Positions 1 through 64,000 of a stretch of 64,000 nucleotides of DNA are shown here, piece by piece. The notes under the pieces are model-generated. The model searched no databases. It was not told where the DNA came from and worked only from the letters and a program-made list of their open reading frames with translations. Position 1 is the first letter of the stretch. Each line of letters begins with the position of its first letter. The stretch is from Aquabacterium sp. (lineage in GTDB: Bacteria; Pseudomonadota; Gammaproteobacteria; Burkholderiales; Burkholderiaceae_C): contig NZ_JAQSDR010000027.1 of the NCBI RefSeq assembly GCF_029946005.1, forward strand, positions 1 to 64,000. The letters are read 5' to 3'. Both the position numbers and the translations under genes were made by a program.

Positions 1-54
1 AATACCGGCCTGTCACGCCGGGGGTCGCGGGTTCGAGTCCCGTCCACTCCGCCA
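1..54 (+). tRNA. tRNA-Asp (GTC), 3' part only
   Basis: The window opens inside a tRNA. The anticodon loop (CTGTCAC, anticodon GTC), the T arm with GGTTCGAGTCC and the acceptor end with encoded CCA at 52-54 match bacterial tRNA-Asp. The 5' half, including the D arm, lies outside the window. Confidence 0.93.
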
Positions 55-61
55 AAATTGC

Positions 62-94
62 AAAGCCCTGATGCGTTAGCCTCAGGGCTTTTTG
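62..94 (+). terminator. Rho-independent terminator after tRNA-Asp
   Basis: A perfect 10-bp stem (AAAGCCCTGA at 62-71 with TCAGGGCTTT at 82-91) around a 10-nt loop ends in a T run. It starts 7 bp after the tRNA CCA end and is well placed to end the tRNA transcript. Confidence 0.85.
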
Positions 95-120
95 CTTGGG
101 AAATTAGGTGTGCCCAAGCG

Positions 121-618
121 TCAATCTGGGGTTGCCTCGGCCTGATGGCGGCGCCCGAACATGGCCCAGCTTTCCAGCAGCAGCACCACTTCACCGCGCT
201 GGTTGATGCCTTCCCAGCGCGACTGCGTCAATCCTACATGGGCCTTGCTCTTCATCGGGCGATTGGCCAGCACAGTCATCACAGCGCGGATCTCGTCGCC
301 AACCATCACGGGTTTCAGCCATTTGAGGCTGTCCAGACCGGGCGATCCCAGGCTGGACGAATCGAGCAGGAAGCCGTCGCACATCAGGCGCATCACCATG
401 CTGCTGGTGTGCCAGCCACTGGCGGCTAGGCCACCGAACAGTGAAGCCTTGCCGGCCTCTTCACTCAAGTGGAAGGGCTGGGGGTCGAACTTCTGCGCAA
501 AATCGATCACTTCGTCTCGGTTGACCAATTTGGGGCCGAAGGTCATGGTCAAGCCCGGCGTCAGGTCTTCCCAGAACCAACGGGGTGTCATGGAAGTTAT
601 CTGGCTTGTGGTCGGCAT
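121..618 (-). CDS. MaoC-like (R)-specific enoyl-CoA hydratase family protein
   Basis: This is a 165-residue single hotdog-fold protein. The segment FDPQPFHLSEEAGKASLFGG is the MaoC/hydratase-2 signature, in which D and H carry out hydration. It is followed by GWHTSSMVMRLM and the conserved late segment GDEIRAVMTV. The family hydrates trans-enoyl-CoA or related acyl substrates in the cytosol. The actual substrate cannot be read here. The gene stands alone, tail to tail with the upstream tRNA unit and 36 bp from the next minus-strand gene. Confidence 0.85.
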   Translation of the reverse strand: MPTTSQITSMTPRWFWEDLTPGLTMTFGPKLVNRDEVIDFAQKFDPQPFHLSEEAGKASLFGGLAASGWHTSSMVMRLMCDGFLLDSSSLGSPGLDSLKWLKPVMVGDEIRAVMTVLANRPMKSKAHVGLTQSRWEGINQRGEVVLLLESWAMFGRRHQAEATPD

Positions 619-654
619 GCGGCATCTCCTGATGGAGAAGCGTACCGTAGAACA

Positions 655-1353
655 TCACGCCCGTCGTTTGGTCAGGGCAAGGCCACAGGTGAGCAATCCA
701 CCAACCAGCATCCACAAGCTGGTGGGCTCGGGCACGACGGTGGCTTGCACGGACAATTGGTCGGATTGCAGTCCGAAATCGCCGTTGTAGCCAGCCTCAC
801 TGGCTTCGTAAAAATTGGTGCCGGGCTTGAAAGCGGCGACCAGCCTGAACCCGAAGCCCAAGTTGTTGTTCACCGATGGCAGCAGTGAGGAGACATTGAA
901 GGTTTTCGTGAACCAGGTGTCAGCGGCCGACACGCCAAACACAGCGACGTCAAGCCATGAACTGCCACTGTTGTCGCTCGCTTGCAGCGCAAACCACTTG
1001 TTGCCGCTGGGCTGGGTTTTGAAGTCAAAGCTCAACATGACATCGGCGTAGCCCAAGGTGGAGACCCATCCTTCGAGCCCGGTTGTGCCGGAGCCAACGC
1101 CCTGCGCAGGGTAGTTGCCCACGGATAAAGAGCTGTCCAGGGGGAACGTGGCTGGATCGTTGGGTGAGCCGGAGGTGAAGAAGCTGGTGGCGCCGCCAAT
1201 CAGCGCCAAGCTGCCAGAACCTATCGTCGGGGTGAGGCTGCCCGTGCTGACCAGTCCATCGTCACTGTTGAAGCTCCATTGAGCCAAGGGCGCTGCCATG
1301 ATGGGTAGCACCAGCGCGGTATTCAGGACAAGGAATGTTGCCAGTTTCTTCAT
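655..1353 (-). CDS. PEP-CTERM sorting domain protein
   Basis: The 232-residue product has an N-terminal signal peptide (MKKLATFLVLNTALVLPIMA, cleavage after AAP or near it), a Ser/Gly/Asn-rich beta-type body, and a C-terminal tripartite sorting signal: VPEPTSLW, then a hydrophobic helix, then KRRA. Such proteins are exported and then processed by an exosortase. The matching enzyme, XrtB, is encoded about 6 kb away at 7402-8268. The body matches nothing I can name. Its role, probably at the cell surface or in the biofilm matrix, is inferred from the family. Confidence 0.9.
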   Translation of the reverse strand: MKKLATFLVLNTALVLPIMAAPLAQWSFNSDDGLVSTGSLTPTIGSGSLALIGGATSFFTSGSPNDPATFPLDSSLSVGNYPAQGVGSGTTGLEGWVSTLGYADVMLSFDFKTQPSGNKWFALQASDNSGSSWLDVAVFGVSAADTWFTKTFNVSSLLPSVNNNLGFGFRLVAAFKPGTNFYEASEAGYNGDFGLQSDQLSVQATVVPEPTSLWMLVGGLLTCGLALTKRRA

Positions 1354-1416
1354 GAGAAGCCTCTATTGGGTGCGGTCTTCGATCATGTTTTCACTGATGC
1401 GAACGATCCTCAATCC

Positions 1417-2334
1417 CTAGGATCGCGAAGGAGCGACGAGGCTTCGTGGGGTCCAGACACCGCTGGACAGCAAGGTGCCCAGCACGATCACCGTGGTGCT
1501 GGCCATCATGGAGGCGCTGACCTGTTCGTTCAGGAACAAGTGGCCCCACAACATGCCGAACACGGGAATCAGGAAGGTCACGGTCAAGGCCTTGGTGGGG
1601 CCCACCCGGGCGATCAAGCGGTAGAACATCCAGTAAGCCAGGGCGGTGCACAACACGGCCAGGCCCAGCGCGGCACCCCAGGTCGCAGCGGGCACCTGCT
1701 CCCATCGTAGAGCCGGACCTTGCACAGGCTGAGGCCCCAGCCACCAGGCGGGCAGGGCCAACATCAAGGCCGCGCAGCCCAGCGAGCCTGCGCTGACGCT
1801 CACCGCCGACAGCCCACTGAGGTAGCGCTTGGCGTGGTGGACCGCCAGTGCGTACATCAGGGTGGAGGCCAGGCACAGCGCCACCGCTGGCCACGCGGCG
1901 CCCGAGCCAATCTGAGAGCGGTCGGCCGCCAGCAGTGCCACGCCGCCAATGCCGATGGCCAGCCCCAGCAGTCGGCCCGCGGACAGGCGCTCACCGGCCC
2001 ACCACCAACCCACCAGCGCGCCCCACAGCGGGGTGGTGGCGTTGAGGATGGACAGCAGTCCGGCGGGCAGCGAGCGCGCGGCCTGACTGAGTCCCAAAAA
2101 TGGGAGCACGTAGGCCAGCAGCGCCGAAACCATCAGGGCGGGCAGCCATGGCTTGAGGCGTGCCAGGTCGCCACGCAGCATCAGCACTGGCAAGAGCAGC
2201 AGGGCGGCCCCGGTGACCCGCAACGCGGCCACCGCCACCGGCCCCACGACCGGTGCGGCCATGCGCAAGAACAGGAATGAGGCCCCCCAGATCGCAGCCA
2301 GGAGCAGCATTTCCAGGAGATCGCGTGCTTTCAC
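1417..2334 (-). CDS. EamA/DMT family transporter
   Basis: The 305-residue protein has about ten hydrophobic segments in two repeated halves, as in the drug/metabolite transporter superfamily (two EamA domains). It starts with AAIWGASFLFLRMAAPVVGP, the usual first helix. The C-terminal half holds LIARVGPTKALTVTFLIPVFGMLWG, typical of EamA repeat 2. The substrate is unknown; the family exports metabolites, amino acids or drugs across the inner membrane. Its start codon overlaps the stop of the upstream ogt gene by 4 bp (2331-2334), so the two are probably co-translated. Confidence 0.88.
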   Translation of the reverse strand: MKARDLLEMLLLAAIWGASFLFLRMAAPVVGPVAVAALRVTGAALLLLPVLMLRGDLARLKPWLPALMVSALLAYVLPFLGLSQAARSLPAGLLSILNATTPLWGALVGWWWAGERLSAGRLLGLAIGIGGVALLAADRSQIGSGAAWPAVALCLASTLMYALAVHHAKRYLSGLSAVSVSAGSLGCAALMLALPAWWLGPQPVQGPALRWEQVPAATWGAALGLAVLCTALAYWMFYRLIARVGPTKALTVTFLIPVFGMLWGHLFLNEQVSASMMASTTVIVLGTLLSSGVWTPRSLVAPSRS

Positions 2335-2873
2335 AGCAGCACTTCCTGCCCGGGCGTTGGGCAGTGAAGTCGCTGGTGGTGAACTTGGTGTCCTTCTTGG
2401 GTCAGCAGTGCGATTTTTCGGTGCATGCCGCCAGAGTACCCGGTCAATTGGGCGTCACGGCCCACCACCCTGTGGCACGGCACAATGATGGAGATGGGGT
2501 TGCGGCCCACCGCCATGCCCACCGCACGGTTGGCCTTCGGATTGCCAAGAAGCCCTGCAATCTCACCGTAACTGCAAATCTCACCATGCGCGATCGTCTG
2601 CAGAGCACGCCAGACGGCTTGTTGGAACGCCGTGCCCACCAAGTCCAGGGGGATGGTGAAATGGTCCGCAGCGCCCGTGGGGGCGGCCCAGTATCGTTGC
2701 AACTGCATTTCCGCCTCATGGAACAGCGAATCGTGCGGGTGCTGTGGGGCGTCCAGCTGGCCGGGGAAGTCTCGCTGACCCTCGACAAACCAAAGCCCGG
2801 CCAAACCCTGCGCCGTGCGCGCCAGCAAGACCTTGCCGAGGGGCGAGTCGATGTGCGTCTGCGCGGTGTACAT
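2331..2873 (-). CDS. ogt: methylated-DNA--[protein]-cysteine S-methyltransferase
   Basis: The 180-residue protein carries the active-site motif VPCHRVVG near residue 133, with the acceptor Cys that takes alkyl groups from O6-alkylguanine. It also has the upstream helix-turn-helix region (TAFQQAVWRALQTI...YGEIAGLLGNPKANRAVG) and the arginine finger region. It performs direct, suicidal repair of alkylated DNA. Length and layout match Ogt rather than the larger Ada. It overlaps the EamA gene by 4 bp and would be first in that two-gene unit. Confidence 0.93.
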   Translation of the reverse strand: MYTAQTHIDSPLGKVLLARTAQGLAGLWFVEGQRDFPGQLDAPQHPHDSLFHEAEMQLQRYWAAPTGAADHFTIPLDLVGTAFQQAVWRALQTIAHGEICSYGEIAGLLGNPKANRAVGMAVGRNPISIIVPCHRVVGRDAQLTGYSGGMHRKIALLTQEGHQVHHQRLHCPTPGQEVLL

Positions 2874-3017
2874 GGTTTGAATAGTGGGTGCTTGACCTGG
2901 CGAGTTGGCATCCTATCTGCAATCCGTCACGGGTCCATCGTCCAGGGTCTCTAGAATCCCTCCCAACACGCACCCTGTCTGCGTCACCGAATCATTTCAA
3001 ATCAGCAAAGGATCACC

Positions 3018-4409
3018 ATGCAAGTCACCGCTTCCATTTTCAAGGCTTATGACATCCGCGGCATCGTGGACAAGACGCTGGACGTGGCCATGGCTGAGCA
3101 CCTGGGCCGTGCCTTTGGCACCGAAGCACTCAAGCTGGGCGAAAAGGCCGTGGCCATTGGCCGCGATGGCCGCTTGTCCGGCCCCAGCCTGGCCGCAGCC
3201 CTGATAAGCGGCCTGCGCTCGACCGGCATCAACGTGATCGACTTGGGCGCCGTGACGACGCCCATGCTGTATTACGTGGCCGCCACCCGGGGCGACCAGG
3301 GCTGCCACAGCGGCATCCAGGTCACCGGCAGCCACAACCCCAAGGATTACAACGGCTTCAAGATGGTGCTGGGTGGCCGGGCCATTTACGGCGATGACAT
3401 CCAAGGCCTGCGCCAACGCATCGAGGCCGAAGACTACGCCACGGGCAGCGGCAGCCTCAGCGAGTTGAACGTGCTGGCCGAGTACACACAACGCATCATT
3501 GGCGATTGCAAGCTGGCCCGCCCGATGAAGATCGTGGTCGACTCCGGCAACGGCATCCCCGGCGCGTCGGCCCCTGGCATCCTGCGCGCCCTGGGTTGCG
3601 AGGTGATTGAGCTGTTTTCAGAAGTGGACGGCGACTTCCCCAACCACCATCCCGATCCCTCCAAACCAGAAAACCTCGTTGACCTGATCAAGGCCGTGAA
3701 AGAACATGGCGCCGAGCTGGGCCTGGCCTTTGATGGCGATGGTGACCGCCTGGGCGTGGTCACCAAGGATGGCAACAACATCTTCCCGGACCGCCAGATC
3801 ATGTTGTTCGCCCGCGACGTGCTGAGCCGCGTGCCCGGCGCCCAGATCATCTTCGACGTGAAGTGCAGCCAGCGCTTGCCCCAGGCCATCCGCGAAGCGG
3901 GCGGCGTGCCCGTGATGTACAAGACCGGGCACTCACTGGTCAAGGCCAAGCTCAAGGAAACGGGATCGCCTTTTGCCGGAGAGATGAGCGGCCACATCTT
4001 CTTCGCTGAGCGTTGGTACGGTTTCGACGATGCCACCTACACGGCCGGCCGCTTGCTCGAGATCCTGAGCAAGTCCGCCAACCCCAGCGAGATCCTGGAC
4101 GCGCTGCCCACCAGCTACAGCACGCCTGAGCTGAACGTGGCCTGCGCCGAAGGCGAGCACCACGATGTGGTGGCCAAGCTGAAGGAAACCGCCAAGTTCC
4201 CGGATGCCCTCGAAGTGGTCACCATCGACGGCCTGCGCGCCGACTTCGCTGATGGCTTCGGCTTGGTGCGTGCCTCGAACACGACGCCGGTGCTGGTGCT
4301 GCGTTTCGAAGGCCAGACGCAAGCCGCGCTGGACCGCATCCAGAAGCAATTCATGGCCGCCATCCTGGCGGTGAAGCCAGACGCCCATGTGGGCGCCAGC
4401 GCGCACTGA
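3018..4409 (+). CDS. algC: phosphomannomutase/phosphoglucomutase
   Basis: The 463-residue protein is an alpha-D-phosphohexomutase. It shows the phosphoserine loop TGSHNPKDYNG (about residues 107-117), the metal-binding loop DGDGDRLG (about 240-247), the sugar-binding loop GEMSGHIFF (about 322-330) and the C-terminal phosphate-binding segment VRASNTTPVLVLRFE. It interconverts the 1- and 6-phosphates of mannose or glucose, feeding exopolysaccharide and LPS precursors. The next gene, Kdo transferase, starts 12 bp later, so the pair fits an envelope-polysaccharide operon. The symbol algC is by similarity; manB would also fit. Confidence 0.93.
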   Translation: MQVTASIFKAYDIRGIVDKTLDVAMAEHLGRAFGTEALKLGEKAVAIGRDGRLSGPSLAAALISGLRSTGINVIDLGAVTTPMLYYVAATRGDQGCHSGIQVTGSHNPKDYNGFKMVLGGRAIYGDDIQGLRQRIEAEDYATGSGSLSELNVLAEYTQRIIGDCKLARPMKIVVDSGNGIPGASAPGILRALGCEVIELFSEVDGDFPNHHPDPSKPENLVDLIKAVKEHGAELGLAFDGDGDRLGVVTKDGNNIFPDRQIMLFARDVLSRVPGAQIIFDVKCSQRLPQAIREAGGVPVMYKTGHSLVKAKLKETGSPFAGEMSGHIFFAERWYGFDDATYTAGRLLEILSKSANPSEILDALPTSYSTPELNVACAEGEHHDVVAKLKETAKFPDALEVVTIDGLRADFADGFGLVRASNTTPVLVLRFEGQTQAALDRIQKQFMAAILAVKPDAHVGASAH

Positions 4410-4421
4410 TCGATCAACCGC

Positions 4422-5786
4422 GTGTTCAAAACCTGGTTGGCGCAACAGGCCTACAGCCTGTTGATGCGCGTGATCGTGCCCGCCTACCTGTGGCGGGTGT
4501 GGCGACGTGGGCGGCAGGAGCCGCTTTATCGGGTGAACTGGCTTCAACGTCTGGGTTGGTATGGCCGGGCCCACCGCCAGGCCGTGTGGGCTTTGCACAC
4601 TCAAGCTGGTGTGGCGGCTGCGCCGGTGGTGTGGGTGCACGCCGTGTCACTGGGTGAGACCCTGGCGGCCCGCCCGCTGATCGCCGCCTTGCGCGAGTCA
4701 TGGCCAGGCCTTTGTTTGCTGCTGACCCATGGCACCGCCACCGGGCGTGAGGCCGGCCGGGCACTATTGCAAGACGGCGATGTGCAAACCTGGCTGCCCT
4801 ACGACACCCCAGGCGCCGTGCACCGCTTTCTGCAAGCGCATCGGCCTGCCGTCGGCATCCTGATGGAAACGGAAATCTGGCCCAATCTGCAGGAGGCGAG
4901 CCGGACACGAAGGCTACCGATGGTGCTGGCCAACGCCCGGCTGAGCGCCAAGAGCCTGCGCCAAGCCCAGCGTTTTGCGCCACTGCTGCGCCCCGCCGCT
5001 GAAAGCCTGACGATGGCTCTGGCGCAGACCCAGGCCGATGCCGATCGCCTGATCCAGGCGGGGGTGAAGCACGTCCATGTGTGTGGCAATGTCAAGTTCG
5101 ACATGACGCCGTCGCCGGACCTGCTAGCGCAAGGGCGAGCCTGGGCGTCACTGAGCGAGCGGCCGGTGGTGCTGGCTGCGGTCACCCGCGAAGGCGAAGA
5201 GCCTGAGTTGCTGGATGCCTGGGTCAACCTGGCCCGAAATGGCATGGGCCAGACGCCTTTGCCGCGCTTGCTGATCGTGCCCCGGCACCCACAACGTTTT
5301 GACGAGGTGGTCGCGCTGGTCGCTCAACGCGGCCTGAGCCTGTCGCGGCGCAGCGATTGGGGGGCCACCGGGCCCCACGCACAAGCCCTCGCTTGCGATG
5401 TCTGGCTGGGCGACACCATGGGTGAGATGGCGGCGTATTACGCCCTGGCCCGCGTGGCCTTGCTGGGCGGGAGCTTCGCGCCCTTGGGGGGGCAGAACCT
5501 GATAGAGGCGGCAGCTTGCGGCTGTCCCTTGGTGATGGGGCCACACACCTTCAACTTCGCCGATGCGGCCGAATTGAGCGAAGCAGCCGGGGCGGCCGTT
5601 CGCGTGGCGTCCCTGTCAGAGGGGCTGACGGTAGCCTTGACCTTGATGGCGCCAGCCCAGCACCAAGCCATGGCCGTGCAGGCCTTGCACTTTGCGGGCA
5701 CTCACCGGGGCGCGGCTTGCCGAATGGCGAAAATCATGACCAGCACGTTACATTTGGGCGCTTCCAAGGAGGGGTCAAACACTTGA
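4422..5786 (+). CDS. waaA: 3-deoxy-D-manno-octulosonic acid (Kdo) transferase
   Basis: The 454-residue GT30 glycosyltransferase transfers Kdo from CMP-Kdo to lipid A precursor at the inner face of the inner membrane. It has an N-terminal membrane anchor (LLMRVIVPAYLWRVW), the motif HAVSLGE that contains the catalytic glutamate, and the C-terminal nucleotide-binding region LGGSFAPLGGQNLIEAAACG. The length is a little above the usual 420-430. A GTG start is used at 4422, 12 bp after the mutase stop, since no better start lies upstream. Confidence 0.92.
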   Translation: MFKTWLAQQAYSLLMRVIVPAYLWRVWRRGRQEPLYRVNWLQRLGWYGRAHRQAVWALHTQAGVAAAPVVWVHAVSLGETLAARPLIAALRESWPGLCLLLTHGTATGREAGRALLQDGDVQTWLPYDTPGAVHRFLQAHRPAVGILMETEIWPNLQEASRTRRLPMVLANARLSAKSLRQAQRFAPLLRPAAESLTMALAQTQADADRLIQAGVKHVHVCGNVKFDMTPSPDLLAQGRAWASLSERPVVLAAVTREGEEPELLDAWVNLARNGMGQTPLPRLLIVPRHPQRFDEVVALVAQRGLSLSRRSDWGATGPHAQALACDVWLGDTMGEMAAYYALARVALLGGSFAPLGGQNLIEAAACGCPLVMGPHTFNFADAAELSEAAGAAVRVASLSEGLTVALTLMAPAQHQAMAVQALHFAGTHRGAACRMAKIMTSTLHLGASKEGSNT

Positions 5787-5880
5787 ATTCCCCTCATTCC
5801 CGGGATGGTTAAGGTGCCCCGCCGTGGGTCACACTGTATCCACACGTAAACGAACTCCTTGTTTGCATGCAAAGGAATGT

Positions 5881-6426
5881 ATGGGCATCGCGTTGAATAA
5901 ACTGAAAACCGCCGTTTTGTCGGCCTTCTTGGTGGTGGCCACCCAGGCTGGTGCAGTCACCACTGGTTTGGGCTTGCTCGGCACAGGCGACACTGAATTC
6001 AGCAATTCGTTCTGGAGCACGGGCACGTTCACGGACTACTACACCTTCACCCTGGGCTCAACCAGCGGCGGTGTTGGCGGTTCAGTCCTGACAACGGACC
6101 TGTCCTTGTTCACCCGTGACCTGGACGTGACCCAGCTGGCGCTGTCTGGCGGCACCCTGGCTTCGACCTTGGTGGACAACGATGCCAGCAACGGTTTCTC
6201 GTTCAACGGCCTGGGCGCAGGCGCCTACACCATGGCCCTGACGGTCAATGTGGGCAACAAGGCCACGTTCTTCTCCAGCTATGGCGCCTACCAGGGCACC
6301 ATTCGTGCCCAGGCTTCCACGGCACCCGTGGCTTCGCCGGCCCCCGAAGCCGCTGACTTCGCCATGGCCCTGATGGGTCTGGCCGGTGTGGGCTTCATGG
6401 TGCGTCGCCGCCGCTCGGCTCGCTGA
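5881..6426 (+). CDS. FxDxF-type PEP-CTERM protein
   Basis: The start at 5881 was chosen because an AAAGGA ribosome site lies just upstream and it gives a clean signal peptide (MGIALNKLKTAVLSAFLVVATQAGA). An earlier in-frame ATG at 5824 would add 19 unlikely residues. The mature part has FTDYYTFTLGS, resembling the FxDxF motif, a Gly/Ser/Thr-rich body and the C-terminal signal APEAADFAMALMGLAGVGF followed by VRRRRSAR. It is an exported exosortase substrate. It sits just upstream of epsD-xrtB-epsI, so it may be a dedicated or abundant substrate of XrtB. Confidence 0.88.
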   Translation: MGIALNKLKTAVLSAFLVVATQAGAVTTGLGLLGTGDTEFSNSFWSTGTFTDYYTFTLGSTSGGVGGSVLTTDLSLFTRDLDVTQLALSGGTLASTLVDNDASNGFSFNGLGAGAYTMALTVNVGNKATFFSSYGAYQGTIRAQASTAPVASPAPEAADFAMALMGLAGVGFMVRRRRSAR

Positions 6427-6448
6427 GGCCTTTGGGTCAGCAGGGATG

Positions 6449-6474
6449 ACGGGCCTTCGGGCCCGTTTTCTTTT
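6449..6474 (+). terminator. Rho-independent terminator
   Basis: A 7-bp GC-rich stem (ACGGGCC with GGCCCGT) closed by a TTCG tetraloop is followed by TTTCTTTT. It lies 22 bp after the PEP-CTERM stop and separates that gene from epsD. Confidence 0.85.
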
Positions 6475-6535
6475 GGGGCCATGCAACAGCGCTCTCGTTG
6501 ATAATGATTTTTTAAAGACCTTGGAGTCTGGGCCT

Positions 6536-7405
6536 ATGCGCGTGTTCAAACTGGGTGTGCTGTCCTTGTTGATGGTGCTTTTGGTGGCCTGCGGGCCAGA
6601 CAAAGCTCCAGCCGATGGCCAGGTCGTGGCGCTGGTCAACGAGGACGAGATCTCTGTTCACCAGGTGCAGGCGGTGTTGCAGCGCCAACCAGCCTTGTCC
6701 GGGCAACTGGGCCAGGCGGCGGGCGAGAAAGTCCTTCAGGGTCTGATCGAGCAAGAGTTGGCTGCCCAGGCCGCGCGCGCGCAAAAGCTTGAAAGCAGCC
6801 CTAAGGTCTTGCAGGCGATGGCGCTGGCCAAACGCGAGATTCTGGCGCGCGAGTACCAGGACCGCCTGGCCGACAAGGCCGCCCCACCTGACGCGGGCGA
6901 CATCGACCGTTATTACGACGAGCACCCTGAGTTGTTCAAGGAGCGTCGGCAGTACACGATCCAGGAGATGGCCGTGAAGGTCAGCCCCGCCGAAGCCCCC
7001 GCATGGCGCGACCGAGTCAAAGCCACCGCCAGCTTGGCGGAGGTCAATGAGGTGGTGCGCGCCAGTGGATTGCCAGCCACCAGCCGCGAGATGGTGGAGT
7101 GGGCCGAGAACCTTCCGCTGGCTCTGCTCAAGCAGTTTGCCAGCTTGGAGCCGGGCCATTCCCTGGTGTTGGAGCGTCCGGATGGTCTGGTGATCGGCAC
7201 CTTGGTGCGCACTGAGTTGGGCTCCATCAATCGGCGCGATGCCGCTCAGGCGATTCAGGCTGTGTTGACCAACCAGCGCCGTCGGGAGGTGGTTGCCAAG
7301 GGCATGGAAGCTTTGCGCCAAGGGGCCAAGATCCAATTGATGGGCCAGTTTGCCGCAGGGGCCAGCGCGCCGACTGGGGCTTCCTCGGCATCTGTGACTC
7401 AGTGA
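6536..7405 (+). CDS. epsD: EpsD family peptidyl-prolyl cis-trans isomerase, lipoprotein
   Basis: The start at 6536 gives a lipoprotein signal (MRVFKLGVLSLLMVLLVACG) with a lipobox Cys at residue 19. The mature part has a SurA/parvulin-like N-terminal helical region (VALVNEDEISVHQVQAVLQR...GLIEQELAAQAARAQKL) and a following domain beginning near KERRQYTIQEMAV. This layout matches the EpsD family that accompanies exosortase B in beta-proteobacteria, thought to act in periplasmic folding for exopolysaccharide or PEP-CTERM export. It overlaps xrtB by 4 bp (7402-7405). Confidence 0.87.
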   Translation: MRVFKLGVLSLLMVLLVACGPDKAPADGQVVALVNEDEISVHQVQAVLQRQPALSGQLGQAAGEKVLQGLIEQELAAQAARAQKLESSPKVLQAMALAKREILAREYQDRLADKAAPPDAGDIDRYYDEHPELFKERRQYTIQEMAVKVSPAEAPAWRDRVKATASLAEVNEVVRASGLPATSREMVEWAENLPLALLKQFASLEPGHSLVLERPDGLVIGTLVRTELGSINRRDAAQAIQAVLTNQRRREVVAKGMEALRQGAKIQLMGQFAAGASAPTGASSASVTQ

Positions 7406-8268
7406 ACAGTTTGACCTTGGCGCCAACCGCCGACCCTGACCGCCGGTTCTGGTTCATCGCGGGCATGGGCCTGGCGGCGCTGGTCCTGCCGACCTTGTGG
7501 GATTTTCTGTTTGGCGAGTGGTCCTCCTATAGCCAGGGTCACGAGGTGCTGCTGCTGGGCGCCGCCGCCTGGTTGTTTTACCGCCAGGCCAACACCATTG
7601 CCGCATTGCCGGATCGACCCGCCGATTGGTCGCCGATCCTGATTCTGGCGCTGGGTTTGACGCTCTACGCCTTTGGCCGCACCCAGCAGTTCCTGCGGCT
7701 GGAAATCCTGTCGCTTTACTTCGTCCTGGTGTCGGTGCTGGCCTGCTTCAAAGGCTGGGCGGTACTGCGGCACATCTGGTTCGTGCTGCTGTTTTTGCTG
7801 TTCGTGGTGCCGCTGCCGTTTTCCGCCATCGTGGTGGTGACCGGGCCCTTGAAAGAGGCCGTCTCGGTGGTGGCCAGCACGGTGCTGGGCTGGGCCGGTT
7901 ACCCGGTCGGGCATGTGGGCGTGGTGATCACCGTGGGCCAATATCAGCTGCTGGTGGCCGAGGCCTGTGCCGGCCTGCACTCCATGTTCATCCTTGAAGC
8001 CATGGGCCTGCTTTACAGCAACCTCATGAACTACAAATCGTGGCTGCGCAATGTGCTGCTGGCCGTGCTGGTGGTGCCTTTGTCCTTCGTGGCCAATGTG
8101 TTGCGGGTGATGATCCTGGTGGTGGTGACCTACCACTTTGGTGATCGTGTGGGGCAGGGCTTTCTGCACAACTTTGCGGGGCTGGTGTTGTTTGGCTTGG
8201 CCCTGGCCTTGATTGGCGGGGCCGATCGGGTGCTGGGCGCGGTCTTGCCCGAAAGGTTCCGCCGATGA
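7402..8268 (+). CDS. xrtB: exosortase B
   Basis: The 288-residue protein is a multi-spanning membrane transpeptidase. It has the exosortase signature AEACAGLHSM with the catalytic Cys (about residue 190), the Arg in FVANVLRVMILV and the His in GFLHNFAGLVLF. Length and sequence style fit XrtB, the single-domain form without a fused EpsI part. It cleaves PEP-CTERM signals at the inner membrane. It overlaps epsD upstream and epsI downstream by 4 bp each, giving a tightly coupled three-gene operon. Confidence 0.92.
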   Translation: MNSLTLAPTADPDRRFWFIAGMGLAALVLPTLWDFLFGEWSSYSQGHEVLLLGAAAWLFYRQANTIAALPDRPADWSPILILALGLTLYAFGRTQQFLRLEILSLYFVLVSVLACFKGWAVLRHIWFVLLFLLFVVPLPFSAIVVVTGPLKEAVSVVASTVLGWAGYPVGHVGVVITVGQYQLLVAEACAGLHSMFILEAMGLLYSNLMNYKSWLRNVLLAVLVVPLSFVANVLRVMILVVVTYHFGDRVGQGFLHNFAGLVLFGLALALIGGADRVLGAVLPERFRR

Positions 8269-8966
8269 GCCGCAATCGCACCAAAGCCTGGGTGCTGGCC
8301 GCGTGCATGCTGGCCGTGGCGGGTTTGGCCGCCGTGGGCAAGCCGAACACGCAAGCGGCCATGGACGCCCGCTCCCAGATGCCACTGGAGGCCATTTTCC
8401 CCAGTCAGTTCGACGATTGGCGTCTGGACCCGGCCAGTTCGGTGTTTGTGCGCCCAGCCGTGGACCAGGCCAAGCAGTTTCAGATGTACGACCAGGTGCT
8501 GGAGCGCACCTACATCAACGGACAGGGGCAGCGTTTGATGCTATCGGTGGCCTATGGTCGACAGCAGTCGGTGGGCTTGCAAATGCACCGGCCTGAGGTT
8601 TGCTACCAGGCGGGTGGGTTCAAGGTGCAAGACGTCACCCCCGCGTTGATTGAGGCGGCGGGGCAGGTTTTGCCGGTGACGCATTTGCAGGCGAACATGG
8701 ATGGGCGTCCCGAGCCCATCACCTATTGGCGCTTGCTGGGCGATGGCGTGGTGACCGACGATTCCGTGTTCAAGTTTCGGCAGCTGTCATCGGGCTTGCG
8801 CGGGCAGGTGTTGGATGGCCTGCTGGTGCGCGTGTCCAGCATTGACCAGGACACCGATGGTGCCCACCGTTTGCAGGCGCGCTTTGTCGACCAACTGGCG
8901 CGGGCCATGAGCCCTGAGATGCGCGTGCGGGCATTTGGCGCACGGACCACTCCGCCGCAGCCTTGA
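8265..8966 (+). CDS. epsI: exosortase B-associated protein EpsI
   Basis: The 233-residue protein has an N-terminal membrane anchor or signal (VLAACMLAVAGLAAVG) and the EpsI-family core with HRPEVCYQAGGFKV near residue 108, including the conserved Cys. EpsI proteins accompany or are fused to exosortases and are needed for polysaccharide/PEP-CTERM export; their biochemistry is not settled. It is translationally coupled to xrtB (4-bp overlap). Confidence 0.9.
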   Translation: MSRNRTKAWVLAACMLAVAGLAAVGKPNTQAAMDARSQMPLEAIFPSQFDDWRLDPASSVFVRPAVDQAKQFQMYDQVLERTYINGQGQRLMLSVAYGRQQSVGLQMHRPEVCYQAGGFKVQDVTPALIEAAGQVLPVTHLQANMDGRPEPITYWRLLGDGVVTDDSVFKFRQLSSGLRGQVLDGLLVRVSSIDQDTDGAHRLQARFVDQLARAMSPEMRVRAFGARTTPPQP

Positions 8967-8986
8967 TGAACTAAAGTTTGATTGGG

Positions 8987-9277
8987 TCAGGCTTGAAGCG
9001 ATTGCCACTCGGGGTGGCGCTTCAGGTAGACGCGGACGTAGCTGCAGACCGGGTCGATCTTCAGGCCCTCGGCTTTTGCCCACACGAGCGCGGCCTTCAC
9101 CAAAGCGGCGGCGATGCCACGGCCTTCCAGGGACGATGGCACCAAGGTGTGCGTCATGTGGACGATGGCGCCGCTGCGCCGGTAGTCCGCCACACAGCGC
9201 TGGCCTTCAACGATGGTTTCAAAGCATGACGCCTCGGGGCGGTGGGCGACGGTGAATGGAGTGGCGGTGTTGTTCAT
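8987..9277 (-). CDS. small GNAT family N-acetyltransferase (NATD1/YidJ-like)
   Basis: The start at 9277 (MNNTATPFTVAHR) gives a compact 96-residue protein, the normal length of the single-fold YidJ/NATD1 acetyltransferases. It has the acetyl-CoA loop LEGRGIAAALVKAAL and the C-terminal segment CSYVRVYLKRHPEW typical of this group. The acceptor substrate is unknown. The longer open frame reaching upstream to 9607 is antisense/out-of-frame sequence over the chromate transporter and was not used. Confidence 0.88.
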   Translation of the reverse strand: MNNTATPFTVAHRPEASCFETIVEGQRCVADYRRSGAIVHMTHTLVPSSLEGRGIAAALVKAALVWAKAEGLKIDPVCSYVRVYLKRHPEWQSLQA

Positions 9278-9288
9278 GGCTGAAAAGC

Positions 9289-9852
9289 TTACACCCAGCC
9301 CAAGGCACCCAACACCGCGCCCAAGGCGACCAAGGCGATCAGAGGGACTTTGGTTCGCCACACCAGCAAGGCCACGGCGGCACTGAGCATCAAGGCAGCA
9401 GGGTGCTGAACCGAGGGCGCCAGCAGCCAGCCCGTGGCCAGCAGCAGCCCGATGGTGACCGGGGTCATGCCCGATTGAAATGCCTGCACCCCCAGCCAGT
9501 CCCGGCGCGAGGCGACCCAGCGTGACGCCGTCAAGGCCAGGGTGCTGGACGGGATCATGACGCCGACGAGGCTGGTCAAGGCCCCGCCCAGGCCCGCGCT
9601 GTACCAACCGATCAAGCCCACGAACAGCACGTTCGGGCCAGGCGCGGCCTGGGCCAGGGCGATGGCGGCGGTGAAGTTCTCGTCGGTCAACAGGCCGGCT
9701 TCAGCGACCAGGCGCCGGTGCATGTCCGACACCAAGGTGATGGCGCCGCCAATCGACATCAGGGACAAAGCCAGGAAGTGCTGGAACAGCTCCCACCAAA
9801 CCTCGGGCGCCCAGGCCAAAGGAGATGCCGCTGGAGACAGGGCGGCGCTCAC
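9289..9852 (-). CDS. chromate transporter, C-terminal-half homologue (short-chain CHR)
   Basis: The product is about 187 residues starting at a GTG (9852). Its CHR domain shows WWELFQHFLALSLMSIGG, QAAPGPNVLFVGLIGW and a run of membrane helices. In short-chain CHR systems two adjacent half-size genes make a heterodimer that exports chromate with inward sulfate or proton flux. It overlaps the stop of the partner gene upstream (9849-9852), as expected for a coupled pair. Confidence 0.88.
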   Translation of the reverse strand: MSAALSPAASPLAWAPEVWWELFQHFLALSLMSIGGAITLVSDMHRRLVAEAGLLTDENFTAAIALAQAAPGPNVLFVGLIGWYSAGLGGALTSLVGVMIPSSTLALTASRWVASRRDWLGVQAFQSGMTPVTIGLLLATGWLLAPSVQHPAALMLSAAVALLVWRTKVPLIALVALGAVLGALGWV

Positions 9853-10463
9853 GTGGTCCGGCGGCGCCGCAGCACGGCGTAAGTGAGCAGGCAGGTGGCA
9901 CCGCCCAGGCCCAGCAGCACCCAGACCAGCGGCCAGCGCAGCCAGGCCATCATGCCGAAAGCGGCGGCGGCCAAGCTCAGGCTGACACCCAGGCTCAAAG
10001 GGTGTTGCTTCAAGGGCGCGGCCAGTCGCAGCACGGTGCCCACGATCTGTCCGGCGGCCACGGCGGCAATGCCGGTAAGTGCCCCTCGCACCAGGCCGTG
10101 TGCGGTCGAATCGTGCGGCACCAAGGCAATGAGCCAGGCCAGGAACAGCATCAGGATCAGGGGGGCGGTCATCATGCCGGCCAGGGCGACGGCGGCACCG
10201 CGCCATCCAAAGAACCGATCGCCGATCATCAGCGACAGGTTACAGACGTTAGGGCCGGGCAGCACTTGCGCGGTGCCCAGCAGCTCGACGAACTCCTTGG
10301 CCGTCAGCCACCGTCGGCGTTCGCACAGCTCGCGCTGGGCAATGGCGATCACGCCGCCAAAACCTTGCAAGGCCAGCACGGTGAAGGCGATGAACAATTC
10401 GCCCAGTGATGCGGGGCGGGCGCAGCTGTCCTCCTCGCTGAGTGCGAGGACGGGATCAGGCAT
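9849..10463 (-). CDS. chromate transporter, N-terminal-half homologue (short-chain CHR)
   Basis: Start MPDPVLALSEEDS at 10463 gives 204 residues. The CHR signature FTVLALQGFGGVIAIAQRELCERRRWL is followed by FVELLGTAQVLPGPNVCNLSLMIGDRF, then several membrane helices. It pairs with the downstream half gene (4-bp overlap). Its start overlaps the end of the thioesterase gene by 8 bp, so the three genes are probably transcribed together. Confidence 0.88.
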   Translation of the reverse strand: MPDPVLALSEEDSCARPASLGELFIAFTVLALQGFGGVIAIAQRELCERRRWLTAKEFVELLGTAQVLPGPNVCNLSLMIGDRFFGWRGAAVALAGMMTAPLILMLFLAWLIALVPHDSTAHGLVRGALTGIAAVAAGQIVGTVLRLAAPLKQHPLSLGVSLSLAAAAFGMMAWLRWPLVWVLLGLGGATCLLTYAVLRRRRTT

Positions 10464-11289
10464 ACACGGCCACCACCTGGTATCCAAAGGCGGCCAGTTG
10501 GCCGTCGGGCGTCCAAAGGTGGGCGCGGTCGTTGGCATAGCCTTCTTCGTACGCGATGGTGTCCTGGTCCAGGCGCCACAAGCCGTCGGGGTCGACTTCG
10601 GTGACTGGACGCAACTCCAGCGCCCATGAGACCGAGCTGGCGGGCGCAAAGGCCTTGGCCTGTGAGAGCGCGGGGGAGGGGCCGGCGTCGGTCAGGATGA
10701 TGGCGATGAGCTCGTTGTCCACGCCCGCGCTGTCTTTCATGCGCAAGTGGTAACGGGTCAACCAGTCGCCGCCGCCGGTGAAGGGGAAGGCGCCTTCGGC
10801 CAGGCGGAAGTCCAGGTGCTGCGTGAAGTTGGGCGTCAGGCCGGGCAGGTAGGGCAGGGAAGTGGCGGCTTCGGCGCTCACGGGCACGGGGGGCTGGGCA
10901 GGCTGGCGCGTGGGCAGGTTGGAAGCGCGGCCCGTGCCGAACACCCCCAACAGGATGCCGCACACCTGCTCCACGCCCTGGGCGTCGGCTTGCAGCACCA
11001 TTGCTTTGACTTGGCGAACGTTTTTGCCCTGGCGCAGCAACGAGACCTCAACCTGAAAAGGCGCCAGGCTGACCGGGCCGACGAAATTGGTTTGCAGGGC
11101 CCGAAGGGGCCAGTCCGCACCGCACACGTCGCGCATGGCTTGCACGGACAGCGCTGACAGCAGGCCTCCGAACAGGGTGCGGCCTTGCTGCCAATCCTCG
11201 GTCACCTGAAAAGTGACCCGCTGGCCCTGGACGCTGCGGGCGGCCAACAGGCTGGCCAGTGGTGTGATGGCGGTGAGTTCAGTGGACAT
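10456..11289 (-). CDS. thioesterase family protein (double hotdog, acyl-CoA thioesterase-like)
   Basis: The 277-residue protein has two hotdog halves: an N-terminal one with FGGLLSALSVQAM (FGG motif near residue 41) and a C-terminal one ending LWTPDGQLAAFGYQVVAVY. This matches the TesB-like/4HBT_3 family that cleaves acyl-CoA thioesters in the cytosol. The chain length of the substrate is unknown. It overlaps the chromate transporter gene by 8 bp; the pairing has no obvious functional logic. Confidence 0.85.
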   Translation of the reverse strand: MSTELTAITPLASLLAARSVQGQRVTFQVTEDWQQGRTLFGGLLSALSVQAMRDVCGADWPLRALQTNFVGPVSLAPFQVEVSLLRQGKNVRQVKAMVLQADAQGVEQVCGILLGVFGTGRASNLPTRQPAQPPVPVSAEAATSLPYLPGLTPNFTQHLDFRLAEGAFPFTGGGDWLTRYHLRMKDSAGVDNELIAIILTDAGPSPALSQAKAFAPASSVSWALELRPVTEVDPDGLWRLDQDTIAYEEGYANDRAHLWTPDGQLAAFGYQVVAVYA

Positions 11290-11322
11290 GAATCGTGACC
11301 TTGGCGCTGCTGTGATGCGCTA

Positions 11323-14300
11323 TTATCGAACGATCGTGCTTTTTTTGCTGGCTTCCGCCTGTTGAAAAATCACCTCGATTTGCTCCGGGGGCACCGGGCG
11401 GCTGAACAGGTAGCCTTGGGCGATGTCACAGCCCAGCGCGCACAAGAAAGCCTCCTGGTCGGGCATCTCGACGCCTTCGGCCACGACGTTGAGGTTCATG
11501 CCCCGGGCCAGCGAGATCATGGTCTGCACCAGTTGGGCATCGCTGCTGTTGCCAGGCAGGTCCTGGATGAAGCTGCGGTCGATTTTGAGTTGGTGCACCG
11601 GGAAGCGCTTGAGGTAGGCCAGCGATGAATAGCCCGTGCCGAAGTCGTCGATCGACAGGGACACACCCAGCGCGTGCAGCATGTGCAGGAACTGCTCGGC
11701 GCCCACGCTGGATTCCATCAGACCGCTTTCGGTGATCTCCAGCTCCAGCCGATGAGCAGGCAGGCCGGTGCGGTTCAGGATGCGCGAGACGCGTTCAACC
11801 ACACCACCACGGCGCACTTCGCTGGGCGACAGGTTGACCGAGATGCGGCCGAAGTCGATGCCGCCGTCCAGCCAGGCTTTGCCCTGGCGGCAGGCTTCGT
11901 TGAGCACCCATTCGCCCAGCGCCACGATCATGCCGGTGTCTTCCATCACGGGGATGAACTCGTCGGGGCCGATGGGGGGCAAGGTTTCCAGCGCGCCTTC
12001 TGGTGTTTTCAGTCGGACCAGGGCTTCCAGCGCGACCACCTTGCGGTCGGTCAGGCGCACCAGCGGTTGGTAGTGCAGCACGAACTCGCCATGCTCGACC
12101 GCGCGGCGCAGGCGCGTTTCCATGTGCAGGCGGCTGGTGGCGTCGGTGGTGAAGGAGCTGGTGTAGAAGCTGAAGTTATTGCGGCCCCGGCGCTTGGACT
12201 CGTACATGGCGGCGTCGGCGTCGCGGATCAATTCGGCGGCGTCGATGCCGTCGTCCGGGTACATGCTGATGCCGATGCTGGCACGCACGTAGACCTGCTG
12301 GCCGCTGTCCAGGGTGAAGGGCTCGTTCAGGGTGTCCAGAATGGCTTGCGCCACATGCGCAGCCTGCTGCGGATGGCGCAGGTGCTCCAGCACCAGGATG
12401 AACTCGTCGCCGCCCAATCGACCCAGGGTGTCTTCCTGGCGCACGCGTTGGCTCAGGCGCTGGGCCACCTGCTGCAGCAGGTTGTCGCCAGCGGCGTGGC
12501 CCAGGCCGTCGTTCACTGTTTTGAAGTTGTCCAGATCCACAAACACCACGCCCACCAGGGTACGGTGGCGCTCGGCCAGGCTCACCGCGTGGGCCAGGCG
12601 CTCGTGGATCATGGCGCGGTTGGGCAACTCGGTCAGGGTGTCGAAGTGGGCCATGCGCGCCAGGCGCTCTTCGGTTTGCTTGAGCTGGGTGATGTCGGTC
12701 ATCACGCACACAAAATGGCTGGGTCTGCCCGACGGATTGCGCACCGAACTGACCGACAGCTTGGTCATGAACAGCTCACCGCCCTTGCGCTGGCTCCAAA
12801 CCTCGCCTTGCCAGCTGGACTCGGTCAGCAGGCTCTTGCGGATTTCGCTGATCACGTCGTGCGGGTTGTCGGGGAAGAGGAAGTCGGCGCCGTGGCCCAG
12901 CACATCGTCCTCGGTGTAGCCGGTGATGTCGGTGAAGGCGGGGTTGATGGACACCAGGATGCGGTCGCGGTTGAGCACGACCATGCCATCGCGCGTGCTT
13001 TCCAGTGCGGCGGCGTGCAGGCGGATGCGCTCTTCTGCCAGCTCGCGCAGGGACTCGCGGTGCAGGTTGGTGAGGGCAAAACCCAGGTCGCTGGCCACGT
13101 CTTCAAACAGGGCACGCTCGTCCTGGTCCTGGGCGTTCAATTGCTTGTCGAGCAGGAACAAATGCCCCATCAACTGCATGTCGCGGCGCAGCGGGATGAT
13201 GGCGCAGCCTTTCAGGCCCAGGCTCAGGGCCTCGTCGGCCCAGGGCGGACGGTTGGGCACTTGCGACAAATCGGCCGTGTGGAAGATGCGGCCTTCGTGC
13301 ATGGCCCGGTCCATCGGGGCGTCGGTCTCCAGGCTGGGCAGAAAGCCATCAAAGGCCTGCATGATCGCGTCCATGGGCGAGCTGCCTGGCAACACCTCGC
13401 AGCTCATGACGTCACCGTCCCAATCGCTGAGCGTCACCCACGCCTTCTTGAAGCGACCGTGTTCAAGCGCCGCGCGGCACACGTGGGTCAGCAGGTCGGA
13501 CTCGGTGGTGGACCAGACGATGGCCTGGTTGACCTGGCTCAGGAAGTCGTACAGCCGGGTCATGTGGACCAGGCGTTGCTCGGCGCGGCGGCGCGCGGTC
13601 ACGTCCCAGATCATCCACACGACGCGGTCGGAATCACCCACGGGTGCGCAGCGGCTGTCGAAATGGCGGTGGCCACCCATGATGCGGATGGGGTAGCTCA
13701 AGGTCTGGGTCTGGCGGGTCTCCAGCGCCTTCGTCAGGGTGCCCATGAACAGGGCAATGTTGGCAGGTGAGAAGAACGTCGACGCCAGTTGCCCGATCAG
13801 CTGTTCGCGCGGGCGGCCCAGCAAAGCCGATGAGTGGTTGCCAAAGATCTCGATGTAGCGGCCGTCCTTGTCCAGCAGAAAGGCCAAATCCGGAAGGGCG
13901 TCGGCAAAGGCCTGCAGTTCAGCTTCGCGGCGCATCAGGGCTTGCGTGGCGGCCTCGCGCTGCTTGTGGGCGCGGCCGATCAGGGTCAACAGCACCAGCG
14001 TGACCAGGCCGACGATGCCCATGTTGATCAGGTCGATCTGCTTTTGGGCGTGGGTTTCTTCCTTGAGCACCGTTTGCCATTCCGCGCGGGCCTGCGTGGC
14101 CGATTGGTCCACCGCCTCCATGGCCGTCAACAACCGCGATGCCGGGACGGCTTCGGGCTGTTCCAGACGTTGCTTCAACAACTGCTGGGCGTTCTGCAGA
14201 CGGCTCTGCAAGGTCTGCAAGGTGTTCCGCATGGCGGGGGCGGGCGCTTGCAGCAATTGCGTGGCGGCCTGAACCGCCTCGTTCAAAGGGGCCTTGACCT

Positions 14301-14577
14301 GCTGGTGGTTGTCGTGAGTTCTACCCTCCAGCAGTTGCTCGGCCAGCCACTGGCTGCGCAGGGACTCCAGCCGGGTTTGGGCCAGCAAGGTGTCGAAAGC
14401 GTGACCACGGTTTTGCAAATCGCGCCAGCTCATGTGCGACCAGGCCATGAGGGCCACGCAAATGGCCGCCAACGCTGCCACCGCCAGGGCCAGCGGGCCA
14501 AAACGGCCGAGGGCTGGCATGGGCAGGGAAGTGGTGCCGGGTTTGGGAGGGGAAGAGGTGATGGCAGTTGCGCTCAC
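11323..14577 (-). CDS. membrane PAS/GAF/GGDEF/EAL cyclic-di-GMP signalling protein
   Basis: A large bifunctional c-di-GMP protein. From the GTG at 14577 the order is: TM helix (PLALAVAALAAICVALMAW), periplasmic coiled region, second TM (IGLVTLVLLTLIG), PAS, GAF-like region (about 350-510), second PAS, GGDEF and EAL. The GGDEF loop reads LGGDEF, so the cyclase may be active. The EAL domain keeps ALEALVRL, the ELEITESG glutamate and DDFGTGYSSL, so phosphodiesterase activity is likely. The net direction cannot be predicted. An ATG at 14520 (MPALGRFG) is an equally good start; the open frame reaches 14733 but would run into the divergent gene. Confidence 0.9.
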   Translation of the reverse strand: MSATAITSSPPKPGTTSLPMPALGRFGPLALAVAALAAICVALMAWSHMSWRDLQNRGHAFDTLLAQTRLESLRSQWLAEQLLEGRTHDNHQQVKAPLNEAVQAATQLLQAPAPAMRNTLQTLQSRLQNAQQLLKQRLEQPEAVPASRLLTAMEAVDQSATQARAEWQTVLKEETHAQKQIDLINMGIVGLVTLVLLTLIGRAHKQREAATQALMRREAELQAFADALPDLAFLLDKDGRYIEIFGNHSSALLGRPREQLIGQLASTFFSPANIALFMGTLTKALETRQTQTLSYPIRIMGGHRHFDSRCAPVGDSDRVVWMIWDVTARRRAEQRLVHMTRLYDFLSQVNQAIVWSTTESDLLTHVCRAALEHGRFKKAWVTLSDWDGDVMSCEVLPGSSPMDAIMQAFDGFLPSLETDAPMDRAMHEGRIFHTADLSQVPNRPPWADEALSLGLKGCAIIPLRRDMQLMGHLFLLDKQLNAQDQDERALFEDVASDLGFALTNLHRESLRELAEERIRLHAAALESTRDGMVVLNRDRILVSINPAFTDITGYTEDDVLGHGADFLFPDNPHDVISEIRKSLLTESSWQGEVWSQRKGGELFMTKLSVSSVRNPSGRPSHFVCVMTDITQLKQTEERLARMAHFDTLTELPNRAMIHERLAHAVSLAERHRTLVGVVFVDLDNFKTVNDGLGHAAGDNLLQQVAQRLSQRVRQEDTLGRLGGDEFILVLEHLRHPQQAAHVAQAILDTLNEPFTLDSGQQVYVRASIGISMYPDDGIDAAELIRDADAAMYESKRRGRNNFSFYTSSFTTDATSRLHMETRLRRAVEHGEFVLHYQPLVRLTDRKVVALEALVRLKTPEGALETLPPIGPDEFIPVMEDTGMIVALGEWVLNEACRQGKAWLDGGIDFGRISVNLSPSEVRRGGVVERVSRILNRTGLPAHRLELEITESGLMESSVGAEQFLHMLHALGVSLSIDDFGTGYSSLAYLKRFPVHQLKIDRSFIQDLPGNSSDAQLVQTMISLARGMNLNVVAEGVEMPDQEAFLCALGCDIAQGYLFSRPVPPEQIEVIFQQAEASKKSTIVR

Positions 14578-14705
14578 ATTGGCAGAGAAAGGGGCGGGAC
14601 TGGGCAGCTTAGGTGAAAAATCGCGACATGAGCCATCATCTGGAGATGACCCCTTGCGCGACCCCTCAGGCAGGGGTCCTGATCCATGAACTAATTCACG
14701 AAACC

Positions 14706-15653
14706 ATGACGATCCCAGCTGTTTATTCGCCACTGTTCGAAGCGCATTCGCATTTTTTCACCGCCCGTGGCCTGCGCCACCATGTTTTGACATGGGGTGA
14801 TATGGCGCAAGCGACGGCCGAGCAACCCCTGTTGGTGCTGGCCCACGGTTGGATGGATGTGGGGGCCTCCTTTCAGTTCATGGTCGATGCCTTGCGCCAA
14901 CTCTCTGGCTGGGAAGCCCGCCCCATCGTCGCCATCGACTGGCGCGGCTTTGGCGAAACCTCTGCGCCCGCAGGGGACAGCTATTTCTTCGCCGATTACC
15001 TGGGCGACCTGGACGCCCTTCTGGACCAACTCTCGCCCGAGCGACCTGTCGATCTGCTGGGTCACAGCATGGGCGGCAACGTGGTGATGCTGTACGCCGC
15101 CGTGCGACCTGAGCGAATCCGCCGCCTGATCAACTTGGAGGGCTTCGGCATGCCCGCCACCCAGCCGGACGAGGCCCCGGGCCGCTACGTCAAGTGGCTG
15201 AACGAGATCAAAGCGCCCGCCCGCCTGAAGGACTACGACTCGGTGGAAGGGGTGGCCAAAAGGTTGCAATCGACCAACCCGCGCCTGCGCCCCGAGTTCG
15301 CCCTGTGGCTGGCCGGGCAGTGGGCGCGCGAAGAGGGGGGGCGTTGGGTCATCAAGGCCGACTCGGCCCACAAGCGCTCACAGCCCATCCTCTACCGCGT
15401 CGAGGAAGTGCAGGCCTTTTTGAAGCGCATCACCATGCCCGTGCTGTTTGTCGAAGCGGCCCAGACCGCCTATTTCAGGTTGTTCAGCGGCAAATTCACT
15501 CGGGAGGAGTTCCTGGAGCGCGTCAAATCAGTCTCGAATTTCACGCTGGAAACCATCGCTGATGCCGGGCACATGGTGCACCATGACCAACCCGTTGAAC
15601 TCGCTGACCACATTGCCAAATTTCTGGATGCGCCATTCAAGGACATCGCATGA
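14706..15653 (+). CDS. alpha/beta fold hydrolase
   Basis: About 315 residues with the oxyanion region AHGWMDVGASF, the nucleophile elbow GHSMGG and a C-terminal His in ADAGHMVHHDQP, so the Ser-His part of the triad is intact. Reaction and substrate are unknown. The start at 14706 (MTIPAVYSPLFEAH) fits homologues best; in-frame starts at 14613 and 14628 would add residues without family support. It runs divergently from the c-di-GMP gene and ends 60 bp before prfB. Confidence 0.85.
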   Translation: MTIPAVYSPLFEAHSHFFTARGLRHHVLTWGDMAQATAEQPLLVLAHGWMDVGASFQFMVDALRQLSGWEARPIVAIDWRGFGETSAPAGDSYFFADYLGDLDALLDQLSPERPVDLLGHSMGGNVVMLYAAVRPERIRRLINLEGFGMPATQPDEAPGRYVKWLNEIKAPARLKDYDSVEGVAKRLQSTNPRLRPEFALWLAGQWAREEGGRWVIKADSAHKRSQPILYRVEEVQAFLKRITMPVLFVEAAQTAYFRLFSGKFTREEFLERVKSVSNFTLETIADAGHMVHHDQPVELADHIAKFLDAPFKDIA

Positions 15654-15712
15654 GAAAATGCGCCTTGCTCGGCGCCCGGCGCGCCCCCTGAACCGATTGC
15701 GGACACAAGAAC

Positions 15713-16817
15713 ATGGACATCGAACACATCAACTCCCTGGGCCAGCAGATTGCTGATTTGGGTCAGCGCACCGCTGACCTGCGGAGGTATCTTTGACTGG
15801 GATGAAAAATCCCGCCGCCTGAGCGAAGTCAACGCCGAACTCGAAGACCCGGCCGTCTGGAACGACCCCAAGCGCGCCCAGGAACTGGGCAAAGAGAAGA
15901 AAGCGCTGGAAAACGTCGTCATGACGATTGCCGAACTGGAGTCGGGCCTGGCGGACAACGCCGAGCTGTTCGACATGTCCAAGGCCGACAACGATTTCGA
16001 CGGCTTGCAGGCGATCTTTGACGATGTGGCCACCCAGGACGCCCGCGTGAGTGCGCTGGAGTTCCGCCGCATGTTCAACAACCCGGCCGATCCTCTGCCC
16101 GCTTTCGTGGACATCCAGGCCGGCGCCGGTGGCACCGAAGCCTGCGACTGGGCCAGCATGCTGCTGCGCCAGTACATCCGCTACGCCGAGCGCAAGGGTT
16201 TCACGGCCACCGTTGAAGACCTCACCGATGGCGACACCGCCGGCATCAAGAGCGCCACCATCAAAGTCGAGGGCGAGTACGCTTTCGGCCTGCTGCGCAC
16301 CGAAACCGGCGTGCACCGCCTCGTCCGCAAGTCGCCATTCGACTCGTCGGGCGGGCGCCACACCAGCTTCGCCAGCGTGTTCGTCTACCCCGAGATCGAC
16401 GACACCATCGAGATCGACATCAACCCGGCCGATGTGCGCACCGACACCTTCCGGGCCAGTGGCGCGGGCGGTCAGCACATCAACAAAACCGACTCGGCCG
16501 TGCGCCTGACCCACATCCCCACCGGGATCGTCGTGCAATGCCAGGACGGCCGCAGCCAGCACGGCAACCGCGATGTGGCCTGGAAGCGCCTGCGCTCGCG
16601 CCTGTACGACTTCGAGATGCGCAAGCGCCAGGAAGCGCAGCAGAAGCTGGAAGACAGCAAGACCGATGTGGGCTGGGGTCACCAGATCCGCTCGTACGTG
16701 CTGGACAACAGCCGCATCAAGGATTTACGCACCAACGTCGAGATCTCCAACACCCAGAAAGTTCTGGACGGGGATCTGGACGCCTTCATCGAGGCCAGCC
16801 TGAAACAAGGCGTTTGA
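15713..16817 (+). CDS. prfB: peptide chain release factor 2 (programmed +1 frameshift)
   Basis: RF2 recognises UGA and UAA stop codons and releases the peptide on the ribosome. The gene is in two frames: an upstream segment starting [18 protein letters not shown] at 15713 ends at CTT TGA (15791-15796), and reading continues in +1 from GAC (15795). The joined product is 367 residues, the normal size. The stop-codon reader SPF is present in KSPFDSSG, and the hydrolysis motif GGQ in [15 protein letters not shown] plain ORF call would start wrongly at 15750. Confidence 0.96.
15783..15797 (+). promoter_or_regulatory. prfB recoding site (SD-like element, CTT TGA C)
   Basis: GGAGG at 15783-15787 is an internal Shine-Dalgarno-like sequence three bases before CTT TGA C. 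This is the classic layout that pushes the ribosome +1 when RF2 is scarce. The in-frame UGA is itself decoded by RF2, so the site gives autoregulation. Confidence 0.95.
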
Positions 16818-16829
16818 GAAAGCACACCC

Positions 16830-19502
16830 ATGCGTGAAGGCACTGCCCATTTGATTCGCCGCGAAGACTACGCGGCCCCTGCGTTCTGGATCAAGACGGT
16901 CGACCTGACTTTTGACCTGGACCCGGCCAAGACCCTGGTCATCAACAAGATGACCCTGGAGCGCAACCTGGCACAACCAGGCGCCTCATTGCGCTTGGAC
17001 GGCGAAGACCTGAACCTCACCCGGGTGCTGGTCGATGGTGAATCGATTTCGTTCAGGGTGGAAGACCAGCAACTGGTGCTGGACAACCTACCCGACCAGC
17101 CCTTCACGCTGGAGATCCGCAACACCTGCGCGCCTGAAAAGAACACGCAGCTGTCGGGCCTGTACACCAGCAGCGGTGGTTTCTTCACGCAGTGCGAAGC
17201 ATTAGGCTTTCGCCGCATCACCTACTTCCTGGATCGCCCTGACGTGATGGCCACCTTCAAGGTGACCTTGAAGGCCGACAAGCTGAAGTACCCCGCGCTG
17301 CTGTCCAACGGCAACCTGGTGGAAGAAGGTGCCATTGATGCCAAGCGCCACTACGCCGTCTGGGTTGATCCGCACCCCAAGCCCTGCTACCTGTTCGCCC
17401 TGGTGGCCGCCGACCTGGTGCGCCGTGAGCAACGCATCCGCACGCGCGCTGGCAAGGATCACCTGCTGCAAATTTACGTGCGCGCCGGTGACCTGGACAA
17501 GACCGAGCACGCCATGAACTCGCTGATGGCCTCCATCGCTTGGGACGAACATCGGTTCGGCCTGAGCCTGGACCTTGAGCGCTTCATGATCGTCGCCGTG
17601 AGCGACTTCAACATGGGCGCCATGGAGAACAAGGGCCTGAACATCTTCAACACCAAGTTTGTGCTGGCCAACCCCGCCACCGCGTCTGATGTTGATTTTG
17701 GCAATGTTGAAAGCGTGGTCGCCCATGAGTACTTCCACAACTGGACCGGCAACCGCGTCACCTGCCGCGACTGGTTCCAGCTGTCATTGAAAGAAGGCCT
17801 CACCGTCTTCCGCGACCAGCAGTTCAGCCAAGACATGGCGGGCAGCACCAGCGCCCGCGCCGTCAAGCGCATCGAGGACGTGCGCACCCTGCGCCAGGTG
17901 CAGTTTCCGGAAGACGCGGGCCCCATGGCTCACCCCGTGCGCCCCGACAGCTACATGGCCATCGACAATTTCTACACCGCTACGGTGTACGAAAAGGGCG
18001 CTGAAGTGGTGCGCATGATGCACACCCTGGTGGGCGAAACCGGCTTTGCCGCTGGCATGAAGCTGTATTTCGCGCGCCATGATGGCCAGGCCGTGACCTG
18101 CGACGATTTCGCGCAAGCCGTGGCCGACGCCAACCCCGACAGCGAGTTGGCCAAGCGCCTGGGCGGCTTCAAGAACTGGTATGCCCAGGCTGGCACGCCG
18201 CGTGTTCAGGCCCGTGGGGAGTACGACGCCGAGGCGCGCACCTACACCCTGCACCTCAGCCAATCATCCAACCCCACGCCCGGCCAGCCCACCAAGGCGC
18301 CATACGTGATCCCCGTGGCCATGGGCCTGGTGGCGCACGATGGCCGCAGCCTGTTCCTGCACCTGGAAGGTGATGCCTTGCCGATCGGCCCGCAAACCGT
18401 GCTGGTGCTGTCCGAAGCCCAGCAAAGTTTCACCTTCGTCCACGTGCCCACCGAGCCGGTGCCTTCGCTGCTGCGCGGCTTTTCTGCCCCGGTGGTGCTC
18501 GAAGCCGAGCTGAACGACGACGCTTTGTTCACCCTGCTGTCGCACGACCTGGACCCCTTCAACCGCTGGGAAGCCGCGCAAAAGCTGGCCCTGCGCCGCC
18601 TGCTGGCCGCCGTGAACGGCCAAGCACAAGCCGAACTGGACGAGCGCTTTGTGCAGGCCTTGCGCGGCATCCTGCGCAACCCCGAACTCGATGCAGCCTT
18701 TAAAGACCTGGTCCTGACCCTGCCCAGCGAAAGCTATGTGGCCGAGCAGCTTGACGTGATTGACCCGCAGCGCATTCACACCGCGCGTGAAGCCATGAAG
18801 CTGCAACTGGCCAAGGCTTTGCACGAGGATTGGGCCTGGGCCTATGAAACCAACCACGACAACGGCGGCTACACGCCTGATGCCGTCAGCATGGGCCGCC
18901 GCGCGCTGGCCAACCTGGCGCTCAGCATGCTGTGCCTGGATGCCAGCGTGCGCAACAACCCCTTGTGGACCGGCAAGGCTTTCCAGCGCTACAAGGACGC
19001 CACCAACATGACCGACCGCCTGGGGGCCTTGAGCGCCCTGGTGTCTGGCCATTCCGAGTTGGCGCAAGCCGCGCTGGACCGCTTCCACGCGCAGTACAAG
19101 GACGAAGCCCTGGTCATCGACAAGTGGTTCGCCCTGCAAGCCGCCGCCCCTGAAAAGGACGGCAAGGTTTTTGCGCGTTGCAAGGCCTTGATGAACCACC
19201 CGGACTTCACCTTGCGCACGCCCAACCGCGCGCGCAGCTTGCTGATGAGCCTGTGCTCGGCCAACCCTGCCGCCTTCCACCGCCCCGATGCGGCTGGTTA
19301 TGTGTTCTGGGCCGACCGCGTGATCGAGATCGATGCCATCAACCCCCAACTGGCTGCCCGCCTGGCGCGCGCGCTGGACCATTGGCGCCGCCTGGCCGAG
19401 CCCTATCAAACGGCCGCCCGTGAAGCCTTGAGCCGCGTGGCTGCCAAAGCCGAACTGTCGGACGACGTGCGCGAAATCGTCACGCGCGCGCTGCAAGACT
19501 AA
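16830..19502 (+). CDS. pepN: aminopeptidase N
   Basis: The 890-residue M1 zinc metallopeptidase removes N-terminal residues from peptides in the cytosol. The exopeptidase motif GAMEN lies near residue 261 and the zinc site [17 protein letters not shown] near 300, with the third ligand E in [12 protein letters not shown]. The C-terminal helical region with [10 protein letters not shown] is typical of the E. coli-type PepN, and the length matches (about 870-890). It begins 12 bp after prfB. Confidence 0.96.
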
Positions 19503-19536
19503 TTGGCCATTTCAAACTTCAACCATCACTCACACC

Positions 19537-20544
19537 ATGTCTCACCGTGTCAGCCTGACCCAATACCTGATCGAGCAACAGCGCGGCGCCGCGCAGTTGC
19601 CTTCCCAGTTGCGCCTGCTCATCGAAGTGGTCGCGCGTGCTTGCAAGAGCATCGCCATCAGCGTCAACAAAGGCGCCTTGGGTGATGTGCTGGGCACCGC
19701 GGGCAGCGAGAACGTGCAGGGCGAAGTCCAGAAGAAGCTGGACATCATCGCCAACGAAGTGCTGATTGAAGCCAACGAATGGGGCGGCCACCTGGCCGGC
19801 ATGGCGTCTGAAGAAATGGACGACATGCATGCCGTGCCCAACCGCTACCCGCAGGGCGAATACCTGTTGTTGTTCGACCCCCTTGACGGCTCCAGCAACA
19901 TCGATGTGAACGTCAGCATCGGCACCATTTTCTCGGTGCTCAAGCACCAGGGCGGCGATGTCACCAACGACAGCTTCCTGCAACCTGGCACCGACCAGGT
20001 CTGCGCGGGTTACTGTGTGTATGGCCCCCAGACTACCCTGGTGCTGACCGTGGGCAAGGGCGTGGTCATGTTCACGCTGGACCGTGAGCAGGGCGCCTGG
20101 GTGATGACCGACAGCGACGTCAGGATTCCCGAAGACACCAAGGAATTCGCCATCAACATGTCGAACATGCGCCACTGGGCCCCGCCCATGAAGCGCTACA
20201 TCGACGAATGCCTGGAAGGCAAGGACGGCGTGCGCGGCAAGGATTTCAACATGCGCTGGGTGGCCTCCATGGTGGCCGACGTGCACCGCATCCTGACGCG
20301 TGGCGGTATCTTCATGTACCCCTGGGACAAGCGTGAGCCGGGCAAGCCTGGCAAGCTGCGCCTGATGTACGAGGCCAACCCGATGAGCTTTTTGGTGGAG
20401 CAGGCGGGCGGCATGTCGACCAACGGCACGCAGCGCATCATGGAGTTGCAGCCCACGCAATTGCATGAGCGGGTCAGCGTGATGCTGGGCTCGAAGAACG
20501 AAGTGGCGCGGGTGACGCAGTACCACCTGGACCAAGGCGCCTGA
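19537..20544 (+). CDS. fbp: class 1 fructose-1,6-bisphosphatase
   Basis: The 335-residue enzyme hydrolyses fructose-1,6-bisphosphate to fructose-6-phosphate in gluconeogenesis. The metal-binding motif [19 protein letters not shown], the segment [16 protein letters not shown] and the late segment [20 protein letters not shown] are all intact. It follows pepN by 34 bp, an arrangement common in Burkholderiales. Confidence 0.96.
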
Positions 20545-20571
20545 GAAAGTAAGCTGGCTGAAAAGCCATGC

Positions 20572-20577
20572 TAGAAT
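20572..20577 (+). promoter_or_regulatory. possible -10 box for tRNA-Thr
   Basis: TAGAAT lies 13 bp before the first tRNA base, in the short gap after fbp. I see no strong matching -35 box at the right distance, so the call is tentative. Confidence 0.35.
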
Positions 20578-20590
20578 TTTGGTCTGGATT

Positions 20591-20666
20591 GCCGGTGTAG
20601 CTCAGTCGGTAGAGCAGCTCATTCGTAATGAGAAGGTCGGGTGTTCGATTCATCTCTCCGGCACCA
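20591..20666 (+). tRNA. tRNA-Thr (CGT), host of the integrated element
   Basis: A 76-nt tRNA with the D arm GCTCAGTCGGTAGAGC, anticodon loop TTCGTAA (CGT), T loop TTCGATT and encoded CCA. The acceptor stem has a T6-T67 mismatch and the T stem has two G-T pairs. The same bases occur in the attR copy, so the mismatch belongs to the host gene too. Its 3' 49 bases lie within the 69-bp repeat and were supplied by the element. Confidence 0.96.
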
Positions 20667-20686
20667 ATGAAAACAACAACTTAGCC
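20618..20686 (+). repeat. attL, left 69-bp direct repeat of the integrated element
   Basis: This stretch runs from the anticodon stem of tRNA-Thr to 20 bp past the CCA end. It is identical over 69 bases to 33626-33694. A tRNA 3' end repeated at both ends of a segment that carries an integrase gene is the standard mark of tyrosine-integrase insertion. Confidence 0.96.
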
Positions 20687-20715
20687 CAGCCCACAAGGTT
20701 GGGCTTCTTTGTTTC
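20683..20715 (+). terminator. terminator after tRNA-Thr (element-side version)
   Basis: AGCCCAGCC pairs with GGTTGGGCT round a CACAA loop and is followed by TCTTTGTTT. The first four stem bases belong to the 69-bp repeat and the rest to the element, so the element brings its own terminator for the rebuilt tRNA. The host version lies at 33691-33718. Confidence 0.82.
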
Positions 20716-20724
20716 TGGGGTTCA

Positions 20725-20743
20725 TGTAGCCACCATGTAGCCA
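20725..20743 (+). promoter_or_regulatory. putative integrase arm-type site, left
   Basis: TGTAGCCACCATGTAGCCA holds two TGTAGCCA units 11 bp apart, about one helical turn. The same 19 bases, same orientation, occur at 33480-33498 near the other end. A pair of short direct repeats just inside each att core is typical of arm-binding sites for the N-terminal domain of lambda-type integrases. Function is inferred. Confidence 0.65.
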
Positions 20744-20855
20744 AGATCCCCGAATAAACGAGCCATAAAAGAACAAGCGATTCCACAGCCCGGGCGAGTG
20801 AATCCATCAAGCGAGCGACATCTGTCACCTGTGCGCCGCCGAGAGTCAGCAGTAC

Positions 20856-21197
20856 ATGAAGCCTTCCCCCAAGAAGCACAAAGGCAACAACAACCAGGTC
20901 ATCCTGGGCGAGGATTGGCGCCGCTTTGCCTTTCCACGTGATGACCTGGAGTTCCTGGGCACCATCCGGCGCGGCATTGAGATCGGAGCGCTGGCCAAAG
21001 ACCCGGACGGCAACTACCTGCAGGTCAATGGCGACATGCGCCAGACCCTGAACAAGAGCCGGATCGAGAGCCTGCTGCGGTCTGCCAAGCCGGCCATCGT
21101 GCGGGCGCCGGTGGTGCGCCAGCCGACCACCGAGCAACGCGCGGCCGTCGTGGTGACGGTCAAGAAGCGGCGTGTTGTTGTACCAGGGGCCTCATGA
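20856..21197 (+). CDS. hypothetical protein of the element
   Basis: A 113-residue protein, basic at both ends (MKPSPKKHKG and VKKRRVVVPGAS), with a middle segment EIGALAKDPDGNYLQVNGD followed by LNKSRIESLLRSAKPA. The GNYLQVNGD...LNKSRIE pattern looks like a small nucleic-acid-associated or regulatory protein, but I cannot assign a family. It is one of the few plus-strand genes of the element, located next to attL. Confidence 0.6.
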   Translation: MKPSPKKHKGNNNQVILGEDWRRFAFPRDDLEFLGTIRRGIEIGALAKDPDGNYLQVNGDMRQTLNKSRIESLLRSAKPAIVRAPVVRQPTTEQRAAVVVTVKKRRVVVPGAS

Positions 21198-21344
21198 GCC
21201 CCTTCTGAGCGGCCCTTGGGACTCTTGGGGCATTGTCTGGGCCGACTGATGCCTGTCGTTGACTTGAGTTGAGTAAGCCTGGTGGATTTGGCGCTAACTT
21301 CGGCGCCAACCACTGGCGGTCAGGACTTGATAATCCGCATCACG

Positions 21345-21647
21345 ATGCCATCACCTTCAATCCCGTCACCAGATAGTGCAGCGGCCCCTCTGGTCGAGAA
21401 CTCACCAGAGGCGACATTGCGTCGATCGCTGAATCAGGACTTGGAGCAAAGGCGCGCGCTGGGGGCGCCACTCTTGCGCGATCAGCTGTCCTGCGTGCCC
21501 TTCTACGCGAAGAGGGCAGCACAGCAGGAGGCCGAGACGGGCGATCCGATGGCCTACTGGAACGAATTGTGGGGATCAACTCCCAATTCAGGTCGCAGAC
21601 CAAGCGCCCCTTCTACCGCACCGATACCAGACCCGGACCTACTTTGA
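21345..21647 (+). CDS. hypothetical protein of the element
   Basis: About 100 residues from the ATG at 21345 (MPSPSIPSPDSAA); the open frame starts at 21282. It is rich in Pro, Ser, Ala and Glu, with LRRSLNQDLEQRRALGAPLLRDQL and FYAKRAAQQEAETGDPMAYWNELWG. I recognise no domain. Reading frame and codon use are acceptable but the evidence that it is expressed is weak. Confidence 0.42.
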   Translation: MPSPSIPSPDSAAAPLVENSPEATLRRSLNQDLEQRRALGAPLLRDQLSCVPFYAKRAAQQEAETGDPMAYWNELWGSTPNSGRRPSAPSTAPIPDPDLL

Positions 21648-21699
21648 TGGCCTGGCTCGGAGGGGCGCCATGTCATTTTGTTCAGCGGTGCAAGCATCG

Positions 21700-22506
21700 C
21701 TACCAGCAGTTGACTTGAGAGTTGCCGGTGACTTGGCAGCGCTTGCCATCACGTCGAGTGAGGTTGCCGGTGACGCCGCGGTCATACCTGTTCCCCGCAC
21801 TGTCCGTGCAAGAAAACTGGTTGCAATGGGTGATGGATTTGGGTCCGCTGTTCATTGCGGCGGCAGCGATCGCGTGGCGGCGCTCCCTCTCGTTTTCCTC
21901 ATCAGCCGCGCGCTGAGCACGGATCTGCCTGTCGATCAGCATCCGGTCCTGTTCGCGATTTGATGATGCTGTCGAATGAATGGTTTCAGCAGCAGCTCGG
22001 GCGGCTTGGCGGCTACCGGCCGTCAGGTTGCCCTGTGCCGCCTGGCTTTCTTTGACGCGCTGCCAGTCCTGCGAGGTGTAGCTCCCGCCTTCTTTGGAGC
22101 AAGAACGTGCACGCCGAATTTCTGCTCGCAGAAACTCCAGTTCATCGCGCTTGTCTTTGCTCCGATATGCAATGCTGTTGGCCGAAGTCTCAAGGTTTTT
22201 GATGGCCTGCTCGGTTGGGCAAACGGTGCTTTGTCCGTTCTGGGGGTAGTTGCGAGGTGCTGGCTCCGACTGTGACTGGCCATATAGCGCTTCGTCACGT
22301 TCCTCTTGAGCCATTCTTACCTGCCTTCGGCCGCCAGAGGCATCAATCGTATTTGACTGAAGCAGCCTGGGATCGACGGACTTGGCCTGAAATTCACAAG
22401 GTGAGTCGGAATAGGCACTGCGCCCCTGAGCATCCTTGCATTTGTAGACTTGGGCATTTGCTGCGACTACAAAAAAGCTCAGTATCAAGATCAGGATTGC
22501 TCTCAC
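21700..22506 (-). CDS. DUF4124 domain-containing exported protein
   Basis: The GTG at 22506 was chosen because AAGGGG lies just upstream and it gives a signal peptide (MRAILILILSFFVVAANA). The mature N-terminus QVYKCKDAQGRSAYSDSPC is a DUF4124 domain, normally found in periplasmic proteins. The rest is a charged helical region (residues about 80-225) and a Cys-containing tail: CNQFSCTDSAGNRYDRG and RRDGKRCQV near the C-terminus. An exported host-type protein within a phage-like element could be a cargo gene; its function is unknown. Confidence 0.78.
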   Translation of the reverse strand: MRAILILILSFFVVAANAQVYKCKDAQGRSAYSDSPCEFQAKSVDPRLLQSNTIDASGGRRQVRMAQEERDEALYGQSQSEPAPRNYPQNGQSTVCPTEQAIKNLETSANSIAYRSKDKRDELEFLRAEIRRARSCSKEGGSYTSQDWQRVKESQAAQGNLTAGSRQAARAAAETIHSTASSNREQDRMLIDRQIRAQRAADEENERERRHAIAAAAMNSGPKSITHCNQFSCTDSAGNRYDRGVTGNLTRRDGKRCQVTGNSQVNCW

Positions 22507-22711
22507 TTCCCACCCCTTCAAATATTGAGCGGACAGTATGCCCTGCGACTCACTGTGCCAAGAGCGCACGCCGAGCGTTCCAATTCCAGCTCGCTGCGTT
22601 GACCCCGCAGGCATTGTTTCTGTGCGTACTTGGTGCGTACCGGCTTCATGCGTACCAAGAAATACAGGCCAAGGCTTTGGCTTTATTGTAGCTCCTGAGG
22701 GCCACTCAGAA

Positions 22712-22770
22712 GCGATGGTTACGGCGATGGTTACGTGTTAACCGGCCTGTTAACCAGGGCCTTGTTAACC
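22712..22770. repeat. short intergenic repeat cluster
   Basis: Two copies of GCGATGGTTAC 12 bp apart (22712 and 22724) run into three copies of TGTTAACC at 22736, 22748 and 22763. GTTAAC is a palindrome. The cluster lies in the 425-bp gene-free stretch between the DUF4124 gene and the large virion-like gene. It could be an operator or protein-binding array. I see no convincing gene in that stretch. Confidence 0.55.
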
Positions 22771-22931
22771 AGTTTTCGGCCTACCCCGAGGCTTCGTGAT
22801 CGCGCCCTGAATGTCAGGTTTTGTCAGGTTGTCGCGCGGCGGCTTGGAAGTAGGTTTTGTAGCTGTGGGCAGTAGATCACCACACAGCATCAGGCTCATA
22901 CATGGAGCCCATTTTTTTGCAGCCTGCCTAC

Positions 22932-25070
22932 CTATTCTGGGATCCACTGGGTGCCGTCCCAAACAGCCGTATCGCCTTTGACCGTGGATCGCAAGCCTAC
23001 AGGGCGTTTGGCCTGGGCCTGTTGCGGGCTGTCCAAGCGCTTCACTTCGCCAGTGTGTTCGTTGACGGCGGCCAGCACGCCCTCGGTCTTGTTGCCCATG
23101 GCATCGGTGCCACCTTGCAGGGCAATGGCCTTCCATGAGCCGCCGGCATCCTTGCCTGACAGGTCTTGAATGCGCTTGACGATGGCGGCCTTCTGCTCGG
23201 GCGTCTTGGCCGAGTCGTACTGCGCCTGCAACTGCTCTTGCCGTGCGGCTGCACGCGACTGGAAGCCCTGGGCGGTTCGATCCAGGTCCAGGCGACCATT
23301 GGCAATCTGGTTGGCGGCCCCTGCACGGCGGTTGTCGCCAGACTCGCGCATGACCGTGCGGGCCGTTTCGCCGGTGTCGCGCATGGCAGTGCGCCCGGTC
23401 TCGCCAGCATCACGGACGTTAGTGCGCTGGTTCTCGCCCGCCTCGCGCATCCCCAAGCCTTGCAACTGGGTGGCATCGCCTTGCATAGCGGTCATGGCCT
23501 GCATGGCGGCGGCACGCACACGCGAGTTGGTGCTGTTCAAACCGTCGCGGATGGCGGTCTGGGCATTCGATTGGGCCACCTGGGCACGGAACTTGTCAGC
23601 GCTGGCCGGTCCACCAACACCCCCGCCATTGATGCCGATGGCACCGCCAGGCTGGAAGCCTGCGGCCGGGGCGCTCGGGTTGGCCTGGGCCTCGGCGGCG
23701 TAGCGATCGGACAGGCCCTGAGCTGCACCCTGGCTTTGTGCGCTGGGCCGGCCGCCGCCAGCACCAGACGTGCGGCCGTTGACGGTGAAGCCCTGGGTGA
23801 TGTCCTGGCCGGAATAGGAGTTCCCCACCCGGGTGACATTGTTGGCATCGTTAGGTGCTGGCAGCGCACCGCCGGCCGTGAAGCCACGGGATGAACCGGT
23901 GTTCAAGGTGGCGCGCAAGGCATTGAATGATGGGTCGCTGGGGATCTGGCCAGGCGTTGCTGGTCCAGCCGCTACGGACCCAATGGCTGGAGCCGCAGCA
24001 CTTGGAGGGATTGCGCGATCGGCGGGCGCTCGCGGGTCAGATCCAAGGGCAGCTCGGCCGGACTCGATCATCTTGTCGGCACCAAGATAGCCAGCCAGCC
24101 CACCAGCAATGCCGCCAATCGCAGTGCCGACAACTGGAACGACGCTTCCAAGCGTTGCGCCAGCGGCAGCGCCCAGTCCGGCTGCACCCAGGCGCCCGGC
24201 GCCTTGAGCTGCTTGAGTTGCGACGTCGAGGCCCGAAGCGTTTGGGTCCAGTGCGACCTTGGCGACGTCAAAGCCTTCGCTGGCCACCGCCAGTGGTGCA
24301 GCCAGTCGGCCAGCCTTGCTCAGCGCGCTCGCGCCAACACGACCAACAGCGCCCGCAGCCTTGGATACCGTGCTGGGCGCTCTGGCACCAGCGTCTGGGC
24401 TGATACCAGTGAATGCCTTGAATCCCTGCCCCAGGCGACCAGAGGCATTGGCCGCAAAGCCTGCTGGTCTGCCGACGCCAGGGCTCGCGGGCTCAATGGA
24501 TGGGGGCGCCGTAGTCGGGCCAGCAGCAGCACCGCCAGGTGCCCGCGCTGCGCGAAGTTCAGCAATGCGCTCGGTCGATACGTTGGGATTGCCTTGGCTC
24601 GGCATCCGGTTGAATGTTCGCTCATCCTGAGGCATCCAGGGGCGCTCAGAAACATGGAGTCCTGATACCGGGCCGCCATTGGCAAAGAACATCTGTGGCT
24701 TGAAGCCCCGGGGCTCGGGCACCGGCGTGTGGGTGGCGCCCTTCATCTGCTCCAGCGCCTGCACGCCGACCGCATGGACCTGCTCGGGTGGAATGGAGAA
24801 CTCGCCGTTGCTCAGGTTCACCGGCACCTTGCCGCCGCCCATCTTCTCCAGCTCTTCCTCGCCAATCTGTGCGGTGGAGTCGGCCGGCATGATGAACGTG
24901 CCTTCTGGCACTTCGGTTTCGATGGAGTCGGATGTGCCAGTGCCGGGGCCTCGGACGGGACCGGCCGTTGTCTTGTTCCGACCTTGGCCTGGGGCGAAGC
25001 CTCGCACGGCAGAGTGCTTGGCGGCCTGCTGTAGCGCCTGCTGTGCTGCCGCTGAATTGAATCCGTACAT
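22932..25070 (-). CDS. large phage virion-associated (internal/ejection-like) protein
   Basis: The 712-residue protein is very rich in Ala, Gly, Gln and Arg. Near residue 80, VNLSNGEFSIPPEQV resembles the N-G-E-[YF]-V-I-P motif of structural proteins in Burkholderia podovirus-like phages. Residues about 285-340 form a glycine-zipper-like hydrophobic stretch (GLGAAAGATLGSVVPVVG, GGIAGGLAGYLG) that could insert in a membrane. Four 11-residue repeats lie at about 541-584, followed by a coiled-coil-like region (ARQEQLQAQYDSAKTPEQKAAIVKRI). This layout suggests an internal or DNA-ejection protein. It is the only virion-type gene seen in the element. Confidence 0.6.
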   Translation of the reverse strand: MYGFNSAAAQQALQQAAKHSAVRGFAPGQGRNKTTAGPVRGPGTGTSDSIETEVPEGTFIMPADSTAQIGEEELEKMGGGKVPVNLSNGEFSIPPEQVHAVGVQALEQMKGATHTPVPEPRGFKPQMFFANGGPVSGLHVSERPWMPQDERTFNRMPSQGNPNVSTERIAELRAARAPGGAAAGPTTAPPSIEPASPGVGRPAGFAANASGRLGQGFKAFTGISPDAGARAPSTVSKAAGAVGRVGASALSKAGRLAAPLAVASEGFDVAKVALDPNASGLDVATQAAQGAGRLGAAGLGAAAGATLGSVVPVVGTAIGGIAGGLAGYLGADKMIESGRAALGSDPRAPADRAIPPSAAAPAIGSVAAGPATPGQIPSDPSFNALRATLNTGSSRGFTAGGALPAPNDANNVTRVGNSYSGQDITQGFTVNGRTSGAGGGRPSAQSQGAAQGLSDRYAAEAQANPSAPAAGFQPGGAIGINGGGVGGPASADKFRAQVAQSNAQTAIRDGLNSTNSRVRAAAMQAMTAMQGDATQLQGLGMREAGENQRTNVRDAGETGRTAMRDTGETARTVMRESGDNRRAGAANQIANGRLDLDRTAQGFQSRAAARQEQLQAQYDSAKTPEQKAAIVKRIQDLSGKDAGGSWKAIALQGGTDAMGNKTEGVLAAVNEHTGEVKRLDSPQQAQAKRPVGLRSTVKGDTAVWDGTQWIPE

Positions 25071-25238
25071 GGCTTGTCCTTAAAAATCGCGTACCGCGAT
25101 TCTTCGTGCCGGGGCCGGTGTCAGCAAACCCTACAGGCCCTGACCTGGATGTGTTTGCCTCTTGCCCCGATATCAGGTTTTCTAAGGTTGCGACACTCGA
25201 TTCAGGGCTCTCATGCGCGCGCGTATCGGGAAAGAAAG

Positions 25239-25772
25239 TCAGCCCGTCATCGTCTTGTCCGTCAGCAAGGCTTCTTTGATGGCGCGGGCCACCTCGGCGC
25301 CAATGGCCACAGCTTCCCGGCCAGCTTGAATGCTGGCGAACTCCATTGCATGACCTGCCAGTGCTCGCCCCAGCATTCGCGCTTCTCTGGGCGTCAAGTC
25401 CATGCATTCGTCACCGATCTCCAGCTTCACCCAGCCCCAAGGCAGCATGGTCGTGGTGATGGCCCGCGCTGGCGGTGGAATGTCGTTTGGCATGAAGACA
25501 CCGGCCATCACGCGGCGCACCCGTTCATCGTCTACCAGGGCGGCAATGCGGTCGTCAACGATGGTCATCTTGAGCCCCGTCACCTGGACCAGTGCCTCCC
25601 GGGTAACGACTTGCTCGGCGGCGTGAAGGTCCACCACGGCGTCGAAGACAATCTGCGAAGTGCTGCGCTTGGGCTGGGTGTTGTGAGTCATGGTGTTGGC
25701 ACTATCAATAAGAGGGACGAATTGAATGGTGTTCGGGGCCTGAAGGCATTCGTGTTCTAAGGGTGGTTTCAT
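25239..25772 (-). CDS. hypothetical phage-type protein with winged-helix-like N-terminus
   Basis: The 177-residue product has a segment STSQIVFDAVVDLHAAEQVVTREALVQVTGLKMTIVDDRIAALVDDERVRRV that reads like a winged-helix domain. A second half follows with MDLTPREARMLGRALAGHAMEFASIQ. I cannot name the family. Its ATG overlaps the dnaB stop in an ATGA arrangement (25769-25772), suggesting coupling; a second start at 25691 (MTHNTQPKR) is possible. It is the last gene of the replication operon. Confidence 0.65.
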   Translation of the reverse strand: MKPPLEHECLQAPNTIQFVPLIDSANTMTHNTQPKRSTSQIVFDAVVDLHAAEQVVTREALVQVTGLKMTIVDDRIAALVDDERVRRVMAGVFMPNDIPPPARAITTTMLPWGWVKLEIGDECMDLTPREARMLGRALAGHAMEFASIQAGREAVAIGAEVARAIKEALLTDKTMTG

Positions 25773-27136
25773 AACCCCGTGTCATGTGGCTTGCGTGGGT
25801 TGGTGGTCGGCTGCTGTGAAACATCCATGTCGCATTCGCCCCAACGCTGATAGGCCCCATCGAAGCGCAGCGCTATGCGGTCTTTCTTGCCCTGGCGGTT
25901 CTTGGCCAGGATGGCAACCAAGAGTTGGGCGCCGTTGTCCAGCTCGCCTTTGGGGTGAAGCAGCAGCACCACATCAGCGTCTTCCTCGATCGCCCCTGAC
26001 TCTTTCAAGTCGGCAAGCGTCGGCTCCCGGTCGGCCTTGGCCACGTCGCGATTGATCTGGCTCAGCACCACCACGCAGATGTCCAGCTCCTTGGCCAGGG
26101 TCTTCAGGCCACGACTGATTTCTTCGATCTGGTGATGCCGACTGGCCTTCGGGTTGGTGGCTGCGCAGAGCTGCAGGTAGTCCAGCACCAGCACATCCAG
26201 GCCGCGCCGGGCTTTGACCATCTGGGCCTTGGATCGGATGGCCAGCAGGGTCAGCGCTGGTTGGTCATCGATCTCAAGGGATAGCGTTCTGGCCATCTCT
26301 GTGGCGTCCACCACGCGGTGCCACGTCTCGTGGTCATCTGGCGGGATGCCGGTGGCCAGGGTTTCGAGCGGGATCCGGCCAAGGTTGGCCGTGATGCGGT
26401 CGGTCAGGTCGCCGCGCGGCATTTCCTGGCTCAGCACCAGCACTCGGTGGTGGTCGCCCGCCACGTTCAGGCCGATCTGAACCCCCAGCGAAGTCTTGCC
26501 AATGCTGGGGCGAGCCGCGATCACGACTACCCGGCCACGTTGCAGACCCCCACCAAGAGCCCTATCCAGTCGTGGGAGACGCGTTCTCATGCCGGGTGCC
26601 ACAGTGCCATTGCCCATGGCTTCCCAGCGCTCTGTGCGGGCGGTGATCGATTCGAGCAGGTTGACCGGTGCACTGCGGGCGTCCCGGCGCTGCAGTGCCA
26701 TCAGCAGCGACTGCGCCCGGTCGAGTAGCACGGCGGGCTCGCCAGCCTCCCGGGCCAGGGCCTGTACTTGGTCGCCGGCAGCCAGCAGCGCACGGCGTTG
26801 GGCCATATCGACCACGATGGCGGCGTATTGGCGCACATGGGCCGTGCTGAACACGCTTGCGGCCATCGCATGGAGGTAGGCCATGCCACCGCAGGCTTCG
26901 GCCTTATCGCCAAGGGCGGTGGCCACGGTGATGACGTCGGCGGGCTTGCCGGCAGTGATCAGGGCAGAGGTGACCGTCCAGATCTGACCATGCGCGGCGT
27001 TGTAGAACTGGTCGGCCTTGATGTTGGTGTCGGTCAAGCGATGGGCGGCGCTGTTGTCCAGCAGCACGCAGCCCAGCACCGCCTGTTCAGCCTCGACGGA
27101 CCATGGCACCGGTGGGAGTTCGTTGTGCTCGCTCAT
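25769..27136 (-). CDS. replicative DNA helicase, DnaB family (phage type)
   Basis: The 455-residue helicase has the DnaB N-terminal domain (PWSVEAEQAVLGCVLLDNSAAHRL), the Walker A loop ARPSIGKTSLGVQIG near residue 210, Walker B DVLVLDYLQL and the conserved LSQINRDV...SGAIEEDADVVLLLH segment. It would unwind DNA at the element's fork. It overlaps the upstream initiator gene by 4 bp (27133-27136), an O-then-helicase order like that of lambdoid phages, although here the helicase is a DnaB homologue rather than a P-type loader. Confidence 0.93.
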   Translation of the reverse strand: MSEHNELPPVPWSVEAEQAVLGCVLLDNSAAHRLTDTNIKADQFYNAAHGQIWTVTSALITAGKPADVITVATALGDKAEACGGMAYLHAMAASVFSTAHVRQYAAIVVDMAQRRALLAAGDQVQALAREAGEPAVLLDRAQSLLMALQRRDARSAPVNLLESITARTERWEAMGNGTVAPGMRTRLPRLDRALGGGLQRGRVVVIAARPSIGKTSLGVQIGLNVAGDHHRVLVLSQEMPRGDLTDRITANLGRIPLETLATGIPPDDHETWHRVVDATEMARTLSLEIDDQPALTLLAIRSKAQMVKARRGLDVLVLDYLQLCAATNPKASRHHQIEEISRGLKTLAKELDICVVVLSQINRDVAKADREPTLADLKESGAIEEDADVVLLLHPKGELDNGAQLLVAILAKNRQGKKDRIALRFDGAYQRWGECDMDVSQQPTTNPRKPHDTGL

Positions 27137-27918
27137 GCGGGCACCTCCCGATTGGCGTACTTGCCTTCGATCACCCGGACAAACTTTGTCTGGTTCATGA
27201 GGTCATCGAAGTCACAGCGCCAACCTTCGTGGCCAGGCTTGCGATCAACCCGACCCATGAGAAAGTCAGAGGCGGCCACGGTCTCGAAGAACTTGCGGAA
27301 CCAGGCCAGGCCTTGCTCGACGGTCACCCATCCCCTGGCCTTGGCCATCTCGTCCCATCGTGACCTGGTGGCCGTCTGCCGCCTGGTTGTCCATGCCTTG
27401 ATGGCAGGCAGTTCGGGCAGCAACTCCAAGTACAGGCCTCGGATCTGCTCGCCGGGACAGGCCAGTCGAGTCGGTTTTTTGGGCGGCGAGGACGTATCTG
27501 GTGGTTCTATTGATGGTTCTATGGTGGTTAGGGTCGCATGGGTGCTACCCCTCTTGTGCATGGGTGCTACCCGTCTCCGCGCATCAGTGCTACCCGTATC
27601 GCCAGCGCTACCCGTCGCATGGGTGCTACCCGTCCAGGTCGAAAAGCGGTCCAGGTGAAGCCGGTAGTGCGGCGTATCGCCAGGGGCTCCACCATGAGCA
27701 TTTGCCACCACCGACAGCAGGCCGTCCGACTTCAACAACTGCACCAGCCGCTGGGCCTGGCAGCGCGACACGCCGACCTTCTTTGCGATGGCCGACATGG
27801 AGGGGTGTAGCGAGCCACCATCGTCGTTCGACCAGTCGGCCAGGGCCAAGGCGGTGAGTTTTAGGGAAGGCGGGGCAAGGGATGACTCCCAGATGGTCGC
27901 CATGGCGCGCACGCTCAT
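27133..27918 (-). CDS. phage replication initiator, O-like, helix-turn-helix
   Basis: The 261-residue protein has an N-terminal winged-helix/HTH region (LKLTALALADWSNDDGG...SMSAIAKKVGVSRCQAQRLVQLLKSDGLL, about residues 19-67). The central linker is encoded by repeated DNA (GSTHATGSAGDTGSTDA), and the C-terminal region has LAWFRKFFETVAASDFLMG. The last part is like the helicase-contact end of phage O-type initiators. It binds its own gene's iterons by inference. Coupled to dnaB downstream and to the 68-residue gene upstream, each by 4 bp. Confidence 0.8.
   Translation of the reverse strand: MSVRAMATIWESSLAPPSLKLTALALADWSNDDGGSLHPSMSAIAKKVGVSRCQAQRLVQLLKSDGLLSVVANAHGGAPGDTPHYRLHLDRFSTWTGSTHATGSAGDTGSTDARRRVAPMHKRGSTHATLTTIEPSIEPPDTSSPPKKPTRLACPGEQIRGLYLELLPELPAIKAWTTRRQTATRSRWDEMAKARGWVTVEQGLAWFRKFFETVAASDFLMGRVDRKPGHEGWRCDFDDLMNQTKFVRVIEGKYANREVPA
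27535..27633 (-). repeat. five 18-bp iterons inside the initiator gene: putative replication origin
   Basis: On the coding (minus) strand the unit is ACGGGTAGCACCCATGCG. Copies lie at 27616-27633, 27598-27615, 27580-27597 (directly abutting), then 27557-27574 and 27535-27552 with gaps of 5 and 4 bp. Each good copy contains the interrupted palindrome GGGT-AGC-ACCC. Immediately beyond, 27501-27530 is only 40% G+C, with the ATAGAACCA word repeated. Iterons within an initiator gene flanked by an AT-rich stretch on the 3' side copy the layout of lambda ori. Confidence 0.8.
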
Positions 27919-28121
27919 GGGTTGCCTCCCATCACCCGCACGAAGCCTTCAACCAGGTCCAGGCTGGGCCCGATCTCGCGAACCACGCCCCACCTGGTGC
28001 CCAGGTAGCGCACCTGGCCGTCAACCGGATCCGTGCGCAGCAGTTCAAACCCGGCCAGCGCCGCGGCAGCTCGCAGTGTTGCGAATTGCTTGCTGTCGTC
28101 TTCCAGAAGCTTGGCGGTCAT
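27915..28121 (-). CDS. small hypothetical protein
   Basis: A 68-residue protein (MTAKLLEDDSKQFATLRAAAALAGFELLRT...) ending FVRVMGGNP. It overlaps the initiator gene downstream and the next gene upstream by 4 bp each, which supports it as a real operon member. The middle segment VDGQVRYLGTRWGVVREIGPSLDLVEGFV suggests a small beta-sheet fold; no family is recognised. Confidence 0.65.
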   Translation of the reverse strand: MTAKLLEDDSKQFATLRAAAALAGFELLRTDPVDGQVRYLGTRWGVVREIGPSLDLVEGFVRVMGGNP

Positions 28122-28387
28122 CGGCGCCCTCTTGTGGCGGAGCCCGCATCAAGGTCCAACTGTTTGCAGGCCTCAATCAGCCTCAACTGGTCGGCCGGCA
28201 TGAAGTCGTGAAGCGGCGCCCAGAAGTCGCCGGCCCAGGTGGACCAGACCACGGCAAACATTCCACAGGCGTCAACTGTGCCGCTTGGCCGCCATGGGCC
28301 TCGGATGTTCGAGAGAGTGAGCAATTGACTGCGCGGGGGATAGAAGCGGCACATTTCACGTTGGGGGAAGGAGTGGCGTGTGCTCAT
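28118..28387 (-). CDS. hypothetical protein
   Basis: Start MSTRHSFPQREMC at 28387 gives 89 residues and an ATGA overlap with the upstream HTH gene (28384-28387). The product contains FAVVWSTWAGDFWAPLHDFMPADQLRLIEACKQL and a basic end (TRGRR). No domain is recognised. The open frame extends to 28507 but that would overlap the upstream gene by 124 bp. Confidence 0.6.
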   Translation of the reverse strand: MSTRHSFPQREMCRFYPPRSQLLTLSNIRGPWRPSGTVDACGMFAVVWSTWAGDFWAPLHDFMPADQLRLIEACKQLDLDAGSATRGRR

Positions 28388-28947
28388 GCAAGCGCCTCCG
28401 TGCCCATGGGCCCGCCGTGAGTTATCGGCCCGGGCCGACGCGAGCAAGAAACCGCAGTAGCGCCCCGCTGCAGCGTGTAGATCCCGATCCTGTGCAGGCG
28501 GCCACATTCAGTGCTCTGCCTCACCCGGCTCGTAACGATGTCGTGCCCCTTGTTCCGCAGGCTCATGACGCGGGCGCGGGGGTCGTAGATGTCGAGGTAG
28601 CGGGACGCCTCGTAGGTCGTGACGCTCCAGCGGCTCAAGGCCTCCAGAATGCGCTTCTCCTGCGTTGCCCCGTTGTCACCGGGCATCTCGTCGCGCAGAG
28701 CTTTCAGCGCTTGCAACTTCTCGGGCGTCGAGGTGTAAATGCTCAAGCCAATTTTGGCGCCGCCATTGGCTTGGGCGATCACCTGGCTGCGCGAGTCAAG
28801 TGGCTTGCCATTTTTCAGGCCGCCAGTATCATGAGCGTGCTTGCTTTTGCGATTGATCTTGAGGGCTCTGGTATGTCGCGTGCCAGGGCCTTCGCCGTTT
28901 TTAGGCGCGGGGGCGCCGCCCTTGTGGGCATTCTTTGAGGGCTTCAT
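28384..28947 (-). CDS. helix-turn-helix domain protein (HTH_39-like)
   Basis: The 187-residue protein starts with a basic, disordered stretch (KNAHKGGAPAPKNG). The domain QEKRILEALSRWSVTTYEASRYLDIYDPRARVMSLRNKGHDI at about residues 98-140 is the helix-turn-helix seen in small phage regulators (PF14090 type), ending IGIYTL. It probably binds DNA and regulates the element's operon. Coupled to the downstream gene by ATGA. Confidence 0.75.
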   Translation of the reverse strand: MKPSKNAHKGGAPAPKNGEGPGTRHTRALKINRKSKHAHDTGGLKNGKPLDSRSQVIAQANGGAKIGLSIYTSTPEKLQALKALRDEMPGDNGATQEKRILEALSRWSVTTYEASRYLDIYDPRARVMSLRNKGHDIVTSRVRQSTECGRLHRIGIYTLQRGATAVSCSRRPGPITHGGPMGTEALA

Positions 28948-28956
28948 TGCGGCACC

Positions 28957-29247
28957 TCACTTAACGCCGAGGATGCGCTTGATGTCCGCGACAGGCCACG
29001 CCAAGCGACCATTCACGCGGATCGGGCGAATGGCCCCAGCTTCAGTGCTCGCCCAGACGCGCATGGTCTGAGGCTTGCGATTCAGGTAGTAGGCCGCCTG
29101 ATCGGTTGCCACCGTGGGTCGGGTCTCAGTCTCCAGCGGCGGAAATGACTGCGCGATGTGGCCAGCGCTTTTGGCTGTTGCGCTGTGAATGGTTGCTGTG
29201 TGCAAGGTGATCTCCAGCACCACCGAATGGCGATGCATGGAAATCAA
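28957..29247 (-). CDS. excisionase-like / MerR-type small DNA-binding protein
   Basis: The 96-residue product has a C-terminal half VATDQAAYYLNRKPQTMRVWASTEAGAIRPIRVNGRLAWPVADIKRILG. This is the small winged-helix fold of AlpA/Xis-type proteins: an A-A-x-L-x-x-x-x-x-T-x-R-x-W pattern, then a wing and a final recognition to the promoter or att DNA. In satellites such a protein often controls excision. It is 9 bp upstream of the HTH_39 gene. Confidence 0.7.
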   Translation of the reverse strand: MISMHRHSVVLEITLHTATIHSATAKSAGHIAQSFPPLETETRPTVATDQAAYYLNRKPQTMRVWASTEAGAIRPIRVNGRLAWPVADIKRILGVK

Positions 29248-29314
29248 TTCTTGTCATGCGGCAGTGACCGGCAATAAACCGGCAGTTTTTCGGCAGTTCT
29301 TTCGCCGCATCGAG

Positions 29315-30235
29315 TCACCCTATGCGATGAATCAGATGATTCGCATTGAATGATTTGAACTTCCCCCGATCCTCTGCCCACCTCACCGCTGCCCCTTCCC
29401 ACCACCACCCTTTTCCATCGGCCTTTGCGCAACCGCTTAACCCATTTTTCGCAGCGTCTTTTAGGTCTCGCTCGACTGTGGCCCAGCGGCTGCGATTAGC
29501 TTCAATCAGCGCATTTCGCTTTATGCGCCGATCTTTTTCAGGCGCCCCCAGTGTCTCGACCGACTGGGCATCAGGTTGCCGAGCCTGCGTGAGCTTGAAC
29601 TCGGCCTGGTGTGAAGGCTGCTCTGGGTCGGGCTGATCTATCGTTACCGTTGATGCCTCATTTTCAAAACCTTCCAGCACGTCATCGGGTTCGAAGTCGC
29701 ACAGTAGAAGTTCGAAGCGTGGCTGACGCCAGCTCTGCATCCCTGACAAACCAACCCGACACGTCTCACGCAGTGCTGCGAATTCCCCCGGTGTGCTGCC
29801 GAACTCATCAACGCCTGAATCGTTGAGGTCGCACCCGAAGGCAACGGCTTTCTTTCTCCACATGCGGCCATGAAAGTCCTCGTACTCGTCCTTCCAGACA
29901 AATACACCGGCTGGCAGCGTTGCCAGTGAACGAGTGCGCCACTGTTCATGCTGGCTATCGCGGCCAAGGGAGGACGCTGCGATTTCTTCACTCAGCGCTT
30001 TCAATTTGCGTCTGCAGAAGCTTTTCCACCAGGTCGGATCGGTTTCGTAAACGATGCCATCCTTTACCTTGTGGGCTCGCAATCGCCCGTATATTTCTGC
30101 ATCGGCATCTTGCGCGAACAGCGCGGCAAGGAAGTCGGGGGACAAGGCGTTCCAATTTGTCACTAGGGGGATTGCCCTGACAGGAATGGCCTCTCGAAGG
30201 GCCTCCCCATCTTTGATCATGACGACGACATTCAA
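29315..30235 (-). CDS. hypothetical protein of the element
   Basis: The 306-residue protein has no recognised domain. Visible features are FLAALFAQDADAEIYGRLRAHKVKDGIVYETDPTWWKSFCRRKL near the N-terminus, an acidic central part (FEPDDVLEGFENEAS) and a basic tail with KRNALIEANRSRWATVERDLKDA. It ends KSFNANHLIHRIG. Codon use fits its neighbours. The leader upstream holds an unusual set of hairpins (30270-30325). Confidence 0.62.
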   Translation of the reverse strand: MNVVVMIKDGEALREAIPVRAIPLVTNWNALSPDFLAALFAQDADAEIYGRLRAHKVKDGIVYETDPTWWKSFCRRKLKALSEEIAASSLGRDSQHEQWRTRSLATLPAGVFVWKDEYEDFHGRMWRKKAVAFGCDLNDSGVDEFGSTPGEFAALRETCRVGLSGMQSWRQPRFELLLCDFEPDDVLEGFENEASTVTIDQPDPEQPSHQAEFKLTQARQPDAQSVETLGAPEKDRRIKRNALIEANRSRWATVERDLKDAAKNGLSGCAKADGKGWWWEGAAVRWAEDRGKFKSFNANHLIHRIG

Positions 30236-30269
30236 GGCGCACTTCCTTCTGGGTGCCCTTCAATGAGAA

Positions 30270-30325
30270 GCCCCAGCAGGCGGGTGAAGGTTTCCCGCTC
30301 TTCGGTTCGCGGGCCTAGCTGGGGC
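30270..30325. promoter_or_regulatory. nested hairpin structure with alternative pairings
   Basis: An 8-bp outer stem (GCCCCAGC 30270-30277 with GCTGGGGC 30318-30325) encloses three arms, GCGGG (30280), CCCGC (30294) and GCGGG (30309). The middle arm can pair with either outer one. It is 35 bp upstream of the 306-residue gene and reads as a possible attenuator or structured leader. No T run follows on either strand, so it is not a plain terminator. Confidence 0.4.
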
Positions 30326-30424
30326 AAAACCATTATGCAGACACTGCGCTGTGATCAATGGCTGCGTTCTGGACCTAAAACAGCTTTGCGAATGCAGGGT
30401 TTGTGTTTGGAGTCTGGGCGGCGC

Positions 30425-30784
30425 TCAAGTTGGCGTCCTGTCAGCCCTATGTACAAGGGTCAACGAACGAGCTGCATGTCCACGTGGAATCTCGGGCGTC
30501 AACGTGGCCAATTCCAACGCTGAATAGAGTCCTGACGATTGGTCCCACAGGGCATCGGCGGCCACTTTTGCATCGTCGGCGAGGTCTCTCATCACGGTCC
30601 CCAACATCGGCAAGGCCTCATCGATGAGTGAGTGACCGCTACTTTCTGCATCCGGGTGCCCAAGCACAGTAAGGCAGCTTGCCAGTCCTTGTATTTGGGC
30701 TAATCGAGTCGTGAGGCGGTCAATGGCGTCACTGCTGAACTCCGTTTTGCTGGGGTTGTTTGTGGGAAACTTGAAATCAGCCAT
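30425..30784 (-). CDS. hypothetical protein of the element
   Basis: The ATG at 30784 (MADFKFPTNNPSKTEF) is preceded by AAAGGA at good spacing; the open frame to 30826 is less likely. The 119-residue product is helical with RLTTRLAQIQGLASCLTVLG and LPMLGTVMRDLADDAKVAADALWD. This resembles small host-range or accessory proteins of phages (DUF3077-like helical style), but I do not assign it. Its leader shares a motif with the next gene upstream. Confidence 0.6.
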   Translation of the reverse strand: MADFKFPTNNPSKTEFSSDAIDRLTTRLAQIQGLASCLTVLGHPDAESSGHSLIDEALPMLGTVMRDLADDAKVAADALWDQSSGLYSALELATLTPEIPRGHAARSLTLVHRADRTPT

Positions 30785-30823
30785 GGTGCACGTCCTTTCA
30801 GGTGTGTGCGTTGTGGTCAGACC

Positions 30824-30851
30824 CAAGGCAAGGCTCCTACCCCTTGCCTTG
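30824..30851 (-). terminator. hairpin between two small element genes
   Basis: A perfect 10-bp stem (CAAGGCAAGG with CCTTGCCTTG) with an 8-nt loop lies just after the stop of the 30859-31272 gene. No T run follows on the minus strand, so it may be a processing or leader hairpin rather than a strong terminator. Confidence 0.5.
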
Positions 30852-30858
30852 AGTCGCT

Positions 30859-31272
30859 TTACAGCAGGTCCGCCGAGGCGTTCCGGGCCTTACCGACAAG
30901 TGATGAAGCGGCCCATATTGCATTGATGACGATGTCATCGCAGTGCGCTTGCGTGATCAGGCCGGAGTGGCTTTCATCAGCTCGAATAAAGGAGCCCGCC
31001 ATTGTGATCTTGAGTATTGCCACGGCATCTTCAAGATGGACTTGTGAATCGGCCATCCCGGGTATTTCAAGTTGCTCGATGCAGGTCTCCAAAAGGCGAG
31101 TCGTGATCCCCAGCGCTCGGAAGACATCCTGATCTTGGGGTCTGTCATTGGCTTCAACTTCACCGCTGTAATTTCGCAGGAGCACATGCAGCAATGCATC
31201 TGCTTGCAGAATGCATTCGTTTGAATCGACGGGCTCTGACTCTGGCAGTTTGTGTACAGTGGCGGAAGCCAT
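30859..31272 (-). CDS. hypothetical protein of the element
   Basis: The ATG at 31272 (MASATVHKLPESEP) has AGAGGTGAAT directly upstream. The 137-residue product is acidic and helical: ILQADALLHVLLRNYSGEV, then TRLLETCIEQLEIPGMADSQVHLEDAVAILK, and VINAIWAASSLVGKA at the end. No family is recognised. General size, helical style and leader are shared with the 30425-30784 gene, so the two may be distantly related. Confidence 0.6.
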   Translation of the reverse strand: MASATVHKLPESEPVDSNECILQADALLHVLLRNYSGEVEANDRPQDQDVFRALGITTRLLETCIEQLEIPGMADSQVHLEDAVAILKITMAGSFIRADESHSGLITQAHCDDIVINAIWAASSLVGKARNASADLL

Positions 31273-31341
31273 ATTCACCTCTTTGGTAGGTGGTTTGTGG
31301 TCAGGGCCCGTTTGGTGTTCCACCACCTTGCGGGCCCGCTA

Positions 31342-31360
31342 TTGCCTCGGAACTGCCGAG
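31342..31360 (-). other. hairpin after the antitoxin gene
   Basis: GCCTCGG and CCGAGGC form a 7-bp stem with a 5-nt loop, 52 bp after the antitoxin stop on the minus strand. No T run follows. It resembles the hairpin at 30824-30851 in position. Confidence 0.4.
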
Positions 31361-31411
31361 GCGCCAGACCTGAACCTCAGGCGGCGGTTTTTGTGCTGGT
31401 TGTGCCGATGC

Positions 31412-31744
31412 TCAGGTGTGTGCACGACCTTGCCGAGACACCGCCAGGTGCAGGCCTGCCGCACCAAGGACGGCCAGCAGGGTCTTGATGGTCGGATTGC
31501 CGCGAGGCGACAGGGCGCGGTAAAGGCTTTCTCGCGGGATGCCTGCACGCTCTGCCACGGCGGCCATGCCTTGGGCCTCTGCGATGTGGCGCAGCGCTGC
31601 CAGGAGTGCAGCCTGGCCACCTGGCTCCCCGGCTTCTTCAAGTGCAGCGGCCAAGTAGTCGTCGGCAAACTCCGGGTCCGCCTTGAGCATCTCAACCACA
31701 GCGTCATCGTGTGGGCGGCTTGCGGGTGTCTTGGTGGATTTCAT
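31412..31744 (-). CDS. antitoxin, HigA-type (HI1420 family)
   Basis: The 110-residue protein has FADDYLAAALEEAGEPGGQAALLAALRHIAEAQG followed by a helix-turn-helix (MAAVAERAGIPRESLYRALSPRGNPTIKTLLAVLGAAG). This is the layout of the putative addiction-module antidotes encoded downstream of HigB-like toxins. It should neutralise the toxin by binding it and repress the pair's promoter. Its start overlaps the toxin stop by 4 bp (31741-31744). Confidence 0.88.
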   Translation of the reverse strand: MKSTKTPASRPHDDAVVEMLKADPEFADDYLAAALEEAGEPGGQAALLAALRHIAEAQGMAAVAERAGIPRESLYRALSPRGNPTIKTLLAVLGAAGLHLAVSRQGRAHT

Positions 31745-32070
31745 TTCTGTGACCTTCGCTGTTGCCAGTCTTTCCAGTGGGCCAGGGCCTCGTCAATGTC
31801 GGCCTGTTGCTTGCGCTTGTCGCCACCGGCCAGCAGCAGGATGAACCGCTTGCCGGCCTGGGCGTAATACACGCGGTAGCCCGGACCCCAATCAATGCGC
31901 AGTTCCCAAACACCCTCGGCAATGGGTTTGCAGTCCCCGAAATTGCCTGCTGCCATGCGGCTCACACGGACCAGCACGCGCGCCCTTGCTTGGCGGTCAG
32001 CCAATCCGGCCAGCCATTGGGCGTAGGGGTCGTGCCCGTCCGTGGTCAGATAGTCTTGGACTTCAAACAT
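31741..32070 (-). CDS. toxin, RelE/ParE superfamily (HigB-like, HI1419 family)
   Basis: The 109-residue protein shows YAQWLAGLADRQARARVLVRVSRMAAGNFGDCKPIAEGVWELRID, then GPGYRVYYAQAGKRFILLLAGGDK. This is the compact RelE/ParE fold of toxins that sit first in toxin-antitoxin pairs. Members usually cleave mRNA on ribosomes. The toxin-first order is the HigBA order. It may stabilise the element in the chromosome. Confidence 0.9.
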   Translation of the reverse strand: MFEVQDYLTTDGHDPYAQWLAGLADRQARARVLVRVSRMAAGNFGDCKPIAEGVWELRIDWGPGYRVYYAQAGKRFILLLAGGDKRKQQADIDEALAHWKDWQQRRSQK

Positions 32071-32106
32071 GTACTGTGTGAATTATACGTTACAGGTGTT
32101 GGTGGG

Positions 32107-33468
32107 TCAAATGGCCACCAGTTGCAGCTTGCCGGGCGCGGCCTTGGCATCGAACTGCACCCCGGCCAGCGCCAGCACGTGCGCCTCAATCTGGGCCAGG
32201 AAAGGGCGCAGGGCGTCCACGCTGCGGGGCCGGTAGCCCTCGGCGGTGGCGCTCGGCTTGTGTCCCATCACCTGGGCGATGGCGCCAGCCGGGGCCCCGG
32301 CCGCCTCACCCAGCAGAGAGAACGAACGGCGCAGGCCGTGGATGGTCAGGCCCTCGATGCCCGCGCTTTGCAGTGCCTTGCCGTGGCTGTTGCGCGTGTC
32401 GGCAATGCGGCCGGTCTTGCTGACGCTGGCGAAAACGAAGGGGCTGCGGGTGCCGTCTGCCAGCTTGACGTGGGGCAGGGTGGCCAGCAGTTGGGCCAGG
32501 TAGGGCGTCAGGGGGATGGTGCGGGTTGCGTCCACCTTGTCGGCGATGGTCAGCTTGCGCCAGCGAAAGTCCACGTCTTCCCATTTCAAGGCGGCCATCT
32601 CTTCGCGGCGGGCACCGGTCAGCAGCAGGGCGCGCAGGTAGACGCTGGCGGTGCGGTTTCCGAGCTGCTCCACGCCTGACCACCACCCGGCCACCTGGGC
32701 GGACTCCAGGGCATCGGTGCGGCGCTTCATGCTGGGCAGTGATTCAAGAAGGGCGGGCGCCTTGCCGGCGTCGGCGTCCACCAGGCCCCGGTGCTCGGGC
32801 TTGCTGGCGCACCAGCGCAGGAAGCCGCGGAACATCATCAAGGCGCGGGCGGCCTGGTGCTTGCTGGTCCTGGCCTCCTTGTCGTGCCAGGCCTTGAGGG
32901 TGTCCTCGTTGATGGCCACCAGGGGGAGGGCCAGCAGGGGGAACAGAGGGCCGGGCCGGGTGAGGCCAGCTCCGCGCTTCTTCTTTTCGCCGCCTGCACT
33001 GGCCATGTTCTGCAGATCGACCAGGTAGCGGGGCTTCCACTCGTCGCGGCGCTTGGGCTTGCCCTCTGCCAGGTAGGTGGGCCACAGGTCGCCCACGGTC
33101 ACGGCCTGGGCTGCGGTCTTGGCCAGCCTCGCGGCTTTGTCGGCGGCTTTGGCTTTTTCGACCTCGCGGGGGTCTTCGCCGCGGTCAAGCTCGACGCGCA
33201 GGCGGTTGGCTTCCTTTCGGGCGCCCTCGATGCTCCAGGCCCGCACATCGCCGATGGTGCGGCGGATGGTCTGCCTGTTCAGCTTGGCTTCAAAGACATA
33301 GGACTTGGCGCCCGAGGTAGTGACGCGCACGCGCAGGCCGGGTGACTGGATGTCTCTAAGGAAGGCTTGAGCCTTGTCGGCAGGGCAGGCTAGTCGCTCG
33401 ATGAGCCCCGCTGTCAAGTCGTGTGCCTTGGTCAAATCCGGCGTGTCGTCTTTGCGTGGTCTTGCCAT
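32107..33468 (-). CDS. int: tyrosine-type site-specific integrase
   Basis: The 453-residue integrase has an N-terminal arm-binding domain (LRVRVTTSGAKSYVFEAKLNRQTIRRTIGDVRAWSIEGARKEA), a core-binding domain and a catalytic domain. The catalytic residues are visible: Arg in LLTGARREEMAALKW, the H-x-x-R box HGLRRSF, and H...Y in GHKPSATAEGYRP. It recombines the tRNA-Thr att sites. The gene ends 36 bp from the toxin start and begins 12 bp from the right arm site, so integrase binding may also repress its own gene. Confidence 0.95.
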   Translation of the reverse strand: MARPRKDDTPDLTKAHDLTAGLIERLACPADKAQAFLRDIQSPGLRVRVTTSGAKSYVFEAKLNRQTIRRTIGDVRAWSIEGARKEANRLRVELDRGEDPREVEKAKAADKAARLAKTAAQAVTVGDLWPTYLAEGKPKRRDEWKPRYLVDLQNMASAGGEKKKRGAGLTRPGPLFPLLALPLVAINEDTLKAWHDKEARTSKHQAARALMMFRGFLRWCASKPEHRGLVDADAGKAPALLESLPSMKRRTDALESAQVAGWWSGVEQLGNRTASVYLRALLLTGARREEMAALKWEDVDFRWRKLTIADKVDATRTIPLTPYLAQLLATLPHVKLADGTRSPFVFASVSKTGRIADTRNSHGKALQSAGIEGLTIHGLRRSFSLLGEAAGAPAGAIAQVMGHKPSATAEGYRPRSVDALRPFLAQIEAHVLALAGVQFDAKAAPGKLQLVAI

Positions 33469-33479
33469 TTCCCGCTCCG

Positions 33480-33498
33480 TGTAGCCACCATGTAGCCA
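33480..33498 (+). promoter_or_regulatory. putative integrase arm-type site, right
   Basis: The same 19 bases as at 20725-20743, in the same orientation, 127 bp inside attR and just upstream of the integrase start. It probably serves both recombination and control of int. Function is inferred from position and repetition. Confidence 0.65.
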
Positions 33499-33625
33499 GA
33501 TTTGCGCTATTTTGGTGAATTGAGATCAACACTTGGTAAGTAATGAGAGGGTCATTTCTCTTGCAAGCTGTTGATTTTCATATGCTACATCAACACAGGT
33601 GAATAATCAAGAATACAGGTATCCT

Positions 33626-33694
33626 CTCATTCGTAATGAGAAGGTCGGGTGTTCGATTCATCTCTCCGGCACCAATGAAAACAACAACTTAGCC
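33626..33694 (+). repeat. attR, right 69-bp direct repeat
   Basis: Identical to 20618-20686. This is the host's original 3' end of tRNA-Thr, now cut off from its 5' half; it is not a working tRNA. The preceding bases (AGGTATC) differ from the tRNA sequence, which marks the exact edge of homology. Confidence 0.96.
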
Positions 33695-33718
33695 AACCTC
33701 ACAAGGGTTGGCTTTTTT
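33691..33718 (+). terminator. original host terminator of tRNA-Thr
   Basis: AGCCAACC pairs with GGTTGGCT and is followed by TTTTTG. It is the native terminator displaced 13 kb by the insertion. It is different in sequence from the element-borne copy at 20683-20715 but similar in form. Confidence 0.82.
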
Positions 33719-33846
33719 GTTTCAGCAGCTCATACCTGCGCTGTACCGCCAGCGGTACGGGGTTTGGGCCCGATGCTGTTCTCAGGCGAGGGTGCTATTG
33801 CATCAAGGCCGGGGCAGCGCCTTCGCCGCTTCGGAGGGCGGCCAAC

Positions 33847-34287
33847 ATGGCGACAGTGCCATTGAGCGCGGTTGTTGGCGAGCTGGAGCGGGTGCAGCAC
33901 GTGGCCAAAGAGATGCCCGCCAACAGCGAACGCGCAGACCTGATCCGCGCACTGTTCACCGGGCTGACGCTTCCGCGTGAAGCGATAGTGCGGTTTGGCC
34001 CGGCGCGACCCATTCTGACCAATGATCCGATGGCTGAAGTGTCGCGGCTGTTCGATCACTATGTTGATCGGTCATTCGATGTCTGGCTTCAGAAGGTTCG
34101 GCGCATGCGCAAACGCAAGCTGCTACCTCAAGAGGTGCTGTTTGCGGTGGCGATCCCTCCTGAATCCGATCCCAGGCGCTTCCTGGCTTACCGCGAGATC
34201 TGCCTGGAGCTCCAGCAATCGGACACCGATGTTCAGGTGGTCGAGCAAAACGCGGAATCGGCCATCGTTCGGTTTGCGACCCGCTAA
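33847..34287 (+). CDS. hypothetical protein next to attR (host side)
   Basis: The 146-residue protein starts MATVPLSAVVGELERVQHVAKEMPANSERADLIRALFTGL and contains DRSFDVWLQKVRRMRKRKLLPQEVLFAVAIPPESDPRRFLAYREICLELQQ. It is charged, without signal peptide or membrane segment. I recognise no family. The 128 bp before it after the terminator hold nothing evident except a GTACCGC-CAG-CGGTAC inverted repeat. Confidence 0.62.
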   Translation: MATVPLSAVVGELERVQHVAKEMPANSERADLIRALFTGLTLPREAIVRFGPARPILTNDPMAEVSRLFDHYVDRSFDVWLQKVRRMRKRKLLPQEVLFAVAIPPESDPRRFLAYREICLELQQSDTDVQVVEQNAESAIVRFATR

Positions 34288-34458
34288 CTCGAACAGTGTG
34301 GGCCTTCGTTTTGACGGTTTAAATTGCGCCTGACTCTCCTGCGTGCCTGGCTGATCAGCCAGTGTGTCAACCGGTAACGCGCAGGGCCATCGGATGAAAG
34401 TCCGAAAATCATGAGGCCGTGTCAAGCTGGAAGCTAAAATCCCCACTCTGCACAGTGA

Positions 34459-34476
34459 CTGTCATCACCATGACAC
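34459..34476 (+). promoter_or_regulatory. possible PhoB box upstream of DUF47-PiT operon
   Basis: CTGTCATCACCATGACAC has the two 7-bp half sites and 4-bp spacer of a Pho box; the first half matches fully and the second in five of seven bases. The core TGTCAT-cacc-ATGACA is also a perfect inverted repeat. It sits 14 bp upstream of a phosphate-transport operon start, close for an activator box, so another regulator or a repressor is possible. Confidence 0.4.
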
Positions 34477-34489
34477 GCGAGACAACCCC

Positions 34490-35137
34490 ATGATTTTTGG
34501 AAAACTTCTGCCCCGAGAGGGCAATTTTTTCGAGCTGTTCAACCAGCACGCCAACCACACGGTCGCGGCTGCCCACGCCTTCGCGAACCTGGTCAAACAC
34601 TACAACGACCCACTTTTGCGCGAAAAGTACACCCAGGAGGTGGACGCCGCTGAAAACTCAGCCGATGACGTCACGCGCGAAGTTAACAAGCTGCTGCACA
34701 AGACCTTCATCACCCCGATCGACCGCGAGCAGATCCACTCGCTGATCAACACGATGGACGACGTGGCCGACCTGATCCACGGCGCGGCCGAGACCATGTC
34801 GCTGTACGACGTGCGCGTCATGACTGAAGAGATCATTCGCCTGACCGAGTTGGGCGTCAAATGCTGCGAGCGCTTGCGCTCGGCCGTGGCGCTGCTGCCC
34901 GACATCGGCAATGCCAAGACGGCCGAGGCCGCGCTCAAGACTTGCGAAGAGATCGACCAGCTGGAGTCCGACGCCGACCGCGTGCTGCGTGCCGCCATGA
35001 GCAAGCTGTTCCGCGAAGAATCCGATGTGCGCGAGTTGATCAAGCTCAAGGCCATCTACGAGATGCTGGAAACCGTGACCGACAAGTGCGAAGACGTCGC
35101 CAACCTGATCGAGGGCGTGATCCTCGAGAACTCCTGA
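34490..35137 (+). CDS. DUF47 (PhoU-like) phosphate transport accessory protein
   Basis: The 215-residue all-helical protein begins MIFGKLLPREGNFFELFNQHANHTVAAAHAFANLV and contains INTMDDVADLIHGAAETMSLYDVR and EVNKLLHKTFITPIDREQIHSLI. These are hallmarks of the DUF47/TIGR00153 family, PhoU-like proteins paired with PiT transporters. It likely modulates the transporter from the cytosol. The transporter starts 15 bp downstream. Confidence 0.93.
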   Translation: MIFGKLLPREGNFFELFNQHANHTVAAAHAFANLVKHYNDPLLREKYTQEVDAAENSADDVTREVNKLLHKTFITPIDREQIHSLINTMDDVADLIHGAAETMSLYDVRVMTEEIIRLTELGVKCCERLRSAVALLPDIGNAKTAEAALKTCEEIDQLESDADRVLRAAMSKLFREESDVRELIKLKAIYEMLETVTDKCEDVANLIEGVILENS

Positions 35138-35152
35138 TCCGGGCGGCTGACC

Positions 35153-36166
35153 ATGGTTTCCATGCAGGCGGCCCTGTGGGTCGTTGTTCTTCTGGTGGTG
35201 CTCGCGCTGCTGTTCGATTTCATGAACGGCTTCCACGACGCGGCCAACTCGATCGCGACGGTGGTGTCCACCGGCGTGCTGCGCCCGGCCCAGGCGGTGC
35301 TGTTCGCGGCCTTCTTCAACGTCGTCGCGATCTTCGTCTTCCACCTCAGCGTGGCCACCACCGTGGGCAAAGGCATTGCCGACCCGGGCGTGGTCGATGT
35401 GCACGTGGTGTTTGGCGCCTTGATCGGGGCCATCACCTGGAATGTGATCACCTGGCTGTATGGCATCCCCAGCAGCTCATCCCACGCGCTGATCGGCGGG
35501 ATCGTGGGGGCGGTGATGGCCAAGGCTGGGGCGGGCGCCTTGGTGTCCAGCGGCATCATCCGCACGGTGGTGACTTTCATCTTCGTGTCGCCGTTCTTGG
35601 GCTATGTCTTTGGCTCGCTGATGATGGTGTTGGTGGCCTGGGTGTGTCGGCGCATGGCGCCCAACCGCATTGATGGCTGGTTCCGCCGCTTGCAGCTGGT
35701 GTCGGCCGGGGCCTACAGCCTGGGGCACGGTGGCAATGACGCGCAGAAAACCATCGGCATCATCTGGATGCTGTTGATCTCGACCGGCTATGCCTCCATC
35801 GATGACAAGGTGCCACCGAGCTGGGTGATCATCTCCTGCTATCTGGCCATTGGCGCGGGCACCATGTTCGGTGGCTGGCGCATTGTTCGGACCATGGGCC
35901 AGAAGATCACCAAGCTGAAACCGGTGGGCGGCTTCTGCGCCGAAACCGGCGGCGCGATGACTTTGTTCATCGCCACCGCCTTGGGCGTGCCGGTGTCCAC
36001 CACGCACACCATCACTGGTGCGATTGTCGGTGTCGGCTCGGTTCAACGTGCCAGCGCTGTGCGCTGGGGCGTGGCGGGCAACATCATCTGGGCCTGGATC
36101 CTGACCATTCCCGCTGCCGCCTTTGTGGCGGCCGTGGCCTACTGGCTGAGCCTGCAGTTGTTCTGA
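35153..36166 (+). CDS. pit: inorganic phosphate transporter, PiT family
   Basis: The 337-residue membrane protein has both PiT signatures: GFHDAANSIATVVSTGVLRP near the N-terminus and GHGGNDAQKTIG in the second half, with about ten membrane helices. It imports phosphate as a metal-phosphate complex driven by protons. Paired with the DUF47 gene, the usual arrangement. The short length is normal for the bacterial low-affinity type. Confidence 0.94.
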   Translation: MVSMQAALWVVVLLVVLALLFDFMNGFHDAANSIATVVSTGVLRPAQAVLFAAFFNVVAIFVFHLSVATTVGKGIADPGVVDVHVVFGALIGAITWNVITWLYGIPSSSSHALIGGIVGAVMAKAGAGALVSSGIIRTVVTFIFVSPFLGYVFGSLMMVLVAWVCRRMAPNRIDGWFRRLQLVSAGAYSLGHGGNDAQKTIGIIWMLLISTGYASIDDKVPPSWVIISCYLAIGAGTMFGGWRIVRTMGQKITKLKPVGGFCAETGGAMTLFIATALGVPVSTTHTITGAIVGVGSVQRASAVRWGVAGNIIWAWILTIPAAAFVAAVAYWLSLQLF

Positions 36167-36180
36167 AGTCGGAGGTGCGG

Positions 36181-36621
36181 TCAGTGGGCCAGGGTCGCTT
36201 TCAAGCTGATCTCGGGCACGCTGGCCAAGGCTTTGGACAAGGGGCAGTTGTCCTTGGCCGCCTGGGCAATTTTCTGAAACGCTTCTTCATCCAGCCCTGG
36301 CACCACGGCGGTCAATTGCAGTGCAATGCGGTCGATCAGGAAGCCGTCACCCACGGCTTTGAGGTGAACATTGGCTTGGGTGTCGACCTTGGCCGTGGCA
36401 AAGCCGGCCTTGTCGCAGGCGAATGAAAAAGCCATGGTGAAGCAGGCCGCGTGGGCGGCGCCCAACAGCTCCTCGGGGTTGGTGCCGCTGCGGTCGTCTG
36501 CAAACCGGCTGGCAAAGCCGTAGGGGTAGTCGGTCAATGCCTGGGTCTGCGGCGTGCTGATCTTGCCCAGGCCTTCCTTGCCCCGGCCTTCCCAATGAAC
36601 GTTGGCGGTCTTGTCGGTCAT
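36181..36621 (-). CDS. OsmC family peroxiredoxin
   Basis: The 146-residue protein starts with ANVHWEGRGKEGLGKISTPQTQAL and has the two reactive cysteines in AAHAACFTMAFSF and KDNCPLSKAL, about 65 residues apart. It reduces organic hydroperoxides. Length and motifs fit OsmC more than Ohr. It faces the pit gene tail to tail with 14 bp between. Confidence 0.93.
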   Translation of the reverse strand: MTDKTANVHWEGRGKEGLGKISTPQTQALTDYPYGFASRFADDRSGTNPEELLGAAHAACFTMAFSFACDKAGFATAKVDTQANVHLKAVGDGFLIDRIALQLTAVVPGLDEEAFQKIAQAAKDNCPLSKALASVPEISLKATLAH

Positions 36622-36709
36622 GGCGTCTCTCCTGTGATGGTGGATAAAGCCGGTCCAGTCTATCCATTTCGTCCGGTCTCTGCTTCGCGGCCCAGGCGGT
36701 GGGCACGTC

Positions 36710-37414
36710 CTACAAAAGCCCGGGGCTGCGCGGATCGAACAGTTTGGCCACGGCCGCCGCCAGCCCCCCGACCGGCAGGTCGATGAGGCTGCTCACCTGC
36801 ATGGCGCAGGCCTGATCGTTGACCTGAATGGTGGTGTGGCGTGGCTGCGGGTCCAGCCCCGCCTCGAAGGTGTGGGGCTCAATGGTCAGGCCACTGCCAA
36901 GGGCTTTCAGGCAGGCTTCCTTGCGCGTCCAGCAGCCAAAAAAGGCCGCCAGTTGCCGCTCGGCCGGGGTGCGCAAGAAGGCGGCTTGTTCGCTGGGGGT
37001 GAAGTGGCTTTGTGCCAGGGTGGCAGCATCGTTCAGGGGCTCGATGACTTCAATGTCCACGCCGATCGGGTGGCTGGCGCAGGTGCCGATCAGGGCCCAA
37101 CCGGCGCTGTGGCTCAGGTTGAAGTGGGGGCTGCCAAGCTGGGCCAGGCGTGGTTTGCCCTCGCTGCCGGTGTTGAATTGCAAGGAGGCCGGATTTTGGC
37201 CCGTGAGCTGGCCGAGGATCTGGCGCAAGGCCACATGGCTGGCCTGGTAACGGTGCGCGTGAACCTCAAAGCGAAATCGGGCCGCGCGGTCTGCTTCCTC
37301 CTCGCTGAGTACCGCATCGTTCCAGGCTTGAGGTGCGTGGTCCAGGTTGATGAGCCACAGCGCAATATCCAGGCCGTCCGGCGAGGGCAGGGCAACGATG
37401 TTGGACGCGATCAT
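36710..37414 (-). CDS. 4'-phosphopantetheinyl transferase (Sfp type)
   Basis: The start at 37414 gives 234 residues. It carries the Sfp-family motifs FNLSHSAGWALIG, GVDIEVIEP (metal-binding D and E) and FFGCWTRKEACLKALGSGL. It attaches phosphopantetheine from CoA to the serine of carrier domains and should activate the four carrier domains of the NRPS-PKS 4.5 kb away. Its ATG overlaps the stop of the methyltransferase gene by one base (TGATG), so the two are coupled. Confidence 0.93.
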   Translation of the reverse strand: MIASNIVALPSPDGLDIALWLINLDHAPQAWNDAVLSEEEADRAARFRFEVHAHRYQASHVALRQILGQLTGQNPASLQFNTGSEGKPRLAQLGSPHFNLSHSAGWALIGTCASHPIGVDIEVIEPLNDAATLAQSHFTPSEQAAFLRTPAERQLAAFFGCWTRKEACLKALGSGLTIEPHTFEAGLDPQPRHTTIQVNDQACAMQVSSLIDLPVGGLAAAVAKLFDPRSPGLL

Positions 37415-38211
37415 CAGTCCTTCAGCCGGAAGTACAGGCCGCTGTAGGTGTCGAAGCAATCCGCAGCGAAGCCCAGCGACATGAAGGTTCGCTCAGGCAC
37501 TTCCCAGGCGTCGATTTTTTCATAGCCGTGGTCTTCGATGGCCGAGATGAAGGCTTGTCGATTGAAGACATGGTGCGGCACGTAAGAGCCAAAACCGATG
37601 TTCTGGGTGGAGACAAAGGCGGAGGCTTCCGTCAGGGGCAGTTTGTTGAGCAAAAGGTGCCTGGGCTTGCGGTCGGCCCGGGCCAGCAGGGCGGGCAAGT
37701 TGTCTGTTTCCATGAACTCTATCGCGCCTGCGGCGATCCAGATGTCGCTGCTCAGCCAGTCGCCTGGCCATTCATCCGAAAAATGCAGACCATGCGCTTC
37801 GCGTGCCGCAGCGAGATCGCGGCCTTCCTGGATGAAGGCGGGCAGTTCGTGGACGCGCCATTCAAGCCCTGGTGGGTAGCTGAGGTAGTGCTGGTAGGCA
37901 TAGAACTGGTTGCCGATCGAGCCCCCGATGTCCAAAATCGTGGTGCTGCCCTCTTCGAGTGCCTTGCGCAGCCAAAACAGAACCGGGTAGTCAAAGGCCC
38001 AGATTCGGTGCGAGCGCTGATGAACATATTCATCGGTGAACTGATCGTGGCTGAACTCCGGGGACGGTGGAAGCCAGGCGCGTGCTTGCGCGAAGGTGCT
38101 GAAATGGCCGCTGTGGTAACCGATGCCGCGTTGGGTGAAATACTTGCGGAGGGCGCGCTTGCGTAGCCAGGCTCGGATCGGTGGCAGTCGTTTGAGGGTG
38201 GCGATTGGCAT
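37414..38211 (-). CDS. TIGR04325-type putative methyltransferase
   Basis: The 265-residue protein has an SAM-binding-like segment TTILDIGGSIGNQFYAYQHYL near residue 91, then WRVHELPAF and IWIAAGAIEFMETD. This matches the TIGR04325 putative methyltransferase family often seen near surface-polysaccharide genes. The methyl acceptor is unknown; in this context it could modify the NRPS-PKS product. Coupled to the PPTase gene. Confidence 0.78.
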   Translation of the reverse strand: MPIATLKRLPPIRAWLRKRALRKYFTQRGIGYHSGHFSTFAQARAWLPPSPEFSHDQFTDEYVHQRSHRIWAFDYPVLFWLRKALEEGSTTILDIGGSIGNQFYAYQHYLSYPPGLEWRVHELPAFIQEGRDLAAAREAHGLHFSDEWPGDWLSSDIWIAAGAIEFMETDNLPALLARADRKPRHLLLNKLPLTEASAFVSTQNIGFGSYVPHHVFNRQAFISAIEDHGYEKIDAWEVPERTFMSLGFAADCFDTYSGLYFRLKD

Positions 38212-38283
38212 GGTTGATCAGGCGTGGTACCGCAGGTTCATGGTTGACGAGTAAGGTACATTCCCAGCGCACAAAGGGACGGT

Positions 38284-39378
38284 ATGAAGAGATTTTTCCT
38301 GTTGGCACTGTTGGTGGTCGTGCTGGGTGCCAGCGCCGTGCTGCTGTCGATTGATGAGCGTTGGCAGCGTGGTCTGCACGAAGGTGGAAAGCCAAACGCC
38401 GTGGGCTTTGGCGTGCTGGGAGACTCCGACAGCCATGCCTACCATGACGATCTGAATTTCGGGGCGAACCACGCGGCCAGAGGTGGGGCCTTGAGGCAGC
38501 GCACCTGGCAGTGGACCGAGATCCTGGCGCACCTGAGATCCGACCAACTGGATCCTGGGCCCTGGGGCACCTGGGGCACGCGTTTTCGTCGCTTGTCCAT
38601 CTTGCGCGATGCGCTCGGCCTGGATGGGCGATTCCCGGTGAAGCAGGACTATCTGTACAACCAGGCCTATTCGGGCGCGGTCTGTGACAACCTCAACTCG
38701 ACGCAAACTGACCAGGCCGCTCGTTTGCTGACCGCCATGCAGCGGCAACCGGGGCGCTGGAAGGACGGCGTCGTCTTGATCCGCATCGGCACCAACGATT
38801 TTGGAACACAGGAAAGCCTGGAAGCCTTGTCGCACAATTCGGCGGCCCCGCGGCCCGTGGCGTTGATGGAGGCTTGTGTGCGCGAGATTCGCACGTCGGT
38901 GGCGCGTTTGCGCGAGGCTTATCCAACTTTGCGCATCGTCCTGGTCGGGATTTTCAACAATGCCGATTGGGCGCGCTTCCATGCGCACTGGCAATCGCCT
39001 CAAGCGATGGCCAACATCCATGAAGGCCTGGCGCGTTTCAACCATGGCTTGCAAATGATCGCGCAGGGCGATGACCGCATCGCTTTCTTTGATGACCAGG
39101 CGTGGTTTTCGGACTTGTGGGGCACCCGCCTGTCTTCTGGGAAGCCGGTCTACAAAACGGTGCGTTTCGGCACGCACTTTGATGTCACGAACACGGGTGG
39201 CGACGAGCCTCGGCATGCCACCGTGGCCGATGGCCATGCGGGAACGGTCTGGAACGCCTTGTGGGCGCAGTCCTTGGTGTCGCTGCTCAACCGCCATTTC
39301 GGGCTTGCTGTGCCACCCCTTCAGACCGATGAGTTGATCAACTTCATCGATGCGGATGGGCAATTGGGCATTCGTTGA
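38284..39378 (+). CDS. SGNH/GDSL hydrolase family protein
   Basis: The 364-residue protein has an N-terminal membrane anchor or signal (FFLLALLVVVLGASAVLL) and block I GVLGDSDSHAYHD with the likely nucleophile Ser (about residue 45). The block III pattern is DGVVLIRIGTNDFG, and VADGHAG late in the chain can give the Asp/His. It is probably a periplasmic esterase. AAAGGGA precedes the ATG. It is the only plus-strand gene within the cluster and may or may not belong to it. Confidence 0.8.
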   Translation: MKRFFLLALLVVVLGASAVLLSIDERWQRGLHEGGKPNAVGFGVLGDSDSHAYHDDLNFGANHAARGGALRQRTWQWTEILAHLRSDQLDPGPWGTWGTRFRRLSILRDALGLDGRFPVKQDYLYNQAYSGAVCDNLNSTQTDQAARLLTAMQRQPGRWKDGVVLIRIGTNDFGTQESLEALSHNSAAPRPVALMEACVREIRTSVARLREAYPTLRIVLVGIFNNADWARFHAHWQSPQAMANIHEGLARFNHGLQMIAQGDDRIAFFDDQAWFSDLWGTRLSSGKPVYKTVRFGTHFDVTNTGGDEPRHATVADGHAGTVWNALWAQSLVSLLNRHFGLAVPPLQTDELINFIDADGQLGIR

Positions 39379-39393
39379 CATGATCCGGGCAAG

Positions 39394-40263
39394 TCAAGCT
39401 TCGAAGCCACGCCATTGCCGGTAGCTTTGCCACATTTTTGATTTCACGGCATCTCGCCAGTCCGACTGGCCAATGCGCTTGGGCGTCAGGTTCACCTTGT
39501 TCAACTGTTTGCGCAGGATGTGGTTGAACGAGATCGCATTGCGCCAGCGAACACTCTCCTCGGTGTTGAAGATGATGGACATGGAAATCGAGACATCCTC
39601 AGGACCATTGTGCACATGGTGGCCGGCGATGAAGGGAATGTGCAGTGCTTCACCGGGGCTGAACTCGAAGGCGGTGGAGAACTCGTCGAGCTGGCTTGAC
39701 CAGGGCAGCTTGGTCTTTTCGCGAACCACATAAGCTTCGCGGTCCGGTTGTGACACGATGCGATCGTCCCACGGCGTGCCGACGGTCACCGTCTTGCTGC
39801 CCCGAAACTGCATCAGGAAGGTGGAGTACCGGTCGATGTGGAACGGGGTGATGCTGTTGGGTGAAGCGATGAACAGATAGAGCTGCGCCTGCAAGGGCAG
39901 GTCGCCCACGCCGCGAGTCTTCATGATCGAGGCCACCTCACTGCACAGCGCCTTGTACAGGTCTGCAAACGAGGGATCGACCTCGGGCGATCGGACCATG
40001 ATGTAAGAGTCCGAGGTGCGGATGGAGTCGATGGTTTCTTCCAGGGTGCGGTCTCTGGGTTTTTTCCTGAAGGTGGACTCGAAGTCATCGGCCACATCCA
40101 GCAAGCCTTTCGAATACATCACCTGTTGCTGAGGCAAGGTGGGCAGCACCCGTGCCAAGTTCTCCAGCGATAGCGCCGGATGCTCCAGCAATTGGTGGTG
40201 GAACTTGAACGGCGCCTTGTCCAGCAGGTCGCTTCGGATGTCTTCGGCAAAGCAGTTGGTCAT
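39394..40263 (-). CDS. JmjC/cupin-type Fe(II)/2-oxoglutarate-dependent oxygenase-like protein
   Basis: The 289-residue protein has a double-stranded beta-helix pattern: TPFHIDRYSTFLMQFRGSKTVTVG (H-x-D of the metal site), FSPGEALHIPFIAGHHVHNG (distal His) and SISMSIIFNTEES. This is the JmjC-like cupin group found near biosynthetic and polysaccharide genes. It probably hydroxylates a substrate, here perhaps the carrier-bound or released peptide. It lies 18 bp downstream of the alpha/beta hydrolase gene and ends the presumed NRPS operon. Confidence 0.75.
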   Translation of the reverse strand: MTNCFAEDIRSDLLDKAPFKFHHQLLEHPALSLENLARVLPTLPQQQVMYSKGLLDVADDFESTFRKKPRDRTLEETIDSIRTSDSYIMVRSPEVDPSFADLYKALCSEVASIMKTRGVGDLPLQAQLYLFIASPNSITPFHIDRYSTFLMQFRGSKTVTVGTPWDDRIVSQPDREAYVVREKTKLPWSSQLDEFSTAFEFSPGEALHIPFIAGHHVHNGPEDVSISMSIIFNTEESVRWRNAISFNHILRKQLNKVNLTPKRIGQSDWRDAVKSKMWQSYRQWRGFEA

Positions 40264-40281
40264 GATGGTCTGTGGATGAGG

Positions 40282-41115
40282 TCAATCGAATTGAGTGGCG
40301 AAGCGGCTCACGGACGCCATGAGATGGCGCTGCGCATTCAGCGTTGATGCAGTGTGGTCAACATCGGGCAGCAACTCGGTTGGGACGCTTGCCACGGCGC
40401 CATGGTCTTTGAATGTGTCGCGCCATTGATTCTGGTAGTTGTGAGTCCAGAACGCGCCGTTCGAATAGGCAATCTGAAGCCGAACCTGCTTGTTGAGCAG
40501 TGACTGGATGTCTGCCGCGAACTCGGCTTTCGATGGCTTCCCGTAGGGGTTGTCGTTCATGGGGGTTGGGGCGGGTTTGGCCCCCGAACTGGCGCCTGGC
40601 ATCCTCAGTATCCGTTTGCTCCAGCGGTGCAGCGTGGCGATGGGTTGCTGCTGGAGTTGCCGCATGGCGCGAACCCAGTAGGTGCGCGGCGTGGGATAGG
40701 CGTGGGTGTCCATCAGCCACAGGGCACGCAGGCGCTCATCCTTGAGCGCCGTGGCCACACCATGGTGCGCCCCGGAACAGATGCCGGCCAGGGCAAAGCT
40801 TTTGACAGGCGTGATCCTTTGCAGGTGATCCATGGCCGCCTGGAGGTCGGTGATGGCTTGCTGCTCGAACGATTGGGGGCGTTCGGGGCTGAGGCTGTCG
40901 CCTTGCCCAGACAGGTCGATGCGCAGCACGGTGAAGCCTTGCTCGGCCAGGTGCCGAGCCAGCTTGACGTTGATCCGGTGCGGGCCCATGCGGTGAATCA
41001 CCCCCGCGTTGAGCAGCAGGATCGCCGTGGATTTGGCCGCGGATGACTCTGGCGGAAGGGTCAGGGTGCCGGTCAGGCGGTCGCCATGGCCAAAGTTGAG
41101 GATGTTTTCGGTCAT
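40282..41115 (-). CDS. alpha/beta hydrolase with Cys nucleophile elbow (GICSGA)
   Basis: Start at 41115 overlaps the upstream hydrolase stop by 4 bp (ATGA). The 277-residue protein has VLRIDLSGQGDSLS, then the elbow FALAGICSGAHHG, where Cys takes the place of the usual Ser (or the Ser one position later acts), and a late PDVDHTAS that can supply His. It resembles exosortase-system hydrolase 1 and other biosynthetic-cluster hydrolases. It may release or edit NRPS-bound chains. Confidence 0.78.
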   Translation of the reverse strand: MTENILNFGHGDRLTGTLTLPPESSAAKSTAILLLNAGVIHRMGPHRINVKLARHLAEQGFTVLRIDLSGQGDSLSPERPQSFEQQAITDLQAAMDHLQRITPVKSFALAGICSGAHHGVATALKDERLRALWLMDTHAYPTPRTYWVRAMRQLQQQPIATLHRWSKRILRMPGASSGAKPAPTPMNDNPYGKPSKAEFAADIQSLLNKQVRLQIAYSNGAFWTHNYQNQWRDTFKDHGAVASVPTELLPDVDHTASTLNAQRHLMASVSRFATQFD

Positions 41116-41912
41116 GCCATGCCCCCGGTCGATGCCGCCACAAGCTGGCGCAAAAGATCGGGTGGTACCAGCGCCGAGCCACCGGCTTCTTCGGTGTGCC
41201 AGGCGACGCTGGTGCTGGTGGGGATGTGCTGCCAGCGCGTGCCCATGGCCTCGCATTTCGCAGACAGTGGGGCGGTGGCGCTGGTGTCTTCAGCACGTGC
41301 CAGGTGGATGCATGCTTCCTTGCACTGGGGATTCAGCTTGGTGATCGAGAGATCATTCATTTGCTTCAACCAGGCCTCACTGACGCCGAAGCCGATGATC
41401 TCGTCCCGCACCTGCGCGGAGGGCCGCTGGGCATGGACGACGGGCACGAAGGTTTCCCTGGCATGGGCCTCGCCGAGTTCCTTCAGGTAGGCCGGTCCGT
41501 TCAGGATAGGCTCCCAGAGGATCAGCCGGTCGGGCGGCTGATCGCAGAGCTCGGAGGCCATGATGGCCAGTGTGGCGCCCAGGCGGGTTCCCAGCCACGT
41601 GGTGTGTTGCGCGCGGGTGCGCAGTGTCAATTCGGCGTGCGCCATCAGGATGTCGTCACGCCACTGGGTGAGCGTGCCATCCTGGTCCGCGCCCGCCGAT
41701 TCACCGGTGCCAAAGTAATCGAAGCGCATGACATGCACACCTTGGCGGGTCAGGTGCTCGGCCAGCAGGCGGTGCAGGCGATGCGTGCGCACGGCTTCCT
41801 GCCCGAAAGGCGGGCACAGCAGCACCTGCGATGAGAGCCGCTGCGAGCTGGCGGGCGGGTGGTAGACACCATAGAGGCGGTGATCAAGGGGTCCGAAGAA
41901 AAATGGGTTCAT
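41112..41912 (-). CDS. alpha/beta hydrolase with non-canonical elbow (GTRLGA)
   Basis: Start MNPFFFGPLDHRLYGVYHPP at 41912 lies 25 bp after the NRPS stop and gives 266 residues. It has VLLCPPFGQEAVRTHR, MRFDYFGTGESAG and the elbow WLGTRLGATLAIMAS, in which no Ser or Cys occupies the nucleophile place. Such proteins (exosortase hydrolase 2-like) are often encoded with a second hydrolase. It might be structural, regulatory or use other chemistry. Coupled to the next hydrolase. Confidence 0.75.
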   Translation of the reverse strand: MNPFFFGPLDHRLYGVYHPPASSQRLSSQVLLCPPFGQEAVRTHRLHRLLAEHLTRQGVHVMRFDYFGTGESAGADQDGTLTQWRDDILMAHAELTLRTRAQHTTWLGTRLGATLAIMASELCDQPPDRLILWEPILNGPAYLKELGEAHARETFVPVVHAQRPSAQVRDEIIGFGVSEAWLKQMNDLSITKLNPQCKEACIHLARAEDTSATAPLSAKCEAMGTRWQHIPTSTSVAWHTEEAGGSALVPPDLLRQLVAASTGGMA

Positions 41913-41937
41913 GTGGGGGTGCGAAAAAGCTTCTTCC

Positions 41938-44900
41938 TCATCGCCCAAGTAGGCGGTTGATCCAGCTGCTTTTGCCGGATGGAGCCTCATCGTTGGTGGC
42001 TGGCGATGCGTGGTCACCAGCCGCCGGTGCGGTGCCCAAGGGCGATGCTGTCGCTTTGGCGGCCTGCGGTGCGGCGAGCTGGCCCAGGTTCTCGAAGATC
42101 AGGCGCCGCACGCTCACGCTGACGCCGGTCCGGCGCCTGATTTCCGTGACGGCGCGCATGGCCAGCAGCGAATGGCCGCCCAGGTCGAAGAAGTTGTCAT
42201 CCAGGCCGATGTCTTGCTCGCCAATCAGTTCCTGCCAGACTTCGGCAATGGCCTTTTCCATGGGAGTGCTGGGGGCGGGTTTGCTGGACACCGGGGTGGT
42301 CTTGGGGACCGATGCCGAGGCCGATGGTGCGGCGAGTTGGCCGAGGTGTTCCAGATCGCCGGTGTGGTGGAGCACCACGCGGCGTGCAAGGAGCTGCGAT
42401 GCCAGGCTGGCGGGCATGGGCTCCCCCGCACAAAGGGCCACGAAGCCATCGTGCGCCGTCCACTCGGCATCGACCAGCGCTTGCCAGGTGGCCGATTGGG
42501 CCTGCATGACGTCGATCTCGTCGCCGAGCTGCTGTTGCAGCAGGCCCGGATTGCGGATCGCCTCTTCCGTGGCAAGCACCACCTCGGCGCCCACCAGCAA
42601 AGGCAGGTAGAAATCCACGACCGACATGCCACTGCCCAAGGCATTGGCAGCCAGTAGCCTTTGTCCTGGCCGCAGGCCCAGCTTTTGCTCCAGGCCCAGC
42701 AGCAGGTCGATCACATCACGGTGGGACCAGGGAATGTGCCGGGCTTGGCCTGCCGACCCGGATGAGCTGATCAGGCAGGCTGGATCTGTGGCGGTCGCGT
42801 CCAGGGATGGGTTCGGTGCAGGTGGGGTGGGGGCCTGGCTGCGCAGACGCCGTTCATCCAGGTCGAGCAACAAGGTCTTGTCTCGGGGCCAGGACAGCGC
42901 TTGCACGGAATCGGAGCGTCCGATGACCCAGCTCAGGCCAGCGTCCTGGATGGTGCTGGCGAGTTGTTCGCTGGCATCACGCGGCTCCAGTGCCACGCAG
43001 GCCGCGCCTGCCTGGAGAATGCCCAGCATGGCCGCCAGGAGATCCGGGCGACGGGGCAGGCAGACGCCGACGCACTGGCCTCGGCCAATGCCTTGAGCCC
43101 GCAGGAAATGGCTGACCTGGTTGGCTTGGGACCAGAGCTCGGCATGGCTGAGTGGTCGCTCCCCGGTCTGGCTGAGCGCAACGTTCTTGGACGCGGCGTG
43201 CGTGCGTTGGCGCAGCAGGTCGGGCAGCGTGGCGGGCGGGGCGGCGGGTGCTTTCTGTTCGCCGGGTGACAGGTCGTAGTCGCCCAGGGGGCGGTCGGGG
43301 TCTGTCACAACCTGACGCAGCAGTTTTTCAAGGCTGGCAGCGAACACGCCGACAGTCGCCGTGTCCAGCACATCCGCGTTGAAGGTGAAGACGAACTCGA
43401 TGTGGTTGCGGGTTTCAACACACCACAAGGCCAGGTCTTGCGCGGCGCCCAGCATGGGGGTGGGCATGCGCTGGTGATCGACATTGCCCCAGCGGGTGGT
43501 GCGCTCGCGCACGTCTTGGTAGGAGAAGGACACCTGGTGGATGGGCGGGCGGCTCATGTCCCTGGGAACCTGGAGTGCTTGAACCAGGTGGTCGAAGGGC
43601 ACGTCCGGGAAGGAGAAGGCGTCCACCACCTTGCGGTGGACCGAGGCCAGCCAGCTGGACAGGGACATGTCGGCCTGTGGCTGCATGCGCAAGGGCAGCA
43701 TGTTGACGAAGAAGCCCATCAGCGGTTCCAGCGCAGGCTGCTCACGGCCGCGCACCGGCGTGCCGATGACGAAGTCGTCTTGCTGGCTGACCCGGTGCAA
43801 GGCCAGCGCATAGGCGGCCAGCAGGGTGATGTACAGCGTGCGGCCTTGCTGCTGCGCCTGCGCGCGCAGTGCATCGGTGATGTCCTTGGCCAGGTTGAAC
43901 TGGAAGGAGCCGCCTCGGCCCGACATGAAAGGCGGGCGAGGGCGGTCCAGCGGCAATTCGATGGACGGGGGCAGCGGCGTGAGTTGTTCGCGCCAGTAGT
44001 CCAGTTGCCTTTTCAGTTCGGGGCCGCTCATCCAATCCTTGTGCCAAGCGGCGAAGTCGCCGTAGCTCACGGTCAACTTGGGCAGATTGGGCTCACGGCC
44101 TTCCAGGCAGGCGCTGTAAAGCTCGGGCAGGTCGACGTACAGCAGGTCAAAGGACCACGCGTCCCAGACCAGGTGGTGGGCCTGGAACAGCAGACCGTAC
44201 TCGTCGGGCGCCAAGCGGAACAGACGGGCGGTGAAGAGCGGGCCCTTCTCGACGTCGTAGGGGGTTTCGACCAGTTCGGCGATGACCTTGTTCATGGCCG
44301 GCTTGCGCTCGGCTTCCGGCAGGTGGCTGAAATCGTCGAAGGGCAGGAGGCTGAAATCCAGGCTCGGCAGGATGCGCTGGACATCACCCTCAGGGGTGCG
44401 TTCCACGACGGTGCGCAGCACGCTCTGGCGCTGAACCAGCAGTTGCCAGGCGCGGTTGAAGGCCTCCACATTCAGCGGGCCCAGCAGGCGGTGGCCGGTC
44501 GGGATGCTGTGCACCACGGTGCCGGGGTTCACGTTCTCCAGGAACCACACGCGCTCCTGCATTTGCGACAGGGGCGCGGTGGACTGGTCGGCCCGGATGG
44601 GGATGGTGTCTGCACCGGCACCGCTGGTCGGGGTGCTGGCGGGCTGGGCCTGTTTCAGCGCCACCAGGGCCTGGGCCAGCTTGGCGGGCGTCGGGTGGTC
44701 GAAGATCATCCGCAGGCCAGGGCGGTGCCCCAGCGCGCTGGCCAGGGCGGCGGACAGCTTGGCCGCCATCAGGGAATGGCCACCCTGCTCGAAGAAATGA
44801 TCGTGGTCCTGCAAACGGTCGCGTCCCAGCAGCTTGCCCATCTCCTGGGCCACGGTGTTGGTGGCCTCGGCGAGGGGGCCGGAGACCGCCATTACCTGGG

Positions 44901-47900
44901 TGGGTGCCGCCGTGGCGGTTTGCACCGAGGGGGCGCTGCCCTTGGAGGTGGGCAGCGGCAAGGCCTTGCGATCGATCTTGTTGTTGGGCAGCAGTGGCAG
45001 CTTGGGCAGGACGAGGATGGTGCGGGGTACCATGTAGTCCGGCAAGGTCTGGCGCAGGCTGGCCCTCAATGCGGCGCTGTCCAGGGCCGCGTTGCCTTGC
45101 GGCACCACGTAGCCGATGAGGGCCATGTCGCCTGGGCTCATTTCCGTGGCGGTCACCACGGCGCGGGCCACGTCTGCCTGGGCTTCGAGTTGAGCCTCGA
45201 TCTCTCCGAGCTCAATGCGGTAGCCCCGGATCTTCACCTGGAAGTCCATGCGTCCCAGGTGTTCCAGCTGCCCGTCTTCGCGCCAGCGGCCCAGGTCTCC
45301 GGTTCGGTAGATGCGTTGCGCCGGGCGCGGGCCCCACGGGAGCGTCACGAAGCGGTCCGAGGTGAGGTCGGGTCGTCCGTGGTATCCCAAGGCGACGCCA
45401 TCACCCCCGATGCAGATCTCGCCTTCCTGGCCAACCGTGACCGGCTGCATGGCCTCGTTCAGGATCCAGACCTGGGTGTTGTCGATCGGGCGGCCGATGG
45501 TGATCTTGGCGTTGGGGTCGCGCACGGGCGACAGCGTGGACCACACGGTGGTCTCCGTGGGGCCGTACATGTTCCAGACTTCAATGCCCTTGGCCAGCAA
45601 GGCGGTGGCCAGGGCCGGTGGCAAGGGTTCGCCGCCGACCAGGGCGCGGAAACCACGTGGTGGCTGCCAGCCCGCGTCCAGCAACAGGTGCCAGGTGGTG
45701 GGCGTGGCCTGCATCACGGTGACCTGATGTTGCGTGATCAGCGCCATCAGTGTTTCACCGTCCATGGCTTCATCGCGCGTGGCGAGCACCACGGTGCCGC
45801 CAGTGATCAGCGGGAGCAGCAGTTCCAGCACCGCGATGTCGAAGCTCAGGGTGGTCACGGCCAGCAGTCGATCGCCCGCCTTGAAACCAGGTTCCCGTTG
45901 CATGCTGCTCAGGAAATTGCAGACCGCGCTGTGCTGCACGGCGACACCCTTGGGTCGGCCTGTGGAACCCGAGGTGTAGATCACGTAGGCGGCCGCCTGC
46001 GTGTCGGTCATCGTGGGCAAGGCGGTGTCGCTGGCCGTGGCCACGAGTGCGGCATCGTCGTCGAGCCGCAATTGTGTGGCGCGCGGCAGGCCGCTGGCGT
46101 CGGCGCAGCTTGAATGCGTCACCACCAGGCCCAGATTGGCGTCTTCGGCCATCATCTTCAGGCGCTCGGTGGGGAAGCCGGGGTCCATCGGCACATAGGC
46201 GGCACCGGTCTTGAGCACCCCGATCAGGGCTGGCAGCAGGTGGGTGCTGCGCGGCAGGCTGATGCCCACGCGCTGTCCGGGGCCCGCGCCACGGGCTTGC
46301 AGAACGCGGGCGATCTGATTAGATTGGGATTCGAGGGCGCCGTAGGTCAGGTGGCCTTCAGCGGTGATGACCGCTGTGGCGTTGGGCGTCAGCTTGGCCT
46401 GGCGCGACACCCAGGCTTCGATGCGAGCCTGAGGATCCAGGGCGCGATCCGTTCGGTTCCAATCCAGCAGGCGCGGATCAAGCTGGACAGGGACGGTGGT
46501 CGATCCTGACGACAACAGGGCGATGAGTTGGTCAACCAGCTGTTGCGCCCGGCCCAGGCTCAGGTATTCGCTGCTGTGGTGGAGGTCGAGGGTCAGTGCA
46601 TCGGCTTGTTCGTAGAAGTTGAAAAATAGCTCGCTGAGCAGACCGGCTTTGCGGCCCTCGTGCATCTGCGCTTTCAACGGTGCCCAGCCTGACAGGTCCA
46701 CCTTCGGGTTGAGGTTGAAGTAAATGCTGCTCAAGGGCGGTCGGCTGCCTTCGGCCTGCAGACCGAGCGCGCGCGCCGCGATGCCCTGGGTCATGAGGGG
46801 GTGTTCCATCGCGTCCATGAGCGCGCTCTTGACGCGGCCAATGCGCGCCTTGAAAGGCTCGTCGGCGGGCAGTGTCAGGCGAACGGGCAGGTCCAGGACG
46901 CCGTCCGCCAGCAGCGGCGCGTGGCGCTGTAGGCTTTGGGCCGCATACGGGATGCTGACGACGATGTCCCTCTGGCCGCTTTCCTGCGCGATCAGCTCTG
47001 CCACGGCGTTCAGCAGCCATTGGAAAAGGGTGGCGCCTTGCGCCTTGGCCTGCTCGCGCAATGTGGCCAGCTTGACGCCGTCCAGGCGGGCCCTGACGGT
47101 GTCGGCCACGAAGGTGCGCGGACCCGTGGGGGTCTTGTCACCCAGCGACACGGGCTGGGGCAGCGCTTGCAGCACCTGCTTCCAGTGCGCGATGCTGGCT
47201 TGGCCATCCGCACCGTTGAAGCGCGCCTGTTCGCCCACCGCGAATGACAAGGGCGAGCCGGGCTCGGAGGCCCAGGCAGGTGTCAATCCTGAGGCCCGCG
47301 CGCGGTAAGCCTGCGCCAGCTCCACGTTGAAAACGCTGGAAGCCCATCCGTCGAAGATGAGGTGGCTGGCCACGACGTGGACCACCACGCGGCCATCGGC
47401 CAGATGGAGGATGCTGGCGCGGGCCAGGGGCGCCTTGTCGAGAGGGAGGTCAATCCCGTTGGCTTGGCGGCAGTGCTGGTCCAGCGCCTGATCGCTGTCG
47501 GCTTGGGCCCGCAAATCGACCTCGGCCACGGGCACCACGGACTGAGGCTCGATGATCTGCCGTGGTTCATCCAGGTCGAAGCGCAGTTTGAAGGCGGTGT
47601 GCCGTTGCAAGACATCTTGCAGGGCCGACTTCAATGCCGCGGCATCCACCTGACCGGTCAAGGTGACGCAGAAAGACTCATTGAGTGCGCGCCGCGCCGC
47701 CGGGTCGTAACTCGCGGCCAGCCAGCGTTCGGTCTGCCCGGGTGTCAAGGGCGCTTCAAGAAGTGCCGTGGCGATCTTGGTTGCAGAGCCCTCGCGCAAG
47801 GGAATGAAACCCAGCGCGGTCAGCTCATCCAGCGCCTTGGTGAAGACCTCGACGATGCGGTCGGTGTGCGCATCGGTCATGGCCTCGGTGACGAAGTGGC

Positions 47901-50900
47901 CGAACTGTTCATACAGGTGCAGGCCGTGGAAGCGGGCCAGGTAATAGAACAGGCTGATGTTGGGCACGCCATCGTCCCACTGCAGGCGCCACAAGGATGC
48001 GCAATGCACGGCCTTGACCGGGGCGCCGCGCTGAGCGAAGGCCGCGTTCAGGCGATCAATCAGGCGCTGTGTCCGGTCATTGAGCTGGCGGTAGAACTCA
48101 CGACCGCCGCGCTTGAGGTGCAGCAAGGTGGCGTGTGCCGCAGCCAATGCCAGCGGGTGGCGCACGAAGGTGCCCGCGAAGTAGGTCACGCCAGCTTCGG
48201 GGTAGGAGTCGTCACCGTATTGCCAGTGGCCACCGTCCAGGGCATCCAGCCAGTTGGCGTTGCCAGCGATGGCGGCGAAGGGCAGGCCGCCGCCGATCAC
48301 CTTGCCGTAGGTGGCGATGTCGGCGCGCACACCGTAGAACTCTTGCGCACCACCCGGGGCCACGCGGAAGCCGGTGACCACTTCGTCGAAGATCAGGGCG
48401 CAGCCCGCCTGGTCGGCGATCTCGCGCAGGGATTTCACGAACTCGCGTGGTTGCAGCGTGGGGTACTTGTTCTGGATCGGCTCGGTCATGATGGCCGCCA
48501 GCTCGGTGCCGCGTTCGCGCAGCACGCGCAGCGAGTCTTCGCTGTTCCAATCCAGCACGAGGATGTTCTCAACCGAATTGGCCAGGATGCCCGGGGCGGC
48601 GGACAGCGAGCGCAATTGCTTAGTACCGCGCACGATCACTTCATCAAAGATGCCGTGGTACGAGTTGGTGAAAATGGCGATGGTCTTGCGGCCGGTCACC
48701 GTGCGCGCGATGCGCATGGCGCCCATCACGGCTTCGGAGCCCGTGTTGCAAAAGCCCACGCGCTCCATGCCGGTGAACTCGGAGATCAGGTTGGCGACCT
48801 CGGCGGCCAGTGGGTGCTGCGGGCCCACTTCCAAGCCCAATTGCAGCTGCTCGCTGATCGCGGCAATGACGCTCTCGGGTTGGTAACCCAGCAGGTTGCC
48901 GCCAAAGCACGAGAGCAGGTCGATGTACTCGTTGCCGTCCAGATCCCAAAGGTTGACGCCCTTGGAGCGGTTGACCACGATGGGGTAGACCAGGTCTTTC
49001 CACAGTGGGTTGAAGCCCGTGACCACGCGCGGGTCGGCCATGGCCTTGCGGTTTTTTTGGCTGAAGCTCTTGGACTGGCCGGTGCGCTGGTTGTAGCGTT
49101 GGATGAAGTCGGTCACCCACTGCATTTGGGTGGGTGTGAAATCGGTTTGGGCCTGCAAGGTGATGCGGGCCGAGGCGCCAAAGGGCTTTTCCAGCAGCGA
49201 GGTCTTGGAGGGCTGGGCGAGTTCAGCAGGGGCGGCCACCACATTGGCCGGGGCCACGCTTTGACCCGACAACACGGCCAACTGCTGGGCCATCAATTGC
49301 ATCTGTTGCTGGATGAGCTGGTGCACGGCATCGCCCGCCACCGAGGGCTGGTGCGCCGTGAAGACCGCCTGGGCCATCGGTGCTGGCTGCGCAGCCACCG
49401 CGCTGACGGGTGGTGGTGCGAACTTGTCGGCGGGCAGCTCTGCATCCAGAAACTGAACCAGTTTGGCCAGGGTGTCCAGGTCTTCCATCAAGCGGCGAAA
49501 GCGCAGCTTGATGCCGAACACACGCTCCAGCTCCAGGGTCGCCTGGGTCAATGACAAGGAATCCAGGTCCAGGTTGACGAACGTGGTGTCGCGGTCCACC
49601 TCGCTGGCAGACATGCCGGAGACGTCACTGAAGATGCGCGTGAGTTCTTGTTCAAGGCGGGGTAGGCGGCTCATTGGACGGGCATCCTCTTGGATCAGGG
49701 AAACTGGGACGACCACAGCAGTGGGCTTGCGAGCGAACCAATGGGATTCGCCCCGGAATGGGTAGGCGGGCAGTGCAATGCGGCGTGCGTTGGCGGGCAC
49801 AGGCCAGGCCAACTCGACCCCGGCGCACCACAAGGCACCCAGGCCCTGCAGCGCACGCACGGCAGGTTCGCCCGGGTCTTGGGCCGGACCCAGCAAGGGC
49901 ACGATGCGAGGCACCGCATTCTGGGCGGTGCGGTGCTGGCGCAGCAGGGCGGTGAGCGCCTGGCCTGGGCCGACCTCGACAAAGACGGTGGCATCGCCTT
50001 GGTCCAGTTCTGCCTGCACGGCTCGGCTGAACTGAACGGTGGCGCGCACCTGGCGGGCCCAGTACTGCGGGTCGGTGGCCTCACTGTCTTGCAGCAAGGC
50101 GCCGCTGACGCATGAGTACATCGGGATCGACGGGGCATGCAGCGTAGCGTGGCCGAGTGCTTGTGCCACGCGCGGCAAGGCGCCGTCCATGCTGACGCTG
50201 TGGAAGGCGTGGGACACCTTCAAGCGTGTCGTGCTGATGTCCTGGGCTTCCAGCCGCGTGGCAAAGTCCGTGATGGTGTCAAACGGGCCCGCCACCACGG
50301 TGAGCGTGGGCGCGTTGGCGGCGGCGATTTCCACGCCCGGCGGCATCAGGCTGCGCACCAGGTCCGCGCTGCTGCGCACGGCCAACATGGCGCCGGCAGG
50401 CTGGTCGAACATGGCTTGACCGCGTGCAATGACGGCGCTCATGGCATGGTCCACCGACAGCACGCCGGCGTGGCAGGCGGCAGCGTACTCGCCAATGCTG
50501 TGGCCAATCATGGCATCGGGCCGGATGCCCAGGCTGTCCAGCCAGGCGGTCAGCGCATGTGACACGCAGAACAGCGCGGGCTGAGCATGGCGCGTTTCTG
50601 CCAGCTTGGCGGCGGCTTCTGCGTCGGTGGGCAAGGCTTGAACCAGCCATTGGCGAAGGTCCATGGCCAGGGCCTCAGGCGCGGCGGCCAGGCATCGGTC
50701 AAACGCCTCACGGAAGGCGGGCACTTCGTCGTACAACTGACGCGCCATGCCAGGGTGCTGGGAGCCTTGTCCAGGGAACAGAAAGACCACCCGGGGTTTG
50801 ACCAGCGCGGCTTGCGCTGTCTTGACCTGGCGCAGTGAGGCCACCGCTTCAGCCCCATTGCGCGCCACGACGGCCACCCGGTGTCCCATGCGCTGGCGGC

Positions 50901-53900
50901 CTCGTGACAGGGTTGCCATGGCGTCTTGCAAGGAGGTGTCGGGGTGCCGCTCCAGGTGGTCAGCCAGGTCCCGGGCTCGCCGCAAGACAGCTTCGGCGGT
51001 CTTGGCCGACAAGGGCAGCAGGCTGAGCTGATCGGCCTGGCCCAAGGATGCGGGCTGGGGCGATTCCTCCAGCACCACGTGGGCATTGGTGCCACCCACA
51101 CCAAACGAGCTGACGGCAGCGCGGCGAACTTGAGGCCCGCGCGGCCAAGCGCGCGCTTCGGCCTGCACCGTGAAAGGCGTGTTGGCCAAGTCGATTTGCG
51201 GATTGGGCCGGCGGTAGTGCAGCGTGCCCGGGATGACCTCGCGGTGCATCGACAGTGTGGCCTTGATCAAGCCCAGCACACCTGCGGCGGCCACCGTGTG
51301 GCCCAAGTGGCCCTTGATGGAGCCGATCTGGCAGAACTGTTTGTCGCTGGTGTCGCGAGACCAGGCCCGGCTCAGGGCCGCGATCTCGATGGGGTCGCCC
51401 AGCGAGGTGCCGGTGCCATGCGCCTCGACATAACCGATGCTGCGCGCATTGATGCCCGCGTGGTCCAGGGCCATGCCGATGGCCTCGGCCTGGCCACTGA
51501 CGCTGGGTGCCGTGAAACTGGCCTTGTCCCCGCCATCGTTGTTGATGCCCACGCCCTTGATGACCGCGTACACCGTGTCGCCATCGGCCAGGGCTTGCTT
51601 GAGGCGCTTGAGCACGACCACGCCACCGCCGCTGGCAAAGACGGTGCCCGAGGCCTCGGCGTCAAACGGTCGACAGCGTCCGTCGGACGACTCCATGCTG
51701 CCTTCCACATACAGGTAGCCACCCGGCTGAGGCACGACCACGCTGACGCCTCCGGCCAGGGCGACATCACATTGACCTTGGGCGAGCGCGTGCCAAGCCT
51801 GCGTGATGGCGACCAGCGACGTGGAGCAGGCGGTGTGGATGGACACGGCCGGGCCGCGCAGGTTCAGACGGTTGGCCGCGCGCGTGGCGACGTAATCCTT
51901 CTCATTGGCCAGCATGGTGGCGAACTCGCCGTAACGCTGAATCAAGTCGGGTTGCTCGGCCCGCATGGCGGGCAGGTAGGTGTTGTTGGCGGTGCCGGCG
52001 TACACGCCGATGCGGTCCTGGCCTCGGCTCGGGTCAATGGCGGCGTTTTCAAGTGCCGACCAGCACAGCTCCAGGAACAGGCGCTGCTGGGGGTCCAGCA
52101 CGGTGGCTTCGCGGGCGGAGATGCCGAAGAACGCCGCGTCGAAGCGGTCGGCGTCTTCCAGCACCCCGCGGGCTGCCACGAAGTTGGGCCGGTTGCGCAC
52201 TTCTTCGGGCACCGACGGATCGACCTCGTGCGGGGCAAAGCGGCGGATGCTTTCGCGGTCGGCCAGCAGGTTGGCCCAGAAGGTGTCCAGGTCGTGGGCG
52301 TTGTCGGCCCGCACTGACATGCCGATGATGGCGATGCCATCCTGGTCTTGCGGACCGGTGGGCACATGGCGCCGGCTTGGGGCGGCAGCGCCTTGCAGGC
52401 TTTGGGCCATGCCAGCGATGGTGGGCCGGTCATACACCTCGGCCACCGACAGGTTCAAACCCAGCTGCTTGATGCGGCTCACGAAGCGCATCACCAGCAG
52501 CGATCGGGCACCTGCGTCGAACACATTGCTGTCGTCGGCCAGGTCGTTCAAGCCCAGCAGTTCTTGCCAGACGCTGCGCAGGCGCTCGGTCACCGACAGC
52601 GTGTTGGGATCAAGGGCTGAGGATGCTTCAAGGACGGGCAGCGGCAAGCTGCGCCGGTCTATCTTGCCGCTGGGTGTGGTGGGCAGTTTGTCGAGCGCGA
52701 TGAAGCGCACGGGGATCATGTAGTCGGGCAGGCGGTCGCGCAGCCATTGCCGCCAGGGCGCCAACAGTTGGGCCAGCGCCGGACTGCCGGGGCGCAACAC
52801 CACGTGGGCCACCAGCTGGCGGCCGGAGCCGGGTACATCGGGCGCGGTCACGGCCGCGTCCTGGACGGACTCGTGCGCCATCAGGGCCAATTCGATGTCG
52901 CCGGGTTCGATGCGGAAGCCGTCCACCTTCAGTTGCTGGTCGATCCGGCCCTGGTAGGTGAGCACATCCTCGGGGTCGCGGCTGACCAGGTCGCCGGTGG
53001 CGTACCAGCGGCCGGGCAGGCCGGCGGGGCCGTCCAGAAAGCGTTCGGCGCTCAACTGGGCCTGGCCCAGGTAGCCGTGGGCCAGGGTGTCGCCACCCAG
53101 CAGCAATTCGCCGGTGTCGCCGGTGCTGAGCGTGCCAGTGTCGGGGTCGCGCAGGGCCAGCAGCACATGGGGCAAGGCCGTGCCGATGGGTGGGATGCCA
53201 AGCCAAGAAGCAGGCGGGCCGCTCAGCTCGAAGGCGGTGACCACGTGGCTTTCGGTGGGGCCATAGTGGTTGTGCAGTGCTGCCTGTGGCAGGCGCTCAA
53301 ACAGGGCGCGGATGGTGGGGGTGACCTGCAATTGTTCGCCGGCACTGACCACTTCACGCAGGCTCAACGGCGGCTTGCCTTCGCTGTGCGCGTCTTCATC
53401 GGCCTGGGCCAGCATCTGCAAGGCCACATAGGGCAGGAAAATGCGTTCAACGCGCTGCGTTTGCAGTGCCTCGCGCAGCAAGGCTGGATCGCGCCGGTGG
53501 CTGTCCGGGATCAACACCAGCGTGCCGCCGCAAGCCAGGGTGGAGAAGATCTCCTGGAAATGCACGTCGAAGGACAAGGGGGCGAACTGCAGGGTTCGGG
53601 CCGCTTGCCCCAGGCGGGGATGCTGGGCATGCCACTGGATCAGATGGCGCAAGGGCAGGTCGCCCATGGCCACCCCTTTGGGCCGCCCGGTGGAGCCTGA
53701 GGTGAACAGCACGTAAGTCAGGTCGCTGCTGGCGGCATGGGGCATGCCTTGCGAAGGCGCGACGGCGTCCAGGCTGGGCATGGGGCCGACCAGCTCTTTC
53801 AGAGCCGACAAGGCGCCGGGTTCACCCACCACCACCCGGGGTTGCGCGTCAGCCAACATGGCCTGCAGTCGATCAGCCGGGTAGCTCAGGTCCAAGGGCA

Positions 53901-54144
53901 CATAGGCCACGCCCGCTTCGACGGCGGCCAGGATGGCGATCACGGTGTCGGGCGACCTTGTGGCGGCGATGGCAATGCGGTCACCGGGGACCAGCCCGGC
54001 CTCGCGCAAAAGGTCGGCCTGCTGGCGAACCTTGAGCGACAGGGCTGCGTAACTCAGCCGAATTCCCGAATACTCCAGGGCGATGCCGTCGGGGTTTTTG
54101 TCAGAGGCGGCGCGCAACCAGTGGCTCAGGGCCGGTGGGGTCAT
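41938..54144 (-). CDS. hybrid NRPS-PKS megasynthase with aminotransferase domain
   Basis: 4,068 residues from the ATG at 54144 (AGGA five bases upstream; 54180 is an alternative). Domains by approximate residue: A1 1-500 (FTSGSTGRPKG; code D-V-Q-F-V-A-H-V-V-K, proline-like); T1 (Ser about 547, DAGARSLL); KS 600-1025 (Cys 773, HTACSTS; His about 907 and 948); AT 1115-1415 (GHSIGEYAA; HAFH, malonyl); ACP (Ser 1529); class III aminotransferase 1660-2110 (PLP Lys 1948); C1 2125-2540 (SHLIFDG); A2 2555-3070 (code D-I-L-Q-L-G-M-V-W-K, glycine-like); T2 (Ser about 3123); C2 3190-3615 (HHLVWDA); broken A3 3630-3960; T3 (Ser 3992). No KR, DH, E or TE is present. The chain should be a beta-amino acyl-glycine. 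Confidence 0.93.
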   Translation of the reverse strand: MTPPALSHWLRAASDKNPDGIALEYSGIRLSYAALSLKVRQQADLLREAGLVPGDRIAIAATRSPDTVIAILAAVEAGVAYVPLDLSYPADRLQAMLADAQPRVVVGEPGALSALKELVGPMPSLDAVAPSQGMPHAASSDLTYVLFTSGSTGRPKGVAMGDLPLRHLIQWHAQHPRLGQAARTLQFAPLSFDVHFQEIFSTLACGGTLVLIPDSHRRDPALLREALQTQRVERIFLPYVALQMLAQADEDAHSEGKPPLSLREVVSAGEQLQVTPTIRALFERLPQAALHNHYGPTESHVVTAFELSGPPASWLGIPPIGTALPHVLLALRDPDTGTLSTGDTGELLLGGDTLAHGYLGQAQLSAERFLDGPAGLPGRWYATGDLVSRDPEDVLTYQGRIDQQLKVDGFRIEPGDIELALMAHESVQDAAVTAPDVPGSGRQLVAHVVLRPGSPALAQLLAPWRQWLRDRLPDYMIPVRFIALDKLPTTPSGKIDRRSLPLPVLEASSALDPNTLSVTERLRSVWQELLGLNDLADDSNVFDAGARSLLVMRFVSRIKQLGLNLSVAEVYDRPTIAGMAQSLQGAAAPSRRHVPTGPQDQDGIAIIGMSVRADNAHDLDTFWANLLADRESIRRFAPHEVDPSVPEEVRNRPNFVAARGVLEDADRFDAAFFGISAREATVLDPQQRLFLELCWSALENAAIDPSRGQDRIGVYAGTANNTYLPAMRAEQPDLIQRYGEFATMLANEKDYVATRAANRLNLRGPAVSIHTACSTSLVAITQAWHALAQGQCDVALAGGVSVVVPQPGGYLYVEGSMESSDGRCRPFDAEASGTVFASGGGVVVLKRLKQALADGDTVYAVIKGVGINNDGGDKASFTAPSVSGQAEAIGMALDHAGINARSIGYVEAHGTGTSLGDPIEIAALSRAWSRDTSDKQFCQIGSIKGHLGHTVAAAGVLGLIKATLSMHREVIPGTLHYRRPNPQIDLANTPFTVQAEARAWPRGPQVRRAAVSSFGVGGTNAHVVLEESPQPASLGQADQLSLLPLSAKTAEAVLRRARDLADHLERHPDTSLQDAMATLSRGRQRMGHRVAVVARNGAEAVASLRQVKTAQAALVKPRVVFLFPGQGSQHPGMARQLYDEVPAFREAFDRCLAAAPEALAMDLRQWLVQALPTDAEAAAKLAETRHAQPALFCVSHALTAWLDSLGIRPDAMIGHSIGEYAAACHAGVLSVDHAMSAVIARGQAMFDQPAGAMLAVRSSADLVRSLMPPGVEIAAANAPTLTVVAGPFDTITDFATRLEAQDISTTRLKVSHAFHSVSMDGALPRVAQALGHATLHAPSIPMYSCVSGALLQDSEATDPQYWARQVRATVQFSRAVQAELDQGDATVFVEVGPGQALTALLRQHRTAQNAVPRIVPLLGPAQDPGEPAVRALQGLGALWCAGVELAWPVPANARRIALPAYPFRGESHWFARKPTAVVVPVSLIQEDARPMSRLPRLEQELTRIFSDVSGMSASEVDRDTTFVNLDLDSLSLTQATLELERVFGIKLRFRRLMEDLDTLAKLVQFLDAELPADKFAPPPVSAVAAQPAPMAQAVFTAHQPSVAGDAVHQLIQQQMQLMAQQLAVLSGQSVAPANVVAAPAELAQPSKTSLLEKPFGASARITLQAQTDFTPTQMQWVTDFIQRYNQRTGQSKSFSQKNRKAMADPRVVTGFNPLWKDLVYPIVVNRSKGVNLWDLDGNEYIDLLSCFGGNLLGYQPESVIAAISEQLQLGLEVGPQHPLAAEVANLISEFTGMERVGFCNTGSEAVMGAMRIARTVTGRKTIAIFTNSYHGIFDEVIVRGTKQLRSLSAAPGILANSVENILVLDWNSEDSLRVLRERGTELAAIMTEPIQNKYPTLQPREFVKSLREIADQAGCALIFDEVVTGFRVAPGGAQEFYGVRADIATYGKVIGGGLPFAAIAGNANWLDALDGGHWQYGDDSYPEAGVTYFAGTFVRHPLALAAAHATLLHLKRGGREFYRQLNDRTQRLIDRLNAAFAQRGAPVKAVHCASLWRLQWDDGVPNISLFYYLARFHGLHLYEQFGHFVTEAMTDAHTDRIVEVFTKALDELTALGFIPLREGSATKIATALLEAPLTPGQTERWLAASYDPAARRALNESFCVTLTGQVDAAALKSALQDVLQRHTAFKLRFDLDEPRQIIEPQSVVPVAEVDLRAQADSDQALDQHCRQANGIDLPLDKAPLARASILHLADGRVVVHVVASHLIFDGWASSVFNVELAQAYRARASGLTPAWASEPGSPLSFAVGEQARFNGADGQASIAHWKQVLQALPQPVSLGDKTPTGPRTFVADTVRARLDGVKLATLREQAKAQGATLFQWLLNAVAELIAQESGQRDIVVSIPYAAQSLQRHAPLLADGVLDLPVRLTLPADEPFKARIGRVKSALMDAMEHPLMTQGIAARALGLQAEGSRPPLSSIYFNLNPKVDLSGWAPLKAQMHEGRKAGLLSELFFNFYEQADALTLDLHHSSEYLSLGRAQQLVDQLIALLSSGSTTVPVQLDPRLLDWNRTDRALDPQARIEAWVSRQAKLTPNATAVITAEGHLTYGALESQSNQIARVLQARGAGPGQRVGISLPRSTHLLPALIGVLKTGAAYVPMDPGFPTERLKMMAEDANLGLVVTHSSCADASGLPRATQLRLDDDAALVATASDTALPTMTDTQAAAYVIYTSGSTGRPKGVAVQHSAVCNFLSSMQREPGFKAGDRLLAVTTLSFDIAVLELLLPLITGGTVVLATRDEAMDGETLMALITQHQVTVMQATPTTWHLLLDAGWQPPRGFRALVGGEPLPPALATALLAKGIEVWNMYGPTETTVWSTLSPVRDPNAKITIGRPIDNTQVWILNEAMQPVTVGQEGEICIGGDGVALGYHGRPDLTSDRFVTLPWGPRPAQRIYRTGDLGRWREDGQLEHLGRMDFQVKIRGYRIELGEIEAQLEAQADVARAVVTATEMSPGDMALIGYVVPQGNAALDSAALRASLRQTLPDYMVPRTILVLPKLPLLPNNKIDRKALPLPTSKGSAPSVQTATAAPTQVMAVSGPLAEATNTVAQEMGKLLGRDRLQDHDHFFEQGGHSLMAAKLSAALASALGHRPGLRMIFDHPTPAKLAQALVALKQAQPASTPTSGAGADTIPIRADQSTAPLSQMQERVWFLENVNPGTVVHSIPTGHRLLGPLNVEAFNRAWQLLVQRQSVLRTVVERTPEGDVQRILPSLDFSLLPFDDFSHLPEAERKPAMNKVIAELVETPYDVEKGPLFTARLFRLAPDEYGLLFQAHHLVWDAWSFDLLYVDLPELYSACLEGREPNLPKLTVSYGDFAAWHKDWMSGPELKRQLDYWREQLTPLPPSIELPLDRPRPPFMSGRGGSFQFNLAKDITDALRAQAQQQGRTLYITLLAAYALALHRVSQQDDFVIGTPVRGREQPALEPLMGFFVNMLPLRMQPQADMSLSSWLASVHRKVVDAFSFPDVPFDHLVQALQVPRDMSRPPIHQVSFSYQDVRERTTRWGNVDHQRMPTPMLGAAQDLALWCVETRNHIEFVFTFNADVLDTATVGVFAASLEKLLRQVVTDPDRPLGDYDLSPGEQKAPAAPPATLPDLLRQRTHAASKNVALSQTGERPLSHAELWSQANQVSHFLRAQGIGRGQCVGVCLPRRPDLLAAMLGILQAGAACVALEPRDASEQLASTIQDAGLSWVIGRSDSVQALSWPRDKTLLLDLDERRLRSQAPTPPAPNPSLDATATDPACLISSSGSAGQARHIPWSHRDVIDLLLGLEQKLGLRPGQRLLAANALGSGMSVVDFYLPLLVGAEVVLATEEAIRNPGLLQQQLGDEIDVMQAQSATWQALVDAEWTAHDGFVALCAGEPMPASLASQLLARRVVLHHTGDLEHLGQLAAPSASASVPKTTPVSSKPAPSTPMEKAIAEVWQELIGEQDIGLDDNFFDLGGHSLLAMRAVTEIRRRTGVSVSVRRLIFENLGQLAAPQAAKATASPLGTAPAAGDHASPATNDEAPSGKSSWINRLLGR

Positions 54145-54298
54145 GACATTCCTGCTGCTGGGTATTTGTTGTGTGGCCATGGGCACCGTCGTCGTCAACC
54201 AAAAGAACGCCGATGACACCAAGCCGACCCGAGGGGCGCGCATGTTTCAAGGGGTATCTGGAAAATCATACGACAGCAAGGGTTATTCATACCATCCC

Positions 54299-55180
54299 CT
54301 ATAACTGTGTCATCAAGTACCTTTTCACCATCTCAGCGGTTTGGATCGGCGTTTCCTGCATAAAACAGTGTCCTCCCGGCGTTTGAATGTCGCAGACATG
54401 CGGGTTAATCGATTTCCACTGTTGCACGGATGCCGCGATGAATGGGAATGTTTGCTCGGCATGAATCACCTGAATGGGGGTTTTGATCCGGTTCAGGGCA
54501 GTCCACAGGCCATCGGCCACCGAGCTGAACACTTCGGATTCTCTTTCCGGCGAGCATTTCAGCTCCACCCCGCCATCGGCCGAGGGGCGCAAAGCTTGGT
54601 CGATGAAGGCCTGCAAGGCTGGGGCCGTCCAGTTTTTGTAAACCCCACGGCCTTCCAGCGATTCGCGGGCGGTGTTGCGGTCTGGCCAATGGCGTCGGCG
54701 CGCCCTGGCTTTTCGGGCGAGTTCGCTGTGGCTGGCCAGGCCTGTCAACTGGGCCATCTGCGCGGCCCACAGCATCTGGGGTTGCAGGATCACTGGGTCC
54801 AGCAACACGGCGCGGTCGAACAAACCGGGATGCTCTGCCACCGCCAGGCTGGTCAGGACACCGCCAAAGCTGTGGCCCACCGCGTGGCGTGGCATGCCCT
54901 CAAACAGTGGCAGATGCGCGGTCAAGGCCTCCACGGCCAGCTCTGCGCTGCGGTTCCAGCCCACGAAACGTCCGCCATGGTCGCTGTCGCCATGGCCCTG
55001 GGCATCGCTCAGCCACAGGTCGAAGTCGGGCGCCAAGTGCGCTAGCAGTGGCTCATAGGTCCGGCCGCAAAAGCCGTTGCCGTGCAGGAAGTGCAACAGC
55101 GGTTTGCCAGTGGGCGGTGTGTGCCAGCCTCTCAAAGCAAACCCTTCTCGACCGGTGTAAACCCAAGGAATCAACTGCAT
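54299..55180 (-). CDS. alpha/beta fold hydrolase upstream of the NRPS-PKS
   Basis: The 293-residue protein has a full set of family marks: FLHGNGFCGRTYEPLL, DAQGHGDSD, the elbow VGHSFGGVLTS with Ser, and GGHCFMQETP with the catalytic His. Many homologues are esterases or haloperoxidase-like enzymes. It is on the same strand as the megasynthase, with 154 bp between them. It may serve as a stand-alone thioesterase for the cluster, or be unrelated. Confidence 0.82.
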   Translation of the reverse strand: MQLIPWVYTGREGFALRGWHTPPTGKPLLHFLHGNGFCGRTYEPLLAHLAPDFDLWLSDAQGHGDSDHGGRFVGWNRSAELAVEALTAHLPLFEGMPRHAVGHSFGGVLTSLAVAEHPGLFDRAVLLDPVILQPQMLWAAQMAQLTGLASHSELARKARARRRHWPDRNTARESLEGRGVYKNWTAPALQAFIDQALRPSADGGVELKCSPERESEVFSSVADGLWTALNRIKTPIQVIHAEQTFPFIAASVQQWKSINPHVCDIQTPGGHCFMQETPIQTAEMVKRYLMTQL

Positions 55181-55227
55181 GTGGGCCTGAGAAAAAGGAA
55201 GTCAGCGTGATGGGTTAGCATGCTCGC

Positions 55228-55917
55228 ATGAAAATCAATCAAGCGCTTGATTTGAATCAGCCGGGGTCCCATGAGCGTGGCGCTCCGGCCCGCGAACGCC
55301 TGTTGCAGGAGGCCCTGCGCATCTTTGCTGACAAAGGTTTCGCCAAGGCCTCCACCCGCGAGATCTGCCAGGCGGCGGGCGCCAATGTGGCCTCCATCCA
55401 CTACTACTTTGGCGACAAGGCCGGTTTGTACCGCGCGGTGCTGCTGCGCCCCATTGAGGCCCTGACGTCGGAGTTGACCCATTTCGACGATCCGGCTTTG
55501 CCTTTGGAAGAGGCCGTGCGCCGGCTGATGACGGCATTTTTGTGTCCCATGAGGGTGGACGGCGTGGCGGACGAACACGCCGAACGCGGCATGAAGCTGC
55601 ACCTGCGTGAAATGGTGGAGCCCAGTGCAGCCTACAAGGAGGTCATCGCGCAATACATCCAGCCTCACCATCAGCGGGTGGTGATGCTGCTGGCACGGCA
55701 CGTGGGGGCCACCGAGCCTGACGATGCCTTGCATCACCTGGCCTTTGCGCTGTTGGCCATGGTGCACGACTACAGCTTGTCGCGTGAATTCATGAATGTG
55801 TTGGCGCCAGCCCTCCTGGATGGGGATGAGGCTGTGCGCCAGGTGTTGAACCGTCTGGTGGGCTATGGTGTCGCCCTGGTTGGGCATGAGCGCGGCGTGC
55901 GCGCCATGGCCAATTGA
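55228..55917 (+). CDS. TetR family regulator with DUF1956 (CerR-like)
   Basis: The 229-residue protein has the TetR helix-turn-helix ERLLQEALRIFADKGFAKASTREICQAAGANVASIHYYFGDKAGLYRAV and a C-terminal domain with PCTM-like LKLHLREMVEPSAAYKEV pattern of the CerR group. It sits 22 bp before an RND pump pair and most likely represses it, binding a ligand in its C-terminal domain. A 47-bp divergent gap separates it from the hydrolase gene. Confidence 0.9.
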   Translation: MKINQALDLNQPGSHERGAPARERLLQEALRIFADKGFAKASTREICQAAGANVASIHYYFGDKAGLYRAVLLRPIEALTSELTHFDDPALPLEEAVRRLMTAFLCPMRVDGVADEHAERGMKLHLREMVEPSAAYKEVIAQYIQPHHQRVVMLLARHVGATEPDDALHHLAFALLAMVHDYSLSREFMNVLAPALLDGDEAVRQVLNRLVGYGVALVGHERGVRAMAN

Positions 55918-55939
55918 TTAAAAAAATAGAGGAAAAAGC

Positions 55940-57085
55940 ATGTCGAACTGGTTGACGAATAACGGCAAGTGGGTGGCAGTTGCAGCCGTGGTGGTGGCGG
56001 GTGGGCTGTGGTGGCATTTCAAAGCCGATGCACCTGCTGGCGAGGCCAACAAGGCCGCTGCAGTGGCGCCCGGCGCGTCCCGGCAGGTCAAGCCGGCCCT
56101 GAGCGTGCAGGTGGTCTCGCCTCAATCGGCGCAATGGCCTTCCACGCTCACGGCCAATGGCTCGATCGCGGCCTGGCAGGAAGCCATCATTGGCGCCGAG
56201 CTGTCAGGCTTGCGCGTGGCCACGGTGCTGGTCAACGTGGGCGATCGCGTCAAACGTGGCCAAGTTCTGGCCACCTTGCAGAATGAAGCCGTGGTGGCCG
56301 ATGCCAATACGGCACGCGCCAACCTGGCCGAGGCGCAAGCCCTACTGGCCGAAGCCCAGAGCAACGCCGACCGGTCGCGGTCCCTGCGTGGCAGCGGCGC
56401 CATCAGCGCGCAAGAGGCGCAGCGCGACCTCACTGCCGAAGCCACCGCGCAAGCCCGCATGGAATCCCTGAAGGCCCGCCTGGCCGCCGATGAACTGCGC
56501 TTGCGCCAGACCAAGGTGGTGGCGCCGGACGATGGCGTGATCTCGGCCCGTGTGGCCTCGGTGGGCTCCATGGCCCAGCCTGGCGCCGAGCTGTTCCGCC
56601 TGATTCGCCAAGGCCGCCTGGAATGGCGCGCTGAGCTGCCTTCGGCGGATCTGTCGCAGATCAAGCCCGGCATGCCCGCCTGGGCCACGCCACCGGGCGG
56701 TTCAACCGTTCAAGGCGTGGTGCGCATGGTGGCCCCCACCGTGGACGCTAGCACCCGCAACGGCCTGGTCTATGTGGACCTGCCTGCCAGCGCGGTCAAC
56801 GCTGGCGCGCGCGCTGGCATGTTCGCCAATGGCCGCTTTGAAACCGGCCAGGCCACCGGCCTGTCGCTGCCGCAAAGCGCGGTCTTGCTGCGCGACGGCT
56901 TCAGCTACGTCTTCACCGTCAATGACCAAGGCGTGGTCAGCCAGGTCAAGGTCAGCGTGGGCCGCCGCCAGGCCGACCGCATCGAGATCACACAAGGCCT
57001 GAAGGCCGACACGCAAGTCGTGGCTTCTGGCGTGGGCTTCTTGACCGACGGTGACACCGTGCGGGTCGTGAAAGGCCAGTCATGA
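55940..57085 (+). CDS. RND efflux periplasmic adaptor (membrane fusion protein)
   Basis: The 381-residue protein has an N-terminal anchor (WVAVAAVVVAGGLWWHF), a barrel-sandwich half motif GLRVATVLVNVGDRVKRGQVLATL, an alpha-hairpin coiled coil (ARANLAEAQALLAEAQSNADR...) and the second lipoyl half VVAPDDGVISARVASVG. It links the inner-membrane pump to an outer-membrane channel, which is not encoded here. It overlaps the pump gene by 4 bp. Confidence 0.94.
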   Translation: MSNWLTNNGKWVAVAAVVVAGGLWWHFKADAPAGEANKAAAVAPGASRQVKPALSVQVVSPQSAQWPSTLTANGSIAAWQEAIIGAELSGLRVATVLVNVGDRVKRGQVLATLQNEAVVADANTARANLAEAQALLAEAQSNADRSRSLRGSGAISAQEAQRDLTAEATAQARMESLKARLAADELRLRQTKVVAPDDGVISARVASVGSMAQPGAELFRLIRQGRLEWRAELPSADLSQIKPGMPAWATPPGGSTVQGVVRMVAPTVDASTRNGLVYVDLPASAVNAGARAGMFANGRFETGQATGLSLPQSAVLLRDGFSYVFTVNDQGVVSQVKVSVGRRQADRIEITQGLKADTQVVASGVGFLTDGDTVRVVKGQS

Positions 57086-60000
57086 ACGTCTCCACCTGGT
57101 CGATCCGAAACCCCATCCCCGCGATCCTGCTGTTCATCATGCTCACCGTGGTGGGCCTGATGGGCTTTTCGGGGATGAAGATCCAGAGCTTTCCCGACAT
57201 CGACCTGCCCACCGTCACGGTGACGGCGTCCTTGCCGGGCGCGGCGCCTGCCCAGTTGGAAACCGAGGTGGCGCGCAAGCTTGAGAATTCGATTGCCACG
57301 CTGCAAGGCATCAAGCACATCTACACCAAGGTGCAGGATGGCAGCGTGATCATCACGGTCGAGTTCCGCCTTGAAAAGCCCACCCAGGAAGCCGTGGACG
57401 ATGTGCGCGACGCGGTCTCGCGCGTGCGCTCCGATCTGCCCGGTGATCTGCGCGACCCGGTCATCTCCAAGATGAACCTGTCGGGCGCGCCCATCCTGAC
57501 CTACACGGTGGCTTCCAAGCGGATGGACGACGAGGCCCTGTCGTGGTTCGTGGACAACGACGTGACCAAGCGCATGCTGGCCGTCAAGGGCGTGGGCGCC
57601 GTGGCGCGTGTGGGCGGGGTGACCCGCGAAGTGCGCGTTGAGCTGGACCCGGCCCGCTTGCTGGCGCTCAATGTGTCTGCCGCCGATGTGTCGCGCCAGT
57701 TGCGCAGCATCCAGCAAGAAGCCTCTGGCGGCCGCGTGGACGTGGGAGGCGCCGAGCAATCGGTGCGCACCGTGGCCACGGTGCAATCGGCGACCGAGCT
57801 GGCCGCCATGGACATCACCTTGTCCGATGGCCGCCGTGTGCGCCTGGACCAGATCGCCAAAGTGAGCGACACCACGGCCGAGCAACGCTCGGCGGCGCTG
57901 CTCAATGGCGAGCGTGTGGTGGGCTTCGAGCTCACGCGTGCGCTCAAAGCGGGCGAAGTGGACGTGGCGCAAGGCATCCGTGCGGCGCTGGAAGAAGTCA
58001 AAGCCAAGAACCCCGACATCGTCATCACCGAGGCCTTCAACTTTGTGGACCCGGTGGAAGAGAACTACCACGGCTCGATGCTGCTGCTGTATGAAGGCGC
58101 CATCCTGGCCGTGATCGTGGTGTGGCTGTTCTTGCGCGACTGGCGCGCCACGCTGGTGGCTGCGACCGCCTTGCCCCTGTCGGTGATCCCGGCCTTCGGT
58201 GTGATGAACCTGCTGGGCTTCAGCGTCAACACCGTGTCGCTGCTGTCGCTGTCGCTGGTGGTGGGCATTTTGGTGGACGATGCCATCGTTGAAATCGAAA
58301 ACATCATGCGGCACCTGCGCATGGGCAAGACGCCTTTGCAGGCGGCCACCGAAGCCGCTGACGAGATCGGCATGGCCGTGATCGCCACCACCTTCACGCT
58401 GATCGCGGTGTTCCTGCCCACGGCCTTCATGGGCGGCGTGCCCGGCAAGTTCTTTGTGCAGTTTGGCTGGACTGCGGCGATTGCCGTGTTCTTCTCATTG
58501 GTGGTGGCGCGCATGCTGACCCCCATGATGGCTGCCTATTTTTTGAAGGCGCCCCAAGGAGATCACCATGAACCCAAGTGGATGGGCGTGTACCTGGGCT
58601 GGGCGCGTTGGTGTCTGAAGCACCGCATCATGACCTTGCTGGTGGTGGCCGTCTTCATGGTGGGCTCGTTCATGCTGGCAGGGCGCTTGCCCACCGGCTT
58701 CATCCCGCCCGATGACCTGTCGCAAACGCAGGTGTCGCTGTCGTTGCCACCGGGCAGCAACTTTGAGCAGACCTACAAGCTGGCCGAAGAGGCGCGCAAG
58801 ATTGTGGTCAAGAACGAGCACGTCAAGCTGGTCTACACGGCCGTGGGCGGCGGCGCTTCGGGCAGCGACCCTTTCATGCCACAAGCGGCGGCCGAAGTGC
58901 GCAAGGCCACGCTCACCATCAACATGACGCGGCGGCAAGACCGGCCCGGCATCAGCAAGCAAGACATCGAGCAGCAACTGCGCGCGTCTCTGGAAGCCCT
59001 GCCCGGCGCGCGTGTGAACGTGGGCTTTGGCGGTTCGGCCGAGAAGTACGTGTTGGTGCTGGCCGGTGAAGATGGCCGGGCCTTGTCCGAGCATGCCTCG
59101 GTGGTGGAGCGCCAATTGCGCACCATCCCTGGCATCGGCAACGTCACCTCCACCTCCAGCCTGGTGCGGCCCGAGTTGATCGTGCGGCCCGATGCGGCCA
59201 AAGCCGCTGACCTGGGCGTGAGCACCAGCGCCATCGCCGACACCTTGCGCATTGCCACCCTCGGCGACTACGACCAGGGCTTGCCTAAGCTGAACTTGTC
59301 GCAACGGCAAGTGCCCGTGGTGGTGCGCCTGCCAGACGGAGCCAAGGCCGACCTGGATTTGATCTCGCGCCTGCCCGTGCCCGGCGCGCGCGGCCCCGTG
59401 CCCTTGGGCAATGTGGCCACCCTGACCATGGCCAGCGGCCCCGCTCAGATCGACCGTTACGACCGCCAGCGCAACATCAACTTCGAGATCGAGCTGAACC
59501 AGCAACCGCTGGGCGACGTCGAGAAAAAAGCCCTGGCCTTGCCCAGCCTGCAGAACCTGCCGCCTGGCATCACGCAGACCACGGTGGGCGATGCCGAAGC
59601 CATGGCCGAGCTGTTCGCCAGCTTTGGCCTGGCCATGCTGACGGGCGTGCTGTGCATCTATGTGGTGCTGGTGCTGCTGTTCAAGGACTTTGTGCAGCCG
59701 ATAACCATCCTGATGGCGCTCGTGCTGTCCATCCCCGGGGCCTTTGTGGCGCTGTTCATCACGCAGACAGCGCTGTCCATGCCGTCGATGATCGGCTTGA
59801 TCATGCTGATGGGCATTGCCACCAAGAACTCGATCCTGCTGGTGGACTACGTGATGATCGCGCGCAACGAGCATGGCTTGTCGCGCTGGGAGGCGGTGGT
59901 GGACGCGTGCCGCAAGCGGGCTCAGCCCATCATCATGACCACCATCGCGATGGGCGCGGGCATGTTGCCAATTGCCTTGGGCATTGGCGTGGACCCGAGC

Positions 60001-60192
60001 TTCCGCGCACCGATGGCCATCGTGGTGATTGGGGGGTTGATCACCTCCACCTTCTTGAGCCTGCTGGTGATCCCGGTGGTGTTCACGCTGGTGGATGGCT
60101 TGATCCGGCGGAGCAAGGAGTGGATGCATCGGCGGCGTGGGACCACGTCACCATCAGCACCGCCTTTGAAGGCGATCGAGCGCCAGGTGTGA
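57082..60192 (+). CDS. RND multidrug efflux transporter permease
   Basis: The 1,036-residue inner-membrane pump has the usual 12-helix, two-porter-domain plan. The first helix is preceded by WSIRNPIPAILLFIML. The proton-relay motif LVVGILVDDAIVEIENIMRHL in TM4 has both aspartates, and TM10-11 carries GIATKNSILLVDYVMIARNEHG with the key lysine. It drives drug or metabolite export with the adaptor upstream. Its neighbourhood to the NRPS-PKS raises the option of product export, but the TetR gene suggests a separate unit. Confidence 0.95.
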   Translation: MNVSTWSIRNPIPAILLFIMLTVVGLMGFSGMKIQSFPDIDLPTVTVTASLPGAAPAQLETEVARKLENSIATLQGIKHIYTKVQDGSVIITVEFRLEKPTQEAVDDVRDAVSRVRSDLPGDLRDPVISKMNLSGAPILTYTVASKRMDDEALSWFVDNDVTKRMLAVKGVGAVARVGGVTREVRVELDPARLLALNVSAADVSRQLRSIQQEASGGRVDVGGAEQSVRTVATVQSATELAAMDITLSDGRRVRLDQIAKVSDTTAEQRSAALLNGERVVGFELTRALKAGEVDVAQGIRAALEEVKAKNPDIVITEAFNFVDPVEENYHGSMLLLYEGAILAVIVVWLFLRDWRATLVAATALPLSVIPAFGVMNLLGFSVNTVSLLSLSLVVGILVDDAIVEIENIMRHLRMGKTPLQAATEAADEIGMAVIATTFTLIAVFLPTAFMGGVPGKFFVQFGWTAAIAVFFSLVVARMLTPMMAAYFLKAPQGDHHEPKWMGVYLGWARWCLKHRIMTLLVVAVFMVGSFMLAGRLPTGFIPPDDLSQTQVSLSLPPGSNFEQTYKLAEEARKIVVKNEHVKLVYTAVGGGASGSDPFMPQAAAEVRKATLTINMTRRQDRPGISKQDIEQQLRASLEALPGARVNVGFGGSAEKYVLVLAGEDGRALSEHASVVERQLRTIPGIGNVTSTSSLVRPELIVRPDAAKAADLGVSTSAIADTLRIATLGDYDQGLPKLNLSQRQVPVVVRLPDGAKADLDLISRLPVPGARGPVPLGNVATLTMASGPAQIDRYDRQRNINFEIELNQQPLGDVEKKALALPSLQNLPPGITQTTVGDAEAMAELFASFGLAMLTGVLCIYVVLVLLFKDFVQPITILMALVLSIPGAFVALFITQTALSMPSMIGLIMLMGIATKNSILLVDYVMIARNEHGLSRWEAVVDACRKRAQPIIMTTIAMGAGMLPIALGIGVDPSFRAPMAIVVIGGLITSTFLSLLVIPVVFTLVDGLIRRSKEWMHRRRGTTSPSAPPLKAIERQV

Positions 60193-60299
60193 GCCTCAGG
60201 CGCCCGGCCGCATCACTTTGTCCAGCGACTTAGAATTCCGCCTCAACGAGGACGCCGGACGTTGTTGTCAGGATGGCGCCCCGTCAGGGAGGAATTCTG

Positions 60300-61097
60300 A
60301 TGAAGCATGGACGATGGCCTGTTCAGGCCGCATTGAAGCGAAGCTGTTGCCTGGGCATGTCCCTGGCCACGCTCATGCTTGGTGGCTGCGCAACGATGGT
60401 CAAGCCCGAGGACCTGAGCCGGCCGGCGAAACTCAGCTGCTTCGAGGTGCCCCAAATTGTCGAGGCCCACGAGGTCAGGGGCCTGCTTGATATCCCTTGG
60501 GTGACCAAGTTGGCGCAGGGCCCGTACGTTGCAGAGCGAGAGAACGCCGAAGGCACCTACTACCGGGCGCCCCCTGGCGGTATCCACATCGCGCCAGCGG
60601 CAGTCAAGGCAGATGCGCCGCCCGCGCCTTTGATGCCCAGGGTCTTCGATGGCGGCATCTGGATTCCCAAGACGCCAGGCACGCCAGCACACCTCTACAC
60701 TTATTTCTCGACCCAGGAAGCCGCCGTGGTTCCACTGCCCGAAGCGGCCAGCTGTCAGACCGCGCAATTGGTCAAGGATCCTGACGCCAAGGGTGTCAGC
60801 GCCGTGGCTTTTGCCACCGGGGGGCTGATCGGTGGCACGGCGGGCGGCCTGGTCGGCCGATCTGTCTCGTCGAACAGCTCAGTGAGCTACGGGCAGGCCG
60901 CTGGTGCCGGGGCTGTCGGGGGCGCTCTCGGAGGGCTGATCGTGGCAGGCCTGATCAACATGGACGTGGGCAAGATCGTGCACCACCCCCTGTCGAAGGA
61001 CGCGAAGTTCCAGAGCGCGCTGCAGGACATGTCGGCCAAGGTGGTGCTGGTGGTTCCCTCGGCCCTGCCTGACGAGGCTGCTGCCACAAAGCCCTGA
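60300..61097 (+). CDS. lipoprotein with glycine-zipper region
   Basis: Start at 60300 is preceded by GGGAGGAATTCTG. The 265-residue protein has a signal ending LATLMLGGC with a lipobox Cys (about residue 29). The C-terminal half has a glycine-zipper-like stretch (GGLIGGTAGGLVG...GAVGGALGGLIVAGLINMDVG). No enzymatic motif is seen. Probably anchored in the outer membrane. The protein is unknown in function. A 107-bp gap upstream has no evident gene. Confidence 0.75.
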   Translation: MKHGRWPVQAALKRSCCLGMSLATLMLGGCATMVKPEDLSRPAKLSCFEVPQIVEAHEVRGLLDIPWVTKLAQGPYVAERENAEGTYYRAPPGGIHIAPAAVKADAPPAPLMPRVFDGGIWIPKTPGTPAHLYTYFSTQEAAVVPLPEAASCQTAQLVKDPDAKGVSAVAFATGGLIGGTAGGLVGRSVSSNSSVSYGQAAGAGAVGGALGGLIVAGLINMDVGKIVHHPLSKDAKFQSALQDMSAKVVLVVPSALPDEAAATKP

Positions 61098-61236
61098 TCT
61101 AAAAAGGAATCTTGTGAAAAAAGCCATTCATGTTTTCTCACGTGATGGTGTGTGTCTCTGACTTCAAACGCGCCTTGGCTTTCGTTAGGCTAACAATATC
61201 CGTCCCATCACCTCCAACATCCAAAAGAACCGCTTC

Positions 61237-61809
61237 ATGAAACGAATCCTCTTTGCTTCATCACTTGCAGCCTCGCTCCTGATCACAGGCTGCGCCTCTT
61301 CGCCAACGAGTACAGACCGCACGCAGGCGGTGGACACAGCTAATACGCCTCGGATCACGGCTGCGGTTGCTGTGCCAGCCGCCGCGAAGCGCAAGGTCGT
61401 TCTTGCGCTGACCGGGCCCAAGGCCATCATCGAGTCCAAGGACTGGGGCGAATTCAAGCGCGAGTGGCGGGAGACATTCGCTGAGCACGCCAGTGACGCT
61501 TCAGTCGCATATAGCTTTTCCGATGCTGCGCCTAGCCCGACTGGCGAAGATGGAACGATCCTCCTTGCGGACATCACCGACTACCGCATTGTTGGCATCG
61601 GTGCCCGAATCTTCTTTGGTGCCATGACAGGAAACGCGTTCATTGATGCCAAGGTGAAGTTCTCCAGTCTTCGCGATGGCGTTGCGTTTGGCGAGCAGCG
61701 GTACAACACGTCGTCTAGCGCTTGGGGCGGCATCTTCGCGAAGATGACACCTCAACAGGTCGACTCCATCGCCTCGAACATCTTCATGGACCTTGGTGGG
61801 GCGAAGTAG
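61237..61809 (+). CDS. lipoprotein, DUF4410-like
   Basis: The 190-residue protein has a lipoprotein signal (MKRILFASSLAASLLITGCASS) and a body starting with KRKVVLALTGPKAIIESKDWGEF, then DGTILLADITDYRIVGIGARIFFGAMTGNAFIDAKVKFSS. This is the pattern of DUF4410-type envelope lipoproteins. It ends QQVDSIASNIFMDLGGAK. The 139-bp upstream gap holds a ribosome site with a 15-codon reading frame (61114), probably a remnant, and a GTTAG-G-CTAAC palindrome. Confidence 0.72.
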   Translation: MKRILFASSLAASLLITGCASSPTSTDRTQAVDTANTPRITAAVAVPAAAKRKVVLALTGPKAIIESKDWGEFKREWRETFAEHASDASVAYSFSDAAPSPTGEDGTILLADITDYRIVGIGARIFFGAMTGNAFIDAKVKFSSLRDGVAFGEQRYNTSSSAWGGIFAKMTPQQVDSIASNIFMDLGGAK

Positions 61810-61818
61810 CACTCGCAA

Positions 61819-62243
61819 ATGAGCGATCTTCAAAGATCCTGGACGCGAGCTTGGTTTGATTTGGGCCTGCAATCGCCATCAGGCCTGCATGGCCAGCTGG
61901 TAGCGGCATACCAAGAGCCCCAAAGGCATTACCACTCGCTCCAACACTTGATCGAGTGCGGCAACTGATCATGGCCACCAAACACGATGCAGAGGCATCA
62001 GAGCCTGACCAGCCGCTACTGGTTGACATCGACTTGGCCATTCTCGGCGCGGCCCCCGAGCGCTTCGCCGAGTACGATCGGCAGGTTCGCGCTGAGTACA
62101 GTTGGGTGCCGGGCTTTGTGTCCAACATCAAGCGCAAGGCCGTCTTGAAGTCATTTTTGGCCCGCCAGTACATCTACAGCACCAAACACTTCAGAGAGCG
62201 CTATGAAGCACAAGCGCGCCGCAACCTGGCGCCCGTTGTCTAA
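61819..62243 (+). pseudogene. HD superfamily phosphohydrolase (COG4339-like), middle deleted
   Basis: An ATG at 61819 starts the family N-terminus (WTRAWFDLGLQSPSGLHGQL...YQEPQRHYHSLQHLIEC) but stops at 61968. The family C-terminus follows in another frame from about 61956 (IMATKHDA...LLVDIDLAILGAAPERFAEYDRQVRAEYSWVP...FRERYEAQARRNLAPVV). The part between, about 60-70 residues holding the HD metal site (W-F-H-D), is missing. The protein cannot be active. The two halves meet within about 12 bp, so one clean deletion explains it. Confidence 0.82.
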
Positions 62244-62262
62244 CCCTCTCGAAAGCCAAAAA

Positions 62263-62548
62263 ATGTACTCACCAAGTATTAGGCTGGTTGCGCTCGTCGC
62301 ATGCATGGCCTCTTCCCTTGCCGTTGGCCGTCTCCAAATGCGGTGAGCCTGTGTTCAAGGGTTTTTTTTGCAAGAAACCAGATTCTCAGGTTTCAACGCC
62401 TTCAGCACGATCAACCACCATCATCAATGCGGCATGCGAGTCGGTTGATGAATGGACTTACAACCCTGGAGTTGGCCAGTTCATGACAACGCTCAGGTTT
62501 GCATCCGGTGTTCTTATTTCAATAAAATACGGAGAACGGATCAAATAA
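62263..62548 (+). pseudogene. DUF2845-like exported protein, internal deletion and frameshift
   Basis: The ATG at 62263 opens a signal-peptide-like stretch (MYSPSIRLVALVACMASSLAVG) that stops at 62346. In another frame the DUF2845 core follows: AVSKCGEPVFKGFF...SVDEWTYNPGVGQFMTTLRFASGVLISIKYGERIK. The usual segment between signal and KCGEP (about 20-25 residues with the first conserved Cys-Gly) is missing. It is a broken small periplasmic gene of unknown role. Confidence 0.7.
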
Positions 62549-62564
62549 ATACCGGCATTACTCC

Positions 62565-62867
62565 ATGAGAAAACTCTCAGGCCAATGCCTCTGCGGCCGT
62601 GCGCTACGAGGTGAACGACAACTTCAAGTACTCAGGCTTCTGCCACTGCGCTGACTGCAGACGCTTCTCGGGCGGGCATCCCGGGCGATGAGTTCCGCTT
62701 CACGGTGGGGCGGCCAAGACTCAGCGCGGCATGATCCACCTCCGCCTGGGCACCTTGGATGAAGCCCCATCCCTGCGCCCGCAGTTCCACTCCTATGTTG
62801 CCTCCAAAGCGGACTGGGATACCAGCTGGCCGATGGCCTGCCGCCATACCCCGCAGGGCGCGCGTGA
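62565..62867 (+). pseudogene. GFA (glutathione-dependent formaldehyde-activating)-like protein, multiple lesions
   Basis: The ATG at 62565 starts KLSGQCLCG, then a one-base shift leads to AVRYEVNDNFKYSGFCHCADCRRFSG. A second break and shift give GIPGDEFRFTVG, and a third part gives GMIHLRLGTLDEAPSLRPQFHSYVASKADWD. A last shift gives DGLPPYPAG before the stop at 62867. All four family blocks are present in order but in different frames, and the CPxCG zinc block before GMIHLRLG is missing. Not translatable as one protein. Confidence 0.8.
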
Positions 62868-62987
62868 CACCGCCGCCGCCACTGTGCTGCCTGTAGGTAA
62901 ACTTCCTCTTGCACGCGCCCCGTGGTCTGCCCGCCCAAAACAAACCGCTGGCCCCATCCCATCAACGTCACCCCTGCGAGTTGGCCC

Positions 62988-63389
62988 ATGGACATCCCCC
63001 CGGACTTCAGTCCCTTGGCCCGCACCAGCCCCGTGCTCGACCTGATCGGCCCGATCCATGCCAAAGGCCAAGGCGCCGAGCTGGTCCTCGGCCTGCGCGT
63101 TGAGGCCAAGCATTGCAACGCCCGGGGCACCATCCACGGGGGCATCCTGGCCACCCTGGCTGACGTGGCACTGGGTTATGCCACCGCCTTCTCCGCCGAC
63201 CCGCCCATCCCCCTGGTCACCGCCAGCCTCACGCTCGATTTCACTGGCAGCGCCAAAATCGGCGACTGGATTGAGACCACGGTGGACATCCAGAAGAAGG
63301 GCGCACGCCTGGCCTTCGCCAATGGCTTCGTCCACGTCGGTACGGAGCGCATTGCTCGTGCAAGTGCGGTGTTCGCCGTGAGCACTTGA
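62988..63389 (+). CDS. PaaI-like hotdog thioesterase
   Basis: Start at 62988 (MDIPPDFSPLARTSPVLDLIGP) gives 133 residues, the usual single-hotdog length. The motif HCNARGTIHGGILATLADVALG (HGG with the active region) and VTASLTLDFTGSAKIGDWIE are typical of the PaaI/4HBT group. It likely hydrolyses acyl-CoA or acyl-carrier thioesters. It looks intact, unlike the genes on both sides. Confidence 0.85.
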   Translation: MDIPPDFSPLARTSPVLDLIGPIHAKGQGAELVLGLRVEAKHCNARGTIHGGILATLADVALGYATAFSADPPIPLVTASLTLDFTGSAKIGDWIETTVDIQKKGARLAFANGFVHVGTERIARASAVFAVST

Positions 63390-63395
63390 GAGCTC

Positions 63396-63978
63396 ATGCA
63401 ACAGACAGGCACCCTGCGCTCCTGGCACGATGACAAAGGCTTTGGCTTCATCGCCCCCACGCAGGGCGGGCGTGAGTTGTTCGTCCACATCAGCGCCTTC
63501 CCCCGCGATGGCTCACGCCCCACTATTGGTGAATCTCTGACCTATGAGTTCGACGAGGGCCGTGATGGAAGGCCCCAGGCGGTTCGGGTTGTGCGCCAAG
63601 CTATCGGCACGCAGAGGCCGTCGACCAAACCGGCTGGCTCCGGCAGGCCGCACCGCCACACCAGTCGCCTGAGTTCCGTGGTGGCGGTGGTGCTCGTGAT
63701 GGTTCTGGCAGCCTTTGGGTTCAAGCGCTACCAAGGCCACGCGCATCGCCAGGAGCTAACGGCCACGCCACTGCGGCAGGCTTCGCCAGCCCACTACCGT
63801 CATCCAATCTGAAATCCCAGGCAGCTTTCATTGCGACGGCCGCACGCATTGTTCGCAGATGACGTCCTGCAAGGAAGCGACTTGGTTCATCAACCATTGT
63901 CCAGCGACGGAGATGGACGGCAACCATGACGGCGTACCGTGTGAGGAGCAATTTTGCCGACGCTCTTCCTTCAATTGA
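63396..63978 (+). pseudogene. cold-shock domain / excalibur domain protein, split by frameshift
   Basis: From 63396 the first part encodes a cold-shock domain (GTLRSWHDDKGFGFIAP...ELFVHISAF), a linker and a membrane helix (SVVAVVLVMVLAAFGF) and stops at 63812. In +1 frame the second part reads PTTVIQSEIPGSFHCDGR, then THCSQMTSCKEATWFIN and MDGNHDGVPCEEQF to the stop at 63978. This is an excalibur calcium-binding domain normally joined to it. The break lies at about 63770-63790. It may be a true mutation or a sequencing error. The CSD-plus-helix part could still be made. Confidence 0.78.
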
Positions 63979-64000
63979 CCTCCGTTGAGCACGCGCCCAT

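Follow-up and report, generated by a model that had tools for sequence, protein, structure and literature searches.

An NRPS-PKS megasynthetase of Aquabacterium sp. predicted to aminate an amino-acid-started beta-keto chain, and the apparently undescribed family to which it belongs

In MycA, the mycosubtilin/iturin synthetase, an aminotransferase (AMT) follows KS, AT and ACP domains and aminates a beta-ketoacyl thioester built on a fatty-acid starter. Extension of proline by one two-carbon unit is found in the dolaproine unit of dolastatin 10, in which the ketone becomes an O-methylated hydroxyl. Glycine is activated by module 2 of the linear gramicidin synthetase LgrA and proline by TycB1 of the tyrocidine synthetase; both are different assembly lines, which are not known to contain a KS or AMT. 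The exosortase A-associated hydrolases 1 and 2 are represented in NCBIfam by TIGR03100 and TIGR03101, which are listed there as 'hypoth_equivalog' families.

We analyzed a stretch of 64,000 nucleotides from Aquabacterium sp. (contig NZ_JAQSDR010000027.1), here called the window. It encodes an NRPS-PKS megasynthetase with an in-line class-III aminotransferase of the same kind as the AMT of MycA (PDB 6kfm). Unlike MycA with its fatty-acid starter, this synthetase is predicted to start from an amino acid, the code of its loading A domain being proline-like. Fatty-acyl starter loading, as in the iturin/mycosubtilin family proper, was not found, the N-terminal domain being an A domain with the code DVQFVAHVVK. 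Like dolaproine, the product would contain proline extended by two carbons, whereas the ketone is predicted to become an amine here. The A1 and A2 domains show likeness to A domains of LgrA and TycB. Two hydrolases encoded next to the synthetase resemble the exosortase A-associated ones as an adjacent alpha/beta hydrolase pair with a Cys elbow in hydrolase 1, but differ by scores below the family cut-offs, by their megasynthetase partner and by a hydrolase 2 without nucleophile. Literature searches among open-licence papers found no description of this synthetase system.

The synthetase is encoded by a single, uninterrupted reading frame on the minus strand, which is open over 12.3 kb and offers three ATG codons as start candidates in the window sequence (Table 1). 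A first-pass annotation had placed the gene at 41938..54144. The reading frame is real; 54144 corresponds to Met34, one of the three possible starts, and the frame remains open to 54243. Pfam and the translation confirmed the domain order proposed there, A-T-KS-AT-ACP-AMT-C-A-T-C-A*-T, with three AMP-binding, two Condensation and four PP-binding domains and one each of KS, AT and class-III aminotransferase. The absence of a KR, also claimed before, was borne out by the Pfam table of the synthetase, and DH, ER and TE families are not among its Pfam matches. One chain holds KS, malonyl-type AT, ACP and AMT in that order. The translation shows the KS cysteine motif TACSTSL, the AT motifs GHSIG and HAFH, the latter of which we take to be malonyl-specific, the PLP-lysine motif TYGKVIGGG in the AMT, and a carrier serine in all four T/ACP domains.

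Table 1. Coordinates of the synthetase, its domains and other features of the window
Feature	Position	Strand	Remarks
NRPS-PKS megasynthetase	41938..54243	-	4101 aa; start 54243, 54180 or 54144
A1	52609..54081	-	code DVQFVAHVVK, proline-like
T1 carrier	52384..52596	-	GARSL serine
KS	51034..52338	-	Pfam
AT	49864..50796	-	Pfam; malonyl-type motif HAFH
ACP	49444..49671	-	Pfam; carrier Ser
AMT	47794..49146	-	Pfam, profile match; mycosubtilin-type aminotransferase
C1	46474..47754	-	active-site motif SHLIFDG
A2	44959..46410	-	code DILQLGMVWK, glycine-like
T2 carrier	44644..44886	-	carrier Ser
C2	43252..44586	-	active-site motif HHLVWDA
A3*	42334..43236	-	decayed and truncated adenylation domain, 0/5 core motifs
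T3 terminal carrier	42064..42276	-	LGGHSL; then tail of ~41 residues and stop; no TE
Hydrolase 2 homolog (TIGR03101-like)	41112..41911	-	elbow GTRLG, no Ser/Cys; ORF open from 42017, start by eye
Hydrolase 1 homolog (TIGR03100-like)	40282..41115	-	elbow GICSG with Cys; start overlaps hydrolase 2 stop (ATGA)
Cupin_8/JmjC-like protein	39394..40263	-	HID and later His look like metal site (by eye)
GDSL/SGNH esterase	38284..39378	+	N-terminal signal-like segment (by eye)
Methyltransferase, TIGR04325 family	37414..38211	-	profile match
Sfp-type 4'-phosphopantetheinyl transferase	36710..37459	-	profile match
CecR-like TetR regulator, membrane-fusion protein, RND pump	55228-60192	+	directly upstream of synthetase locus
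XrtB-type exosortase operon	5824-8966	+	FxDxF PEP-CTERM protein, EpsD-like isomerase, exosortase B, B-type EpsI
Phage-type integrase	32107-33468	-	in possible integrative element
DnaB-like helicase	25769-27136	-	in possible integrative element

In the scheme that we propose, A1 would load proline onto T1, and KS and AT would add one malonyl unit to give 3-oxo-3-(pyrrolidin-2-yl)propanoyl-ACP. The AMT would convert the ketone into an amine, giving a beta-amino acyl thioester with a vicinal diamine, which C1 would link to glycine loaded by A2 on T2. The C2-A3*-T3 module would transfer the chain to T3, where the acceptor residue would probably have been loaded by A2 or a different A domain, given that A3 seems dead. 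Hydrolase 1 with its Cys elbow and the pseudo-enzyme hydrolase 2 would move the chain from T3 to an amine or hydroxyl of an acceptor, which, judged from the relatives, would most likely be a sugar of a surface polysaccharide. The peptide would then be a basic exopolysaccharide decoration, and the cupin protein, the methyltransferase and the GDSL esterase would provide tailoring steps. This full scheme, with a product that decorates a surface polysaccharide, is our best single reading, held with somewhat less than even confidence; it is preferred because of a recurring polysaccharide neighbourhood and the hydrolase pair.

The synthetase is a member of a widespread, apparently undescribed family. 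A database search scored 1662 candidates that share most words with it, 1616 of which were related, and the best 120 of these 1616, chosen by whole-protein similarity, were examined. The core KS-AT-ACP-AMT-C1 is present in all 121 proteins, including that of the window. A genome scan gave 145 relatives, of which 80 were retained as loci. These 80 were found in Burkholderiales (Aquabacterium, Hydrogenophaga, Rhizobacter, Caldimonas and others) and in Lysobacterales (Dokdonella, Rhodanobacter, Dyella, Luteimonas, Pseudoxanthomonas and others); those from Bacteroidetes and a few others are about 51-55% identical. The domain order is frequently distributed over two or three genes in Lysobacterales and Bacteroidetes. 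A strong AMT match occurs in 10 of 150 genomes drawn evenly from the family of the window's organism, its own genome included, and likewise in 5 of 185 genomes drawn from the class of a Dokdonella, this Dokdonella included, so the distribution is patchy. Relatives in Bacteroidetes (L061, L063, L069; L074, L079, L080) retain A-T-KS-AT-ACP-AMT with other A codes: the Thr-like DFWNIGMVHK in Pedobacter, or DVQIFSQVVK followed by DALWLGGTFK, which is Val-like.

Hydrolase 2 and hydrolase 1 are alpha/beta hydrolases encoded directly after the synthetase. Their scores of 101.3 bits to TIGR03101 and 75.5 bits to TIGR03100 lie under the NCBIfam cut-offs of 202.75 and 168.45, respectively. With locus flanks of up to 10 kb, both hydrolases are present in 39 of the 65 loci that exceed 20 kb. 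The pair is missing from 15 loci of Bacteroidetes or other distant groups, all that were scored of these, which counts against the polysaccharide scheme. The other 11 of the 26 misses are proteobacterial, among them Dyella lutea (L089), where the pair is present further off. The evenly drawn genomes were checked on stretches around the AMT, some of them one-sided, in eight of nine genomes (G050 was left out); both hydrolases occur in five (G041, G066, G067, G100, G152) and were not seen in three (G078, G118, G185). In the alignment, the elbow of hydrolase 1, GxCS[GA], has Cys in all 44 rows with letters (three gaps), and that of hydrolase 2 has neither Ser nor Cys in 43 of 43 rows (one gap). 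A TIGR03100 member over the cut-off in L096 also has a Cys elbow, GLCDG. As the window synthetase has no TE, the strongest candidate for releasing or transferring the chain is hydrolase 1. The cupin protein, like the hydrolase pair, often accompanies the synthetase in relatives.

In a Rhodanobacteraceae MAG (L092), TviC-like and TviB-like UDP-sugar enzymes, an EpsB_2 transferase and glycosyltransferases adjoin the synthetase, and an XrtA-type chain-length determinant and an XrtA-type amidotransferase lie beside it; several of these polysaccharide-gene matches are under the equivalog cut-offs. Exosortase and EpsB_2 (TIGR03013, over cut-off) were followed in the genomes of 36 of the 80 loci, mostly with long flanks, as well as in the genome of the window. 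Among 22 Lysobacterales-type genomes, each with one EpsB_2, 20 have it on the same contig as the AMT and no more than 21 kb from it; the two exceptions (G017, G033) have it on another contig. These 22 were a non-blind choice, made once polysaccharide genes near some loci were known, and they include one genome (G023) with no title more specific than Proteobacteria. The choice did not take in eight Lysobacterales-type or unplaced proteobacterial loci (L031, L034, L035, L041, L042, L044, L046, L052), of which five sit on contigs no longer than about 12 kb. The chance of finding EpsB_2 within this range is about 1% per genome (one gene in 2.4-5.6 Mb), with related genomes not being independent.

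The link is less strong among 22 Burkholderiales-type genomes, 13 of which came in through the loci or as the own genome (G008 is titled Rhodocyclaceae) and nine from the even draw: EpsB_2 is at most 21 kb from the AMT in four (G005, G007, G041, G066) and at most 46 kb in seven (G002, G006 and G152 in addition). The corresponding number for the evenly drawn genomes alone is two of nine within 21 kb. In G118 and G185, about 87 and 102 kb separate the two genes, and in the other 13, own included, EpsB_2 is far off, on other contigs or without a match over cut-off. In the window's genome, the EpsB_2 over cut-off sits on another contig (C37). An exosortase was found in 13 of 13 Burkholderiales-type genomes; in the other 24, it was weak in four and not found in 20, and it is therefore not part of the conserved unit. 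The window's own XrtB-type exosortase operon was not counted as linked to the synthetase, since the two are separated by about 34 kb that include housekeeping genes and an integrative element. This possible element spans about 21700-33468 on the minus strand, between the housekeeping genes and the synthetase region. An anti-phage role of five neighbouring genes was dismissed, there being no PADLOC match. An open reading frame of 387 aa at 38218-39381 (minus strand) was not accepted as a gene, as it has no family match and the GDSL esterase lies on the opposite strand.

The product might instead be a free, small proline-derived diamino-acyl-glycine peptide, perhaps cyclised or metal-binding through its vicinal diamine, for which the adjacent RND pump could serve as exporter. 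Such a diffusible product is nearly as likely as the polysaccharide decoration, because of the flanking TetR/RND operon and because no EpsB_2 lies on the window contig. The operon of TetR regulator, membrane-fusion protein and RND pump is found directly upstream in the window and at the same place in L001, L005, L007 and L008. A diffusible metabolite would also be consistent with the lack of EpsB_2 within 46 kb in 15 of the 22 Burkholderiales-type genomes, with a patchy occurrence as is seen for secondary metabolites, and with a thioesterase domain (PF00975) in some of the best 120 of the 1616 relatives. However, the RND neighbourhood was seen only in close relatives, whereas the exopolysaccharide neighbourhood recurs across Lysobacterales-type genomes, in which the AMT is about 53 to 78% identical to the query. 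We are more reserved still about the family as a whole: that it makes vicinal-diamine peptides from proline, malonate and glycine as decorations of surface polysaccharide rather than free metabolites, transferred by a Cys-hydrolase and pseudo-hydrolase related to the pair of exosortase-type exopolysaccharide systems and diversified by repeated changes of the last module, is possible but doubtful.

The building blocks were predicted from the specificity codes. A hand reading and the alignment agree on the A1 code, and across the family the pattern DVQ[FY][VI]AHVVK fits 113 of the 117 first A domains: DVQFVAHVVK (54), DVQFIAHVVK (29), DVQYVAHVVK (26) and DVQYIAHVVK (4). The remaining four are DVQFVAHVCK, DVQFIAHVCK, DVQFVAQVVK and DFWSFGGV-K. 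Table 2 of PMC2866473 gives DVQFIAHVXK ('ituri002') and DVQYIAHVTK ('Syp-M2') as proline codes, and the A1 code differs by one residue from the former, the iturin proline code, which confirms the proline-like starter code noted in the first-pass annotation. A1 is predicted to activate proline. The A2 code was read by hand, and the same string is found in L001, which is 94% identical in the AMT. The best solved-structure match of both A1 and A2 is LgrA, with a score that sums both A domains in chains with two of them, and tyrocidine synthase 2 is also among the matches. Glycine as the second unit is supported by the glycine-like code and by the match of A2 to LgrA.

The AMT profile is far closer to the mycosubtilin AMT 6kfm (E 4.7e-141) than to the next kind of enzyme, glutamate-1-semialdehyde aminomutase (E 6.8e-65), and the AMT can be aligned to 6kfm over 447 of 451 profile positions, with the PLP-lysine motif aligned. 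Owing to this close match, the AMT is predicted to convert the beta-ketoacyl-ACP into a beta-amine, in agreement with the iturin-type amination suggested earlier. A chain of proline, malonate, amine and glycine is the best reading of the assembly line because of the A1 code, the AMT profile match and the A2 code. From the earlier interpretation, the order, the amination and the proline-like and glycine-like codes have been upheld; the proline-malonate-beta-amine-glycine product stands as a prediction. It is unlikely that the architecture is right and the structure wrong, with A1 loading another amino acid or the beta-keto intermediate cyclising before amination. Codes are predictive, and their reading depends on the alignment register; against such a deviation stand the near uniformity of the A1 codes, close to the published proline codes in the table cited above, and the retention of the AMT in all 121 proteins, relatives having been picked by whole-protein similarity.

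The third adenylation domain of the window is truncated and matches none of the five core-motif patterns; its remaining part aligns to A2 with 38% identity over 268 positions. For the family, 116 of the 121 proteins were counted, after exclusion of two truncated ones and of three in which the last T could not be placed. Of the five core motifs, the A domain that precedes the last carrier shows four or more in 38 proteins and one at most in 78; among these 78 domains, 68 are decayed and 10 essentially absent. On a quick tree of KS and AMT, the decayed-A3 label changes 26 times, at least 17 of the changes being forced by well-supported branches. Alternatively, this pattern could stem from recombination that swapped the 3' ends. 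The last C domain retains HHxxxD[GA] in 116 of 116 (12 end in A, including that of the window), and the serine pattern of the last carrier is matched in 102 and unmatched in 14. In 13 of the 121 proteins, for example P0010, a C-T module without A domain follows the glycine module and precedes the final C-A-T, and its carrier must be loaded from elsewhere. We infer that the last C and T domains remain functional, with T3 being charged by a different A domain, of which A2 is the simplest choice. With intact motifs in the last C-T module after glycine, the chain may carry one more residue. The rule that A3 loss is tolerated only if A2 has the same glycine code was not supported, as L005, L007 and L008 have a Ser-like A2 and no recognised A3, which also speaks against loading by A2 in its simplest form. 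Many synthetases of the family end in a short, basic, amphipathic-looking segment (WINRLLGR, WLSRWLGR, LMKRLARLVQRA), which is perhaps a docking element.

Decay of the synthetase toward non-function without any product, to which the truncated and motif-less A3 of the window might point, is very improbable, as at least four of five motifs are present in A1 in 115 of 116 and four or five in A2 in 116 of 116 proteins, the last C motif is kept throughout, some clades share a decayed A3 throughout (for example nine rows including the window's protein) and the reading frame is open over its full length.

If the polysaccharide reading is true, bacteria of freshwater and soil would use modular peptide-polyketide assembly to produce a component of their polysaccharide matrix. 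We found no description of such a use of an NRPS-PKS in open-licence papers, and the terms 'nonribosomal' and 'polyketide' are absent from the main text of papers on floc formation and Rubrivivax biofilm (PMC9850573, PMC3684757). It would also suggest a role for the exosortase-associated hydrolases 1 and 2, namely acyl transfer from a carrier protein. The repeated decay of an A domain, with the C motif before it intact and a carrier after it, raises the question of carrier cross-loading. Should the product be diffusible, beta-amination with an amino-acid starter would still define a large family for which a diamine scaffold is predicted.
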